Shown one piece after another: positions 1 through 64,000 of a stretch of DNA of 64,000 bases; the stretch's first letter is position 1; every line of letters starts with the position of its first letter. The translations under genes were made by a program, and so were the position numbers. Location of the stretch: contig CM067317.1 of the NCBI GenBank assembly GCA_034231615.1, forward strand, positions 48,780,282 to 48,844,281. Reading direction: 5' to 3'. Source of the DNA: Meghimatium bilineatum (Eukaryota; Mollusca; Gastropoda; Stylommatophora; Philomycidae). A model generated the notes under the pieces. It worked only from the letters and a program-made list of their open reading frames with translations, made no database searches and was not told where the DNA came from.

Positions 1-55
1 GATCTGTTACGCTGGATTATACACACATCAGCATATCTTTCTTCTGGACGATGTC

Positions 56-361
56 AGACTCGATTTCCGCCCGTGTGTTGCCGGGGATCGAATGGGGAGC
101 AAAGAATAGCAACACTGTTTACCTTCCACGCATGTCGTAAAAGGCGACTAAGGAGGTTATGGGAAGGAGTTGGCTGTCCCATCCCATATAGGGTCAGTGA
201 CCCATAGTCATGCTGAAGTCGGATGTGTCAAGCCGAAATGCGCACATATAGCAGCAATGCTGTAAACCATGACACAACGCATTCCGTTCTCCGGACTACA
301 TCCTGCTAATTTTCAGGAGTTTGAGAACGAACGCAGAAGAAGAAGAAGAAGACTCGATTTC
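56..361 (+). mobile_element. SINE, long form, full length with TSD
   Basis: Non-coding retroposon of about 282 bp (68-349) ending in a (GAA)n tail at about 334-349. It is flanked by the direct repeat AGACTCGATTTC at 56-67 and 350-361, the signature of target-primed insertion. Diverged relatives lie at 8456-8720, 10050-10260, 33696-33972, 39385-39600 and 44914-45209. The 5' end holds GGGGATCGAATGG, loosely like a Pol III B box, but I see no convincing A box, so a tRNA origin is unproven. The perfect TSD suggests a fairly recent insertion. Confidence 0.85.
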
Positions 362-1376
362 TTAAATCAGCAACTAAGATATGTAACCGTTGTCATCAGA
401 GAACATCGTGGTTCTCCATTTCACTTTTGAATGATAACTATTTTGTTGGACCCAAGCAAAGCAGTTGCTCCAGTGGCGTCTATTGACGACAGAATTAATG
501 TTAAGACTTCTGATTTGCAAGGCATACGAGTGAAGTTTTCATAGTACAGTGTTTTCACAAATAATTGCCCAAATATCAGTTGTATGAGTTTCTGTTTTCT
601 CAGATACATCAGTACAATATGAGAATCTTGAGCTAGTGTTGTTACATAAGGTTTACCAGATCTGACGTAGTCATAGGTGATACCTGTTGTCAGAAAGCGT
701 TGATACTGTCATTCTATAGTGGACTGGTCACAATTGAAATGTGGCAATTTCTCTGGCAACCATTCAAATGACAATCATACTAGAAACTTGTCATCGCTCT
801 TGTAGAGTCAATCGAGGCATGAAAGAAACAGTAACATTCTTTCTATAAAAGCAAATAATGCCTTTTACTCGCATAAACTTCAGTAATGTATGATCCAAAC
901 TTCAAATTGTTTCGACTTTTAGTAAGGTCAAAATTAATTTGTTTTTGTTGTGCACGTGAAGCAGGAAAAATGCTAAAGAAACATCACATAAATGCAACAA
1001 TTAGACTGCACAAACTTCACCAATTACCTACGTTCTGATTTAAATAATCATCCACGTATAAACATTGTAAACGCGAAAATAATTTACTTTTTCAATGTGG
1101 TTTTAATGGTTCCTAGTATACATGACAGGACTGCCCCAACTTCGCTATGCACAGAACGATAATTTAAGCAATAGGCCTGACTTTGCAAACCAAATGATGG
1201 AGAACCCGCAAAGATCTATAGGAAATCTCTCTGTACATAATCAATATCGAATTGGATGCAGACATTCATCAAAGACAAAGAAGAAGAATGACACTCTCTA
1301 TGTTGTCAGTTAGGTAGGTATAGACGTCTTCAATACGGAGGAGATAGATTTTTAAAAAGACGGGTCATTCGTCCAC
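362..1376. other. Unassigned AT-rich stretch
   Basis: No domain, repeat array or RNA gene recognised. Open frames of about 60 codons occur (for example 421-609 minus and 1122-1313 plus), but none resembles a known protein and all are within chance expectation. Confidence 0.5.
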
Positions 1377-1565
1377 TTTCGTATGCAAATTCCCTCTTTT
1401 CCATTCGATTTCTGATGACATTTTCGTATGCAATTCCATTTCTTCTATTAAATTTCTGATGACATTTTCGTATGCCATTCCCTCTTTTCCATTAGATTTC
1501 TGATATTTTCGTATGTAATTCCCTCTTTTCCATTAGATTTCTGAAGATATTTGACATTTTCGTAA
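1377..1565. repeat. Minisatellite, ~44-bp unit, about 4 copies
   Basis: Imperfect tandem units of 39-50 bp, each starting with TTTCGTATG and carrying CCCTCTTTTCCATT and GATTTCTGA. Unit length varies through small indels. Confidence 0.8.
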
Positions 1566-1643
1566 ACAAAAATCTTTTTTTTATTTAGTGGGGGAGGGGG
1601 GGGGAGAGGTTACTCTTCTTTTGGATAACTTTGCAATACTTAA

Positions 1644-1785
1644 ATTCATGCCACTTCAAGTCATTTCACTTCAAGTCAAGCCACTAAAAGTCATGCCACT
1701 TCAAGTCATGCTACTATGTCATGCTACTATAAATCATGATACTACAAGTCATGATACTACAAGCCATGCTACTACATGTCAAAGT
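1644..1785. repeat. Minisatellite, ~15-bp unit
   Basis: Tandem variants of CATGCCACTTCAAGT and CATGATACTACAAGT, about nine units, with drift from the first motif to the second along the array. Confidence 0.75.
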
Positions 1786-1789
1786 CTTA

Positions 1790-2237
1790 TTTCATGTTGA
1801 ACACCTCCCCCTCAATAATACTTAATGTTAGTGTTGTACGTCATAGTTGCCTTGTTTGGTTCCTGTTATTAAATGTCAGCAGTCTAGTTAATCTGCACAA
1901 TTATTTTTACATTCTGTTCTATGTTTGTCCTGTAATTTTCGTGATAAAGACATTATAATTGAAACGTCCATTTAGTCTGTTATTCTGCAATGTTGGCTAT
2001 GTTTCTTGTGTCAGTCTGTGATTTGTAAAACTTATTATGTTGTTAAAACGAAAAGCTGAATAGTTGTTAAGATTGACTTTGTTGTATTCAGGTTTCCACT
2101 ACCTCCTTCCCCCCCCCCACACGTACGGCGTTCCACTCCACTAAGCGGCAACCAAAGTATTACACATAGCGCGTAACTACATAGCTATAAGCGAAAGTCT
2201 TGGAATATTTCATTAAAACATAAACTATCTAAGAGGA
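1790..2237. other. Unassigned AT-rich stretch
   Basis: Nothing recognised. A short C homopolymer sits near 2109-2119. Confidence 0.5.
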
Positions 2238-2315
2238 CGTCGCACATGAGATACGAACCCATGACTTTTTTTTAGCGAGAAATGGGATGGTTTAACCACT
2301 ACACCAGTTGTGTTT
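2238..2315 (-). mobile_element. tRNA-derived SINE head, remnant
   Basis: Read on the minus strand it has an A-box-like stretch, TGGTGTAGTGGTTAAACC, and a B-box-like GGGTTCGTATCTC about 30 bp later. That is the split promoter of a tRNA-type SINE. No acceptor stem or SINE body is evident, so it is a relic and not a tRNA gene. Confidence 0.6.
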
Positions 2316-2483
2316 TTTTTAAATCGTTAACGATGATCAGATTGGCCGCTTCATTGTAGTAGAGATACAGACTTGAACGTGATCCTTGTTGTCGCAGATA
2401 TGCCATCTATTTGTATCTCCAAGCCTGCGTGTCCTCATTCATTCTCAATCTACGGTTTTACCCATGTGTTCGAATAAGCTAAG

Positions 2484-3660
2484 GACCCAAATCTAAAGGT
2501 ACTACAAGGGAAGGGTCCAGATCTCAAAGTACTGTGCGTGGAGGACCCGATATAAAAGTACTATAAGACGGACTTAGATCTAAAAGTAATATAAAGAAAG
2601 AATCAAAGTCTACAAGTAATATAAGGGAAGGACCCAGATCTAACAGTACTATAAGGGAAGGACTGGTTTCTAAAAGTACCATAAAGAATGGACCCAGATC
2701 TATAATCACCATCAGAAAAGGCCCAGATCTAAAAATGCTATGCGCGCAGGATCCAGATATAAAAGTTATAGAAGGAATGGACCCAGATCTAAATATACTA
2801 TACGTTAAGCCAGATCTCAAATTACTATAAGGGATGGACCATAATCTACAACTGCTGTAAGGGAAGGACCGAGATTTAAAAGACCCGTGCGTGCAGGACG
2901 CAGATCTAAAAGTACTATAAGAGAAGGACCCAGATCTAAAAGTACTATAAGAGAAGGATCCAGATCTAAAAGTACTATTAGGAAAGAATCCAAGTCTACA
3001 AGTACTATAAAGGAAGAACCCATATCTAAAAGTACTATATGGGAAGGATCCAGATCTAAAAGTACTATAAAGGAAGTACCCAAATCTAAAGTACTTAAAG
3101 ACTGAGATATAAAAGTAATACAAAGGAATGACCACGATTTACAAGTAACTATAAGGAAAGAATCCACGTCTACAATTGTTATAAGGAAAAGACCCTGATC
3201 TTTGAGCAATTATAAAGGAAGGACACAGTTGTAAAAGTACTATAAGGAAAGAATCCAAGTTTGCAAATACTATAAATTAATGTCCCATATCTAAAAGTAC
3301 TATAAGAAAAAGAACTGAGATCTAAAAGTACTATTAGGCATGAACTCAGATCTAAATGTACTATGAGGGACGAACCCAGATCTAAAAGTACTATAAGGAA
3401 AGAATCCAAGTTTGCAAATACTATAAATTAATGTCCCATATCTAAAAGTACTATAAGGAAAGAATCCACGTCTGTAAGTGCTATAAGTGAAGGTCCCACA
3501 TCTAAAAGTAATATACGCTCACAATCCAGATCTAAAAGTAATATATGCGCAGGACCCAAATCTTAAAGTACAATACGCACATTTTCCAGATATTAAACTA
3601 CAATATACGCAGGATCCAGATCTAAAAGTACTATTCGCGCAGGACCCAGATATCAGGAAA
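2484..3660. repeat. Minisatellite, 30-bp unit, ~39 diverged copies
   Basis: Tandem units built on AAGGACCCAGATCT followed by AAAAGTACTATAAG. Copies are diverged by substitutions and small indels. Because 30 is a multiple of 3, long open frames run through the array on both strands (the longest about 200 codons, 2524-3135 minus). They encode only serine/arginine/phenylalanine-rich repeats and have no recognised domain. Confidence 0.92.
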
Positions 3661-3676
3661 TAGTACTTTAAACCTT

Positions 3677-3765
3677 CTAAGACGGAAGTGTCGGACCATT
3701 GGCCGAAATAAAATGGCGACACAACGCATTTCCATTCTCTGGACTACATCCTGCTGGAAATATAG
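3677..3765 (+). mobile_element. SINE, short form, truncated copy
   Basis: Matches the start of the SINE at 37705-37869: GACGGAAGTGTCGG, then GGCGACACAACGCATTTCC and a CTGGACTACATCCTGCTGG block. The (GAA)n tail is missing. It abuts the end of the 30-bp minisatellite. Confidence 0.7.
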
Positions 3766-4042
3766 TTTCAGCTGATAACTACTGTTGGTGTGTATGCGGT
3801 ACTTCTTTTCGAACTAATGTACAGAAACAACAAAGGCCACTTGTAAATTTCCATCATGTAAATATAGACTTTCGACAGAAACATCTGGACATGTTAAATT
3901 AGCAACAGCTAAATTTGCTTTCTATTATTGTTATATTTCAAAACATTTTGACTGTATTCGATACTCGCATGTTCTTTTAAAGTATCGTGCCATAATGTGC
4001 CATAAATAGTATCGAATATCAATAGCAGAAATATACTATCAT

Positions 4043-4935
4043 CATCATCAGGTGCCATGCCGGATGGCGTAAGTGATCATGGCTCTCAACAGCTCTCTCT
4101 CGAGTATTATGTACCAAGATCGTTGTTGTTTCCCTGCCGTGCCAGGTTGTCAAATTGTCTAATATTATCTCACGTTGTCGCGACTGTCTTAACAGTCTTT
4201 AATCTTGGTAGTTGTGACCCTGTCTCATGAAGTGGCCAAAAACTGAAGAGTGTCTTTTTCTTATATTATTGATTAAGGTCCGTTTCGCATTTGAATCTTT
4301 CAACACCTTCACATTAGTTTTTCTGGCAGTCCGTGGTATTCTCAGCATTCTTCTGTAGAATCACATCTCTATAGCCTCTAATTTCACACTTTTCAGTTTG
4401 TTTATTGTCCAAGACTCGCATCCATATCTTAGTATAGGAGTTATATAGCACTGCAGAAATCTCTTTCTCACCTCTAATGACAATGTCATATTAAACAACC
4501 TATTTTTCATTTTATAAATGTTGTTTTTACCTGCCCTATTCTGCATCTTATTTCTGTTGAACTTCTTCCATCTGCCGTATTCGTTGTACCTAAATATTTG
4601 AATTGGTGGACCTCTTTTAATACTATATCATTCACTTTGAACTTGCAAGGTGTGGTATTATTTTTCTTTTAAATAACCATTACTTCTGTTTTCGTGATAT
4701 TTAGGAAGAGCCCCTTTTCTGTACTTTCTATGACTACTACATTAATTGAATCTTGTAGGTCTTCCTCAATTTCTGCAATCAGAACAGTGTCATCTGCATA
4801 TCTCACATTATTTATGTTATGTCCTCCCACTGATATTCTTGGGATATCAACTATTGCACGCATTATGTTTCCAATGTATAAAGAGAACAAGTTTGGTGAA
4901 AGTACACATCCCTGTCTAACTCTTTGTTTTATTTG
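4043..4935 (-). mobile_element. Non-LTR retrotransposon fragment (RT to 3' end), broken
   Basis: Minus-strand 3' part of a LINE with a TGATGATGAT tail at 4043-4055. Visible in order: RQGCV.SP (about 4900-4930), NNVRYADDTVLIAE with the catalytic YADD of reverse transcriptase (within 4669-4890), the thumb motif ILRYGCESWTINKL (within 4361-4546), and a C-terminal FGHFMRQ / DNLTTWHGRE region. Several frameshifts and stops separate these pieces. The same family recurs at 48946-49127 and 58525-59145, which end in the same GGCACCTGATGATGAT. There is no RNase H segment. An RTE-like or related clade is possible but not established. Confidence 0.85.
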
Positions 4936-5104
4936 TTGAAAAGGGCCAAATTGATTTCCTACTCTTATTGCTGCTGTTGTTGCCAGTGCATATGCTTGAT
5001 GATTCTTAAATCCTTATTGTTGATGTTCAAAATACAAATACTATACTGTATTAAAAAAAAAAGAAACGCAATTTTTAAAGTTATATATCCAGTGACATAT
5101 TCTT

Positions 5105-6810
5105 TCTAGAACGTTGTCTTCGTTGGGGTTACTCTGAACGCCTCTCTGTTCCGGGCAAGCAGGTCTGCATTGATCAGAGATATGTGCATATATTCTTCGA
5201 TGCCACTGGTCTATCGTCTTTTTGGTCTTCCTCTTCTTCTCTTGCCTGGTACTCTGTCCTGTAGAATCAGCATTTGGGTACTATCATAAGGCTTTAAATG
5301 TCCAAAATACTGTATCTGTCTACTTATGAGGGTATTTAGAAGCCAGCCTTCATTCTATCTATTTATCTATTCTCTAAACCCTTTATTTCCTTTCAGCGTC
5401 AGGAGTAGAAGAGTTCTCTGGAGATGGCTCTTGCGTGTGCTGAATATATTGTGGAATTTGTCGCCTCTTTTATTTCGGTGGTTCATCGTTTTCGCAGTCG
5501 GCCTCTAGGTCTGCCGTGACTGTATCTGTGTAGCATATCTTGCTGTGGTATGCTGTCTGATGGTAGTCTGCTGATTTCTTCAAACCATTTGATCTATTGG
5601 CTCTTAATATATTCCAAGATTGGGCGGTGCCGGTGCTTTGTCTACTGTCTTCATTTCTCACACTGTCTCTTACCGATATTCCTAGGATTCTGCATAAGCA
5701 TGCCATTTCAGCTGTCACACGTTTACGTTTGTCTTGTGCTGTCGTTGTCCATGTTTGACATTGGAAGCACAGCGTTGGCATAATACTCGTTTTAAATAGT
5801 GTTATTTAGGTGTTTAGATCTACATTTTTGTTTCTGAAGATTGGTGTCATTTGCCTTAGGGTTTAGTATGCTTTAGTCCCGTTTCTATTGTGTATGTCTT
5901 TACTGCTCTTGCCGTCTGTTGTCTATTATTTCCTAGGTATGTGAATTATGTCATTTGTTTAAGTATTGTTTCCATTATATATATATTGGTGTTTCTTTCT
6001 GTTCTTCCTATCTTCTTTACATATGTCTTTTCTGTGTTTACCTTCATTTTAAAGGTTTGGCATGTTTGATGTTATCTGTCTATTTGTTTTTTGTAGTTGC
6101 TCTTCTAATGATGCTACTAGTGCTTGGTCGTCTGCAAATAGTATAATTCGTTTAAGTTATCATTCCGATTGTTTTCTTCCGTTGTCTTTGCTACTTTGCA
6201 GATGTGATCTATATATGTTATAAACAATAGGGGGGGGGATAGTACACATCCCTGTCTCACTACCGAGTGGAGTTGAAAATTATATGATGTGCCTGCGCTC
6301 GTTCTTAATGCGCATTGACTATTGGCGTATATGTTCTGACATAGACCTTTCAAATGTTGTGGAACTCCATATGTCTGTAATGTTTTCCATAATTGTGCTC
6401 TATCCACTCTGTCAAAAAGCTTTCTCTTGGTCCACGAAAGCCAGAAATAAGTCATGGTTATGTTGTGTTGCTCTTTCTGCAAGTTGTTTGAGGGCGAAGA
6501 TTGCATCTGTACGGCTTTTATTTTTTCGAAAGTCCATTTGTGTGTTGTTGAGTTGTGGTTCTATATGTGCGCGCATCTTTTTCTCTAGTATCTTGCTAAA
6601 GATTTTTCCTACGTGGCTTAAGAGTGATATGCCTCTATACTTAGTGCAGTCCCTATTACTGCCTGTTTTCTTCCAGATGGGAACAATCACCGCTGTATTC
6701 CACTCTTGTGCCAGCCTTCATGTAGTTTCAGTAATTTCACAACTTCAATGTTCTTCTTATTCTATGTTCATGATATCCGTAGGATCTTTCTGTAGCACTT
6801 CATTTCAAAT
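5105..6810 (-). mobile_element. Second LINE family, RT fragment, multiply frameshifted
   Basis: Minus-strand non-LTR retrotransposon, different from the neighbour at 4043-4935. Reading from high to low coordinates: VPIWKKTGS...YRGISLLS (RT fingers, 6412-6690), KLFDRVDRAQLW and VRQGCVLSP (RT palm, 6117-6506), a thumb stretch CQTWTTTAQDKRKR (5470-5781), then RQIQYFGHLKPY and GKRRRGRPKR (about 5220-5330). I could not find an intact YADD box. At least three frame changes make it non-functional. Confidence 0.85.
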
Positions 6811-6905
6811 GAATTTATTCTTTTGGATATTGTCTTGTTTAAAGTCCAAGTCTCGCATCCATATGTTGCCACTGAGAAAACAAATGCTCTTAAAAGGGTT
6901 AATTT
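6811..6905 (-). mobile_element. LINE thumb-region fragment
   Basis: A short minus-strand piece reading LRAFVFSVATYGCETWTLN, the conserved motif after the RT palm in many LINEs. It abuts the fragment ending near 6810 and seems to come from another family. Confidence 0.6.
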
Positions 6906-7569
6906 AGTGTCATTATTACTACTTTGCCATAGGGTTGTCCATTATAACTGCAATAATGTTTAGTTTCTTTTTTTTTAAAACAATATAGTAAATAGTCTTT
7001 ATGAAATTTCATGAAAAGCTTAATTAGTCAATTAGTCAATTCGCCAGTAAAAATATGCAATGGTCATTCAGTTAGCAGCTGAGGTAACGTGGATATGTTG
7101 TGTGCAAATTTGACAATCGCATCGTAAAACAGCGGATTTATTGTGATCTCATTAAGTCAAGGAAAAACTAACAGGCGAAACCAGGAAACAAGATGTTGCA
7201 ATTTTGATAATAACTGGATACATATGATAACAACGAGACTCGATGTTTCGAGCGAAATACCTTTATCAAGAACACATTAACAACGTAACATATGACCAGT
7301 AAGAATGACGCTTTCCACGTTCAGACGACAGAGCTAAATAATATAAAGATTCAGGAAAAACGGTTTTTGTGGACAGAAGAATCGTTTTAATGAGTCTTTA
7401 ACTAGAGAAATTCAACCTCGACTTCGTAACTTAGTAATATATCGCTCAAAATCGCCAAATATGGTGCAGCCTCACCAACAAATGCATTAAATATTGACGA
7501 AAAGTACCAAGTTTCAGAGGCATAAAGGAAACGTGTTGCTCGGAACAATAAAACAACAAACACATATAT
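6906..7569. other. Unassigned; holds a TTTCGAGC...CTTTATCAAGA motif
   Basis: No gene recognised. The stretch 7215-7275 reads, on the minus strand, CTTGATAAAGGTATTTCGCT then CGAAACATCGA. A similar motif lies at 55465-55510, so this is probably the edge of a dispersed repeat, possibly Penelope-like. Confidence 0.4.
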
Positions 7570-7725
7570 CTAGCTCTGAGCATTCATGTGCCATATGTAG
7601 CAGAGACAAATGCTCCATAATTCTTTTATCGTTGGTATACGTCCCCATACATTCATTGCTTGAGCTTCATATAGCAGTGAAGGAAGAACTACTGAGTCGT
7701 ATATATTCAATCTGAGCAAGGAAAC
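7570..7725 (-). mobile_element. Possible LINE thumb remnant
   Basis: The minus strand reads RLNIYDSVVLPSLLYEAQA, which resembles the LINE motif VLPTLLYG(A/C)ETW. The match is short and decayed, and the rest of the frame (to 7570) is unlike the family. The frame continues into the neighbouring 39-bp minisatellite by chance. Confidence 0.35.
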
Positions 7726-7744
7726 TACACTGTATGTGTACCGT

Positions 7745-8345
7745 CGTTTGGTGACCTCTGCTGTTTTAGTGACGTAAATAGTTCGTTGTTTTGTGACCTC
7801 TGTATTAGTGACGTAAATAGTTCGTTGTTTTGTGACCTCTGTATTAGTGACGTAAATAGCGCGTTGTTTTGTGACCTCTGTTTTAGTGACGTAAATAGCG
7901 CGTTGTTTTGTGACCTCTGTTTTACTGACGTCTATAGCACGTTGTTTTGTGACTTCTGTTTTAGTGACGTATATAGCGCGATGTTTTGTGACCTCTGTAA
8001 TAGTAACATACATAGCGCGTTGTTTAGTGACCGCTGCTTTAGTGAGGAAAGTGGCGTGTTGTTTGGTGACCTCTGTTTTAGAGACGTATTAAGAGTGTTG
8101 TTTGGTACCCTCTCTGGTAGTGACATAACATAGAGTTGTTTGGTGACCTCTGTGACAGTGACGAACATAACGTGGTGTTTAGTGACCCCTGCTTTATTGG
8201 GGAAAGTGGAGCGTTGTTTGGTGACTCTGTGACAGTGACGTACATAACATGTTGTTTAGTGACCTCTGATTTAGTGAGGAAAGTGGCGCGTTGTTTGGTG
8301 ACCTCTCTGGTAGTGACGTATACAGCGTGTTGTTTGGTGACCTCT
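7745..8345. repeat. Minisatellite, 39-bp unit, ~15 copies
   Basis: Units carry GTTTTGTGACCTCTG, then TTAGTGACGTAAATAG and a CGCGTT end. 39 bp is 13 codons, so several frames stay open on both strands (for example 7786-8133 plus). Copies diverge toward the 3' end, where the core becomes GTTTGGTGACC. Confidence 0.92.
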
Positions 8346-8455
8346 GGTCTCTTTGATTATGACGGCTGAAGAGAAAAGATGTCTTAACCGTACTTAAAAA
8401 GCCTAAACTATATTTTGTAAATAAAAATATATGAAATCATTCAGCAATCATCCTT

Positions 8456-8720
8456 CTTTTGTTCTTCGCTCGTTAAAAATTAATGCAATCAAGAAGGTTG
8501 GAACAGGAGAACGAAATGCGTTGTGTCGTGGTTTATAGGACGATTACAATATCGACACTTTTCGGCCGAATACATTCGACCTCAGAATGGTTTCTGGCCT
8601 TCTATAGGATGGAGCAGCTAACACTACCCCTGAACATCCTTAACCGCCTTGTACGAATGCATTAAATGTATCAATGTTACCATTCCTTGCTCCCTTTTCG
8701 GGGCCCCACACCACACGGGG
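8456..8720 (-). mobile_element. SINE, long form, old diverged copy
   Basis: Collinear with the SINE at 44914-45209 but with many substitutions: GGAGAACGAAATGCGTTGTG, a CTTTTCGGCCGAATACAT block, and TATAGGATGGAGCAGC. The promoter-distal tail is decayed. Confidence 0.6.
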
Positions 8721-9383
8721 CGTATCCTTCTAAAGTGACGCTATCGTGACAATATCCGTGAACATTTCCGGTCATTTTCATTGGTTGTTGCCACAAAGTA
8801 TACACCTAGTCGCCAATAAAGTTCGCGGAAAAAATCAAATATCGTATCTGGAGAATTATAACACAGACATCTAGATACAATTTTCAGAAACGCATTATAC
8901 TTAATGAATATTTCCTTCATTATGTCTCTTGTTGATCCAATTCTTCATAGAAAAGCTAGAAAGCAAAAACTTCACAAGATTACTTTTTCCCTTGATCTCA
9001 TTCAGCTTCATTGATATATCCGACTTTTCCGTGATTGTCATTGGCTGGTGACACATCATGTCAGTAGTGACTGTGTGTGAGATCAGCGCGAATTACTATT
9101 CCGTAGAAGAACTTGAAAAATATTGTATGTAAAATCCCGCCTATTTTTGGCAAGAACCGACTCTTTCTGTGACAAGTTAACAAGCCCGTTTCATTTCCTT
9201 TTATAAATCTAAATGTCCATGCTTGAACTTAGCATAATAGCGTGTGCGTGGAAAACCCTATGATACAAACTAAATACGAGACGTTGCTATAGATTTATGA
9301 AGAACTGATGCTCCGATTACAAAATTCCCGACGTAACATGATTCCTTGTTGGTGAGTACAATGAAGCTAGGTAAGATACATGG
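8721..9383. other. Unassigned stretch
   Basis: No recognised gene or repeat family. Two short segments near 8775 and 9040 share CATTGG(T/C)TG(T/G)TG, too little to define a repeat. Confidence 0.45.

Positions 9384-9411
<28 letters not shown>
9384..9411. repeat. (TA)n microsatellite
   Basis: Uninterrupted TA dinucleotides, 14 repeats, immediately before the 29-bp minisatellite. Confidence 0.95.
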
Positions 9412-9415
<4 letters not shown>

Positions 9416-9990
9416 TACATTCAAATACATGAGATAAACACTGAGTAAGGTGTGAGTAGATTAAATAAATGAGATAAGGTGTGAGTAGATCAAATAAATG
9501 AGATAAACACTGAGATAAGGTATGAGTAGATCAAATAAATGAGATAAGGTATGAGTAGATGAAATAAATGAGATAAGGTGTGAGTAGATCAAATAAATGA
9601 GATAAGGTATGAGCAGATCAAATAAATGAGATAAGGTATGAGTAGATGAAATAAATGAGATAAGGTGTGAGTAGATCAAATAAATGAGATAAGGTGTGAG
9701 TAGATCAAATACATGAGATAAGGTGTGAGTAGATCAAATAAATGAGATAAGGTGTGAGTAGATGAAATAAATGAGATAAGGTGTGAGTAGATCAAATAAA
9801 TGAGATAAGGTGTGAGTAGATCAAATAAATGAGATACGGTGTGAGTAGATCAAATACATGAGATAAGGTATGAGTAGATCAAATAAATGAGATAAGGTGT
9901 GAGTAGATCAAATAAATGAGATAAGGTGTGAGTAGATTCAATAAATGAGATAAGGTGTGAGTAGATCAAATAAATGAGATAAGGTGTGAG
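9416..9990. repeat. Minisatellite, 29-bp unit, ~19 copies
   Basis: Units carry GAGTAGATCAAATAAATGAG then ATAAGGTGT. Variants with GATGAAAT or ATAAACACTG are interspersed. A minus-strand frame 9461-9679 is only the repeat read in three phases. Confidence 0.93.
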
Positions 9991-10049
9991 AGTAGACAGA
10001 TTTACATATTCAATGAAACAAGACACTCAATAACATCTACAGAATAGCG

Positions 10050-10260
10050 GTACTGTTACTATCATACATGTAGTAAGAGGCGACAAAGGAGGTTTTAAGG
10101 TGGTGTCGGATGTGTTAGATGGCAATGTGCATATGTCGCAGTTAAGATGTAAATCTTGACACAACGCATATTGTCCTCCGGTCTACATTCTGCTGGAAAT
10201 CTAGTAGAACCATTGTCCTGCTACAAAAGAGATCCAGTGGGAGTTTGAGAATGAACATTG
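10050..10260 (+). mobile_element. SINE, long form, diverged copy
   Basis: Carries CATGTAGTAAGAGGCGAC, GGTGTCGGATGTGTTAGATG, TTGACACAACGCATATTG and GAGTTTGAGAATGAAC, collinear with 68-349. It also has the extra CCTGCTACAAAAGAGAT module seen at 37750-37775. The (GAA)n tail is lost. Confidence 0.7.
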
Positions 10261-10329
10261 AACAAGACCTAATTGTTACTTGAATAGCCAGAAAAAAATA
10301 TTTTTATGAGAACATTCTGCTATCAATGT

Positions 10330-10700
10330 CAGACATGTGCGCTGACAGGAGAGAAAACTTACAACATGTCAGATGAAATGCCTGAAAAAAGCCACAATAA
10401 GAAATGGTGAAATCAGAAAAAATCGGTATCCGTGCACAGAATACATCGAGAAACTACAAATAAAATGGTTTTGACACCTTATGAGAATGAACCATGACCA
10501 ACTACCAACAAGAACATACAACATAAGAAGACCCGGATAAAAGGCCAGAGGAAAACCTGAAACAAAACCGATGGATAACATTCAGAGAACACTGAACAAA
10601 TACAGATTTAACTAAATCAAGGCGACATATCTGGCCTTGTATATACAACTAAGATCCCAGTCACCACCCCCTACGCTTAACGGTAAGTGTGGATATTTTG
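10330..10700 (+). mobile_element. LINE C-terminal fragment
   Basis: Decayed plus-strand coding sequence: YIEKLQIKWF, then HLMRMNHDQLPTRTYN, RRPG, ARGKPETKPMDNIQ. This matches the usual LINE tail in which a (W/F)GHVMRM block is followed by a basic GRPR..W.D.I stretch. Several stops are present. Confidence 0.65.
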
Positions 10701-11087
10701 ACCATCATCCACCTGGGGATAGACAATAGACAATAGCCAGAAGACAAATACTCCTCCAGGATAATTTTACGCTCTATCTTCGAGTATTTTGAGTCTCGGG
10801 TCAAAGATAGTGGTGGGCTTTATAAGCCGGGTCCTAATCTAGTGTTTAGTCATATATAAGCCACTGTCTTTTTCCATGAATGTTGTAGGAGGTCTACTAA
10901 GATAGAGTTCAAGGATAGGCTGATAACCGGTAACAGAAAAAATTATTGTCACAATATGTCTTGTCTTAATGTCTTACTTTTGTCTTAATTATTCGTCCCC
11001 TGCCTTACTCGTTAAAACGGGAGTGCATTAGGCTAAGGAAGTAAACCCTTACGAAAAGTTTCCACTCCTGCAGGGTTAGCAGGGTCT
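10701..11087. other. Unassigned stretch
   Basis: No gene or repeat family recognised. ACAATAGACAATAG near 10720-10735 is a short direct repeat. Confidence 0.45.
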
Positions 11088-11295
11088 GTCTCAGGCCAAT
11101 GGAGCATACTCCTACCGGATTTACATTGGTCTGTCTCAGGCCAATGAAGCACACTCATACCGGATTTACATGGGTCTGTCTCAGGCCAATGGAGCACACT
11201 CCTACCGGATTTATATGGATCTGTCTCAGGCCAATGGAGCACACTCATACCGGATTTACATGGGTCTGTCTCAGGCCATTGAAGCACACTCCTAC
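11088..11295. repeat. Minisatellite, 45-bp unit, ~5 copies
   Basis: Units share GGTCTGTCTCAGGCCAATG and CTACCGGATTTACAT and are highly alike. 45 bp is 15 codons, so both strands hold open frames (11033-11287 minus and 11099-11509 plus); I treat these as artefacts. Confidence 0.92.
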
Positions 11296-11614
11296 AGAAG
11301 ATTCTGAGGGGGCGGACCTTAAGACAGTCGACCGTGTATCTTATTCACTATCTTCTGTCATCTCTTGCAGTTTTGCTTGTTTCCAAACGTATTCGCCTTG
11401 TCTTTGCCGTGGAACCAATCAAAAGAACCGAAAGGATGTTAGTGCAAATTGGCAAAGCACTTTCTCCACAAATTCTGCACAAAGAAGCAATTTTTGTGTG
11501 CAATTTTGAGGGTCTCATGTCATTTGAAATTATTCACGGGTCTGCTATTTGACACATAGCAACACATCTGGCCTTGGAACAACTGAGGCTTAACGTACGT
11601 GTGACTTAGTGAGG
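11296..11614. other. Unassigned stretch
   Basis: An open frame continues from the repeat to 11509 but encodes nothing recognised. Confidence 0.4.
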
Positions 11615-11830
11615 CTTAAAGAGAGGCGTGATAGCATAGTGCATAGTGAACTTGCTTGCTATCACCGAGTTACAGGGAAAAAAAGGGGTTGTGATTTCTC
11701 GCTTGACACCATCACTCCTTCAGTCGGCTCAGCTCTAAATGAGTACGTGACGCATAAGTTAGGGAAGGTTAAGACAGCAAGAAAGGGAATTGGCCACCCC
11801 ACCCAATAGTTGCTGCGGCTTAGTACATAA
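11615..11830 (+). mobile_element. tRNA-derived SINE with conserved central domain
   Basis: The head resembles a degenerate tRNA promoter (TAGCATAGTGCATAGTGAAC). The body holds CAGTCGGCTCAGCTCTAAAT, GAGTTAGGG-like TAAGTTAGGGAAGG, and GGCCACCCCACCCAATAGTT. The same order of blocks occurs in the SINEs at 18492-18690 (minus) and 42544-42813, so they share a central domain. Confidence 0.7.
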
Positions 11831-11944
11831 CGAGTTATCTTCAACTGCGACGGCAGGCTGCTACCATGTGACATGCCTTTACCTTTAAAGCAAGTTTGTA
11901 TGTGACTTACCATCATTCACCTGGGAGAAAGACAATACTCATGT

Positions 11945-12310
11945 GACCAAAAGTGTCAGGGTCAGAAAAACGATCACCATTAAATCTCGATGCTCAAAAG
12001 TGTCATAGTCAGAAAAAAGATCACCATTAAATCTCGATGCTCAAAAGTGTCATAGTCAGAAAAACAGAAAAACGATCACCATTAAATCTCCATGCTCAAA
12101 AGTGTCATAGTCAGAAAAACGATCATCATTAAATCTCGATGCTCAAAAGTGTCATAGAAAAACGATCACCATTAAATCTCGATGCTCAAAAGTGCCATAG
12201 TCAGAAAAACAGAAAAAAGATCACCATTAAATCTCGATGCTCAAAAGTGTCATAGTCAGAAAAACGATCATCATTAAATCTCGATGCTCAAAAGTGTCAT
12301 AGTCAGAAAA
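11945..12310. repeat. Minisatellite, 47-bp unit, ~8 copies
   Basis: Units carry GTGTCATAGTCAGAAAAACG then ATCACCATTAAATCTCGATG. Several copies have small internal duplications or deletions around the AGTCAGAAAAAC segment. Confidence 0.9.
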
Positions 12311-12710
12311 AAATATCACCATTAAATCCTATGATACTCAAAAGCAGAGAAAAGAAAATAGATTGTAGCATTAAGATTGTAAACATAAAAGTAACATGAC
12401 ATTCGAAGAAAGAAAAATGTCCACCTATGAAACGTATTTTGAAAAATAATGACATGACTAAAACATTCTGAGATTGTGCTGTTTGTAACCCAAATAATGA
12501 TACACAAAAGCGTCCAAAAACATGATCAGTTTTAAAGTTAATTACTTGTTCACAGATTAGCAAGAACACAGTTCAAATGTAATTTTTATTAAAAATATAA
12601 CCACACATTTATATACAAAATGCAGTTTTTTAAATATTTATTACATATTCATTGATGAAAATGTCTGATCAAGAAATCAGAAATACTTATATGTGTATAT
12701 AAGAAATCAC
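12311..12710. other. Unassigned AT-rich stretch
   Basis: The minus frame 12303-12569 is rich in F, L and I, as expected from A/T-rich DNA, and has no recognisable domain. Confidence 0.45.
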
Positions 12711-12850
12711 GCCGAAGACGGATGTGCCGCGTCACTGGCGGAAATTATAACGACAGCACAGCGCATTTCCACTTTCTTTACTATGTCCTACTGAAAACTA
12801 GTAGGACCACTGTTCTGCAACAAGAGAGATTCGGCTAGAGTTTGAGAATG
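12711..12850 (+). mobile_element. SINE, short form, 3' end amplified
   Basis: Begins GCCGAAGACGGATGTG, as does the complete short SINE at 37705-37869 (minus). It runs through ACAGCACAGCGCATTTCC and CTGCAACAAGAGAGATTC to GAGTTTGAGAATGAA, and its last bases become the first unit of the 58-bp minisatellite that follows. Confidence 0.75.
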
Positions 12851-13137
12851 AAATTTAACTTGAAGCGGTGTTCTTCAAAAAGAGAAATTCAGCAGGAGTT
12901 TGAGAATGAAATTTAACTTGAACCGGTGTTCTTCAAAAAGAGAAATTCAGCAGGAGTTTGAGAATGAAATTTAACTTGAACCGGTGTTCTTCAAAAAGAG
13001 AAATTCAGCAGGAGTTTGAGAATGAAATTTAACTTGAACCGGTGTTCTTCAAAAAGAGAAATTCAGCAGGAGTTTGAGAATGAAATTTAACTTGAACCGG
13101 TGTTCTTCAAAAAGAGAAATTCAGCAGGAGTTTAAGA
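12838..13137. repeat. Minisatellite, 58-bp unit, 5 near-identical copies
   Basis: Unit: GAGTTTGAGAATGAAATTTA, then ACTTGAACCGGTGTTCTTC and AAAAAGAGAAATTCAGCAG. Both ends of the unit are SINE 3' sequence, so the array arose by tandem amplification of a SINE end. Copies are almost identical, which implies recent expansion or homogenisation. Confidence 0.92.
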
Positions 13138-13699
13138 ATGAACGATAACATACAACATATCGGAAATCAGAAAGGTGTTAAAATAAATTTCACAGGATTA
13201 AAAATAAAATAAAATAATATACATCACATAGAAGATGTTCTCTCCATTTCAGATGTACTCATCATCTCTTTCACGATTTCCTGGAGTGAAAATCTGTAAC
13301 TTTCTGATGTTGCCCTTTCAATTTAATTAGCCTTTGATAAATAACACAAAAGAAAAAAAACATTTTAAGGTTCAGAGCAACTAACGCAAGTGTTACGAGA
13401 TTTCTATTCAATGTACTCTGTAGGTCTTATCAGATCATCATTTTGGTCAATGATAGTATCGCCTAGAGCACATAACTCAGTAACTCAAAGATTTTTTATT
13501 AGGGATTTAGGGGAAAATATTCATATGAATCAGACGTTACAATCTTATTTTGAATAAACAAGCACATGAACTAGTGCACACGGCGTGTGAACACGCTAGG
13601 AAATCCCATTGACCTGGTGTTTCCCTCGTTACACCTGGTTCATAACTTATATTATCTTTACCTTTCACACCTTAGACAGGTGTTAAAAAATGTAAAGTG

Positions 13700-16690
13700 T
13701 AGTGGTGTTCTTATCTAAGCACCTTATTTTATTTAAGAACCTTGTTCTCATCTAACCACCTTATTCTTATCTGAGAACGTTGTTCTTATCAAAGTACCTT
13801 GTTCTTATATGAGCACCTTGTTTTTATCTAAATACCTTGTTCTTATCTAATGACCTTTCTCTTATCTAAGCACTTGTTTCTTATCTAAGCAGCTTCTTCT
13901 TATCTGAGCATCGTGTTCTAATTTGAACACCCTTTTCTTATGTGAACACCTTATTCTTATCTAATCACTTGTTCTTATCTAAGCTGCTTTACCTTATCTA
14001 CGCTGCTCCTTTTTTTATCTAAGAAGCTTTGTTTTATCTAAGCACCTTACTCTTATCTAAGCACCTTACTCTTATCTAAGCACGTTACTGTTATCTAATT
14101 ACATTTGCTATTATCTAAACACCTTGCACTTGCCTAATCACATTATTTTTTATCTAAGCACCTTGTTCTTACGTAAGCACCTTACTCTTATCTAAGCACC
14201 TTGTTATTATCTAAGCACCTTGTTATTATCTAAACACCTTGATCTTATCTAAACTCCTTGATCTTATCTAAACACCTTGATCTTATCTAAGAATCTTGTT
14301 ATTATCTAAGCACATTCCTCTTATTAAAGCACCATGTTCTTATCTAAGCATCTTGTCTTAGAACCGTGTTCTTATCTAAGAGCATTGTTCTTGTCTAAGA
14401 ATGTTGCTATTATCTAAGCACCTTATTCTTATCAAAACACCTTGTTCTTATCAAAACACCTCGTTCTTATCAAAACACCTCTTTCTTATCAAAACACCTT
14501 GTTCTTATCAAAACACCTCGTTCTTATCAAAACACCTTGTTCTTATCAAAACACCTTGTTCTTATCAAAACACCTCGTTCTTATCAAAACACCTTGTTCT
14601 TATCAAAACACCTTGTTCTTATCAAAACACCTTGTTCTTATCAAAGAACCCTGTTCTGGACTAATCCACGTATTCTTGTCTAAGCACGTTCGCATATAAG
14701 CAGTTTGTTCTTATCTAAGCAATTTTTTTTTCTAAGAACCTTGATCTTATCTAAGAACGTTGTTATCTAAACACCATGTTCTTATCTAAGCATTTTGTTC
14801 TTATCTAAGCAACTTGTTCTTCTCTAAGCGCCTTGTAATTAACTACGCACCTTGATCTTATCTAAGAGCCTTGTTTTGATCTACTAACCTTGTTGTTATC
14901 CAAGCTACGTTTTCTTATTTAAGCACAATATTCTTATCTAAGCGTCTTTTTCTTTTGTAAACACATAGTTATGATCTAAGAACCTTGTTGTTATCTAAAC
15001 ACCTTGTTCTTATCTAAGCACATTATTCTAGGCAACTTCTTCTTCTTTAAGAACCATGTTCTTATCAAGCAACCTTGTTCTGGTCTAATCCGCTTATTCT
15101 TATCTAAGCACCGTGTTCTTATCCAAGCAGCTTGTTCTTATCTAAGCAGCTTGTTCTTATCTAAGCAGCTTGTTCTTATCTAAGCACCGTGTTCTTATCC
15201 AAGCAGCTTGTTCTTATATAAGCAGCTTGTTCTTATGTATGCAGCTGTTCTTATCTAAGCAGCTTGTTCTTATCTAAGCAGCTTGTTCTTATCTAAGCAG
15301 CTTGTTCTTATATAAGCAGCTTGTTCTTATGTATGCAGCTGTTCTTATCTAAGCAGCTTGTTCTTATCTAAGCAGCTTGTTCTTATCTAAGAAGCTTGTT
15401 CTTATCTAAGCAGCTTGTTCTTATGAATGCAGCTGTTCTTATCTAAGCAGCTTGTTCTTATCTAAGCAGCTTGTTCTTATCTAAGCAGCTTGTTCTTATC
15501 TAAGCAGCTTGTTCTTATCTAAGCAGCTTGTTCTTATGTATGCAGCTTGTTCTTATCTAAGCAGCTTGTTCTTATCTAAGCAGCTTGTTCTTATCTAAGC
15601 AGCTTGTTCTTATCTAAGCAGCTTGTTCTTATCTAAGCAGCTTGTTCTTATGTATGCAGCTGTTCTTATCTAAGCAGCTTGTTCTTATGTATGCAGCTGT
15701 TCTTATCTAAGCAGCTTGTTCTTATGTATGCAGCTGTTCTTATCTAAGCAGCTTGTTCTTATGTATGCAGCTGTTCTTATCTAAGCAGCATGTTCTTATG
15801 TATGCAGCTGTTCTTATCTAAGCAGCTTGTTCTTATGTATGCAGCTGTTCTTATCTAAGCAGCTTGTTCTTATATAAGCAGCTTGTTCTTATGTATGCAG
15901 CTGTTCTTATCTAAGCAGCTTGTTCTTATCTAAGCAGCTTGTTCTTATATAAGCAGCTTGTTCTTATATAAGCAGCTTGTTCTTATGTATGCAGCTGTTC
16001 TTATCTAAGCAGCTTCTTCTTATCTAAGCATCTTGTTCTTATCTAAGCAGCTTGTTCTTATGTATGCAGCTGTTCTTATCTAAGCAGCTTGTTCTTATCT
16101 AAGCATCTTGTTCTTATATAAGCAGCTTGTTCTTATCTAAGCAGCTTGTTCTTATCTAAGCAGCTTGTTCTTATCTAAGCACCTTGTTCTTATCTAAGCA
16201 GCTTGTTCTTATCTAAGCAGCTTGTTCTTATGTATGCAGCTGTTCTTATCTAAGCAGCTTGTTCTTATGTATGCAGCTGTTCTTATCTAAGCAGCTTGTT
16301 CTTATGTATGCAGCTGTTCTTATCTAAGCAGCTTGTTCTTATCTAAGCAGCTTGTTCTTATGTATGCAGCTGTTCTTATCTAAGCAGCTTGTTCTTATGT
16401 ATGCAGCTGTTCTTATCTAAGCAGCTTGTTCTTATGTATGCAGCTGTTCTTATCTAAGCAGCTTGTTCTTATCTAAGCAGCTTGTTCTTATCTAAGCAGT
16501 TTGTTCTTATCTAAGCAGCTTGTTCTTATCTAAGCAGCTTGTTCTTATCTAAGCAGCTTGTTCTTATGTATGCAGCTGTTCTTATCTAAGCAGCTTGTTC
16601 TTATCTAAGCAGCTTGTTCTTATATAAGTAGCTTGTTCTTATCTAAATAACTTATTTTTTCTAAACAATTTATTCTTATCCCAGCAGCTT
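13700..16690. repeat. ~3-kb minisatellite, 19/18-bp units
   Basis: Dominant unit TTCTTATCTAAGCAGCTTG (19 bp) with an 18-bp variant TTCTTATGTATGCAGCTG. From about 15660 to 16460 the two often alternate as 37-bp dimers. The first kilobase is older and diverged (TTCTTATCTAAGCACCTTG variants); a homogeneous block of TTCTTATCAAAACACCTTG lies at about 14425-14645. Frames of about 85 codons inside that block are translated repeats, not genes. Confidence 0.95.
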
Positions 16691-16779
16691 GGTTTTATCT
16701 ACTATAAATAAAACAGTTTTATCTAATTATCTTATTGTTACTAAGAAAAACAAAAACTAAAATACAAAAGAACTAAACA

Positions 16780-17410
16780 ACTATCTCTCCAGAATTAAAA
16801 CAATTGTTTTCTAATCAACTTTCTCTCCGAACTAAACTATTTTTTACCACCAAAACAAATTCCTTTCCAGAGCTAAAAGATAGTTCTCTCCAGAACTACA
16901 CAGCGTTCTATTTACTATTTACAACATTCGCTCAAGAATTAAACAATGTGTTATCACCTAAATAACTTCCTCCCCACAACTGAATAATTTACTAACACCT
17001 AAATAATTTTTCCTCCAAAACTAAAGAACTTGCTCTCCAGAACTAAACAAGTTACTATCTTCTAAACAACTTTCTCACTATAACAAAACAACTTTCTCTT
17101 CAGAACTAAATAATGTGTTACCACATAAACAACTTACTCTTCAGAATTAAATAATGTGTTACCACATAAACAACTTTCTCTTCAGAATTAAATAATGTGT
17201 TACCATATAAACAACTTTCTCTTCAGAACTAAATAATGTGTTACCACATAAACAACTTTCTCTTCAGAATAAAATAGAGTATTATCATTTAAACAACTTT
17301 CTCTTCATAATGAAATAGAGTATTATCATTTAAACAACTTTCTCACCAGAACTAAACAACTTACTATCACAAACAACTTACTATCACAAACAACTTACTA
17401 TCACAAACAA
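16780..17410. repeat. Related A/T-rich minisatellite, ~41-bp then 15-bp units
   Basis: Units carry AACTAAATAATGTGTTACCA then ACAACTTTCTCTTCAG (clearest at 17085-17340), ending in four copies of AACTTACTATCACAA. Earlier units (16780-17080) are diverged. Confidence 0.85.
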
Positions 17411-17925
17411 CTTACCCACACCTGCAACAACGATGTGCCTCAGCATGAACAAGTACCGCTATCCCGTACCCTTTCTTAACTATTGCTGACAGATCGTTGC
17501 TTGACTACGCAAAGACAAGCCCCCTTCTCCACATCAGTCCCGAACAGTTGACAAGAGTTGCGAGTGAGGCATCCCTGGCACATAACCAGGCTTCATAGAA
17601 TTACTCAGTCGCGTGTGAGTTCTACAATACGGAGTGGGAGAAAAACACAAGGGCGAGCAGTAATTTAACAAAAAATAGATAGTGATTTTGTGGCTTGATA
17701 TGAAGGCGATAGATGGACACTTTGGCGTGGGATTTAGCGGTTTAGTTCAACCAGCGGTGCTCTGAAGAATAACTTAGAAGGCTTTATTTGACAATAGGAT
17801 ATCGTGGGTGGGAAATTATCAGTGTTTGTCAGCGTGGAAAAAATTAAGATATGGAACCTGCTGAAAATGTTGCTTAGATGCATTGGGTTATTGAAAAAAT
17901 GTTTCACAGTTAGCAACTATCTATT
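17411..17925. other. Unassigned stretch (copy at 24379-24893)
   Basis: No gene, repeat family or promoter recognised. The frames 17734-17916 (minus) and 17804-18013 (plus) overlap on opposite strands and match nothing I know. Confidence 0.45.
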
Positions 17926-18180
17926 TGGGGACCCACCTGGTGTAGTGATTAAGCTGTTCGCTTTGCGTTCAAGAGGTCGATGGATAAAATCCCACTCGCC
18001 AGATCTAAAGTGAGCTTTTTTTCGGAGATCAATGCGGACTTATTGCTTGAAGCTACGAAGTTACGTGCTATGAGTGGTACTTTTGTCAGACGGCGTACCG
18101 TTTCGTTAAGAAGGTCGCAGTACATAAAGGGTCAATGGTCAATGCATTTTGAACCCGTTCATCTATCTTTTTATTTTTAA
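17926..18180 (+). mobile_element. tRNA-derived SINE (copy at 24894-25148)
   Basis: tRNA-like head: GGGACCCACCTGGTGTAGTG, ATTAAGCTGTTCG (A box), then a decayed B box GGATAAAATCCC before CACTCGCCAGATCT. The body ends in a T/A-rich tail near 18170. Two of the seven differences between the duplication units (17980-17981) fall here, just before the B box. Confidence 0.65.
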
Positions 18181-18491
18181 AACCTACAGTATGCCATGTC
18201 AAAAGCAAACAGTTTTAACACTTTATATATGTCAAGTATTCTAGAACAAGTGAGACACTTCGCTGAACAAAATTCAAGGAATATATGACTATGGGTCTCA
18301 ACACCACGCAAGAATTACAAACAGTAGCATCACATCGTTGGAAATGGAGAGCTCTTGCTTCTGTCCTATGCACCGTATTCGGCGCTGAAGGAATATAGAT
18401 TCTTGTCTTGCAATTATATATAGAAGTTGGTCATGGTAGCTTCCATGGAAGCACACTGCTGTCGGGGATGAAGATAACTCCTCATTAAATA
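18181..18491. other. Unassigned; possible LINE 3' relic at 18260-18400
   Basis: The plus strand at about 18280-18400 reads YMTMGLNTTQELQTVASHRW then KWRALASVL, loosely like the A.DR..WR end of LINE proteins. The match is weak. Copy at 25149-25459. Confidence 0.3.
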
Positions 18492-18690
18492 ATCAACAGC
18501 AACTATTAGGTGGGATAGCCAGTTCCCTTCCTTGCTGTCTTTACCTCCCTAACTCATAAGGCAGGTATCCATTTACGGCTGGGTCGAATGGAGGAGCGGT
18601 CGTGTCAAGCGAAAAATCACGACCCGTACTTGGTTTCGAGCTTCACACGCTGTAACTCTGGTAGTAGGCAAGCTCACTGTCAACAAGCCT
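18492..18690 (-). mobile_element. tRNA-derived SINE with central domain (copy at 25460-25658)
   Basis: Minus-strand relative of 11615-11830: GAGCTTGCCTACTACCAGAG, GGGTCGTGATTTTTCGC, TTCGACCCAGCCGTAAATGG, GAGTTAGGGAGGTAAAGACA, ACCTAATAGTTGCTG. Two of the differences between the duplication units lie in or beside it (18481, 18599). Confidence 0.7.
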
Positions 18691-18699
18691 ACCATTTTT

Positions 18700-19584
18700 C
18701 TCTAGTTGGTTGATTGCTTATCACGCGGTCCATGGGCTCATGTACTTTGAACCAATGCCATTGTATGATATATGCATGTGTTTGTTGTTAGCTGTTGTTT
18801 TGTTCCATATAATGTGTTCCATTTATCTGGCACTGGAGAGAGAAACATTTTCCAGATGTCATCCAGAGCTAGGCATTCAAAAAGGTGGTGGTCAACAGTT
18901 TCATATGGATGAGTGCACAGCCAGCACTCTGGATTGTGTGTTGTGGTTGTGTTATGTTCAGGTGATTGTTGATCTGTACATGTTATGTGCGCAGTCTGAT
19001 GATGCTCTGGTCTTTCCTTACCAGGAGATTGATGTTGTCTTTAGGATATGGGCTGGTCATATATTTATAGATTTACCTCCAGTGTTTCCCATGGCCCATC
19101 TGTTCATCCAATTTTCTTTTGTCACATATTTCAGCATCATTTTAATTGTGTACATTGTTGTTTATGTATATGGCTGTTCTTGTTGAGCTCCCATCTTTGC
19201 TAGTCTCTCTGCCTTGTCATTGCCATGTGTGTTTGAGTGGCCAGGAATCCACTGCATAACGATGCTGACTTCATAAGATGTAAGCAGCTGGTTGGCATGG
19301 TGATATATTTCCACCAGCTCAGGATGACAGTGTCCATCACATTCTAGTACTTGAAGAGCGGACAAAGAGTCTGGGACAATCACGATGTTTTGAACTTTTG
19401 ATAGAAAGGCATCAAATATGGACTTCATGTGGTACAAGGCAACATCTAGTGCTGTTATTTCAGTTTCATAGTTAGAACATATCTCCCCACAAGCATCAAA
19501 CAACTCATCAGATGTTTTGTCTGGATATTCTATATAGACACCATAACCTGCTTTAATGGTGGCTTTAAAATCACACCCATCAGT
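18700..19584 (-). pseudogene. LINE RNase H and C-terminal region, unit 1
   Basis: Decayed 3' end of a non-LTR retrotransposon protein. Reading the minus strand: TDGC (first RNase H Asp, about 19570), AGYGVYIEYP, NYETEITALDVAL (Glu), VIVPDSLSALQVLE (Asp), MQWIPGHSNTHGNDKAERLA (final His/Asp), all inside the open frame 19162-19593. Downstream (18720-19160) a stop-ridden continuation keeps QSIIRLRTHN and the cysteine/histidine knuckle region. It resembles residues about 700-950 of the full-length element at 51281-55359 but is a different family. It stops abruptly at TDGC because of the composite insertion. The plus-strand frame 18710-19186 is its antisense shadow. Confidence 0.85.
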
Positions 19585-20349
19585 GGGGTGCAAAGGGAAC
19601 GCATTGCACTAGGCGGACCCAGGGCTAGCAGATAACCAAGATCCCAAATGTACCTCCACGCGGTGCACCCTGGAAACAGAAATACAGCAGCTCAAGCTGA
19701 TTCTAGCCAAATCATTTGGGGATCGTGTCCGAGAATGTGGAGGTAGCAAATGGAAAGAGATTTGACTGCACAAGAGACAAACAATATCTCCGACACCACC
19801 AGCATCACCACATATATCGACACTGTCGACATACAGTGAAGCTAGTCAGTTCAGTCCAAACATTGGAGGGGCGGCCAATGTAAAATGCACGTAAAGGTAG
19901 ATGCATGGCGAGAGACAAATAGATTTCATACCGAGTACAATGAAATAATGAAAGGGCAGAACAGCGCTAGAGGGCAGCGAGAACTGCAAATAGAAAGTGA
20001 AAAGTCCCTAGGAAAGGGGAACTACAAGCTCCGTCAGCTCGAGACGAGCTTCTAGTTACCTGTGTTCCATACAGGCAGAGACCCAGACCCATTCATTGGC
20101 GTTTGGTAAAACAAGAAGACCTAATCCAACTCTAATGTCGAGCCTTCCTAAACTGGAAATATGCTCGCGAAAGGGTTCCGTACCCGATGGGCTCAGGCAC
20201 AAAAGGGACAACGATGGTAGTCCTGGCCCAACTCTACTGTCAGGTTTTCCTACACCGGAAATACACTTGAAGAGAGAAAGGGTTCAGTACCTGATGGGCT
20301 CAAACGCTATTGGGACAAGGACGCTCAGCTCGAGAACGCCCTGCTCTCA
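19585..20349 (+). mobile_element. Composite insertion, left part only (cut by duplication)
   Basis: Identical by eye to 26553-27317. It stops at the duplication junction, so this copy lacks the third ~110-bp repeat, the SINE-like 3' part and the right-hand TSD. The plus frame 20096-20524 crosses the junction into unit 2 and has no recognised product. Confidence 0.85.
19967..19978 (+). promoter_or_regulatory. CTCF-like motif (copy at 26935-26946)
   Basis: CTAGAGGGCAGC fits the 12-base 3' portion of the animal CTCF core consensus, but the preceding CCA is not conserved. Because it lies in an inserted element, it would be a carried-in site. Chance occurrence cannot be excluded. Confidence 0.25.
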
Positions 20350-20667
20350 AACGCAAGTGTTACGAGATTTCTATTCAATGTACTCTGTAGGTCTTATCAG
20401 ATCATCATTTTGGTCAATGATAGTATCGCCTAGAGCACATAACTCAGTAACTCAAAGATTTTTTATTAGGGATTTAGGGGAAAATATTCATATGAATCAG
20501 ACGTTACAATCTTATTTTGAATAAACAAGCACATGAACTAGTGCACACGGCGTGTGAACACGCTAGGAAATCCCATTGACCTGGTGTTTCCCTCGTTACA
20601 CCTGGTTCATAACTTATATTATCTTTACCTTTCACACCTTAGACAGGTGTTAAAAAATGTAAAGTGT

Positions 20668-23657
20668 AGTGGTGTTCTTATCTAAGCACCTTATTTTATT
20701 TAAGAACCTTGTTCTCATCTAACCACCTTATTCTTATCTGAGAACGTTGTTCTTATCAAAGTACCTTGTTCTTATATGAGCACCTTGTTTTTATCTAAAT
20801 ACCTTGTTCTTATCTAATGACCTTTCTCTTATCTAAGCACTTGTTTCTTATCTAAGCAGCTTCTTCTTATCTGAGCATCGTGTTCTAATTTGAACACCCT
20901 TTTCTTATGTGAACACCTTATTCTTATCTAATCACTTGTTCTTATCTAAGCTGCTTTACCTTATCTACGCTGCTCCTTTTTTTATCTAAGAAGCTTTGTT
21001 TTATCTAAGCACCTTACTCTTATCTAAGCACCTTACTCTTATCTAAGCACGTTACTGTTATCTAATTACATTTGCTATTATCTAAACACCTTGCACTTGC
21101 CTAATCACATTATTTTTTTATCTAAGCACCTTGTTCTTACGTAAGCACCTTACTCTTATCTAAGCACCTTGTTATTATCTAAGCACCTTGTTATTATCTA
21201 AACACCTTGATCTTATCTAAACTCCTTGATCTTATCTAAACACCTTGATCTTATCTAAGAATCTTGTTATTATCTAAGCACATTCCTCTTATTAAAGCAC
21301 CATGTTCTTATCTAAGCATCTTGTCTTAGAACCGTGTTCTTATCTAAGAGCATTGTTCTTGTCTAAGAATGTTGCTATTATCTAAGCACCTTATTCTTAT
21401 CAAAACACCTTGTTCTTATCAAAACACCTCGTTCTTATCAAAACACCTCTTTCTTATCAAAACACCTTGTTCTTATCAAAACACCTCGTTCTTATCAAAA
21501 CACCTTGTTCTTATCAAAACACCTTGTTCTTATCAAAACACCTCGTTCTTATCAAAACACCTTGTTCTTATCAAAACACCTTGTTCTTATCAAAACACCT
21601 TGTTCTTATCAAAGAACCCTGTTCTGGACTAATCCACGTATTCTTGTCTAAGCACGTTCGCATATAAGCAGTTTGTTCTTATCTAAGCAATTTTTTTTTC
21701 TAAGAACCTTGATCTTATCTAAGAACGTTGTTATCTAAACACCATGTTCTTATCTAAGCATTTTGTTCTTATCTAAGCAACTTGTTCTTCTCTAAGCGCC
21801 TTGTAATTAACTACGCACCTTGATCTTATCTAAGAGCCTTGTTTTGATCTACTAACCTTGTTGTTATCCAAGCTACGTTTTCTTATTTAAGCACAATATT
21901 CTTATCTAAGCGTCTTTTTCTTTTGTAAACACATAGTTATGATCTAAGAACCTTGTTGTTATCTAAACACCTTGTTCTTATCTAAGCACATTATTCTAGG
22001 CAACTTCTTCTTCTTTAAGAACCATGTTCTTATCAAGCAACCTTGTTCTGGTCTAATCCGCTTATTCTTATCTAAGCACCGTGTTCTTATCCAAGCAGCT
22101 TGTTCTTATCTAAGCAGCTTGTTCTTATCTAAGCAGCTTGTTCTTATCTAAGCACCGTGTTCTTATCCAAGCAGCTTGTTCTTATATAAGCAGCTTGTTC
22201 TTATGTATGCAGCTGTTCTTATCTAAGCAGCTTGTTCTTATCTAAGCAGCTTGTTCTTATCTAAGCAGCTTGTTCTTATATAAGCAGCTTGTTCTTATGT
22301 ATGCAGCTGTTCTTATCTAAGCAGCTTGTTCTTATCTAAGCAGCTTGTTCTTATCTAAGAAGCTTGTTCTTATCTAAGCAGCTTGTTCTTATGAATGCAG
22401 CTGTTCTTATCTAAGCAGCTTGTTCTTATCTAAGCAGCTTGTTCTTATCTAAGCAGCTTGTTCTTATCTAAGCAGCTTGTTCTTATCTAAGCAGCTTGTT
22501 CTTATGTATGCAGCTTGTTCTTATCTAAGCAGCTTGTTCTTATCTAAGCAGCTTGTTCTTATCTAAGCAGCTTGTTCTTATCTAAGCAGCTTGTTCTTAT
22601 CTAAGCAGCTTGTTCTTATGTATGCAGCTGTTCTTATCTAAGCAGCTTGTTCTTATGTATGCAGCTGTTCTTATCTAAGCAGCTTGTTCTTATGTATGCA
22701 GCTGTTCTTATCTAAGCAGCTTGTTCTTATGTATGCAGCTGTTCTTATCTAAGCAGCATGTTCTTATGTATGCAGCTGTTCTTATCTAAGCAGCTTGTTC
22801 TTATGTATGCAGCTGTTCTTATCTAAGCAGCTTGTTCTTATCTAAGCAGCTTGTTCTTATGTATGCAGCTGTTCTTATCTAAGCAGCTTGTTCTTATCTA
22901 AGCAGCTTGTTCTTATATAAGCAGCTTGTTCTTATATAAGCAGCTTGTTCTTATGTATGCAGCTGTTCTTATCTAAGCAGCTTCTTCTTATCTAAGCATC
23001 TTGTTCTTATCTAAGCAGCTTGTTCTTATGTATGCAGCTGTTCTTATCTAAGCAGCTTGTTCTTATCTAAGCATCTTGTTCTTATATAAGCAGCTTGTTC
23101 TTATCTAAGCAGCTTGTTCTTATCTAAGCAGCTTGTTCTTATCTAAGCACCTTGTTCTTATCTAAGCAGCTTGTTCTTATCTAAGCAGCTTGTTCTTATG
23201 TATGCAGCTGTTCTTATCTAAGCAGCTTGTTCTTATGTATGCAGCTGTTCTTATCTAAGCAGCTTGTTCTTATGTATGCAGCTGTTCTTATCTAAGCAGC
23301 TTGTTCTTATCTAAGCAGCTTGTTCTTATGTATGCAGCTGTTCTTATCTAAGCAGCTTGTTCTTATGTATGCAGCTGTTCTTATCTAAGCAGCTTGTTCT
23401 TATGTATGCAGCTGTTCTTATCTAAGCAGCTTGTTCTTATCTAAGCAGCTTGTTCTTATCTAAGCAGTTTGTTCTTATCTAAGCAGCTTGTTCTTATCTA
23501 AGCAGCTTGTTCTTATCTAAGCAGCTTGTTCTTATGTATGCAGCTGTTCTTATCTAAGCAGCTTGTTCTTATCTAAGCAGCTTGTTCTTATATAAGTAGC
23601 TTGTTCTTATCTAAATAACTTATTTTTTCTAAACAATTTATTCTTATCCCAGCAGCT
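20668..23657. repeat. ~3-kb minisatellite, 19/18-bp units, second copy
   Basis: Same unit order as 13700-16690, with one visible substitution (22842, C instead of A). The preserved order of variant units shows duplication of a finished array, not independent growth. Confidence 0.95.
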
Positions 23658-23747
23658 TGGTTTTATCTACTATAAATAAAACAGTTTTATCTAATTATCT
23701 TATTGTTACTAAGAAAAACAAAAACTAAAATACAAAAGAACTAAACA

Positions 23748-24378
23748 ACTATCTCTCCAGAATTAAAACAATTGTTTTCTAATCAACTTTCTCTCCGAAC
23801 TAAACTATTTTTTACCACCAAAACAAATTCCTTTCCAGAGCTAAAAGATAGTTCTCTCCAGAACTACACAGCGTTCTATTTACTATTTACAACATTCGCT
23901 CAAGAATTAAACAATGTGTTATCACCTAAATAACTTCCTCCCCACAACTGAATAATTTACTAACACCTAAATAATTTTTCCTCCAAAACTAAAGAACTTG
24001 CTCTCCAGAACTAAACAAGTTACTATCTTCTAAACAACTTTCTCACTATAACAAAACAACTTTCTCTTCAGAACTAAATAATGTGTTACCACATAAACAA
24101 CTTACTCTTCAGAATTAAATAATGTGTTACCACATAAACAACTTTCTCTTCAGAATTAAATAATGTGTTACCATATAAACAACTTTCTCTTCAGAACTAA
24201 ATAATGTGTTACCACATAAACAACTTTCTCTTCAGAATAAAATAGAGTATTATCATTTAAACAACTTTCTCTTCATAATGAAATAGAGTATTATCATTTA
24301 AACAACTTTCTCACCAGAACTAAACAACTTACTATCACAAACAACTTACTATCACAAACAACTTACTATCACAAACAA
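23748..24378. repeat. A/T-rich 41-bp and 15-bp minisatellite, second copy
   Basis: Duplicate of 16780-17410 with no difference that I noticed. Confidence 0.85.
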
Positions 24379-24893
24379 CTTACCCACACCTGCAACAACG
24401 ATGTGCCTCAGCATGAACAAGTACCGCTATCCCGTACCCTTTCTTAACTATTGCTGACAGATCGTTGCTTGACTACGCAAAGACAAGCCCCCTTCTCCAC
24501 ATCAGTCCCGAACAGTTGACAAGAGTTGCGAGTGAGGCATCCCTGGCACATAACCAGGCATCATAGAATTACTCAGTCGCGTGTGAGTTCTACAATACGG
24601 AGTGGGAGAAAAACACAAGGGCGAGCAGTAATTTAACAAAAAATAGATAGTGATTTTGTGGCTTGATATGAAGGCGATAGATGGACACTTTGGCGTGGGA
24701 TTTAGCGGTTTAGTTCAACCAGCGGTGCTCTGAAGAATAACTTAGAAGGCTTTATTTGACAATAGGATATCGTGGGTGGGAAATTATCAGTGTTTGTCAG
24801 CGTGGAAAAAATTAAGATATGGAACCTGCTGAAAATGTTGCTTAGATGCATTGGGTTATTGAAAAAATGTTTCACAGTTAGCAACTATCTATT
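24379..24893. other. Unassigned stretch, second copy
   Basis: Duplicate of 17411-17925, with an A instead of T at 24560. Confidence 0.45.
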
Positions 24894-25148
24894 TGGGGAC
24901 CCACCTGGTGTAGTGATTAAGCTGTTCGCTTTGCGTTCAAGAGGTCGCCGGATAAAATCCCACTCGCCAGATCTAAAGTGAGCTTTTTTTCGGAGATCAA
25001 TGCGGACTTATTGCTTGAAGCTACGAAGTTACGTGCTATGAGTGGTACTTTTGTCAGACGGCGTACCGTTTCGTTAAGAAGGTCGCAGTACATAAAGGGT
25101 CAATGGTCAATGCATTTTGAACCCGTTCATCTATCTTTTTATTTTTAA
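24894..25148 (+). mobile_element. tRNA-derived SINE, second copy
   Basis: Duplicate of 17926-18180. It reads GGTCGCCGGATAAAATCCC, with CC at 24948-24949 where unit 1 has AT. GGTCGCCGG looks like the more ancestral form because it fits a tRNA variable loop/B-box junction better. Confidence 0.65.
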
Positions 25149-25459
25149 AACCTACAGTATGCCATGTCAAAAGCAAACAGTTTTAACACTTTATATATGT
25201 CAAGTATTCTAGAACAAGTGAGACACTTCGCTGAACAAAATTCAAGGAATATATGACTATGGGTCTCAACACCACGCAAGAATTACAAACAGTAGCATCA
25301 CATCGTTGGAAATGGAGAGCTCTTGCTTCTGTCCTATGCACCGTATTCGGCGCTGAAGGAATATAGATTCTTGTCTTGCAATTATATATAGAAGTTGGTC
25401 ATGGTAGCTTCCATGGAAGCACACTGCTGTCGGGGATGAAGATAACTCTTCATTAAATA
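25149..25459. other. Unassigned; possible LINE 3' relic, second copy
   Basis: Duplicate of 18181-18491, with T instead of C at 25449. Confidence 0.3.
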
Positions 25460-25658
25460 ATCAACAGCAACTATTAGGTGGGATAGCCAGTTCCCTTCCT
25501 TGCTGTCTTTACCTCCCTAACTCATAAGGCAGGTATCCATTTACGGCTGGGTCGAATGGAGGAGCGATCGTGTCAAGCGAAAAATCACGACCCGTACTTG
25601 GTTTCGAGCTTCACACGCTGTAACTCTGGTAGTAGGCAAGCTCACTGTCAACAAGCCT
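25460..25658 (-). mobile_element. tRNA-derived SINE with central domain, second copy
   Basis: Duplicate of 18492-18690; A instead of G at 25567. Confidence 0.7.
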
Positions 25659-25667
25659 ACCATTTTT

Positions 25668-26552
25668 CTCTAGTTGGTTGATTGCTTATCACGCGGTCCA
25701 TGGGCTCATGTACTTTGAACCAATGCCATTGTATGATATATGCATGTGTTTGTTGTTAGCTGTTGTTTTGTTCCATATAATGTGTTCCATTTATCTGGCA
25801 CTGGAGAGAGAAACATTTTCCAGATGTCATCCAGAGCTAGGCATTCAAAAAGGTGGTGGTCAACAGTTTCATATGGATGAGTGCACAGCCAGCACTCTGG
25901 ATTGTGTGTTGTGGTTGTGTTATGTTCAGGTGATTGTTGATCTGTACATGTTATGTGCGCAGTCTGATGATGCTCTGGTCTTTCCTTACCAGGAGATTGA
26001 TGTTGTCTTTAGGATATGGGCTGGTCATATATTTATAGATTTACCTCCAGTGTTTCCCATGGCCCATCTGTTCATCCAATTTTCTTTTGTCACATATTTC
26101 AGCATCATTTTAATTGTGTACATTGTTGTTTATGTATATGGCTGTTCTTGTTGAGCTCCCATCTTTGCTAGTCTCTCTGCCTTGTCATTGCCATGTGTGT
26201 TTGAGTGGCCAGGAATCCACTGCATAACGATGCTGACTTCATAAGATGTAAGCAGCTGGTTGGCATGGTGATATATTTCCACCAGCTCAGGATGACAGTG
26301 TCCATCACATTCTAGTACTTGAAGAGCGGACAAAGAGTCTGGGACAATCACGATGTTTTGAACTTTTGATAGAAAGGCATCAAATATGGACTTCATGTGG
26401 TACAAGGCAACATCTAGTGCTGTTATTTCAGTTTCATAGTTAGAACATATCTCCCCACAAGCATCAAACAACTCATCAGATGTTTTGTCTGGATATTCTA
26501 TATAGACACCATAACCTGCTTTAATGGTGGCTTTAAAATCACACCCATCAGT
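25668..26552 (-). pseudogene. LINE RNase H and C-terminal region, 3' half of a split gene
   Basis: Same sequence as 18700-19584. The minus strand begins at TDGC and continues DFKATIKAGYGVYIEYP. The upstream half of the same reading frame is at 27772-28650, ending QWIHVYTDGC. Joining the two at the shared 12-bp repeat (26541-26552 and 27772-27783) restores one continuous frame, so they were one gene before the 1,219-bp insertion at 26553-27771. The knuckle region downstream is degraded. Confidence 0.85.
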
Positions 26553-27783
26553 GGGGTGCAAAGGGAACGCATTGCACTAGGCGGACCCAGGGCTAGCAGA
26601 TAACCAAGATCCCAAATGTACCTCCACGCGGTGCACCCTGGAAACAGAAATACAGCAGCTCAAGCTGATTCTAGCCAAATCATTTGGGGATCGTGTCCGA
26701 GAATGTGGAGGTAGCAAATGGAAAGAGATTTGACTGCACAAGAGACAAACAATATCTCCGACACCACCAGCATCACCACATATATCGACACTGTCGACAT
26801 ACAGTGAAGCTAGTCAGTTCAGTCCAAACATTGGAGGGGCGGCCAATGTAAAATGCACGTAAAGGTAGATGCATGGCGAGAGACAAATAGATTTCATACC
26901 GAGTACAATGAAATAATGAAAGGGCAGAACAGCGCTAGAGGGCAGCGAGAACTGCAAATAGAAAGTGAAAAGTCCCTAGGAAAGGGGAACTACAAGCTCC
27001 GTCAGCTCGAGACGAGCTTCTAGTTACCTGTGTTCCATACAGGCAGAGACCCAGACCCATTCATTGGCGTTTGGTAAAACAAGAAGACCTAATCCAACTC
27101 TAATGTCGAGCCTTCCTAAACTGGAAATATGCTCGCGAAAGGGTTCCGTACCCGATGGGCTCAGGCACAAAAGGGACAACGATGGTAGTCCTGGCCCAAC
27201 TCTACTGTCAGGTTTTCCTACACCGGAAATACACTTGAAGAGAGAAAGGGTTCAGTACCTGATGGGCTCAAACGCTATTGGGACAAGGACGCTCAGCTCG
27301 AGAACGCCCTGCTCTCAAACGCGTGGTGTGAGACTCGAACTTGGACAAGGGGTATACGATGTCGGTGAATGACACCTCGGCTAAGATTGCGAAAGAGCCA
27401 GGGTCCAACTCCTCTGTTGAGTTCTTCCCCTTAAGAAACCAGGCTCACGGATGAGAAACGGTTCAGTACCCAATGGGCACAGCACGTCCAATTACACGAG
27501 GCAAGTTCATAGACAGTGGAACATCTCGTGCGAGTCAGACGAGAGCAAAAATCGTCTGGGCGAAGAGTCGCCACTACGCGTGCCTGGAGACAGATATAGA
27601 GGCTGTCACAGGCTAATGGTAGCCCACCCGAATTGTCAAGGCATGCCGAAATCGGATGTGCTAGGCCTACAAGGCGCATAACGGTGGCACAAGGTAATCA
27701 CGCTCCCGGCGGAAATCGCACAGATATCTGTGATGGTTACAATGGAGCGAACGCAAAACAAACACCCATCAGTATAGACATGA
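26541..27783 (+). mobile_element. 1,219-bp composite retroposon-like insertion with 12-bp TSD
   Basis: ACACCCATCAGT occurs at 26541-26552 and 27772-27783 and brackets 26553-27771. A 12-bp TSD and an A-rich right end (GCAAAACAA) suggest target-primed insertion in plus orientation. Inside: a unique 5' part of about 500 bp, a CTCF-like motif, three diverged ~110-bp repeats (about 27078-27185, 27186-27300, 27400-27510) marked by GGTTC(C/A)GTACC(C/T)GATGGG, and a 3' part (27636-27735) resembling the local SINE (GCCGAAATCGGATGTG). There is no long open frame with a recognised domain, so it is non-autonomous. I know no family with this structure. Confidence 0.75.
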
Positions 27784-28650
27784 ATCCATTGTTCTGGGTA
27801 GGTGTCTATTGTTTTCTGTGTTGCTTTCATAAGACTTACTGGGTCAGAACTTTTTATTGCATTATCTCTTAACTGTGTCTTGATTTCCGGTAATTTAAAA
27901 CCTTCATGTGGTAGTGAACATTTTTCTACTCTTTGCAGTTCTTGTCTCTAGTCTGGGAAGTGATAGCTGTCTTTTATTTCATTGACATGGCTCAAGACTG
28001 ACTTTTGTTTTAGTCTGTGGTTTGGTTCCCAGTTTTCTACAAGTTGTTTATTTGGGTGGTCTTTTTTTAATTATTTTGCTTCTTTCATAAGCCTCCATTG
28101 CAGCCATATCTCTCCGCATCTCAAGGGGTTCTACATTTGTATGTATTTCACATGCAGCTGTTGATGTAGATTTCATTGCTCCACTAATAAGACGTATGGC
28201 ATTGTTCTGCACTCTGTCTAGAGATTCTACATTTGTCTTGGAACATGTTGTGAGGAGTGCACTGTTGTATTCTAAAGCAGAACGTATGAAACCATGATAT
28301 AGTCTTCTAAGGGTATCCTTGTCTTATCCCCAGGATGTGCCAGTGAGTCATTTCAGTAGTTGTAATCGAAAAGTGCTTTATTTTAAACAATCTCTATATG
28401 CTTCTGGAGGGTGAGCTGCCGATCAAGCGTGATTCCAAGATATGTGTGATGCTATTCTCTTGACAATTTCTGTGTATCCAACCACAGACTGATATTTTCT
28501 TTGGCTACTTTATGACTCTTGGTAAAGATGGTATAGACAGTTTTCTCAAAGTTTATTTTTATTTTTCGCGTTTGACTGTACTCGTCTAGTCTTCTTACAT
28601 CTCCATTTAATCTTTTGGCTCAACTTTCAACATTCTCGTGGCTCTGCCAA
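27772..28650 (-). pseudogene. LINE RT/linker region, 5' half of a split gene
   Basis: Decayed minus-strand coding sequence of a non-LTR retrotransposon. In reading order: NISLWLDTQKLS, YLGITLDRQLTLQKHIE (the YLGV.LD..L.W..HI motif that follows the RT palm), LRRLYHGFIRSALEYNSALL, LDRVQNNAIRLISGAMKST, NVEPLEMRRDMAAM, then a frame-broken linker and QWIHVYTDGC at the first RNase H aspartate. The RT catalytic palm itself is missing, so the copy is 5'-truncated near 28650. Several stops and frame changes are present. Confidence 0.8.
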
Positions 28651-29784
28651 CAGAAACTATATTACATTTATAATACAGATGAAACACATCTTCATCCGAT
28701 GTGTATGTTATCTACTTAATGGTGGTTTGTTTATTGATTAATAGCACAAGGCAACACACAAAAATCATCACAGATAATTTTATATGGGTTTTGTTGGCAA
28801 TTCGTTTCTAAGTCAAGTAACATAATCAAAGTTATTTCTTGTTTTTCAAAATTTAAAGTGTCAAATCCGATGTCCAAATATCCATGATTAGGTTGGATTT
28901 GTCAGGTCCAAAGACGCAGATATTGCATGCAATTTGTCAACCAAGAGATCACTCATTCGGTTATTATGACTAAATTCGGATAATGAGAAGGTGTTTGAGA
29001 AAACACAAAGGAAGACAACAAGATGAGAAAATAGTTATATTTTACTATTTTCTAAACTCAACAATATGAGTCAAAGTTATCTTTCCTCATTCTCAAACGT
29101 CAAGAATCACATTTATGTTTTCTAATTATCTAAAGTCAAGAATCGGAATTAAAATTATGTTCCCTAATTTCTAAAATCAAAGTTCGCTCATTTTCTAAAG
29201 TCAAGTAAAGTCCAGAATCAAAGTTAAAGTTACAACTTTAATTTTAAAAAATAGCGAAAGTTATGTTCCCTCATTTTCTAAAGTTATAAATTATAGTAAC
29301 TGTTATGTGTCCACATTTTCTAAAGTCATAAATTATAGTAACTGTTATGTTTCCTCATTTTCCTGTCCATCTGGATTCAAAAACCGATGCAAATTGTAGT
29401 CTCCACAGAACATCCTGTCGTTATAATTAGGTTCAATTAAGGAAGTACCACACGGAGCAAAGTTGGTCTTCCTGTCTCTTGTGTTGTTTAACGAATTTCA
29501 TAGCTTAGCTTTTTCCTCATCAATCAATTGAGCTTTAATGTGTATGCACATCCTTTGTGTGCACAGACACTGACAAGAAATTCCCATTTATCACTATCCT
29601 TTCGCCCTGGATACATTCTGAACCTCGATCCATGCGATTTTTATCTCTGCCACGTCCTTTACGATCTCTTTCTTCTCCCTGTCTTCATATGACTTCTCTA
29701 TTCACGTATTTTCTGTTTATTTTATATCATTTTCTCTTCCTGCTACTCCTGTGTGCCGACCTGTGCTCATAATTCTAGTTCAGG
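28651..29784. other. Unassigned AT-rich stretch with degenerate TTTTCTAAAGTCAA repeats
   Basis: Between about 28840 and 29370 the motif TTTTCTAAAGTCAAGAATCA recurs irregularly with GTTATGTTCCCTCATT, an old, poorly ordered tandem repeat. Nothing coding is recognised; 29557-29772 is an open frame without known features. Confidence 0.5.
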
Positions 29785-29860
29785 GTGCAAAGAATAGGAT
29801 GTTCTTTCCAAAAATATCGTAGGAGGTGACTAAGAAATGTTAGGAGATTTAAAAATCATG
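29785..29860 (+). mobile_element. SINE, long form, 5' fragment
   Basis: GCAAAGAATAGGATG, CATATCG-like AAATATCGTAGGAGGTGAC and TAAGAAATGTTAGGAG align with positions about 103-165 of the SINE at 68-349. The 3' half is absent. Confidence 0.5.
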
Positions 29861-30159
29861 GCTACATCTTGTTTCAATTCTTACTTTTGTCAAACTGTCA
29901 GATAATGCATGTTTCCCGTTAAGGAGATGCAGGGAGGGAGTATGTAGCTGTCGAAACATCATTAGGGATAATGAATATATTCAGCCCAGCAGACATTGTT
30001 CATTTGTCCATTTGTAGAAGACTCCTAGGTGCCGGAGAATGCTAGATGTGCCACCACGGCGGATGTGTGAGCAAATATGACGGAAAAATGATGTGATAGT
30101 TGATCCAGACGTGTGTGCCGTGCTGTTGACAGGACGAGATAATGCTATTATAGCAAAAT

Positions 30160-30770
30160 AATAATTTCCCCCTCTCTCCCTCTCTATATATCTCTCTCTC
30201 TATCTATCTCTCTGTAATAATTTTTCTCTGTCTAAATTCCTCTGTAATAATTTGTTTCTCTTAATTTTGCTGTAATAAATTGTCTCTCAATTTACGTATA
30301 CTAATTTCTCTCTCTCTCTCTCTCAATTTTGCTATAATAATTTGTCTCTCTCTAAATTTGTCTATAATTATGTCTCTAAAATTGTCTATAATAGTTTGTT
30401 TCTCTCGCAATTTTGCTATAATAATTTGTCTCTCTCTAATTTTGTCTATAATAATTTTTCTCTCTCTCAATTTTGCTATAATAATTTGTCTCTCTCTCAA
30501 TTTGTCTATAATGATCTGTGTCTCTAAAATTGTCTATAATAATTTGTTTCTCTCTCAATTTTGCAATAATAATGCGTGTCTCTCTGTCTAAAGGTGTCTA
30601 TAATAATGTGTCTTTCTCTGAATTTTGATATAATAATTTGTCTTCTCTAAATTTTGCTTTAATATTTTGGCTCTCTTTAAATTTTGGTATAATTTGTCTC
30701 TTTAAATTTTGCTATCATTTGTCTCTAAAAAATTTACCGTAATTTCACTCTCCCAATTTTTCTATATTTC
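30160..30770. repeat. Minisatellite, ~30-bp unit, (CT)n-rich
   Basis: Units carry ATAATTTGTCTCTCTCTC then AATTTTGCTAT or AATTTGTCTAT. Both strands show frames of 60-100 codons that are only repeat translations (for example 30280-30591). Confidence 0.9.
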
Positions 30771-30794
30771 GTCTCTTTACTCTGAGGATCTCTG

Positions 30795-31305
30795 AAACAG
30801 ATTCTTTAGCTATTTCCTCATCTGTCTCAGAAACCATATCGTGGTATCCTGCAGCTATTTCCTCATCTGTCTCAGAAACCATATCGTGGTATCCTGCAGC
30901 TATTTCCTCATCTGTCTCAGAAACCATATCGTGGTATCCTGCAGCTATTTCCTCATCTGTCTCAGAAACCATATCGTTGTATCCTGCAGCTATTTCCTCA
31001 TCTGTCTCAGAAAACATATCGTTGTATCCTGCAGCTATTTCCTCATCTGTCTCAGAAACCATATCGTGGTATCCTGCAGCTATTTCCTCATCTGTCTCAG
31101 AAACCATATCGTGGTATCCTGCAGCTATTTCCTCATCTGTCTCAGAAACCATATCGTTGTATCCTGCAGCTATTTCCTCATCTGTCTCAGAAACCATATC
31201 GTGGTATCCTGCAGCTATTTCCTCATCTGTCTCAGAAACCATATCGTGGTATCCTGCAGCTATTTCCTCATCTGTCTCAGAAACCATATCGTGGTATCAT
31301 GCAGC
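30795..31305 (-). repeat. Minisatellite, 45-bp unit, ~11 near-identical copies; 15-residue repeat
   Basis: Unit: ATCGTGGTATCCTGCAGC then TATTTCCTCATCTGTCTCAG. The minus strand is open for 180 codons (30745-31287) and reads MVSETDEEIAAGYHD repeated, with H/N exchange as the main variation. The peptide is acidic and helix-prone. The plus strand is also open in two frames (30841-31308, 30977-31324), the behaviour of a 3n-bp repeat and not of a gene. No start context, splice site or flanking coding sequence is recognisable. Confidence 0.9.
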
Positions 31306-31379
31306 TAGTCTTGTACTTGCTTAGTCTCTTCTTCACACCCACTGAGAGGTATCAGTTCGATGCATTGCGTGAGCTTTCA

Positions 31380-33555
31380 CTTTCAGTTAACACAGCCTAC
31401 ATGCTGACAGTGTAGTGTTCACTTACAGTTTAGACAGCCTATATGCTAGAAGTGTAGTGTTCACTTTCAGTTTAGACAGTGTATGTGTTCACATTCAGGT
31501 AACACAGCCTATATGCTGACAGTGTAATGTTCACTTTCAGTTTAGACAGCCTATATGCAAGAAGTGTAGTGTTCACTTTCAGTTTAGAAAGCCTATATGC
31601 AAGAAGTGTAGTGTTCACTTTCAGTTTAGACAGCCTATATGCAAGAAGTTTAGTGTTCACTTTCAGTTTAGACAGCCTATATGCTAGAAGTGTAGTGTTC
31701 ACTTTCAGTTTAGACAGCCTATATGCAAGAAGTGTAGTGTTCACATTCAGTTTAGACAGCCTATATGCTGACAATGTAGTGTTCACATTCAGTTAACACA
31801 GCTATATGCTGACAGTGTAGTGTTCACTTTCAGTTTAGACAGCCTATATGCTGACAGTGTAGTGTTTACATTCAGTTAACACAGCCTATATGCTGACAGT
31901 GTAGTGTTCACATTCAGTTAACACAGCATCTATCCTGACAGTGTAGTGTTCACTTTCAGTTTAGACAGGCTATATGCTGACAGTGTAGTGTTCACTTTCA
32001 GTTTAGACAGCCTATATGCTGACAGTGTAGTGTTCACATTCAGTTAACACAGCCTATATGCTGACAGTGTGGTCTTCACATTCAGTTAACACAGCATCTA
32101 TCCTGACAGTGTAGTGTTCACTTTCAGTTTAGACAGCCCATATGCTGACAGTGTAGTGTTCACTTTCAGTTTAGACAGCCTATATGCAAGAAGTGTAGTG
32201 TTCACTTTCAGTTAACACAGCCTATATGCTGACAGTGTAGTATTCACTTTCAGTTTAGACATCCTATGTGCTGACAGTGTAGTGTTCACATTCAGTTAAC
32301 ACAGAATATATGCTGACAGTGTAGTGTTCACTTTCAGTTTAGACAGCCTATATGCAAGAAGTGTAGTGTTCACTTTCAGTTTAGACAGCCTTTATGCTGA
32401 CAGTGTAGTGTTCACATTCAGTTAACACAGCCTATATGCTGACAGTGTAGTGTTCACTTTCAGTTTAGACATCCTATGTGCTGACAGTGTAGTGTTCACA
32501 TTCAGTTAACACAGAATATATGCTGACAGTGTAGTGTTCACTTTCAGTTTAGACAGCCTATTTGCAGAAGTGTAGTGTTCACTTTCAGTTTAGACAGCCC
32601 ATATGCTGACAGTGTAGTGTTCACTTTCAGTTTAGACAGCCTATATGCAAGAAGTGTAGTGTTCACTTTCAGTTTAGACAGCCTTTATGCTGACAGTGTA
32701 GTGTTCACATTCAGTTAACACAACCTATATGCTGACAGTGTAGTGTTCACATTCAGTTAACATAGCCTATATGCTGACAGTGTAGTGTTCACTTTCAGTT
32801 TAGACAGCCTATATGCAAGAAGTGTAGTGTTCACATTCAGTTTAGACAGCCTATATGCAAGAAGTGTAGTGTTCACTTTCAGTTTAGACAGCCTATATGC
32901 TGACAGTGTAGTGTTCACATTTAGTTAATACAGCCTATATGCTGACAGTATAGTGTTCACTGTCAGTTTAGACAGCCTATATGCAAGAAGTGTAGTGTTC
33001 ACTTTCAGTTTATACAGCCTATATGCTGACATGTAGTGTTCACATTCAGTTTAGAAAGCCTATATGCAAGAAGTGTAGTGTTCACATTCAGTTTAGACAG
33101 CCTATATGCTGACAGTGTAGTGTTCACTTTCAGTTTAGACAGCCTATATGCTAGAAGTGTATTGTTCACTTTCAGTTTAGACAGCCTATATGCTGACAGT
33201 GTAATGTTCACTTTCAGTTTAGACACCCTATATTCAAGAAGTTTAGTGTTCACTTTTAGTTTAGACAGCCTATATGCAAGAAGTGTAGTGTTCACATTCA
33301 GTTTATACAGCCTATATGCTGACAGTGTAGTGTTCACATTCAGTTTAGACAGCCTATATGCTGACAGTGTAGTGTTCACATTCAGTTAACACAGCCTATA
33401 TGCTGACAGTGTAGTGTTCACATTCAGTTAACACATCCTATATGCTGACAGTGTAGTGTTCACATTCAGTTAACACATCCTATATGCAAGAAATGTAGTG
33501 TTCACTTTCAGTTTAGACAGCCTATATGCTGACAGTGTAGTGTTCACTTTCAGAT
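31380..33555. repeat. Minisatellite, 42-bp unit, ~52 copies, with higher-order blocks
   Basis: Three main unit types: TTTAGACAGCC...TATATGCAAGAAGTG, TTTAGACAGCC...TATATGCTGACAGTG and GTTAACACAGCC...TATATGCTGACAGTG, all with TGTAGTGTTCAC. Rare variants recur at exact multiples of 42: TATCCTGACAG at 31931 and 32099 (168 bp apart) and ACATCCTATGTG at 32260 and 32470 (210 bp apart). Open frames at both ends are repeat translations. Confidence 0.93.
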
Positions 33556-33695
33556 TCACAATGTCATCATAACATTCATATTAACCAGCTGAGAACTGGA
33601 GCTAGCATTCATCATGTAATGTGGATACGATCAAGTGGAGATTGAAGCGAATATGAAGTGTCTATTGTGCAGTGATGTTGATGAAACGACTTACT

Positions 33696-33972
33696 AACTT
33701 CTTCGTTCGTTCTCAAACTCCTGCAGATTAGCAGGATGTAGTCCTGAGAACAGAATGCGCTGGGTTATGATTCACAGCTTATTTACAATATCTGCACCTT
33801 TCGGACTGCTACATCCTACTTTAGCATTGCCTCTGGTTCACTTTGTCTCTGTATGGGATGAGATATATTCCATCCAACATACCTTCTTTAGTCGACGTTT
33901 ACGACATGCATGGAAGATAAACAGTGTTGTTATTCTGTTCTCCCCTTTCGTGACCCAGCAGCACACATGTGA
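33696..33972 (-). mobile_element. SINE, long form
   Basis: Minus-strand copy: CTTCTTCG tail at about 33697, GTTCTCAAACTCCTGCAG, AGCAGGATGTAGTCCTGAG, TGTATGGGATGAGATATATT, CGACATGCATGGAAG. Possible TSD (ACTAACT) at both ends. The frame 33755-33976 is antisense of the SINE. Confidence 0.75.
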
Positions 33973-34610
33973 CTAACTCACTAGTTATTTATATTTTAAA
34001 TAACCCACCTCAAAATGAATGATTATTTCCTTTCACTGTCCTTATATTGTAACTGTTATCATAATTATTTTCACAATTGTCATCTTTCTCACCTTAAATA
34101 TCGTTCCGCTTGATGGACCCGTGCCACCTATCCCTCATTACAATGGTTTCTTTACCCCCCCCCCCCTCATAACAACATTCTGTAGCCCCCAGAGTGATGG
34201 TACATGGCTGACACAGAGAACCACTTTCCTATGTGTAACCATAACTTGGTAAATAAATTATCATTACAGCTGATAATACCATATTGATCAATTCGTACAC
34301 CTGTCCGGTTATGTGGTGGCGCCCCACATCTGTACCGGTTTCAAACTTTGCCTCAGTAAATTATGCTCTCAAATCGTTCATAAAGCAATGGTAACTTATT
34401 TAACCTATTTATAAAGCCTAGAAGACTTCCTGCAGCCAACAAGTGATCAGTAGATTGTTACATCCTGGAAACAATATGTTACCAACAACATCCGTGTAGG
34501 GAGGAGTAGGGATGACACAGTTGGTAAGTTAGTAGATTTCTTTTCGAGCGAATATCGTTTGTTTCACAATTAAGACAAGAAACGCTTTATCAAAGCATTG
34601 GTACCATAAT
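33973..34610. other. Unassigned stretch
   Basis: Holds a C homopolymer near 34156-34166. No gene recognised. Confidence 0.45.
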
Positions 34611-34842
34611 AAAATCAGGGCACTTAAATCACGTACTGCTTAACAAATCACTCATAGTACTGCATTGACAAACAAAAATAAAGGCATCAGGGCACTTAAA
34701 TCACATACTGCTGACTAAATCACTCATAGAACTGCATTGACAAACAAAAATAAAGGCATCAGGGAACTTAAATGCGGTTGACCTGTTGCTGACTAAATTA
34801 TTCATAGAACTGCATTAACAAACGCAAATAGAGGCACCACTA
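34611..34842. repeat. ~74-bp tandem repeat, 3 copies
   Basis: Units carry ATCAGGGCACTTAAATCAC, CACTCATAG(T/A)ACTGCATT and GACAAACAAAAATAAAGGC. The third is most diverged and slightly longer. Confidence 0.88.
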
Positions 34843-35904
34843 TCAAGTCCGCCTATGATAGGGGGAGGCAGTTCACCCCCCCCCCCCAACCTTTTCCTTT
34901 TGGTAAAACTCAGTTCATGATTTTTAGCATTAGGATTTTAAGCCAAATTATGGATATACACGCTCACTTCAAATTTACGACTTTTACAACATAGTTGCCA
35001 AAATTCTCGCGAAAAATAAAGAATTGCTCAAGACGACGACCTTTTATAATTTTATTTCATGTGTCCCATCCCCTTACTGAAAACGTATCTAAGAAACTGA
35101 CCTTCGCATTCCCTATACTCCCAAAAATGTCAACATGCATTTTTTTGTCCTTTTAAATTGTTCGGTAAAACTGTTGACGTCAAAGGCGTATCCACGCGTG
35201 TTTCTCATAGTTATGAGTATTAATGCCACACGCGAAATATTGCTGAATAAGTAGGAACTAGTGACTTCAAATATGTATCAAAAAATATCTTTTTAAGCCG
35301 TTGTTTTTACATTTTAGACGTGAATCATCTGTTTTTAAGCTGTTGTTGTTACAGGTTACATGTGAAGCAATATTTAATAAGGAGAAACGTTGACGTCACA
35401 GTTGCTTCTTAAAGTCTTCCCATAAGCCGTAGCTTCTCCCCATAAACCTTGGTTATTAAATATTACAGATAAAATCTCCATTGATTTGTATATATCTTCT
35501 CAGTTATGATATTACAAGGCTAATTTACACACTAAATGAAAGCCACAGTGACGGTAGGGTAAAGCTAGAGACTTGTAAAGCTGCATGTGCTGATCCCGTG
35601 TGTGCACTGCCGATGATGATCTATTCTTATTTTCAGACAAATTAGATATTTCTAACTTTTTTTTAACTATATGTTTGTACATTTGTTTATTGGCTTGTCT
35701 TGTTTTTTCTCTTCCGTGGACGCACTGTGCTTATTTGATAATCTTCAATGCTTTATCTCTGTAAGGGTTTTCCTCTTCTACCGTAAGGTATTTATAAGTA
35801 ACTATACACATGGAGGTTTTAGCGGTTCACACGAAAAAGAGGCTTGCTTAGCTGTTTTAGCAGCTTAAGCAATATAAAGTTTTTTTTACAAACAGGAGAT
35901 ATCT
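34843..35904. other. Unassigned; parts of a dispersed repeat
   Basis: A poly-C run lies near 34876-34888. CCCCTTACTGAAAACGTATC at 35070-35089 resembles CCCCTTTTACTGAAGACGTATC at 63306-63327, and TTGACGTCAA at 35173-35182 recalls the TTACGTCAACAAT ends of the element described at 36602-37692. The frame 35671-35868 is unrecognised. Confidence 0.4.
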
Positions 35905-36445
35905 CCAGGAGGTGTTGCTAGGAACATGTTATAGCACCTGGAGGCAATATATGTCGCTAGGAACACGTTATAGCACCTGGAGGCAATATGTGTTGCTAGG
36001 AACACGTTATAGCATCAGGAGACAATATGTGTTGCTAGGAACACGTTATAGCACCAGGAGACAATATGTGTTGCTAGGAACACGTTATAGCGCCAGGAGA
36101 CAATATGTGTTGCTAGTAACAGGTTATAGCACGAGAAGACAATATGTGTTGTTAGGAACACGTTATAGCACCAAGAGACAATATGTGTTGCTAGGAACAC
36201 GTTATAGCACCAGGAGACAATATGTGTTGCTAGTAACAGGTTATAGCACGAGAAGACAATATGTGTTGCTAGGAACACGTTATAGCGCCAGGAGACAATA
36301 TGTGTTGCTAGGAACACGTTATAGCGCCAGGAGACAATATGTGTTGCTAGGAACACGTTATAGCGCCAGGAGACAATATGTGTTGCTAGGAACACGTTAT
36401 AGCACCAAGAGGCAATATATGTTGTTAGAACACGTTATATCACCA
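35905..36445. repeat. Minisatellite, 39-bp unit, ~14 copies
   Basis: Unit: GTTGCTAGGAACACGTTATA then GCACCAGGAGACAATATGT. 39 bp is 13 codons, giving a 191-codon plus-strand frame (35912-36487) and a 126-codon minus frame. The variant TGCTAGTAACAGG recurs at 36111 and 36228, 117 bp apart (three units). Confidence 0.93.
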
Positions 36446-36601
36446 GGACACCATACGCAAAGACACATACTATCGGAGCAGACATAATATTTCTCTGCGA
36501 TCATTGTCCTGGCTTTGAAAGACCGACAACTCGGGTACAACCATATCATGAAGTTATTACGTTCTGCCCAGACCCTACATGTTCGTCCACCCCCAAAACG
36601 T

Positions 36602-37245
36602 CTTAGGGACTGTCCATATATTACGTCAACAATCTTAGGGACTGTTCATATATTACGTCAACAATCTTAGGGACTGTCCATATATTACTTAAACAATCTT
36701 AGGGACTGTCTATATATTACGTCAACAATCTTAGGGACTGTCCATATATTACGTCAACAATCTTAGGGACTGTCCATATATTACGTCAACAATCTTAGGG
36801 ACTGTCCATATATTACTTAAACAATCTTAGGGACTGTCTATATATTACGTCAACAATCTTAGGGACTGTCTATATATTACGTCAACAATCTTAGGGACTG
36901 TCCATATATTACGTCAACAATCTTAGGGACTGTCCATATATTACTTAAACAATCTTAGGGACTGTCTATATATTACGTCAACAATCTTAGGGACTGTCCA
37001 TATATTACGTCAACAATCTTAGGGACTGTCCATATATTACGTCAACAATCTTAGGGACTGTCCATATATTACTTAAACAATCTTAGGGAATGTCTATATA
37101 TTACGTCAACAATCTTAGGGACTGTCTATATATTACGTCAACAATCTTAGGGACTGTCTATATATTACGTCAACAATCTTAGGGACTGTCTATATATTAC
37201 GTCAACAATCTTAGGGACTGTCCATATATTACGTCAACAATCTTT
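36602..37245. repeat. Minisatellite, 32-bp unit, ~20 copies, 128-bp higher-order period
   Basis: Unit: CTTAGGGACTGTCCATATAT then TACGTCAACAAT. The variant ATTACTTAAAC recurs at 36684, 36812, 36940 and 37068, exactly 128 bp (four units) apart each time. The unit matches the presumed end of a dispersed element seen at about 63385-63424 (minus). Confidence 0.95.
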
Positions 37246-37692
37246 TAGCAGCTTTTGACGATCCTGTCAATAACGTGCCTGTTAAATAATTCTGGGACCC
37301 ATATCCCCCCTCCTCCACTTAATCATATTCACTATGTCAAAAACAAAATTGTTACCCCCCACACATTAAATTTTGTTAGCGTAAGTACGTAAAAAACTGC
37401 ATGATGCTGTTTATAATGTTTCAAATTCCATCAAATTAATTAAGTTATTAAAAAAAGGCAAATGTTGACGTCAACTTCTGTCAAACTTCATTCCCCTTGT
37501 CACAAATTGTCTAACTCTATCATACTTCTCCACCCTCCCCTTAATGTATTAATGTTGTTTATGATCAGCCCCTTATGACAATGGAACACACTTAACCCCC
37601 AACAAGCGAATATATAGACCAAGGTCAGGTAACAGATAACAGAATTGAAGAAATGTGCAAATGATAGATACTACAATTTGTTCTGTATAATA
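37246..37692. other. Possible body of a MITE-like repeat
   Basis: Follows the last 32-bp unit with no break. It holds C-rich runs, TTGACGTCAAC at 37464-37475 and CCACCCTCCCCTTAATG, motifs shared loosely with 34860-35190 and 63086-63430. No coding potential recognised. Confidence 0.35.
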
Positions 37693-37881
37693 AATCTATC
37701 TTATTCTTCTTCTTCTTCGTCAGCGTTCATTCTCAAACTCCCGTCAGATCTCTCTTGTAGCAGGACTTTGTCCTACTAGATTTACAGCAGGATTTAGTCC
37801 AGAGAATGGAAATGCGTTGTGTCGCCGTTTTATTTGCGCCAATTGCCCGACACATCCGTCTTCGGCGGTAATCTATCTTAT
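37693..37881 (-). mobile_element. SINE, short form, with 12-bp TSD
   Basis: AATCTATCTTAT at 37693-37704 and 37870-37881 flanks a 165-bp element (37705-37869). On the minus strand it starts CGCCGAAGACGGATGTGTCG, passes through GGCGACACAACGCATTTCC and CCTGCTACAAGAGAGATC, and ends GAGAATGAACGCTGACGAAG plus a short (GAA)n tail. It corresponds to the 3' half of the 282-bp long form plus an extra internal module. Confidence 0.85.
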
Positions 37882-38635
37882 GATACCATTCTAATGCAAA
37901 TCATAGAATTTGTTTATGATATATTATAAAACTACAGTAGGTAATTTCATGTGATTAATTTGCGTCTTTTCCATGTTGATGACATTTCTTTCCGAGCCAC
38001 AAATAACTGCAATTATATCTTGGAGTCGTTTCTGTCTCAATATTACGTGTGCGTATAATCCTGTCTTAATATTACGTGTGCGTATAATCCTGATAATCTA
38101 TTATACCCACCAACGAAGCTAATTTTGTGGTTAGAATTTGCAACTCTTCTGGTAACAGATTTAACACCGATGTTCTGGAGACCTGGTTTTGTTAATTATA
38201 TTAATTAATACTGACGTTGCTACGACATAACCGTGATGTTGTGCTTACTAAGAATCAAGGATTCGAATCCTTGTATTATGTATTGGGGACATGAGTGCAA
38301 TATGCGTGGCTATCAACAGAAAAGGCCTACGAGCATAATCAAAACAAGTCTTCGTACGTTATGATTTTGACTATTTCAGGGTATTTTGTTGATCACTAAG
38401 TATAAACTGTGTCTCGTCTGTCAAAGCCGACAAATGAGATGAATGGAAATAATCGAGAATTAACATAAGAAGGCTTGTTTTGATTATGTTCATAGGCCTT
38501 TATTGTCGCGATATCCACGCAGTTTATGACATCTAGAGCGAACGTCACTTCTATGTTGCGACATTCTGTTGATGTGTATTTTATGTGGAAGGATTTCGTT
38601 ATAAGCAATCTGTTTAACTTTTTCAAAGAGAAAGA
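37882..38635. other. Unassigned; short duplication and 18-bp palindrome
   Basis: AATATTACGTGTGCGTATAA is repeated twice in tandem at 38040-38090 (29-bp period). CAAGGATTCGAATCCTTG at 38256-38273 is a perfect palindrome resembling a tRNA T-arm, but no other tRNA feature surrounds it. Confidence 0.5.
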
Positions 38636-38998
38636 TTGTAGACATCGATGTTGACAAGCTCAGGAAACTCATTATAGACATCGTTGTTGACAAAGTCAGG
38701 AAACTCATTATAGACATCGTTGTTGACAAAGTCAGGAAACTCATTATTGACATCGTTGTTGACAAAGTCAGGAAACTCATTATAGACATCGTTGTTGACA
38801 AGGTCAGGAAACTCATTATAGACATCGTTGTTGACAAAGTCAGGAAACTCATTATTGACATCGTTGTTGACAAAGTCAGGAAACTCATTATAGACATCGT
38901 TGTTGACAAGGTCAGGAAACTCATTATAGACATCGTTGTTGACAAAGTCAGGAAACTCATTATTGACATCGTTGTTGACAAGGTCAGGAAACTCATTG
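38636..38998. repeat. Minisatellite, 36-bp unit, ~10 copies, 108-bp higher-order period
   Basis: Unit: TAGACATCGTTGTTGACAAA then GTCAGGAAACTCATTA. The variant TCATTATTGA recurs at 38741, 38849 and 38957, exactly 108 bp (three units) apart. In one minus frame it reads NEFPDFVNNDVY (12 residues), in another MSFLTLSTTMSI; two dissimilar open frames on one strand argue against coding. Confidence 0.93.
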
Positions 38999-39169
38999 CA
39001 GAAGACTAAAAAACAAACAAAAATTGCAATTGTGAAACATTGACGTATATAGAGAGAAACAACACAACTCAGAAAATGGGATTTCAACAAGGAACATTCG
39101 CTGACTCCGATTCGCGTAGCAACTTGAGTGAACACGTTCTCCGAAATCAATCAAAGTTTTCCCATTCAG

Positions 39170-39345
39170 ATATCTCTTAAGCATATGCCATTTACAAAGG
39201 TTTCCCATTCAGGTCTCTATTAAACATATGTCATTTACAAAGGTTTCCCATTCAGATCTCTCTTAAACATATGTCATTTACAAAAGTTTCCCACTTAGAT
39301 CTCTCTTAAACATGTCATTTACAAAGGTTTCCAATTCAGATTTCT
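39170..39345. repeat. Minisatellite, 44-bp unit, ~4 copies
   Basis: Units carry TTTCCCATTCAGATCTCTC then TTAAACATATGTCATTTAC. Confidence 0.88.
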
Positions 39346-39384
39346 CTTTTGAGCAAACCAGTTTAATTCATTTCTCTTTTTTTT

Positions 39385-39600
39385 CTGCGTTCATCCTGAC
39401 ACTTCTGCAGATCAGCAAGATATAGTCTGGAGATCGGTGTGCGTTGTGCTAAGATTTACAGCTTCGCTGCGATCCTGCGCCGTTCAGACTGACATACTTC
39501 CGTTTTCAGCATTGTTTCCAGGTCACTTTGAACATATATGGAATGAGATAATGAACTAACACCCTAAACATGTCCTTAGTCGCATCTTACGTCTTTTTTT
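39385..39600 (-). mobile_element. SINE, long form, diverged
   Basis: CTTCTGCAGATCAGCAAGAT, GTGCGTTGTGCTAAGATTTA and CCTTAGTCGCATCTTACGTC align in order with 44914-45209 read in the same direction. The tail is lost. Confidence 0.6.
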
Positions 39601-40281
39601 TGCAGGTAACGTTATTGCTACTATTAGTTTTCATTTCGAGGTCCGGTATCCAGGTCCTCTTTTCCACTGTTCATGTGCTATCCAGATTTCGTGTCAATAT
39701 CTTTATGTCTCGAAGTATTAGACAAAAACACAGCTTACTACAGGACTCATTGATGCCCGCTCATGTGTATGCACATCTAGGAAGATTATGTAATCACATT
39801 ACGGAAAATACACACATCCGAAATGATCCTTCTAAGAAGCTTAATGAGAAGAACATGCACAAAAACAAAACAAAAAAAATAAAGCAGTATTAAGTTCGGA
39901 AAATGCTAATTGACAGCTCATCAAATCCATTAAGAAAAGACAATGCAATTTATACGAGATTTTAGCAGAATATTAGTGTAGAGTTGTGTCCTATGTGTAA
40001 AAATATCCCTTTGGAGAAGAACCGACGTACAGAAAAATGGCATATGGGGACAAAGAATACAGCTGGACGCAAAACAAAATAGCCGAGCACATTTAGTTTG
40101 TTAACCCAGTACTTCTCTTTTTTTTTCTCCCCGGATATGCGCCCCCCTGAGTAATTTTGTTCCGAGGCAAATAAGAAATTAAATACATTGTAAAGACCCC
40201 TTATTTTTCTTTCTTATATTGATTTCTCACTGAAAATATTGATGAATTTAAGTATTGCTGTTAAAGATCTGACAATACACA
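39601..40281. other. Unassigned stretch
   Basis: The plus frame 39570-39893 (107 codons) starts in the SINE and runs into A-rich DNA. No domain seen. Confidence 0.4.
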
Positions 40282-40622
40282 GGAATTACATATATATATA
40301 TATATAAAGAACAACCCGTTTTGTCGGTCTGTTATAGACATTTATACAACTTGACCAATACGGATGAAATTCGGCAAGGCTTCTAATGAGGTCCTCGATT
40401 TCCACTGCGCCAACATAAAAAATCTTAGGAGTTGGTGATCACTGTCCTGTCATCCGGTAAAGTTGACCATTAATATGATTTATTAACTTCTAATTCTGAT
40501 CACAATACACAGGTCAAATTTTAAAAAAGGAGGTCTAATGGTATACATAATATTGTTGCATTTCAATCAATGTTTACTGTGTTTTAACAGGTTTACTATT
40601 CTTTATCGTATGTTTTGCTAAA

Positions 40623-40679
<57 letters not shown>

Positions 40680-41138
40680 GTGTAAGAGAATCGCAGAATA
40701 GTTTCCATCTGTCTTTCTTTTGTGTTTTTAAAATCATATCGTTCGAGCGTCAAATTTTCAAAGTAACTGTTATTGAAATGAGAATACTACACAATTTGTA
40801 TAAAAGTGCAATTTTACGCCATATTTCATTTATCCGGAATGGCCGAGTTCGCAGCAACCCTCACGGTTGTACGAAGAATTTTCTGAAAGCGATCCCACAG
40901 ACGCTTGGTGTTTGGTCATACAAAATCGCACATCAAAATCGTCGCTACATTATAAGAAAAACATATTCGTGCCTGTTTGTAATATTTAGAAAAACAGACG
41001 TATCACATCACATATGCCTACTTGTATCTGTAACGGACACAATGTATTATCATCATTTTGCTACTTACACGTTTCGTAAAATTGTACTATTCATCTTTTC
41101 ACCATTATAAATCAGCGAAGCTGGGGATTTTTCACTAG
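40282..41138 (+). mobile_element. Possible non-autonomous Helitron-like element
   Basis: Near the left end CGTTTTGTCGGTCTGTTATA then GATGAAATTCGGCAAGGC resembles the 5' region of many invertebrate Helitrons. The right end shows a small hairpin CAGCGAAGCTG (41113-41123) followed 11 bases later by CTAG (41135-41138), the Helitron 3' pattern (hairpin then CTRR). Against it: the base after CTAG is A, not the usual T, and the exact 5' TC start is unclear. The 144-codon frame 40676-41110 inside it matches nothing known. Confidence 0.35.
40627..40675. repeat. (TA)n microsatellite
   Basis: About 24 uninterrupted TA dinucleotides inside the Helitron-like candidate. Confidence 0.95.
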
Positions 41139-41372
41139 ATCCACAATGTTATGGTCGTCGTCTGCGGGTGCTAGAATTATTTTGTCAACATTTGTATTGC
41201 CTTAATGTAGGTTTTGAAAGTAAATTTGTCTTAATCTGGCTTTTTACATTAAGAAATGGCCTTAGAAAATCATGACATGGCTTTTAGCACTGGGAATAGT
41301 AAAGACTAGTCTCATAAAATGTAATATTCTTCTCTTGGTAAAACCATATCTTAGTCCATGGCCTTATTTATT

Positions 41373-41550
41373 GTGCATTCATAAATAGTTGTCCACCGAT
41401 ATTATCTATTGTCTCCGTAATTACAGAGCGTATAGGCTTCAAATTGTTCATGAATGCATTATTTCTTAACCACGTTACAGAATTATGATCAATTATTATC
41501 TACATTGAACGGATTTATCGCAGCAGTCGCTACGAATGCCGTTTTCAAGG
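41373..41550. repeat. Inverted-repeat arm, left
   Basis: GTGCATTCATAAATAG at 41373, CCACCGATATTATCTATTGT, AACCACGTTACAGAATTATG, and TACGAATGCCGTTTTCAAGG, matching the reverse complement of 43679-43863. Confidence 0.85.
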
Positions 41551-42128
41551 TAGTACTGATTTTATTGTATGTGGAAAAGAAATTTTACAGTAATTGCTGG
41601 TATATGCGTATCGTTAATATGTCATAGCATGGGTAAAAATGAAGTACAGTATTCAGAATGTAATATTTTTCTTTCGTTGCATTGAGATTATATGTAGCGA
41701 TATATACATTTAACAGTTAAACGTGTATATAATTGTATAATTGTGGAAAGTCTTTGCTCTGTGTGCATTCTTTATCATTAACAGTAACTCCGGTTTCAAG
41801 TGCATTTCAGTAAATGGAGTATGTTCTTTTCTAAACCATATGTTAATATCTTCCTTAGTAGATGAGGTTGTAAGGATCTTATCTTCACATGCAATAACAT
41901 TATGGTAGGAAGCATGTCCAGAACCAGACAGGATGGTCTATCTAGTGATGGAAGCACAGTTTTTCTATCCAATCTCTAAATATATTACCATTCATCTCAG
42001 CATGGTAGTCTCGATTATCGGTAGATTTTGAAATGAAAATGAGTTCACCCTTCTTCAAAAGAACATTTTGTCTGCGACCTGCATTTGCCAGTATTAATCT
42101 TTAACCTTTGCTGCCTGGTACATATCTT

Positions 42129-42461
42129 TTAACTCTTTCAACACGTAATTATACCCGGGGTTTAGACGTAATTAATTTTAGTCTAACTATTTAGCCTCTA
42201 TCATGATTCAGACACAACCTTCCTGAAGACAAAGTATTAGCTATGGAAAGTCATATAAGGTATCAAAAGAAAGATAATTGAATGTGAAATTCATATACAA
42301 TATAAAAATATAAGAATTGTAAGAACAATAATACTTGTCATTTACAAACAAAACAAGGTAATTTGGAGGGTATATATGGAGCCCCCATTATAACGGGCTT
42401 ACGTCCTTAAAGGGTGCCGTCTCTGTCCCGTTATAACGGGCTTACGTATGAATTGAGTTAA
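42129..42461. mobile_element. piggyBac-like MITE flanked by TTAA
   Basis: TTAA at 42129-42132 and 42458-42461 flanks 325 bp with imperfect inverted ends: CTCTTTCAACACGTAA on the left and, read inward from the right, CTCAATTCATACGTAA. Subterminal palindrome CCCGTTATAACGGG (42427-42440) and a near copy at about 42383-42396. TTAA targeting is the hallmark of piggyBac elements. Removing it and one TTAA joins the transposase frame as ETIKRYVPG. It encodes nothing. Confidence 0.7.
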
Positions 42462-42531
42462 TAGTTTCATCTACAAATGGTCATTTCTTTTTGTTAGTGC
42501 TATGGGCGTTAATCCACGTTTCATCCGTATA

Positions 42532-42825
42532 TACAATATCATAGGGAGCCGCGTAGTGCAGTGGTTAGATCACTGGCTTCGCATATGATTGGTCCTGGGT
42601 TCACTCCCCAGTTGAGGCGGAAATGTATTTCAGATCACAACGGCTCCCATGTCGACCAAGCCTTAAATGGGTACCGGATTAATCTAGGAAGTATAGACTG
42701 CGAAGGAGAGGAGATGGCTACCGCCCTCATTAGTAAAGCCTGTGCAATGTGAGATTGCTAACATCTCACTCCCCTACGACATTAATAATTGTTATGGGTT
42801 ACTTCACATTTTTTACAATATCATA
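42532..42825 (+). mobile_element. tRNA-derived SINE with 12-bp TSD, inside transposase
   Basis: TACAATATCATA at 42532-42543 and 42814-42825 flanks 270 bp. The head has a clear Pol III promoter: GTAGTGCAGTGGTTAGATCA (A box) and CTGGGTTCACTCCCCAG (B box within a T-arm-like hairpin). The body carries the shared central domain (GTCGACCAAGCCTTAAATGG, GGAGATGGCTACCGCC). It ends in a T-rich tail. The open frame 42561-42752 is incidental. It is the best preserved of the three tRNA-type SINEs. Confidence 0.9.
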
Positions 42826-43678
42826 ATTTCCTTGATTTATCTCAAATATTTACTTCTCATAGTTACTAAATCTGGTTTTCTCACAAGACGCTTCTGCTAC
42901 ATGTATGTAATTTAGTTTTAGAAATGTGAATGTCGTTGTTCTTTTCTGTATACATTTTCAATGTCGTTAATGTCAAAACTTCTTTTCAATCCAAAAGTCT
43001 ACGAATTGCTCTCTTAATTATTTTCTTCAACGAAATTATCTACCAAATTTTTTTGTCTTCTCGTTTCTTATGTTTTTACAACTATGGTTATCTTCGCGTA
43101 AACACATTGACAGTGTGAAATACTATGAAACAGAGTTCTGCGTGAAAAATATTTGTACAATCTTATAGTTATACTTTTTAGTGTAATGAATTTAACTTTC
43201 AAAGACATGTTTGTAATACAGTTGTAAATTCTGCTTTATGTAATTATTTACAAAACCATGATATTTTTAAGACATCACAATAAAAACACGTCGAATGTGA
43301 TATACACATTTGAGGAAAATGACATTCTGCTATTATTTTAATATAATGAACTATGAAATCTCTAAACAAAATGCTTACTTAACGTGTCACACATGTAAAT
43401 ATTAATTAACTTTCTAAGATCGTGATATTCGATGCATGAAAATGCTCACTAAAAGATATTTCACGGTAATATAATGTAATCAATGATGACGTCTTCGTAT
43501 ATTATCGTGCATTTAATTGGCTAGTTCATTCACACTTTGCCTAACAGCCAATGAATAGCAAGAGAGCAAAATACAACAATAAACAAATAATACGTAATTC
43601 TCTTCATTGACCAGAAATATAGTAATTTTCAATGTAAACCCGTCTATTATTACAACTATCAAAAGAAAAGAATTTCTA

Positions 43679-43863
43679 CCTTAAAAAAGGCATTCGTACT
43701 GACTGATGTGATAAATCCGCACAATGTACTCGTAGATAATAATTAATCATAATTCTGTAACGTGGTTAAGAAATAATGCACTCATGCAAAATATGAATCC
43801 TATACGTTCAGTAGTTACGGAGAAAATAGACAATATCGGTGGATAATTATTTATGAACGCACT
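43679..43863. repeat. Inverted-repeat arm, right
   Basis: Partner of 41373-41550. Outside the 47-bp core the arms agree less well (I estimate about 75 per cent). Confidence 0.85.
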
Positions 43864-43910
43864 ATATTAGCCTATATAGTCTGGGGTTTTGTCAAATAAG
43901 ATCTGGGTTA

Positions 43911-44913
43911 TGTTTACAACGTCAGTGGTAACAATGTATATAATATTCGCTATTCATAAAGCTCAGTTAACGCAGACAATGTCTTGCATCATTCATCACA
44001 CACATCACTACTATTCACAATAAGCGTCCCAAGTTATTTTTAACTCCCCCTCACTGATAAATTGACTCAAAATATCAGATATCACTATATCTATGGGATG
44101 TCCCAAAGCATGTACCTAACGATGTCCAATTGTTCGAGAATCAACACCCACGCATCCTTAAGTATTACTTCCCGGACGTTCTGCTGTCTGTCTCTCTTCT
44201 TTCCCTCATATTCTAGAAACGGCAGTGAGCGATTTAGTTAGATCGAATGTTTTTTCCCAATTCTTGTATAGTTTGATCAACTCCCCCGCACAACCATATC
44301 GCGCGCTGTAAATAGATTTTGTTGCTAGAGGCCAGGACATATATAAAACGCGAAGTGACGAGTGGCCGATGAAGCATTCCTGTCGTGCTGAAATCGCATA
44401 TTAGTTTCCACGTCAAACTTGATGTCAAGGGATACTTCAATCATTATGTTCTGTCCCTCCGACATTGATATTTATAAACGTCTGGAAACGTTCAAATAAC
44501 TGAAATGAGCAATCTTTTAAACTATGACCAATATGTCTACCGATATTGATAAATATTGTTGTGACTTTCAAGACGTGGTAGTCGGGAGTAAAGTGGTTAG
44601 AACTCGTGCCATACGATACTGACAATATTTTTCTGTTGTTGTTGGCTGAATTCCTCGGAATGGCAGTGAACATGACGCTGGCAGTGAACTTGTCTCGTAT
44701 AATTAGACGTATTGTGCCTGTGTCCGTCGGATTCTTAAACGTTTCTCATGCGCGAGCATGAATCTGGTATAGGAAACACTCGGCAGTAGAGTTGGGATTA
44801 GGTTCGTTCGTCCTGTTAGTCGAGGTGTCATTCTCCAACATTGTGAACCGCTCGTCCAAGTCTGAGATTCTACACATGTTTCGGAGCACTGGTATTAGAA
44901 GATTTTTCTCGAA
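43911..44913. other. Unassigned; possible orphan minus-strand exon
   Basis: On the minus strand, 44236 down to 44010 is open and reads NVREVILKDAWVLILEQLDI and then VRYMLWDIP, amphipathic and helix-like, after a splice-acceptor-like GCCGTTTCTAG. Frames 44437-44673 and 44746-45009 (minus) are also open but in other phases. I recognise no family, so this is only a candidate host exon. Confidence 0.25.
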
Positions 44914-45209
44914 CTTCTTCTTCTTCTTCGTTCTTCCCCTTTTTTCTTCGTTCTCAAACTCCAGCAGATTAGCAGGATGTAGTCCGGAGAACGGAATGCG
45001 TTGTGCCATGGTTTACAGCATTGCTGCGATATCTGCGCTTTCGTCCTGATACATCCCACTTCAGCATGGTTTTGGGTCACTGACCCTATATGGGATGAGA
45101 CAGCCAACTCCATCCCATAGCCTCCTTAGTCGCCTTTTACGACATGCGTGGAAGGTAAGCAGTGTTGCTATTCTTTGCTGCCCTTTCAGACGCCGGCAAC
45201 ACACTGGCG
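44914..45209 (-). mobile_element. SINE, long form, well preserved
   Basis: Minus-strand copy with a (CTT)n tail at 44914-44929. Order of blocks: CGTTCTCAAACTCCAGCAG, AGTCCGGAGAACGGAATGCG, GGGTCACTGACCCTATATGG, TCCTTAGTCGCCTTTTACGA, CAGTGTTGCTATTCTTTGC, GGCAACACACTGGCG. Flanks share TTCTCGA, a possible decayed TSD. Open frames in it on both strands (for example 44746-45009 and 44792-45049) are spurious. Confidence 0.85.
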
Positions 45210-45434
45210 ATTCTCGAGCTGAACACTACTTTAGTTCCGATTTTCCTAAAACGTTTTCCCGTTCTATTTGCACATGACGGTGCTCTCTCGTTGTATTTCA
45301 AAGGCTATCCTTAAGTAGACTGGCGCACGACTCTCGAATTTGTGACGACATCTATGTTTTTCGAGACAAATTAATTTGCCGCCATTCCAATACACCTACG
45401 TTTCTGCTGTCCCTACCAGCATGTCTTGCACTAC

Positions 45435-45665
45435 TGTGTGTCGACGTGTCACTGTGTGTCGACATGTCACTGTGTGTCGACGTGTTGCTGTGTGTCAACG
45501 TGTCGCTGTGTGTCGACGTGTCGCTGTGTGTCGCCGTGTCCTTGTGTGACGACGTGTCACTGTGTGTGTGTCGACGTGTCATTGTGTGACGACGTGTCAC
45601 TGTGTGTGTGTCGACGTGTCACTGTGTGTCGACATGTCACTGTGTGTCAACGTGTTGCTGTAAGG
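45435..45665. repeat. Minisatellite, 18-bp unit
   Basis: Unit CGACGTGTCACTGTGTGT with variants (CAACGTGTTGC, CGCCGTGTCC). Largely alternating purine/pyrimidine. 18 bp is six codons, hence the cysteine/histidine-rich 137-codon plus frame (45426-45839), not a zinc-finger gene. Confidence 0.92.
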
Positions 45666-45849
45666 GTTGGCGCAGAAACGTTGGAAATATTTTTTTTATT
45701 TTTTTGCAGTCAGTTCTCATTATGTCTACAGCCTCCACAATCACGGACTCTATCCTCAAAAGTGTTGGCCAGAAACAGCACGAGCCGCTGTATTTCTATT
45801 TCCAGAGTGCTCCACGAGATGGTACTTTTAGGATCTTAGTTATCTGCTA

Positions 45850-46000
45850 ACCCTGGGACCGAATGAGAGCAATGCCGTACCCTTTGCACCATATCCGAGG
45901 CAGTTACAAGGCCTCACCTCCTCAAGTTTATACCCATTCATTATGATGTTAGTCTGTGCTTCTCTCTCTGTTGTTAACAAAGACTTTAATCTTTTCTGTG
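45850..46000 (-). mobile_element. Possible LINE fragment after the YADD region
   Basis: The minus strand reads SLLTTEREAQTNIIMNGYKL then EEVRPCNCLG, similar to the LINE segment ending G.KLEEV..F.YLG. Short and isolated; it abuts an oppositely oriented LINE. Confidence 0.35.
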
Positions 46001-46254
46001 TTATCATTCCTTGTTTGCGGCTAAATACGCGGAAGAAGTTAGCAGGTACCTCAACGGGTATATAGGCGCTAACAGCAAAGCTGTGTGTACAACATAGGGC
46101 ACAGATAGACACATAGTACGCTCTGGCCATCCACTGCACCTGATTTTCTCCCAGTTTGACTTTGTCTTGCCACTGGACCAAGATAAAACTCTGGAGAGAG
46201 AGTGTGATTGACGATTAGCGCAACTCTTCCACACTGTAAACCAACGTCAGCGCT

Positions 46255-46487
46255 AGTCATTTCTCAACCCAATTATTAATTACTTTATGCTAACGACTGT
46301 GCATTTTATGCTGACTGTAGTAAACATGCAGAGCACCATAAAGACCTGCAATAAGTTTGGTCTCACTATTAACACCAAAAACAGATGTCATGCACCAAGC
46401 AACATCAAATAGCCAACGTACTGCTACTTCCATCAGCTTCAATCAGGAAAAACTGAAGGTAGTCGACAATTGTACTTACCTTGGAAG

Positions 46488-46524
<37 letters not shown>

Positions 46525-47310
46525 GATGTCAATATCGATGTGGAAATTAACAATAGTCTGGCAAAAGCTAGTGCTGTATTTGGCAGAATACGGAACAATG
46601 TATGGGACAGAAGAGGTATAAGAACAACCACCAAACTAAGTATATCATGCTGCTGTTATACCAACCCTACTATACGCTTGTGAAACATGGACAGTGTATT
46701 CTAGACATGCAAGAAAATTAAATCACTTCCATCTTACCTGCCTACGTAAATTACTAAACATCCATTGGTGGGACAAAGTACCAGACTACGAGGTCTTGGA
46801 AAAATCAACCTCAATAAGCATCCACACAATACTTATGAAGGCGCAAGCACGCTGGGCAGGCCATCTTGTGCGTATGGAGGACTCGCGTCTGCCAAAACAA
46901 ATATATTATGGAGAACTCAAGGCAGGATTTCGAAAAGCTGGTGGATAGAAAAACGCTACAAAGACACGCTCATGTCATCACTGAAACATCTTAACATTGA
47001 CGTAGGCGCTTTGTAGAGCCTCCCTCAGGATAGAACAGCATGGCGTTACAGCCTTAGAACTGGAGCACTAGCGGCGGAAGAAAACAGACAAGAGACTGTA
47101 AGACAGAAGCGGTCACGTAGAAAAGAAAAAAACATCTCAACGTCCCATAGACACCCCTCTACAGTTGTCAATTCTGTAGAAGAACATTTTGTGCGCGCAT
47201 TGGACTTGTTAGTCATTTAAAAACGCACTATGAACTTTATTTTTTTTACTACTTACTGTTATTGTTATGGTTGAGTTTTTTGGTCATCGTCGATTACGAC
47301 GGACAAATAT
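46255..47310 (+). mobile_element. LINE RT palm to 3' end, broken, with internal (TC)16
   Basis: Plus-strand non-LTR fragment. Order: ANDCAFYAD (decayed YADD), LKVVDNCTYLGSTLS, DVNIDVEINNSLAKASAVFG, NNVWDRRGI, thumb remnant NPTIRL and ETWTV, YSRHARKLNHFHLTCLRKLL, VLEKSTSISIHTILMKAQAR then WAGHLVRMEDSRLPKQ, and a C-terminal basic tail (to about 47150). Frames change several times (46357-46683, 46694-46948, 46765-47016). It belongs to yet another LINE family in the window, with a GTCATCGTCGATTACGACGG end near 47281. Confidence 0.82.
46491..46522. repeat. (TC)16 microsatellite inside a LINE coding region
   Basis: Sits between YLGSTL and SRDVNID and translates to alternating Leu-Ser without breaking the local frame. 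Confidence 0.95.
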
Positions 47311-47324
47311 CAACATTCCTTACT

Positions 47325-47720
47325 TGGTAATTGTTCCAACTTTACTGTTAATGCTTGTAGTTCCTGTTCTGACCCAGCTATAAGATCAATATCATCAGCA
47401 AAGCGCAAATTGCAAATAGGGTATTCGATATAGACGTGTTGTAGTCATGAAGGGTCTCCTGTATGATGTGGTCTAGGTATGATGTGCTATATGTTGTACA
47501 ATACTGAATGCACTATACATCCTTGTCGAACTCCCACATTTGTTTTAAAGAACTCTCCAATTGTTTTAGTAGATAAGAGAGCACTACTTGCATTTTTGTA
47601 AAGTGATTCAACAATGTCTGTGATTGCAATGTACAAATTAAATTGTTTGAGCATGTACCAGAAACCATCATGCTATGCACACGCCTTGGTGAAATTAATA
47701 AATTGTGGTATACATGATGA
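47325..47720 (-). mobile_element. LINE RT palm fragment
   Basis: Minus-strand coding remnant: FWYMLKQFNLYIAITDIVES, LYKNASSALL, IGEFFKTNVGVRQGC, CNLRFADDIDLIAGSEQELQ (FADD is the RT catalytic motif). Two frame changes. The annotated-looking frame 47513-47815 on the same strand is in a different phase. Confidence 0.8.
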
Positions 47721-47854
47721 TAGTACTGAATATGTTTTTCAATTAATATTATGATATTAAATATTAACTCAACAGTGCTTCTGTTTGCTTCGGATCCAGC
47801 TTGTCCATGTTTCATATTTTATTTCAATATTTACTTAACAATTGTTTATGTTGT

Positions 47855-48945
47855 AATATAGTCACAGCAAGGCCTTTGACAGAGTCCAACATGAAAAATT
47901 AATCAAATGTCTTCAAGAAATAGGCATTAGATGGAAAAGACATCAGGCTGATTAGAAATATATATTGGGAACATACTGCATCAATAAGGTGTGAAAACAG
48001 CTACTCTCCATACATAGAAATAAGAAGAGGGGTAAGACAAGGATGCATTTTATCACCAAGCCTATTTAATATCTACACAGAGAATATCTTTAAAAATATA
48101 GAAGAAATACCAGGACTCAAGATCAATGGGAAAATAATAAACAACATTAGATATGCAGATGACACTGTTCTTTTAGCAGAAAGTGAACATGAACTACAAA
48201 GACTAATAGATCAAGTCAATAAATCAAGTAATGAATATGGACTGGATATAAACATTCAAAAAACAAAAACCATGATAATCAGCAAAGACACAGAAGAACA
48301 GGAGGTAAACATAAACATACAGGGAGAGAAACTACAACAAGTAAAACAGTATCAATATCTTAGACACATAGTCACAAATGATGGCAGATGTGAAACAGAA
48401 GTTAAAAGGAGAATAGGAATGGCTAAAAGTATCTTCAATGACATGAGGAAATTATTAACATCTAAACAAATGACAAACAAGTTAAAAATGAGAATTATAA
48501 AATGCTACATCTATTCCATATTAATGTGTGGCTCAGAAACATGGACACTAAATAAACAATTAGAAGACAAAATTGATGCCTTTGAGATGTGGGTATATAG
48601 AAGAATAGGGAGAACATCATGGAAAGAGAAGAAAACAAATAAATAGGTGCTAAAGAGACTTAATATGAAGAAAGAACTTCTAAGAGAAATCAAGATCAGG
48701 CAAATAAAATACTTTGGACACATTAAAAGACATGACACCCTATTGAAGACCTTACTTGAAGGTAAAGTCAAAGGGAAGCGAGCAAGAGGTAGGCAGAGAT
48801 ACAAGTGGGAGAGTAACATTACACGATGGACAGGTTACAGTCTAGCAGAGTGCACCACCAAGACAAGAGGCAGGAGATGTTGGAGATACGTTGCAGCCAA
48901 CCTTCGTTTTGGAGACGGCACTTGATGATGATGAATATAGTCACA
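47855..48945 (+). mobile_element. 5'-truncated LINE with 12-bp TSD
   Basis: AATATAGTCACA at 47855-47866 and 48934-48945 flanks 1,067 bp that begins at the RT motif KAFDRVQHEKL and ends in TGATGATGATG. Further motifs: EIRRGVRQGCILSPSLFNIY, NNIRYADDTVLLAESEHELQ (intact YADD), YLRHIVTNDGRCETEVKRRI, ILMCGSETWTLNKQLEDKID, RQIKYFGHIKRHD and GKRARGRQRYKW. Only two lesions: one extra A near 47935 and a TAG at 48644-48646 between two frames in the same phase (48272-48646 and 48647-48925). Truncation at the RT core makes it dead on arrival. It landed in another LINE (48946-49127). Confidence 0.9.
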
Positions 48946-49127
48946 ACAAGCAAGATCGAAGACAACAGAGACAGAGTGCGACAACGTGAGAAAATGTTAG
49001 ACAGTTTGACAACCTGGCACGGTAGAGTCAACAACGATCATCACTGATCTTGATACATAATGCTAGAGATAGCTGTGGAGAGCCATGATCGCCTACGCCA
49101 GCCAGAATGGCACCTGATGATGATGAC
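48946..49127 (+). mobile_element. LINE 3' end (same family as 4043-4935)
   Basis: Continues TSKIEDNRDRVRQREKMLDS then LTTWHGRVNND and ends GGCACCTGATGATGATGAC. The TSD of the preceding LINE is part of this sequence, so this fragment was the target. Confidence 0.75.
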
Positions 49128-49639
49128 TTACCAATTCGTGCACAGTTTTACTTAAATCTCCTGTTCAGTAAGCAGTAGATACTATATATACGTAGAATTG
49201 GAAGGTGTTGAGATATAAAAAAAATAGAATACTAAACTGATAGATTTACTGGTTTTCAAACGTATATCGATCCCGGTCTTCCTAGAAGCACGATTGATGA
49301 TAGTGACCTGGACACTCCGTCACCCAGACGTCATGAGCTGTTGAAGTCAATCGGTAGTAAATATCTATAGAATTTATGATAAATCCCTAGATTCTTCTCT
49401 GAAAATCTTTCGTAAGTTTTCAACCCTCGCATCCATAGAATACGATGAATACAACTAATGTTTACTAATGTAGGGTGCACTAACTTGACAATTTACTAAA
49501 GCGCTTTTACCTAATTTCTCACGTAACAATTAATCATGTTTATGATAAAAAATATCGATCTAATTTTAAGACAAAATACAACATTCCGAACTTTCGTTAC
49601 TGCATGTTTTTCTGTGAAGGAGTGCAAGGAGGCTTTCTA
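49128..49639. other. Unassigned AT-rich stretch
   Basis: No gene or repeat recognised. Confidence 0.45.
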
Positions 49640-49705
49640 TGAGTGGATTGAGCCCCGGGCCTCAAAGTTCTAAGAGTGGCGTTCTAACCACACGGCCACA
49701 GAACT
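49640..49705 (-). mobile_element. tRNA-derived SINE head, remnant
   Basis: Minus strand: GTTCTGTGGCCGTGTGGTTA, GAACGCCACTC (A-box region), then CGGGGCTCAATCC (B box). No acceptor stem pairing or SINE body. Confidence 0.5.
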
Positions 49706-49894
49706 ATAACCAGGGCCGGATTTAGACTTCATAAGGACCTAAGTTATTTGAGATATGGAGCCCCTTATACGTCCTGTATACGTAATATAAGACAAATGCT
49801 CACTCGGACAATTGTTTTGGGGGACCCCCAAGAAAGTGAGGACCCCAAGCTATAGCTTGTGTAGCTTATACGTAAATCCTGCACTGACCATAAC
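49703..49894. mobile_element. hAT-like MITE, 176 bp, 8-bp TSD
   Basis: Starts CAGGGCCGGATTTAG (49711) and ends CGTAAATCCTGCACTG (49886), imperfect inverted ends of about 14 bp. Flanked by ACTATAAC (49703-49710) and ACCATAAC (49887-49894), an 8-bp duplication with one mismatch, as hAT transposases generate. No coding content. Confidence 0.7.
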
Positions 49895-50399
49895 CGAACT
49901 AAAGAAGAATAATGAGACTTGTCTTTGACCAAAAAAAATATTTGAAGTTCCGGGCTTGAACAATCTAAAGCTGATTAAGGAACATCAGTCAGTAAATACT
50001 ATTTTCGGGTTTAAAGAAACTATTTTTAATAGTGCCTGGATATTTTCTAAACTAAAAGTGACTTGCCGAGTTATACAAATGGAACACTATTGTTTTGATA
50101 AAATATGTGTGATCGTGTATGTAAACATTTTTTTATTATTATAAATTTGATCCACACTTAACAATTCTTTGAAGAGCTTCATACAGGTAACATATATTCT
50201 TCCCAGATCGTAGTCTGGGTATTCTAATCCAGAACTATAGTTATGGGTATTCTAAAGTCACGAGTCTGGGGGGAATTGACCTGCCGCAGCCATGGGCATG
50301 TTTAATTAGTTAAAGATGTATCATATCTATCGACGTCTTGGGCGAGATTACAGTTCACAACAGGAACCACGCCTTCTATTTTTAATTGTCTATGCTGTT
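49895..50399. other. Unassigned stretch
   Basis: The 62-codon frame 49956-50144 is unrecognised. GGGTATTCTAA occurs twice near 50217 and 50245. Confidence 0.4.
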
Positions 50400-50600
50400 A
50401 CAGATCTTGATACACATTTACTGATCTTAACATAATTTCTTGGTTCGTTTCTTTCACTGTCCACGGTAAGCTCAAAATTATTATGTAATATATCATTTCG
50501 AAGACAGAAATTATCTTTGTCACTAATTTATTAAATGTCCATAATTCACAGCCATATATTTCAGCTGGAGTTATGCTTGCTCTGACCGGTTAGATGTAAA
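50400..50600 (-). mobile_element. LINE thumb fragment
   Basis: Minus strand: ASITPAEIYGCELWTFNKLV, FEMI, LPWTVKETNQEIM, matching the LINE motif Y(G)CE.WT...FEM......PWT.K..NEE(V). Decayed. Confidence 0.65.
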
Positions 50601-50624
50601 TAAGATATACATATGATGCCTTGC

Positions 50625-50800
50625 CAAAGATTTTTCAATTGCGAGAAAATTTGAAGTCGATGGACCAATGCTGAGGTATAAAGACATCTGCAAATCCTCA
50701 ATGAAAGGCTTACACATAGAATTCAAAAACTGGGAAAACGCAGCCGAAACTCGGGATGTCTGGAGGCAGAACCTACGTGTGGGAGCAGTATTGTTCAGAA
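50625..50800 (+). mobile_element. LINE C-terminal fragment
   Basis: Plus strand: GPMLRYKDICKSSMKGLHIE, NWENAAETRDVWRQNLRVGA, the usual R.KD..K..LK......WE..A..R..WR end of one LINE group. It lies head to head with the fragment on the other strand. Confidence 0.65.
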
Positions 50801-50912
50801 AAATATGTTTAAAGATATGGAAGAAAAAATATGTTTAAAGAAATGGAAGAAAAAATATGTTTAAAGAAATGGAAGAAAAAATATGTTTAAAGAAATGGAA
50901 GAAAAAAAAGAG
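50799..50912. repeat. 26-bp tandem repeat, 4 copies
   Basis: Unit ATATGTTTAAAGAAATGGAA then GAAAAA, almost without variation. Confidence 0.9.
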
Positions 50913-51104
50913 AAAGACGCAACCAACAATCTTCCGTTGCTGTGATATGATCGCTTGAAAAGTAACATTCCTGAGAAAATATTTTGCTACGAATTGCTTC
51001 TTATTGCTAAATGGCCGTCTGCAAGACGCAAACGTCCATACCTGAGGACAATTAGTGCTCAGTTGGCGAGTTGTAATTCTAATGAAATATATATGAAAAA
51101 AAAA

Positions 51105-51215
51105 CCTGTAGAAAAAAAATGAGTAGACCCTTATCGTGCTACAGGAGAGATTTAGCGAGAATTTTAAAACTAACGCTGTGCAAAATCTCGTCTGTTCTAT
51201 CCTGCTACAAGGGAA
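51105..51215 (+). mobile_element. SINE 3' module remnant
   Basis: GTGCTACAGGAGAGATTTAG, CGAGAATTTTAAAACTAACG and then CTGTTCTATCCTGCTACAAG match the extra module of the short SINE (37735-37790) and the pair at 55680-55875. Confidence 0.45.
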
Positions 51216-51460
51216 ACAAATTTACCTTAATTTTATATGACAATCAATACAAGGTAATTGTGTGAAACGTAACAACAATTAGACTAACGTACCCCATCGA
51301 GGCCAGAACCTTGAAGTGGTGATGGGGCTTAGTTCAGCCATCAGAGGCTGGAAACTAAGACTGGTCGGGCACTCCCACTCGAGCAGGACCATAGTCCGGC
51401 CCAAGTAAGCAGAGTGCTGAAGACGGAGGCAACCAGCCAAAAGGCGCACAGATAATCAGG

Positions 51461-52689
51461 ATGCCACGCATAAAACACAATGGAAACATGTCTGCATCTA
51501 ATAAATGTTATGGTGCCTGCCCTGTGGCGGACGTTCAGGCAGGGACGGTGCCGGGCCCTATACCTCGAAAGGGCCCAACCTCAGTTACTGGAAGTCCTTC
51601 TCAATTGCCCCGAGGAGCCAGGAGGCAAGGGAATAGAGCTACTGGCCAAACAAACAGACGACCAATAAAAATAATGCACTGGAATGCTGAGGGTGTCAAC
51701 AGTAAAAGAGATGGATACAGCAAAAAATTGGAACTTGAAAATGTCCTCAGTGAAGAACAAGTTAATATTTGCTGTATCCAAGAAACACACCTCAGCAGCG
51801 ACATAGCCTTCAAAATCAGAGGCTACCAGTGCTACCGATCTGACCGAAAAGACAGGCGAAAGGGTGGAATTCTGACACTAGTTAAAAACAATATCAGCGC
51901 ATGTCAGCTGGAAGTATACATGGACGGGGCAGAATACCAGATGCTCCACATAAAAACAGACAGTGCAGAATTCCATCTCCTGAACTACTACTGCCCAAAT
52001 GATAAACCATTGGCACTAGACACAATTCCAGATAAAGAAAGGCTTATGGTGTGTGGTGACTTCAACAGCCACTCTCAGAGCTGGGGCTACGATCATATCG
52101 ACAAGAGAGGTGAGGAACTTGAGAGCTGGCAGGATGAAAATAATCTCATTCTTATTAACCAGCCAGCTGACTCACCAACCTTCTACTCGAGAGCATGGCA
52201 CACCACCTCTACACCAGACCTGGCATTCTACTCACCAGGCCTGGAATGGAACATCACACGTGTCGTTGGAAAGCAGCTTGGGGGTAGTGACCACAGACCA
52301 GTATTTCTGGAAATTCACAATGAATATACCAAGGACAGCAGCACGCTCACTAGGTGGAACTATAAGAGGGCAGACTGGAAAATGTACCAGTATTTAACCA
52401 GTGTTCTAGCTAAGGACATGAACTTGGACAAAGACATCAATAGAGCAGTGAGTGAATTTAATAGATGTATACTACATGCTGCTAGTAAAACCATACCCAG
52501 GGGGGCACGCAAAAACTACAAACCCTACTGGAATGATGAACTGGAAAAGCTGCAAAATGAGATGGAAACATCTAGACAGCAGGCTGAGAACAGACCTAGC
52601 CAAGAACATCACAACAAATATCAGCAAACAAAGGCTAAATTTCAAAGAGCCAAGTTACAAGCCAGACGGAGCAGCTGGAAAGAAAAAAA
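51461..52689 (+). CDS. LINE polyprotein, N-terminal part: AP-like endonuclease
   Basis: Encodes the target-nicking endonuclease that starts retroposition. The frame is open from ATG 51461 to a stop at 52718-52720, but sense is lost after 52689. Residues 1-66 are a basic, low-complexity leader. The endonuclease spans about 67-285: HWNAEGVNSK (N75), IQETHL (E108), VCGDFNSHSQSWGY (D200, N202), STPDLAF (D253), GGSDHRP (D277, H278). These are the expected acid/base and metal ligands of the exonuclease-endonuclease-phosphatase fold, and none looks mutated. Residues about 290-415 are a linker (PYWNDELEKLQ, a long charged helix) leading to RT. At the A7 run (52683-52689) one A too many moves the ribosome out of frame. 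The start is the first ATG after the UTR; a shorter start is possible. Confidence 0.85.
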
Positions 52690-55313
52690 CAGAGTCGCTG
52701 AACCTAGAAAGAGATACTAGGAAATTATGGAAACTTGTAAAACAACTAAATGATGAAGGTACAGGGAGAAATACCAGGATCACACTTTATAAAGATAAAA
52801 ACATTTTAACAGGTAAACATGCAGCTGATTACTTTGCAGATTCCTTTGCAGAAGACAATAACGTCAAAGTCAGCCCAGACAAACAACAGGAGGTTCGAGC
52901 GAACCAGCAAAACATTGGACAAGACGAACCTATACCTGAAGTCATGGAGGCACCAATCACAATGAGAGAACTGGAGCATGCAATATCCAAATTGAAAATG
53001 AAAAAGTCCCCTGGAGCTGATGGAGTGTCCAATGAAATGATTAGAAACCTGGGAATTGCAGCAAGAGCAAAGCTGCTGCAAATCTTTAACACAAGCTGGT
53101 CCACAGGTAATGTACCACAGGCGTGGAGAGAAGCAATAATGATACCACTCCTCAAATCAGGAAAAGATGGCAACACAGTCTCCAACTACAGGCCCATCAG
53201 CCTCACAAGCTGTTTATGCAAAACAATGGAACGCATTATCAATCTTAGGATGCAGTGGTACCTTGAAAGTGAAAACCTTCTGGTATCACAGCAAGCAGGT
53301 TTCAGACAGTGCTACTCTACTGAAGATCAGGCAACCTACCTCTCCCAAGAGATTGAGGATGCCTTCCAAGATAAGAAACTGGTACTAGCAGCATGGATAG
53401 ACCTTAGGAAAGCATTTGATAAGGTCTGGAAAGAAGGGCTCCTAAAGAAATTGCGAAATTGCAGGGTTAGCTCAAGAATGTACAAATGGGTAAAAGCATA
53501 CCTGCATAATAGAAGAGCCAGGGTACAATTAGATGGTCGCAAAAGCAAGAAAGTCCTACTGCGTCATGGAGTCCCCCAGGGAGGAGTCCTGTCACCCACA
53601 CTTTTCTTGGTTTACATCAATGACCTAGTTGCTGAACTACCACACGGGATCAAAGTGGCAATGTATGCTGACGACCTGGTGATCTGGTGCACGGAAGAAC
53701 ATGCGACAGTGGCCACTAAACAAATACAAAGAGCTATCGATGCCCTAACCTTATGGGCAAATAGATGGTGTGTCAGCATTAACACAGATAAGTGCAGCAC
53801 TACACTCTTTACCCTCTCACCAAAACAAAAAGCCGGTCATATCAAGATAGACGGAGAGCTCTTGAAAGAAGACAAACAACCAACATACCTCGGAGTTACT
53901 TTTGATGATAAGCTGACATGGAAGCAGCACATAAACAAAGCAACAACAAAAGCCAGGAGGAAGTTAGCTATCCTGAGAAAACTAAGTGGAACCACATGGG
54001 GAGCCAGTGGGAATATACTCAGTAAAGTTTACCAGCAAGGCATAAGACCACACCTGGAATATGGTTCAGCTGCGTGGTGTCCTGCATCAAACACCACATT
54101 ACAAGATCTAGATAAAGTGCAAAACCAGGCACTTAGAATAATGTTGGGAGCAATGAAATCAACACCCATAGCAGAGATGCAGAAAATGGGAAGAATGCAA
54201 ACACTTGGCGAACGCAGAGACACAAAAGTACTAATTCAAGCGGAAAAGTTTCAGTGTATGCCAAGTCATCCAATGAAGGAAAGATTCCAAAACCTAGCAA
54301 TGGGGCGACTGAAAAGAAGCAGCTTTATCCATCAAGCTAAACGACTCCGTAGACAACTTACAGACCTACCTGAAGTTGACAGCCCCTTAAGGTCTGTACC
54401 AGAACAAACCCCATGGAGTGAAAGGCATGGAATGCCAATATACATTCAGACCCATGTGAAAGGAATACTAAGCGAGGACGAACAGAACAGTGTGCAGCGG
54501 AGGACAGTCACCCTCAGTTTCCTGGACGAGGAATATCCACAAGATATATGGGTCAGAGTATACACAGATGGGTCAGCACAGAATGCTGTGAGGAATGGAG
54601 GTGCAGGTGTATATATAGAATATCCACACAGGCCTAGAGATACAATCAGAACACCGACAGGAAAATTCTGCAATAATTATGATGCAGAAATCCAGGCAAT
54701 TACTGTGGCAGCTAAAAAACTGCTGAACTCCAACTCTGACCTACAGCCTGTGGTATTCCTGACAGATGCAAGGTCAGTGCTTCAAGCTCTCCAGTCTGGA
54801 AAACTAACAGACTTGAAAAAACTACTTAGCGAATTGTCTTACCAGTATAGGGTAACCATGCAGTGGATACCCTCTCACTGTGGAATACCAGGAAATGAAA
54901 AAGCAGACCAACTGGCTAAGGAAGGTGCTGCCGAAGATCAACCAGATATACCAATCACCTACCATCAGAAAAAACAGATGATCAAGTCAATAAGAAAGCC
55001 ACAAACACCAACACAAGATGACTATCACATTATGAACAGATCAGAACAAGTTATAATTCTACGTCTCAGAACAGGACACAACCGACTCCGCAGTCACATG
55101 TATACAAAGTTCAAGATTGGCAACACGGCCATGTGTACATGTGGACAGGCAGTACAGAGTGCCAAACATATACTTCAAGAGTGTTCTGAGCATGAAACGC
55201 TGAGGCAGACATATTGGCCAGAGGAAACAACACTGGAATCAAAGCTCTATGGGACACTGTATGAACTACAAAAGACAGTGAGTTTTATTAAGGAGACAGA
55301 ATTGCAGATATAG
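52690..55313 (+). CDS. LINE polyprotein, C-terminal part: reverse transcriptase, RNase H, zinc knuckle
   Basis: Continues the polyprotein in the next frame (open 52452-55313; residue numbers below count from the ATG at 52452). Joined to the upstream part at the A7 run, residues follow as SWKEK then TESLNLERDTRKLWKLVKQL. RT: MKKSPGADGVSNEMI, YRPISLTSCLCKTMERI, WIDLRKAFDKVW (D317), GVPQGGVLSP, MYADDLVIW (YADD 405-408), YLGVTFDDKLTWKQHI. RNase H: VYTDGSA (D706), NNYDAEIQAI (E746), FLTDARSVLQAL (D772), MQWIPSHCGIPGNEKADQLA (D819). A knuckle MCTCGQAVQSAKHILQEC follows. All catalytic residues are intact. Its own ATG at 52452 is not a likely start. Confidence 0.9.
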
Positions 55314-55359
55314 ACATGTTTCAAGTGAACGAAAGAAGAAGAAGAAGAAGACTAACGTA

Positions 55360-55674
55360 AAACACAGGTTTATATATCGCATCAATGAGACGCGACAGAC
55401 TATAACTAAAACTAGTAGGTAATGATGCGCACACAAGAAATCATACACATTACAATATAAAAATCATATTCAACGTTTCAACCCAAAGGTCTTTATCAAG
55501 ACACAAACAAAACATCAAAAGACGACGAATGGAAAAATTATCACAGCAAGTTTATAGCAAGTACAATGTTATCGCACAGTAAACTGATTGATAATTTCCT
55601 CCTCGCGATAATATTCTACTATATTAACTATTGACTTACATTTATAAATTGAAGATCCCGGTTCTATTCAAATT
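55360..55674. other. Unassigned; TTTCAACCC...CTTTATCAAGACAC motif
   Basis: AACGTTTCAACCCAAAGGTC then TTTATCAAGACACAAAC (55465-55510) resembles 7215-7275. No coding content. Confidence 0.4.
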
Positions 55675-55679
55675 CGTTT

Positions 55680-55875
55680 CAATGATTCTAAATATATCCA
55701 GAAAATTAGCGGGAATTTGAGAGCTAACTCAGAAAAAAACACGTCTGTCCTGTTTTGCTACAAGAGAGATTTAATGGGAGTTTGAAAATTAACGCTTTGA
55801 GAAAGAACGGTTCTGTCCTATTTGCTACAGGAGAGATTTAGCGGTAATTTGAAAACTAACGCGTGAAAAGGCAAT
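55680..55875 (+). repeat. Two to three copies of the SINE 3' module
   Basis: GTCCTGTTTTGCTACAAGAG, AGATTTAATGGGAGTTTGAA and AATTAACGC, repeated at about 70-bp spacing (55745 and 55815). The same module occurs once in the short SINE at 37705-37869. Confidence 0.65.
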
Positions 55876-56189
55876 ATAGAAATGACAAATAGAATGTAAA
55901 AATAAAGAGAAAGAAATAGCCAAATTTGTCAACTGAAAGTAGGAGTAACTCACTCAAACCAGCATCAGTGCTAGCGCCTGTGTCTGTGTATATTCAGTCA
56001 TTCAGTATGTTAGTTATTCCTCTAAGATTAAAGACGGCACATAGGGCGGATGTCATAGATTTCTATGTCTCTCGTTTCATCGCAATTTGCCCTAGATCTT
56101 CATTAAATATTTAGATTCAGTATGTAGGGCCTCCAATATTATCTTAGTTTTCTCTATCTATTGTCGTTTCTCTGATTTTGCTGCAAGGT
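55876..56189. other. Unassigned stretch
   Basis: The frame 55926-56114 is unrecognised. Possibly decayed LINE upstream of the fragment that follows. Confidence 0.35.
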
Positions 56190-56560
56190 GTGGATGATGA
56201 TCGGTTTTTGGGCTTTAGCACGTTTGGTAGCTTGATATGCCATAATATTGTGTCGTCTCAGAACGTTGGTAACTCATTCAATCCACATTATTTCCACTGC
56301 ATATTTCCACTCTCGTGTTGTATGCTCTTGCTGCCGAACAATATGGGTTAATTTTCAGTGACCACTTTTCAATCTCAGTTTTTCAATAAATGTAATCACA
56401 TATGATGTTTCGATACTTCTTGTAATTTCTTCATTCCTCAAATGATCTCTTGTTCTGTTTGCTGCTTTTCCTAGACATCTCATTTTATACGTAGTAATCT
56501 TTCTCTCGTGTTCTTTAGTCAGTGATTGATGTCTTTAGTCTGACTTTTTTAAACACAATA
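56190..56560 (-). mobile_element. LINE C-terminal fragment
   Basis: Minus strand: YKMRCLGKAANRTRDHLRNE then EITRSIETSYVITFIEKLRL, then REWKYAVEIMW, matching the L.......R.D.LRNE.I.......V...I..L...GH pattern of one LINE group. Heavily decayed. Confidence 0.6.
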
Positions 56561-57327
56561 CGTTTATTCAGATTTATTTAATGATGTGCCTTTTTTCCCA
56601 TCGGGATAGATTAGCTTTCTCTTTGATCTAAAGTGATTGACATGATGAGAATGACACTTGTTCCGTACACTCTACAACATACCCACCGCAAAAAAAAGCC
56701 AATGTGATTATTTTTGCTTGAATGAATACATTGTAGAATCATTCGTCGCTCTGTATAAGAATTCACAGACGATAGAAAATAAAGAAAATAAACTGGAATA
56801 GAGATTCTCTAGAACGACATAAATGTATTTTAATTTTCTAAACATATTTAGAAGCATTGAATGGAATTTGATTAGAATCAGAAACTTCAACTTATAAATG
56901 TAAGAGTGAGTACTCAATGTTGCTGAGTATTGTCCTCGTTAGGGAAAAAATATCCGTGTTCCCGGTGAAATGCCATTTTTCTTGATAAAATAATTCGGTA
57001 AAGTTGTTCTAGAACAGTTCTCAAATGATATTGTGATCGATGCGAGCTGGTAGAAGGGGGGGGGGGGAATATTGTATGATAGAACAGAACATTTAGTACG
57101 GGTGGTCCCCCTCCTCACTTCCCCCAACCCAAAACAAAAATCATTAAAAACTCAAAACAATTTCAGAGGAATTATTTTGAATAAATCTCTCTCATCCTTG
57201 TCAGAATCATCATCAATTGCTATCTTTGCAACGCAGATTGGTTGCAGCTAATCTTCAGAAACATCTGTGCCTTGTCATTGTTGTACTCTATGCTAGATTC
57301 TATCATATCCATCTCGTGATATTTCCC
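56561..57327. other. Unassigned AT-rich stretch
   Basis: A G homopolymer lies near 57057-57067. No gene recognised. Confidence 0.45.
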
Positions 57328-57950
57328 TCCATCCCAAGGTGTGCTTCTGCCTACCTCTCTTCCTCCATCCCAAGTTGTGCTTCTGCCTACCTCTCTTCCT
57401 CCATCCCAAGTTGTGCTTCTGCCTACCTCTCTTCCTCCATCTCAAGGTGTGCTTCTGCCTACCTCTCTTCCTCCATCCCAAGTTGTGCTTCTGCCTACCT
57501 CTCTTCCTCCATCCCAAGTTGTGCTTCTGCCTACCTCTCTTCCTCCATCCCAAGTTGTGCTTCTACCTACCTCTCTTCCTCCATCCCAAGGTGTGCTTCT
57601 ACCTACCTCTCTTCCTCCCTCCCTCCCAAGGTGTGCTTCTACCTACCTCTCTCCCTCTCTCCCTCCCAAGGTATGCTTCTACCTACTTCTCTTCCTCCCT
57701 CCATCCCAAGGTGTGCTTCTACCTACCTCTCTCCCTTCCTCCCTCCCTTTCAAGGTGTGCTTCTCCCTACCTCTCTTCCTCCATCCCAAGGTGTGCTTCT
57801 ACCTACCTCTCTCCCTCCCTCCTTCCCAAGGTGTGCTTCTACCAACCTCTCTCTCTCCCTCCCTCCCAAGGTGTGCTTCTGCCTACTTCTCTCCCTCCCT
57901 CCCAAGGTGTGCTTCTACCTACCTCTCTCCCTCCTTCCCAAGGTCTGTTT
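57328..57950. repeat. Minisatellite, 36-bp unit, ~17 copies, pyrimidine-rich strand
   Basis: Unit: CCTCCATCCCAAGGTGTGC then TTCTGCCTACCTCTCTT. Later units gain CCCTCCCT insertions. All three plus frames stay open for more than 200 codons, which rules out a coding interpretation. The strong strand asymmetry could favour triplex structures. Confidence 0.93.
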
Positions 57951-58104
57951 CTATCTCTAGTCTTGCTTGCATCACTCACAAGCTTTATTTCCTATAATAT
58001 AGTTATTTTGTTTTCATACACTGTGTTGTCTGAACCTCTCTATATTCGCCTTCTTCTCTTTCCATGAAGTTTTCCATATTCATATATATAGATACATATA
58101 CATA

Positions 58105-58195
58105 TATATATATCCACATCTCAAAGTCACAACGGCATCAACTTTGTCTTCTAATTGTTTGTTCATTATCCACGTATCTGAGTTATACATTATTG
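58105..58195 (-). mobile_element. LINE thumb fragment (same family as 47855-48945)
   Basis: Minus strand reads YNSDTWIMNKQLEDKVDAV, close to SETWTLNKQLEDKIDAF at 48530-48580. Confidence 0.65.
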
Positions 58196-58524
58196 TAGAA
58201 TAGATGGACTATTAATTATTAATTATCACTTTTAATTTATGATTGGTTTAAATATTAATAGTTTTATCATGTCATTCAAAGTACTTTTTGCTATTGATAT
58301 TTAAGGTTTTTGATATAATTAAACAGGGTGGATTCTGGATTCTTGACAATCAGTTGACAAAGTGGCGCAAAATTGTCAAAAATGCATTGACTTGATTTTG
58401 AACAGTCCCTAAAAAGAAATATAGTCACAAAATTATTATCGAATAATATTAACTTGTTCATTGTCTATTGTTCACAAATATTTCACATTTTATAAAGATA
58501 AATTATTTGAGATGTATTATTATC
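58196..58524. other. Unassigned; possible end of the GACTGTCC repeat
   Basis: On the minus strand TTTTTAGGGACTGTTCAAAA (58390-58409) recalls the TTAGGGACTGTCCATA unit at 36602-37245. Otherwise nothing recognised. Confidence 0.35.
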
Positions 58525-59145
58525 ATAGTGAATGATATAGTATTAAACCAGATCCACCAATTCAAATGTCTAGGTACAATTATTACAGCAGATGGAAGAA
58601 GTTCAACAGAAATAAGATGCAGAATAGGACAGGCAAAAACAACATTCAGAAAAATGAAAAATATACTGTGTAATATGACCTTGTCATTAGAGGTGAGAAA
58701 GAGAGTTCTGCAGTGCTATATAACCCCTATACTAACATATGGGTGTGAGTCTTGGACAATAAACAAACTGGAAAGTGGGAGATTGGAGGCAAGAGAGATG
58801 TGGTTCTACAGAAGAATGCTGAGAATACCATGGACTGGAAGAAAAACTAATTTAGAGGTGTTAAAAGAGTTAAATGCGAAACGGACCTTAATCAAGAATA
58901 TAAGAAAAAGGCAATCTTCTTTTTTTGGCCACTTCATGAGACAGGCAGGTTTAGAGAACATAATCACAACAGGCAAGATTGAAGGCACCAGAGACAGAGG
59001 GCGACAATGTGAGAAAATATTAGACAGTTTGACAACCAGGCACGGCAAAGAAACAACAACGACTTTGATACATAATACTGTGGACATAGAGCTGTGGAGA
59101 GCCATGACCGCCTACGCCACCCGGCATGGCACCTGATGATGATTA
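58525..59145 (+). mobile_element. LINE 3' fragment with intact 3' frame
   Basis: An open frame of about 222 codons (58468-59136) encodes the RT thumb and C-terminus of the TGATGATGAT-tailed family: KCLGTIITADGRSSTEIRCR, ILTYGCESWTINKLESGRLE, FYRRMLRIPWTGRKTN, RQSSFFGHFMRQAG, TTGKIEGTRDRGRQCEKILD, WRAMTAYATRHGT. The catalytic palm is missing, so the copy is 5'-truncated near 58525. It is less decayed than its relative at 4043-4935. The first 19 or so codons (58468-58524) are probably flanking DNA. Confidence 0.85.
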
Positions 59146-59554
59146 TTATTTGAAAGTATGCGAAAATGAGCAAACGCCATCATAATCATTCCATTTGTGT
59201 CAGAGTTATAAGCCAAGCTGAAATACAGTGACATAGTAAAGCAAATATTGCAAGAAATATATCCATATTTTTCTATAGCGTGTCTCAATATATGTTAAAG
59301 TAATTTCAGAGCTCAAACAGACACCCTCATCGAATGAAACATTCTTTCAATACAGACGTTATGTGAGAGTACTGGAAACAAACATTGACAGACTTTAATA
59401 ATGCGTGGGTGTTCGTGCTTATTATCGCCAGTTGCGAGGCAAGTACATGGAGATAAAATAATCATTTTTGCATCAAGTTACATGTGGAAGCTAGAAAGGC
59501 TATTTCTAGAGTTTTCTCACATTATATTAGACATAAGCTATTGTTGATACCTTT
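59146..59554. other. Unassigned stretch
   Basis: Nothing recognised. Confidence 0.45.
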
Positions 59555-60515
59555 ACAATAAACGGTTGTCACGCTAGCGATAAACTGTTGTCACAAAACT
59601 GCAAACTATTTCTGCCAGGCTACACGTAAACTAACTATTACCGAGAAGATATTATAAACTATTGTTGTCAAGCTAAATGCAAACTAACCATTGTTGTCAC
59701 GTTTCGTGTAAACTAACTATTGCTGTCACGCTATTGTAATCTTAACCATCATTGTCACGCTAAGTGAAAAAAAGTCGATTGTTCTTCCGCTAAATATAAA
59801 CAATTGTTCTTGCGCTAAATGTAAACTGTTGTTGTCAAACTAAAATGTAACGCATTGTAATCAGGCTAAATATAGCATGCTGTAATAAAACCAAATGCAA
59901 CCAAATTGCAATCACACAAAATATAACTTATCGTAGTCACATTAAATATAATCTATCGTAGTCAAGCTAAATATAATCTATTGTAGTCACGCTAAATATA
60001 ATATATCGTAGTCACGCTAAATATAATATATCGTAGTCACGCTAAATATAATCTATTGTAGTCACGCTAAATATAACATATTGCAGTCACGCTAAATATA
60101 ACTATTGTAGTCACGCTAAATATAACATATTGCAGTCACGCTAAATATAACATATCGTAGTCACGCTAAATATAATATATTATAGTGGCGCCAAATGTAA
60201 CTTAATTGCAATCACACAAAATATAACCTGTTGTAGTCACGCTAAATGTGACCTACTGTAATAGCGCTAAATATAACCTAATTGTAATCACGCTAAATCT
60301 AAATTGTTGCAATCATAGTAAATATAACCTATTGTAGTCACGCTAAATATAACTTATTGTAATAGTGCTAAATATAACCTGTTGCAATCACACTAAATAT
60401 AAACTACTGTAATCACCCTATTTGTTACCTATTGTTATTACGCTAAATGAAACCTATTATAATCATTCTAAATGTAATCTATTGTAATCATGCTACATCT
60501 AACCTATAATAATAT
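59555..60515. repeat. Minisatellite, ~25-bp unit, ~38 copies
   Basis: Unit GTCACGCTAAATATAA then CATATTGTA. The centre (59940-60180) is homogeneous; both edges are diverged, the usual pattern of central homogenisation. Confidence 0.9.
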
Positions 60516-60714
60516 TAATAATGATACTACTCATAACCCGTCATGACGGTAGTGGTGCTACACTGGAGACATCAGCACACAAAAATCCCCCACACACTAC
60601 TGTTCTATCTTCAGCCACTCGGACGAGTGTGAAAATCATCCACAGAACAATCCTTGATTTTATCAATCCATAATTGTATTTGTCCACCTATTCTCTTTGC
60701 ACAAACTGATGTCA

Positions 60715-61705
60715 AGTTGAGGTAGTTCTTGTAGTAATTATGTCAAATTTCAGTAGTTTTTGTAGTTATTATGTCAAGTTACTACAGTTCTTGTAGTTCA
60801 TATGTCAAGTTACTGCAGTTCTTGTAGTTCATATTTCAAGTTACTGCAATTCGTATAGTTCATATGTCAAGTTACTGCAGTTCTTATGTGAAGTTGCAGT
60901 AGTTCTTGTAGTTCATATGTCAAGTTATTGCAGTTCTTATGTGAAGTTGCTGTAGTTCTTGTAGTTCATATGTCAAGTTATTGCAGTTCTTATGTGAAGT
61001 TGCTGTAGTTCTTGTATTTCATATGTCAAGTTATTGCAGTTCTTATGTGAAGTTGTTGTAGTTCTTTTAGTTCATATGTCAAGTTATTGCAGTTCTTATG
61101 TGAAGTTGCTGTAGTTCTTGTAGTTCATATGTCAAGTTATTGCAGTTCGTATGTGAAGTTGTTGTAGTTCTTGTAGTTCATATGTCAAGTTATTGCAGTT
61201 CTTATGTGAAGTTGCGGTAGTTCTTGTAGTTCATATGTCAAGTTATTGCAGTTCTTATGTGAAGTTGCGGTAGTTCTTGTAGTTCATATGTCAAGTTATT
61301 GCAGTTCTTATGTGAAGTTGCGGTAGTTCTTGTAGTTCATATGTCAAGTTATTGCAGTTCTTATGTGAAGTTGATGTAGTTCTTGTAGTTCATATGTCAA
61401 GTTATTGCAGTTCTTATGTGAAGTTGCGGTAGTTCTTGTAGTTCATATGTCAAGTTATTGCAGTTCTTATGTGAAGTTGCGGTAGTTCTTGTAGTTCATA
61501 TGTCAAGTTATTGCAGTTCTTATGTGAAGTTGCTGTAGTTCTTGTAGTTCATATGTCAAGTTATTGCAGTTCTTATGTGAAGTTGCGGTAGTTCTTGTAG
61601 TTCATATGTCAAGTTATTGCAGTTCTTATGTGAAGTTGCGGTAGTTCTTGTAGTTCATATGTCAAGTTATTGCAGTTCTTATGTGAAGTTGCTGTAGTTC
61701 TTATA
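60715..61705. repeat. Minisatellite, 53-bp unit, ~17 copies
   Basis: Each unit is two related halves: GTTCTTGTAGTTCATATGTC plus AAGTTATTGCA, then GTTCTTATGTGAAGTTG plus C(G/T)GTA. The first copies (60715-60860) are half-units, showing that the 53-bp dimer evolved from a shorter repeat. Confidence 0.93.
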
Positions 61706-61754
61706 CAATGATTGTGCTGAATATTGAGCTTTCTCTGTTGATTGTTCACTGCAG

Positions 61755-62225
61755 AGTTCAGGATAGTCATTACATTAGGAGTCAGTTTCTTTTATGTTTG
61801 AAAAAGCATTTCAGGATAGTTTTTGAATTAGGAGTCAGTTTCTTTTATGTATGAAAAAGCATTTCAGGATAGTTTTTGAATTAGGAGTCAGTTTCTTTTA
61901 TGTATGAAAAAGCATTTCAGGATAGTTTTTGAATTAGGAGTCAGTTTCTTTTATGTATGAAAAAACATTTCAGGATAGTAATTACTCTAGGAGTCAGTTT
62001 CTTTTATGTATGAAAAAACATTTCAGGATAGTTATTACATTAGGAGTCAGTTTCTTTTATGTATGAAAAAGCATTTCAGGATAGTTATTACATTAGGAGT
62101 CAGTTTCTTTTATGTATGAAAAAGCATTTCAGGATAGTTATTACATTAGGAGTCAGTTTCTTTTATGTATGAAAAAACATTTCAGGATAGTTATTACATT
62201 AGGAGTCAGTTTCTTTTATGTGTTA
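61755..62225. repeat. Minisatellite, 53-bp unit, ~9 copies
   Basis: Unit: GGATAGTTATTACATTAGGA, GTCAGTTTCTTTTATGTATG, AAAAAGCATTTCA. Unrelated to the preceding 53-bp array despite equal length. Confidence 0.93.
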
Positions 62226-62504
62226 ACAATTTATTTCTGGTAATTTTTAGGTGATAATTTTATATCGCTCTCGAATGATGATGTAAATTTAGAAATGGAT
62301 CATAACAATTGGAAAAAAATGTGACAGGTGTTGGTAAAGGGGGTGGGTTGATGTAAACAATTGTGTCTTTAGAAAACAAATTCAATTGTTTGAATTTGAA
62401 AATGTGCAAATTTAGTATTTTTTTAGTTCTCTTTCTGCTTAATTTTTAAAATATTTGACATAATTAAATAGGAGGGTGGGGGATCTTTGCAATCACCTAG
62501 ATAG

Positions 62505-63085
62505 TGGGCCCTTGCAACCCCATAGATATGGGAGTCCATGCAATCCCATAAATAGGGGAGTCCCTGCAATCCCGTAGATAGGGAGTCCCTGGAATCCCGT
62601 AGATAGAGAAGTCCCTGCAATCCCGTAGATTGGAGAGTCCCTGCAGTCCCGTAGATTGGAGAGTCCCTGCAATCCCGTAGATTGGAGAGTCCCTGCAATC
62701 CCGTAGATTGGAGAGTCCCTGCAATCCCGTAGATTGGAGAGTCCCTGCAATCCCGTAGATAGGGGAGTCCTTGCAATCCCGTAGATAGGGAGTTCCTGCA
62801 ATTCCGCAGATAGTGGAGTCCCTGCAATCCCGTAGATAGTGGAGTTCCTGCAATCCCGTAGATAGGGAGTCCCTGCAATCCCGTAGATTGGAGAGTCCCT
62901 GCAATCCCGTAGATAGGGGAGTCCCTGCATTCCCGTAGATAGAGAAGTCCATGCAATCCCGTATATAAGGAGTTCCTGCAATTCGGTAGAAAGGGAGTTC
63001 TTGCAACCTTGTAGATAGGGGTGTCCCCGAAATCCTGCAGATTGGGTATATCCCTATGTACCTTAGATAGAGGTATTGCCTGCAA
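62505..63085. repeat. Minisatellite, 26-bp unit, ~22 copies
   Basis: Unit GAGTCCCTGCAATCCCGTAG then ATTGGA or ATAGGG(GA). Length variants of 25-26 bp keep all minus frames open for 160-220 codons (62423-63085, 62493-62981, 62497-63006); their products (TGLQGLSNLRDCRD and similar) are not gene-like. Confidence 0.92.
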
Positions 63086-63436
63086 TCCCGTTTAGAAGGG
63101 GGGGGGGGTTTAAACCCTCAAATCTCCCCCTCCTTTCTTTTAAGAAATCAGAATATGATATTTAGTACCAGACATTTTTTTTAAAAACTGGTTAACTCCT
63201 CGCTGCCCCTTAACAATTTTCCATAAAATGTCTCATAACAAAGAGGGAATTACACAGGAAATGGGCGAATAGCCTTTTTATTTTACTTTAGGTAAGTCCC
63301 CCCTCCCCTTTTACTGAAGACGTATCTACGGCCCTGGATTTTAAACAATTGTTGACAATTGGTAGATGTGATAAAAGATAAAATATGTGCAGATATTGTT
63401 GACGTAATTTATGGACAGCCCCATAATTTATGTCCG
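63086..63436. other. Presumed edge of the GACTGTCC dispersed element
   Basis: Contains poly-G, C-rich blocks and, on the minus strand at about 63385-63424, GGGGCTGTCCATAAATTACG then TCAACAATAT, the same end that is amplified at 36602-37245. Confidence 0.4.
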
Positions 63437-63445
63437 TGAGTTACA

Positions 63446-63519
<74 letters not shown>

Positions 63520-63528
63520 TGTAACTCA
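63437..63528. repeat. 92-bp perfect palindrome: TGAGTTACAG-(TA)36-CTGTAACTCA
   Basis: TGAGTTACAG at 63437-63446 and its exact reverse complement at 63519-63528 flank 36 TA dinucleotides. The whole is self-complementary and could extrude as a cruciform. Confidence 0.95.
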
Positions 63529-64000
63529 AGGATATACCCATACATATAAATATATATATGTCTAGTGCCTTTAACTGTTGCTATAACCTTATTCTTTGTT
63601 TCATCTAAAATTGTTTATTATTATTACCTTGCTTCCAGAACTTTCCGAAATGTATATGAATTCTCTTTCCGTACACCATGCGCCCAGAACAGCTATTTGT
63701 TTCGTGTCCACTCTTCCAAGAAATATATAATTAGTTCATACGAACATTTATTATTTATTTGTCTTCGTTGCCATTGGATATTCGTATTCATCTTGAGAAA
63801 TTGTGTGACCTTTGTTTCCGGTTACTAACTTGAACATAAATAGACTATATTCTAATGGCACAAAGTCACGAAGTTGTCTGTTCTTGAACAGTTAAGTGGA
63901 CAAATTTCACCCACTCATCCGGTGTAGTTTTATTAATTTCTTTGTGTTTGAAATATTTCGGCGAGTGGAGAAAAATTATCACAATGGATAAAATCGAAAA
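63529..64000. other. Unassigned stretch to window end
   Basis: The frame 63565-63828 (87 codons) is unrecognised. Confidence 0.4.

Follow-up and report, generated by a model that had tools for sequence, protein, structure and literature searches.

The stretch of DNA analysed here, hereafter the window, comprises 64,000 nucleotides of the Meghimatium bilineatum genome (positions 48,780,282–48,844,281 of contig CM067317.1, assembly GCA_034231615.1). In it, the coding sequence of a LINE is broken by an insert of about 1.2 kb, which raises the question of whether the insert is an accidental assemblage of repeats or a mobile element and, if the latter, how it moves. A sequence-only reading had taken it for a possible new large composite SINE lying in a LINE and flanked by a 12-bp target-site duplication (TSD).

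Structure of the interrupted locus

The interruption of the LINE was borne out. Its minus-strand frame reads QWIHVYTDGC up to one edge of the insert and TDGCDFKA from the other, and the part that resumes after the insert was identified as RNase H by Pfam comparison (PF00075, E = 3.8e-08). The 12-bp direct repeat, ACACCCATCAGT, was likewise found on both sides, its two occurrences in the window being spaced 1,221 bp apart. The extent originally given to the insert (26553–27771, 1,219 bp) wrongly included 10 bases of the TSD, and the corrected boundaries are as follows.

26541–26552 (strand not applicable): left TSD ACACCCATCAGT, from direct-repeat comparison
26553–27761 (+, sense): the element, a non-autonomous retroelement of 1,209 bp, both ends of which recur in genome copies
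27762–27773 (strand not applicable): right TSD ACACCCATCAGT, corrected coordinates, from direct-repeat comparison
19585–20354 (+): initial 770 bp of this insertion in a second, duplicated occurrence, from the tandem-duplication alignment

The last of these features belongs to a tandem duplication that the earlier account of the insert had overlooked. Segments 13383–20354 and 20350–27322 repeat with a period of 6,967 bp and are 99.9% identical (6 mismatches and 1 gap over 6,973 alignment columns), and the window consequently carries two copies each of the LINE, of the left TSD and of the element's initial 770 bp. The junction lies inside the element, where AACGC is common to both segments as a 5-bp microhomology. 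Since 19585–20354 is part of this duplication, we rejected its interpretation as a truncated independent copy or a second transposition. The duplication (13383–27322) is either recent or an artefact of assembly. A long array of short, diverged TTATCTAAGCACCTTGTTC-type units was also observed within the duplicated segment, at 13706–16701 and again at 20673–23669.

The element belongs to a high-copy mobile family

The assembly from which the window was taken (1.61 Gb in 32 contigs) was searched with the insert, and 40 genome matches, including the window copy, were scored out of 5,734 first-look candidates, in a search that ranks long matches. Matches of most other copies stopped near position 1212 because the insert query included the 10 bases of the right TSD. 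The same 5′ start was found in 38 of the 40 scored copies (GGGGTGC in 37 and GGGATGC in one), the two others, L019 and L035, beginning at nt 83 and nt 3. A separate class of copies that seemed to begin near nt 140 proved to be an artefact of alignment cutting, as the fetched places start at nt 1, bar L019 and L035. An exact TSD of at least 8 bp flanked 34 of the 40 copies, compared with 3 of 1,560 swapped-flank control pairs; thus, the full-length copies with their own TSDs that the sequence-only reading had proposed to look for do exist. Among the 34 copies with an exact TSD, its sequence varied, its length was 11–13 bp in 28, and it abutted nt 1 without an extra base in 30. At the target site, position −2 was T in 26 of these copies, position −1 was T or C in 31, and position +1 was A in 23. 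Visual inspection showed AAAC-type tails, variable in length, in 39 of 40 copies; the row of the remaining copy, L035, runs into a second, partial copy located about 240 bp downstream and not arranged head to tail. Copies diverged from the column majority by 1.6–2.8% (21 rows).

Exact counts gave 7,372 occurrences of the 5′-end 26-mer in the genome and 7,808 of the 3′-end 28-mer in its two variants (3,077 and 4,731), with no occurrence of the reversed control patterns. An apparent excess of exact 5′ over 3′ ends disappeared when the second 3′ variant was counted. Pairing of the two ends was measured at 100 listed exact 5′ ends, which cover the first 28.4 Mb of contig C1. For 63 of them an exact 3′ end lay no more than 3 kb away on the same strand. 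Of the 63 lengths so obtained, 60 fell into two classes, 1,192–1,246 bp (21 copies) and 1,301–1,339 bp (39 copies), the step of about 105 bp between them corresponding to one internal repeat. The discordant ends, or parts found only separately, by which the sequence-only reading would have recognized a mosaic were not encountered. The insert is therefore a copy of a genuine high-copy mobile family and not a chance mosaic.

As a check for bias, copies were also chosen by their 3′ end alone. Of the 40 places obtained in this manner, 28, including the window copy, were examined, and 12 lay outside the examined sample (one of these, L038, belongs to the 40 scored copies). The 5′ end was located at nt 1–3 in 25 of the 28. 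The other three were 5′-truncated, at nt 662, 848 and 942, with the 3′ end and tail intact; those truncated at nt 662 and 942 had clear TSDs, and the one at nt 848 was without a clear TSD. Truncation at the 5′ end with an intact tail points to target-primed reverse transcription (TPRT), an interpretation that draws on established knowledge of non-LTR elements.

One young copy, L015, is inserted into an old, diverged member of its own family (72.5% identity over nt 1–340 and 68.8% over nt 640–1017).

A predicted HDV-like ribozyme at the 5′ end

The 5′ part of the insert, previously described merely as unique, is better read as a predicted HDV-like ribozyme with the following parts.

26553–26692 (+): predicted HDV-like ribozyme (element nt 1–140), with predicted cleavage just 5′ of 26553, from Rfam, a hand-drawn structure and a descriptor
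26553–26559 (+): P1 5′ strand GGGGTGC, partner 26633–26639, first pair G-U, from the alignment structure
26608–26618 (+): P2 5′ strand, partner 26681–26692, one bulged base, from the alignment structure
26620–26632 (+): P3 (26620–26622 with 26630–26632) and its 7-nt loop L3, TCCACGC, from the Rfam core and alignment
26624–26625 with 26640–26641 (+): P1.1, CC with GG, from the Rfam core and alignment
26645–26673 (+): P4 hairpin, from the alignment structure
26675 (+): predicted catalytic C (element nt 123) in J4/2, from the alignment

The single Rfam match of this kind in the insert was a sub-threshold one on the sense strand, to drz-agam-1 (RF01787), with 22.6 bits against a cut-off of 37. In the covariance alignment, drz-agam-1 has the same P2/P3/L3/J4-2 layout as the element, and the core recognized consists of P3, the 7-nt L3, the seven nucleotides after P3 and J4/2. 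The element thus resembles the drz-agam-1 type in its core but has a much longer J1/2, as a result of which the model misplaces the 5′ strand of P1. When the core is placed as drz-agam-1 prescribes, the required P1 partner is element nt 1–7, with G-U as the first pair.

The structure was drawn by hand, and a descriptor of the HDV layout, based on the general architecture of that ribozyme, was written, both after the sequence had been seen. The structure was evaluated on an alignment of 43 sequences, which comprised 30 old relatives and 13 young full-length copies, namely that of the window and 12 of the 37 others. In this alignment, 91.7% of 1,367 cells pair in the drawn structure, compared with 31.6–49.4% when it is slid by 1–3 columns, and the predicted catalytic C is C in 42 of the 43 sequences. 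One P2 pair is AU in 29 sequences and UA in 14, and broken in none; in P1, no pair is altered on both sides. The covariation score was reached by 1 of 500 shuffles, while the number of two-sided pair changes, four, was reached by 447 of 500 shuffles and ranged from 4 to 10 in the slid versions. Covariation support for the structure is thus modest. On both strands of the window, the descriptor matched only at 26553 and at the duplicate, 19585, and it matched nowhere in 200 simulated windows. Among young copies it matched 23 of 38, in each case at nt 1, and among old relatives 4 of 30 (15 and 26, respectively, failed), whereas 113,686 strand-bases of flank and 73,594 of interior gave no match. 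The minimum-free-energy fold of nt 1–148, obtained by a method that ignores pseudoknots, lacks the drawn structure and is not exceptional, with a z-score of 0.13 and 104 of 200 shuffles as stable.

Rfam scans of further copies gave HDV-family matches of 16.9–24.3 bits for 9 of 17 sources, several of which hold the ribozyme only in part, and one match of 27.8 bits among 20 old relatives; over this range (16.9–27.8 bits) the HDV-family cut-off of 37 was never reached and nothing attained the gathering threshold. Unrelated families, matching by chance, outscored the HDV-like matches in the same permissive scans. A genome-wide Rfam family search, whose control was positive in none of the 14 genomes, gave no match at E ≤ 0.01.

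Since P1 of the predicted ribozyme starts exactly at nt 1, the 5′ end of the element RNA is probably made by self-cleavage. This is the manner in which R2 and L1Tc/NARTc RNAs obtain their 5′ ends according to the accounts in PMC3774820 and PMC4035085. For our element, the structure and its position make cleavage by the ribozyme the most likely origin of that end.

The internal body is non-coding and contains repeats

The body between the ribozyme and the 3′ end contains the following features.

26932–26946 (+): CTCF-like motif GCGCTAGAGGGCAGC, 2 mismatches from the CTCF consensus
27085–27182 (+): internal repeat unit 1, from self-comparison
27187–27289 (+): internal repeat unit 2, from self-comparison
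27455–27500 (+): third repeat, partial and diverged, from self-comparison

The element is non-coding: in the column majority of 38 copies, no stop-to-stop frame exceeds 87 aa, and the longest frame of the window copy (130 aa), the only internal frame compared, had no Pfam match. Three repeats of about 110 bp had been reported. Two of them are clear units, 102–107 bp apart and 73% identical over 94 bp, and the third is reduced to 46 nt; identity to the reference copy is 61% for this partial repeat and 80% for the second. The CTCF-like motif is present as had been stated (here, as for the A and B boxes below, the common consensus words served for comparison). Its conservation in young copies is scarcely above that of the remainder, with a divergence of 2.3% compared with 2.6% elsewhere. 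Of the 30 old relatives, 17 align over the motif, and in these its 15 columns are 83% identical, compared with 78.5% for the flanks.

The 3′ end and a candidate helper LINE

The A-rich end noted in the sequence-only reading corresponds to the beginning of an (AAAC)n-type tail. The features relevant to the 3′ end are the following.

27732–27761 (+): conserved 3′ end GATGGTTACAATGGAGCGAACGCAAAACAA with the start of the (AAAC)n-type tail, from genome copies and exact 3′-end counts
51292–55348 (51281–55359 with TSDs): full-length LINE with endonuclease, reverse transcriptase and RNase H, ending in a (GAA)n tail

The 3′ end was recognized in 11 of the 30 old relatives, which by eye carried GCAGAA-type words (5), AAC-type tails (4) or no tail (2). 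Terminal words resembling GAACGCAGAAGAAG occur in some old relatives and in other SINE-like repeats. The RNase H LINE at 51292–55348 ends in GTGAACGAAAGAAGAAG and has an 11-bp TSD, AGACTAACGTA, at a TT|A site. With 131 scored matches at 99–100% identity, many of them retaining an open frame of about 1,305 aa, it appears to be very active in this genome. Alignment of its 3′ end with those of young elements did not score above shuffles (1,808 of 2,000 scored as high), the similarity being confined to the final few bases, and a pattern that joins a guessed LINE-type end to AAAAC had no match in the genome. The tail words and the TSD nevertheless hint weakly that the RNase H-bearing group of LINEs may supply the helper. 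An HDV-like double pseudoknot can be fitted to the first 75 nt of this LINE; no catalytic C is evident in it, and the 5′ end gave no Rfam match up to E 5.

A second LINE, presumably of an RTE-like clade, was observed at 47924–48646 of the window and at G000:C9:2253483-2254235; it has open frames of 1,026 aa and the 3′ end GATGATGATGA, and is very active. It gained no support as a candidate helper, its 3′ end differing from that of the element.

Proposed mode of mobilization

Non-LTR elements need a means of giving their RNA a full 5′ end wherever they are inserted. As a whole, the observations lead us to propose, with a probability of about 0.7, that 26553–27761 is a copy of a high-copy retroelement of about 1.2–1.3 kb that is mobilized through TPRT by proteins borrowed from a LINE and owes its 5′ end to an HDV-like ribozyme. 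The fixed ends, TSDs, tail and 5′ truncations are direct observations on the family; the remaining steps would be as follows. LINE machinery acting in trans would nick the target at (T)(T/C)|A sites, and reverse transcription would be primed on the tail, GAACG(C/A)AAAAC(AAAC)n. The predicted ribozyme, about the first 140 nt, would free the element RNA from an upstream co-transcript by cutting before nt 1, and completion of the insertion would leave a TSD, mostly of 11–13 bp.

In this family, whose dispersed 5′ ends number in the thousands, the boundary of the element coincides with the predicted cleavage site, and this coincidence makes the idea of ribozyme processing, developed for R2 and the trypanosomatid elements, testable in an abundant dispersed family. 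If they are active, the thousands of ribozymes might in addition cleave host transcripts in whose introns or UTRs they lie.

Relation to known elements and alternative origins

The element works like a SIDE (short internally deleted element) or NARTc in that it is non-autonomous and has a ribozyme, here a predicted one, at its 5′ end. As described in PMC4035085 and PMC3414825, trypanosomatid NARTc/RIME and the R2 SIDEs are derived from LINEs, having lost the coding region and kept the 5′ ribozyme and the 3′ end. The anatomy of both ends is the same in our element, and the R2 and R2/R1 SIDEs of Drosophila additionally share with it the non-coding body, the LINE-type 3′ end and TPRT (PMC3414825). 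The hybrid R2/R1 SIDEs have TSDs of 14 bp in that account. HDV-like ribozymes are moreover reported from LINEs of several clades (PMC3774820). A special case of our proposal is accordingly that the element is itself a SIDE, that is, a LINE that has lost its coding region but retained its ribozyme and 3′ end. None of ten sampled 5′ ends, all lacking an exact first-variant 3′ end, proved to be that of a LINE: nine continue into the same body, seven of these with a 3′ end in the fetched stretch, and the tenth looks like a copy interrupted by a further insertion. This differs from NARTc/RIME/SIDER, whose Pr77 hallmark is common to the L1Tc/ingi LINEs (PMC4035085). The absence of a Pfam match for the longest frame and the repeats of about 105 bp, which are not LINE-like, also argue against such a derivation, although the parent LINE may be extinct or unsampled. 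SIDEs further differ in that they sit in 28S rDNA and depend on co-transcription with rRNA (PMC3414825), whereas our element is dispersed in thousands of copies and has internal repeats. We regard a SIDE origin as conceivable, at somewhat worse than even odds.

An equally tentative possibility is that the family forms a separate SINE-like class, in which an HDV-like ribozyme head replaces the Pol III promoter, and is not the product of a deletion in a known LINE. The genome would then contain several thousand potentially active ribozymes, each of them beside a CTCF-like site and repeats of about 105 bp. The tails differ between subfamilies, being of the GAA type in some and of the AAAC type in others, which suggests that they may have used different helper LINEs. 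The metazoan non-LTR retrozymes, which could count as a SINE family according to PMC7761336, are comparable as small, non-autonomous elements with self-cleaving ribozymes, the ribozyme being a prediction in our case. In that account, however, they have hammerhead ribozymes and RNA circles, and no hammerhead was found in our Rfam scans of the element. Among the papers listed in the literature searches, none was seen to describe a dispersed animal family with an HDV-like ribozyme head; one may still be in print.

It is unlikely, in our judgment, that the element is an ordinary SINE or other LINE-mobilized element with a classical internal promoter, transcribed from nt 1 onwards, in which the HDV-like pairing would be fortuitous. 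It is true that SINEs likewise have uniform 5′ ends, TSDs and A-rich tails. In R2, species in which cleavage falls at the 5′ end of the element itself show variable 5′ junctions, as described in PMC3774820, while the junction here is clean in 30 of 34 copies. Against this, ARAGORN found no tRNA in the insert, and Rfam found no tRNA, 5S or 7SL match up to E 5; words resembling the A and B boxes, the best with 2 mismatches each, are merely scattered over both strands. As regards its head, the element therefore does not fit a SINE in the strict sense, which has a Pol III head (tRNA, 5S or 7SL, with A and B boxes). Furthermore, diverged relatives retain pairing of the ribozyme-like core, and the descriptor matches at nt 1 only. 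The earlier proposal of a composite SINE thus stands insofar as the family is mobile and has fixed ends, TSDs of its own and a tail rich in A, but neither a Pol III-type head nor, for the 3′ part that had been called SINE-like, a tRNA was found.

A non-autonomous DNA transposon without terminal inverted repeats would account for the fixed ends and the narrow range of TSD lengths; this reading, which we consider very improbable, was rejected on the lack of inverted repeats at the element ends in self-comparison and on the truncated copies, whose intact 3′ tails and TSDs are, like the variable AAAC tails, hallmarks of TPRT. Although some parts of the insert (repeats and 3′ words) also occur elsewhere, and the tandem duplication ends inside it, a chance mosaic or duplication artefact has a negligible probability and was rejected on the shared ends and TSDs of the 40 copies, the thousands of exact 5′ and 3′ ends and the two classes of distance between them.

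Old relatives and other repeats in the window

The window also contains an old member of the family.

44685–45892 (−): old diverged relative, 77% identical over nt 3–210 and 69% over nt 787–957

Ribozyme model R1 matches this relative at 45736–45892 with 173 bits. Inside it lies a CGACACACAGTGACACGT minisatellite at 45650–45440 (minus strand), apparently grown from a short motif that is single in the young element.

Other SINE-like repeats with (GAA)n tails are located at 336 (plus strand) and 37718 (minus strand), and a similar one is nested at about 45180–44915 (minus strand). Those at 336 and 37718 gave no ribozyme-model match up to E 1. They end in GAGTTTGAGAA(C/T)GAACGC, followed by GAA-type tails. 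Their terminal GAACGC(A/T)GAAGAAG resembles that of some older relatives of the element, but the sequence preceding this terminal word differs from that of the element.
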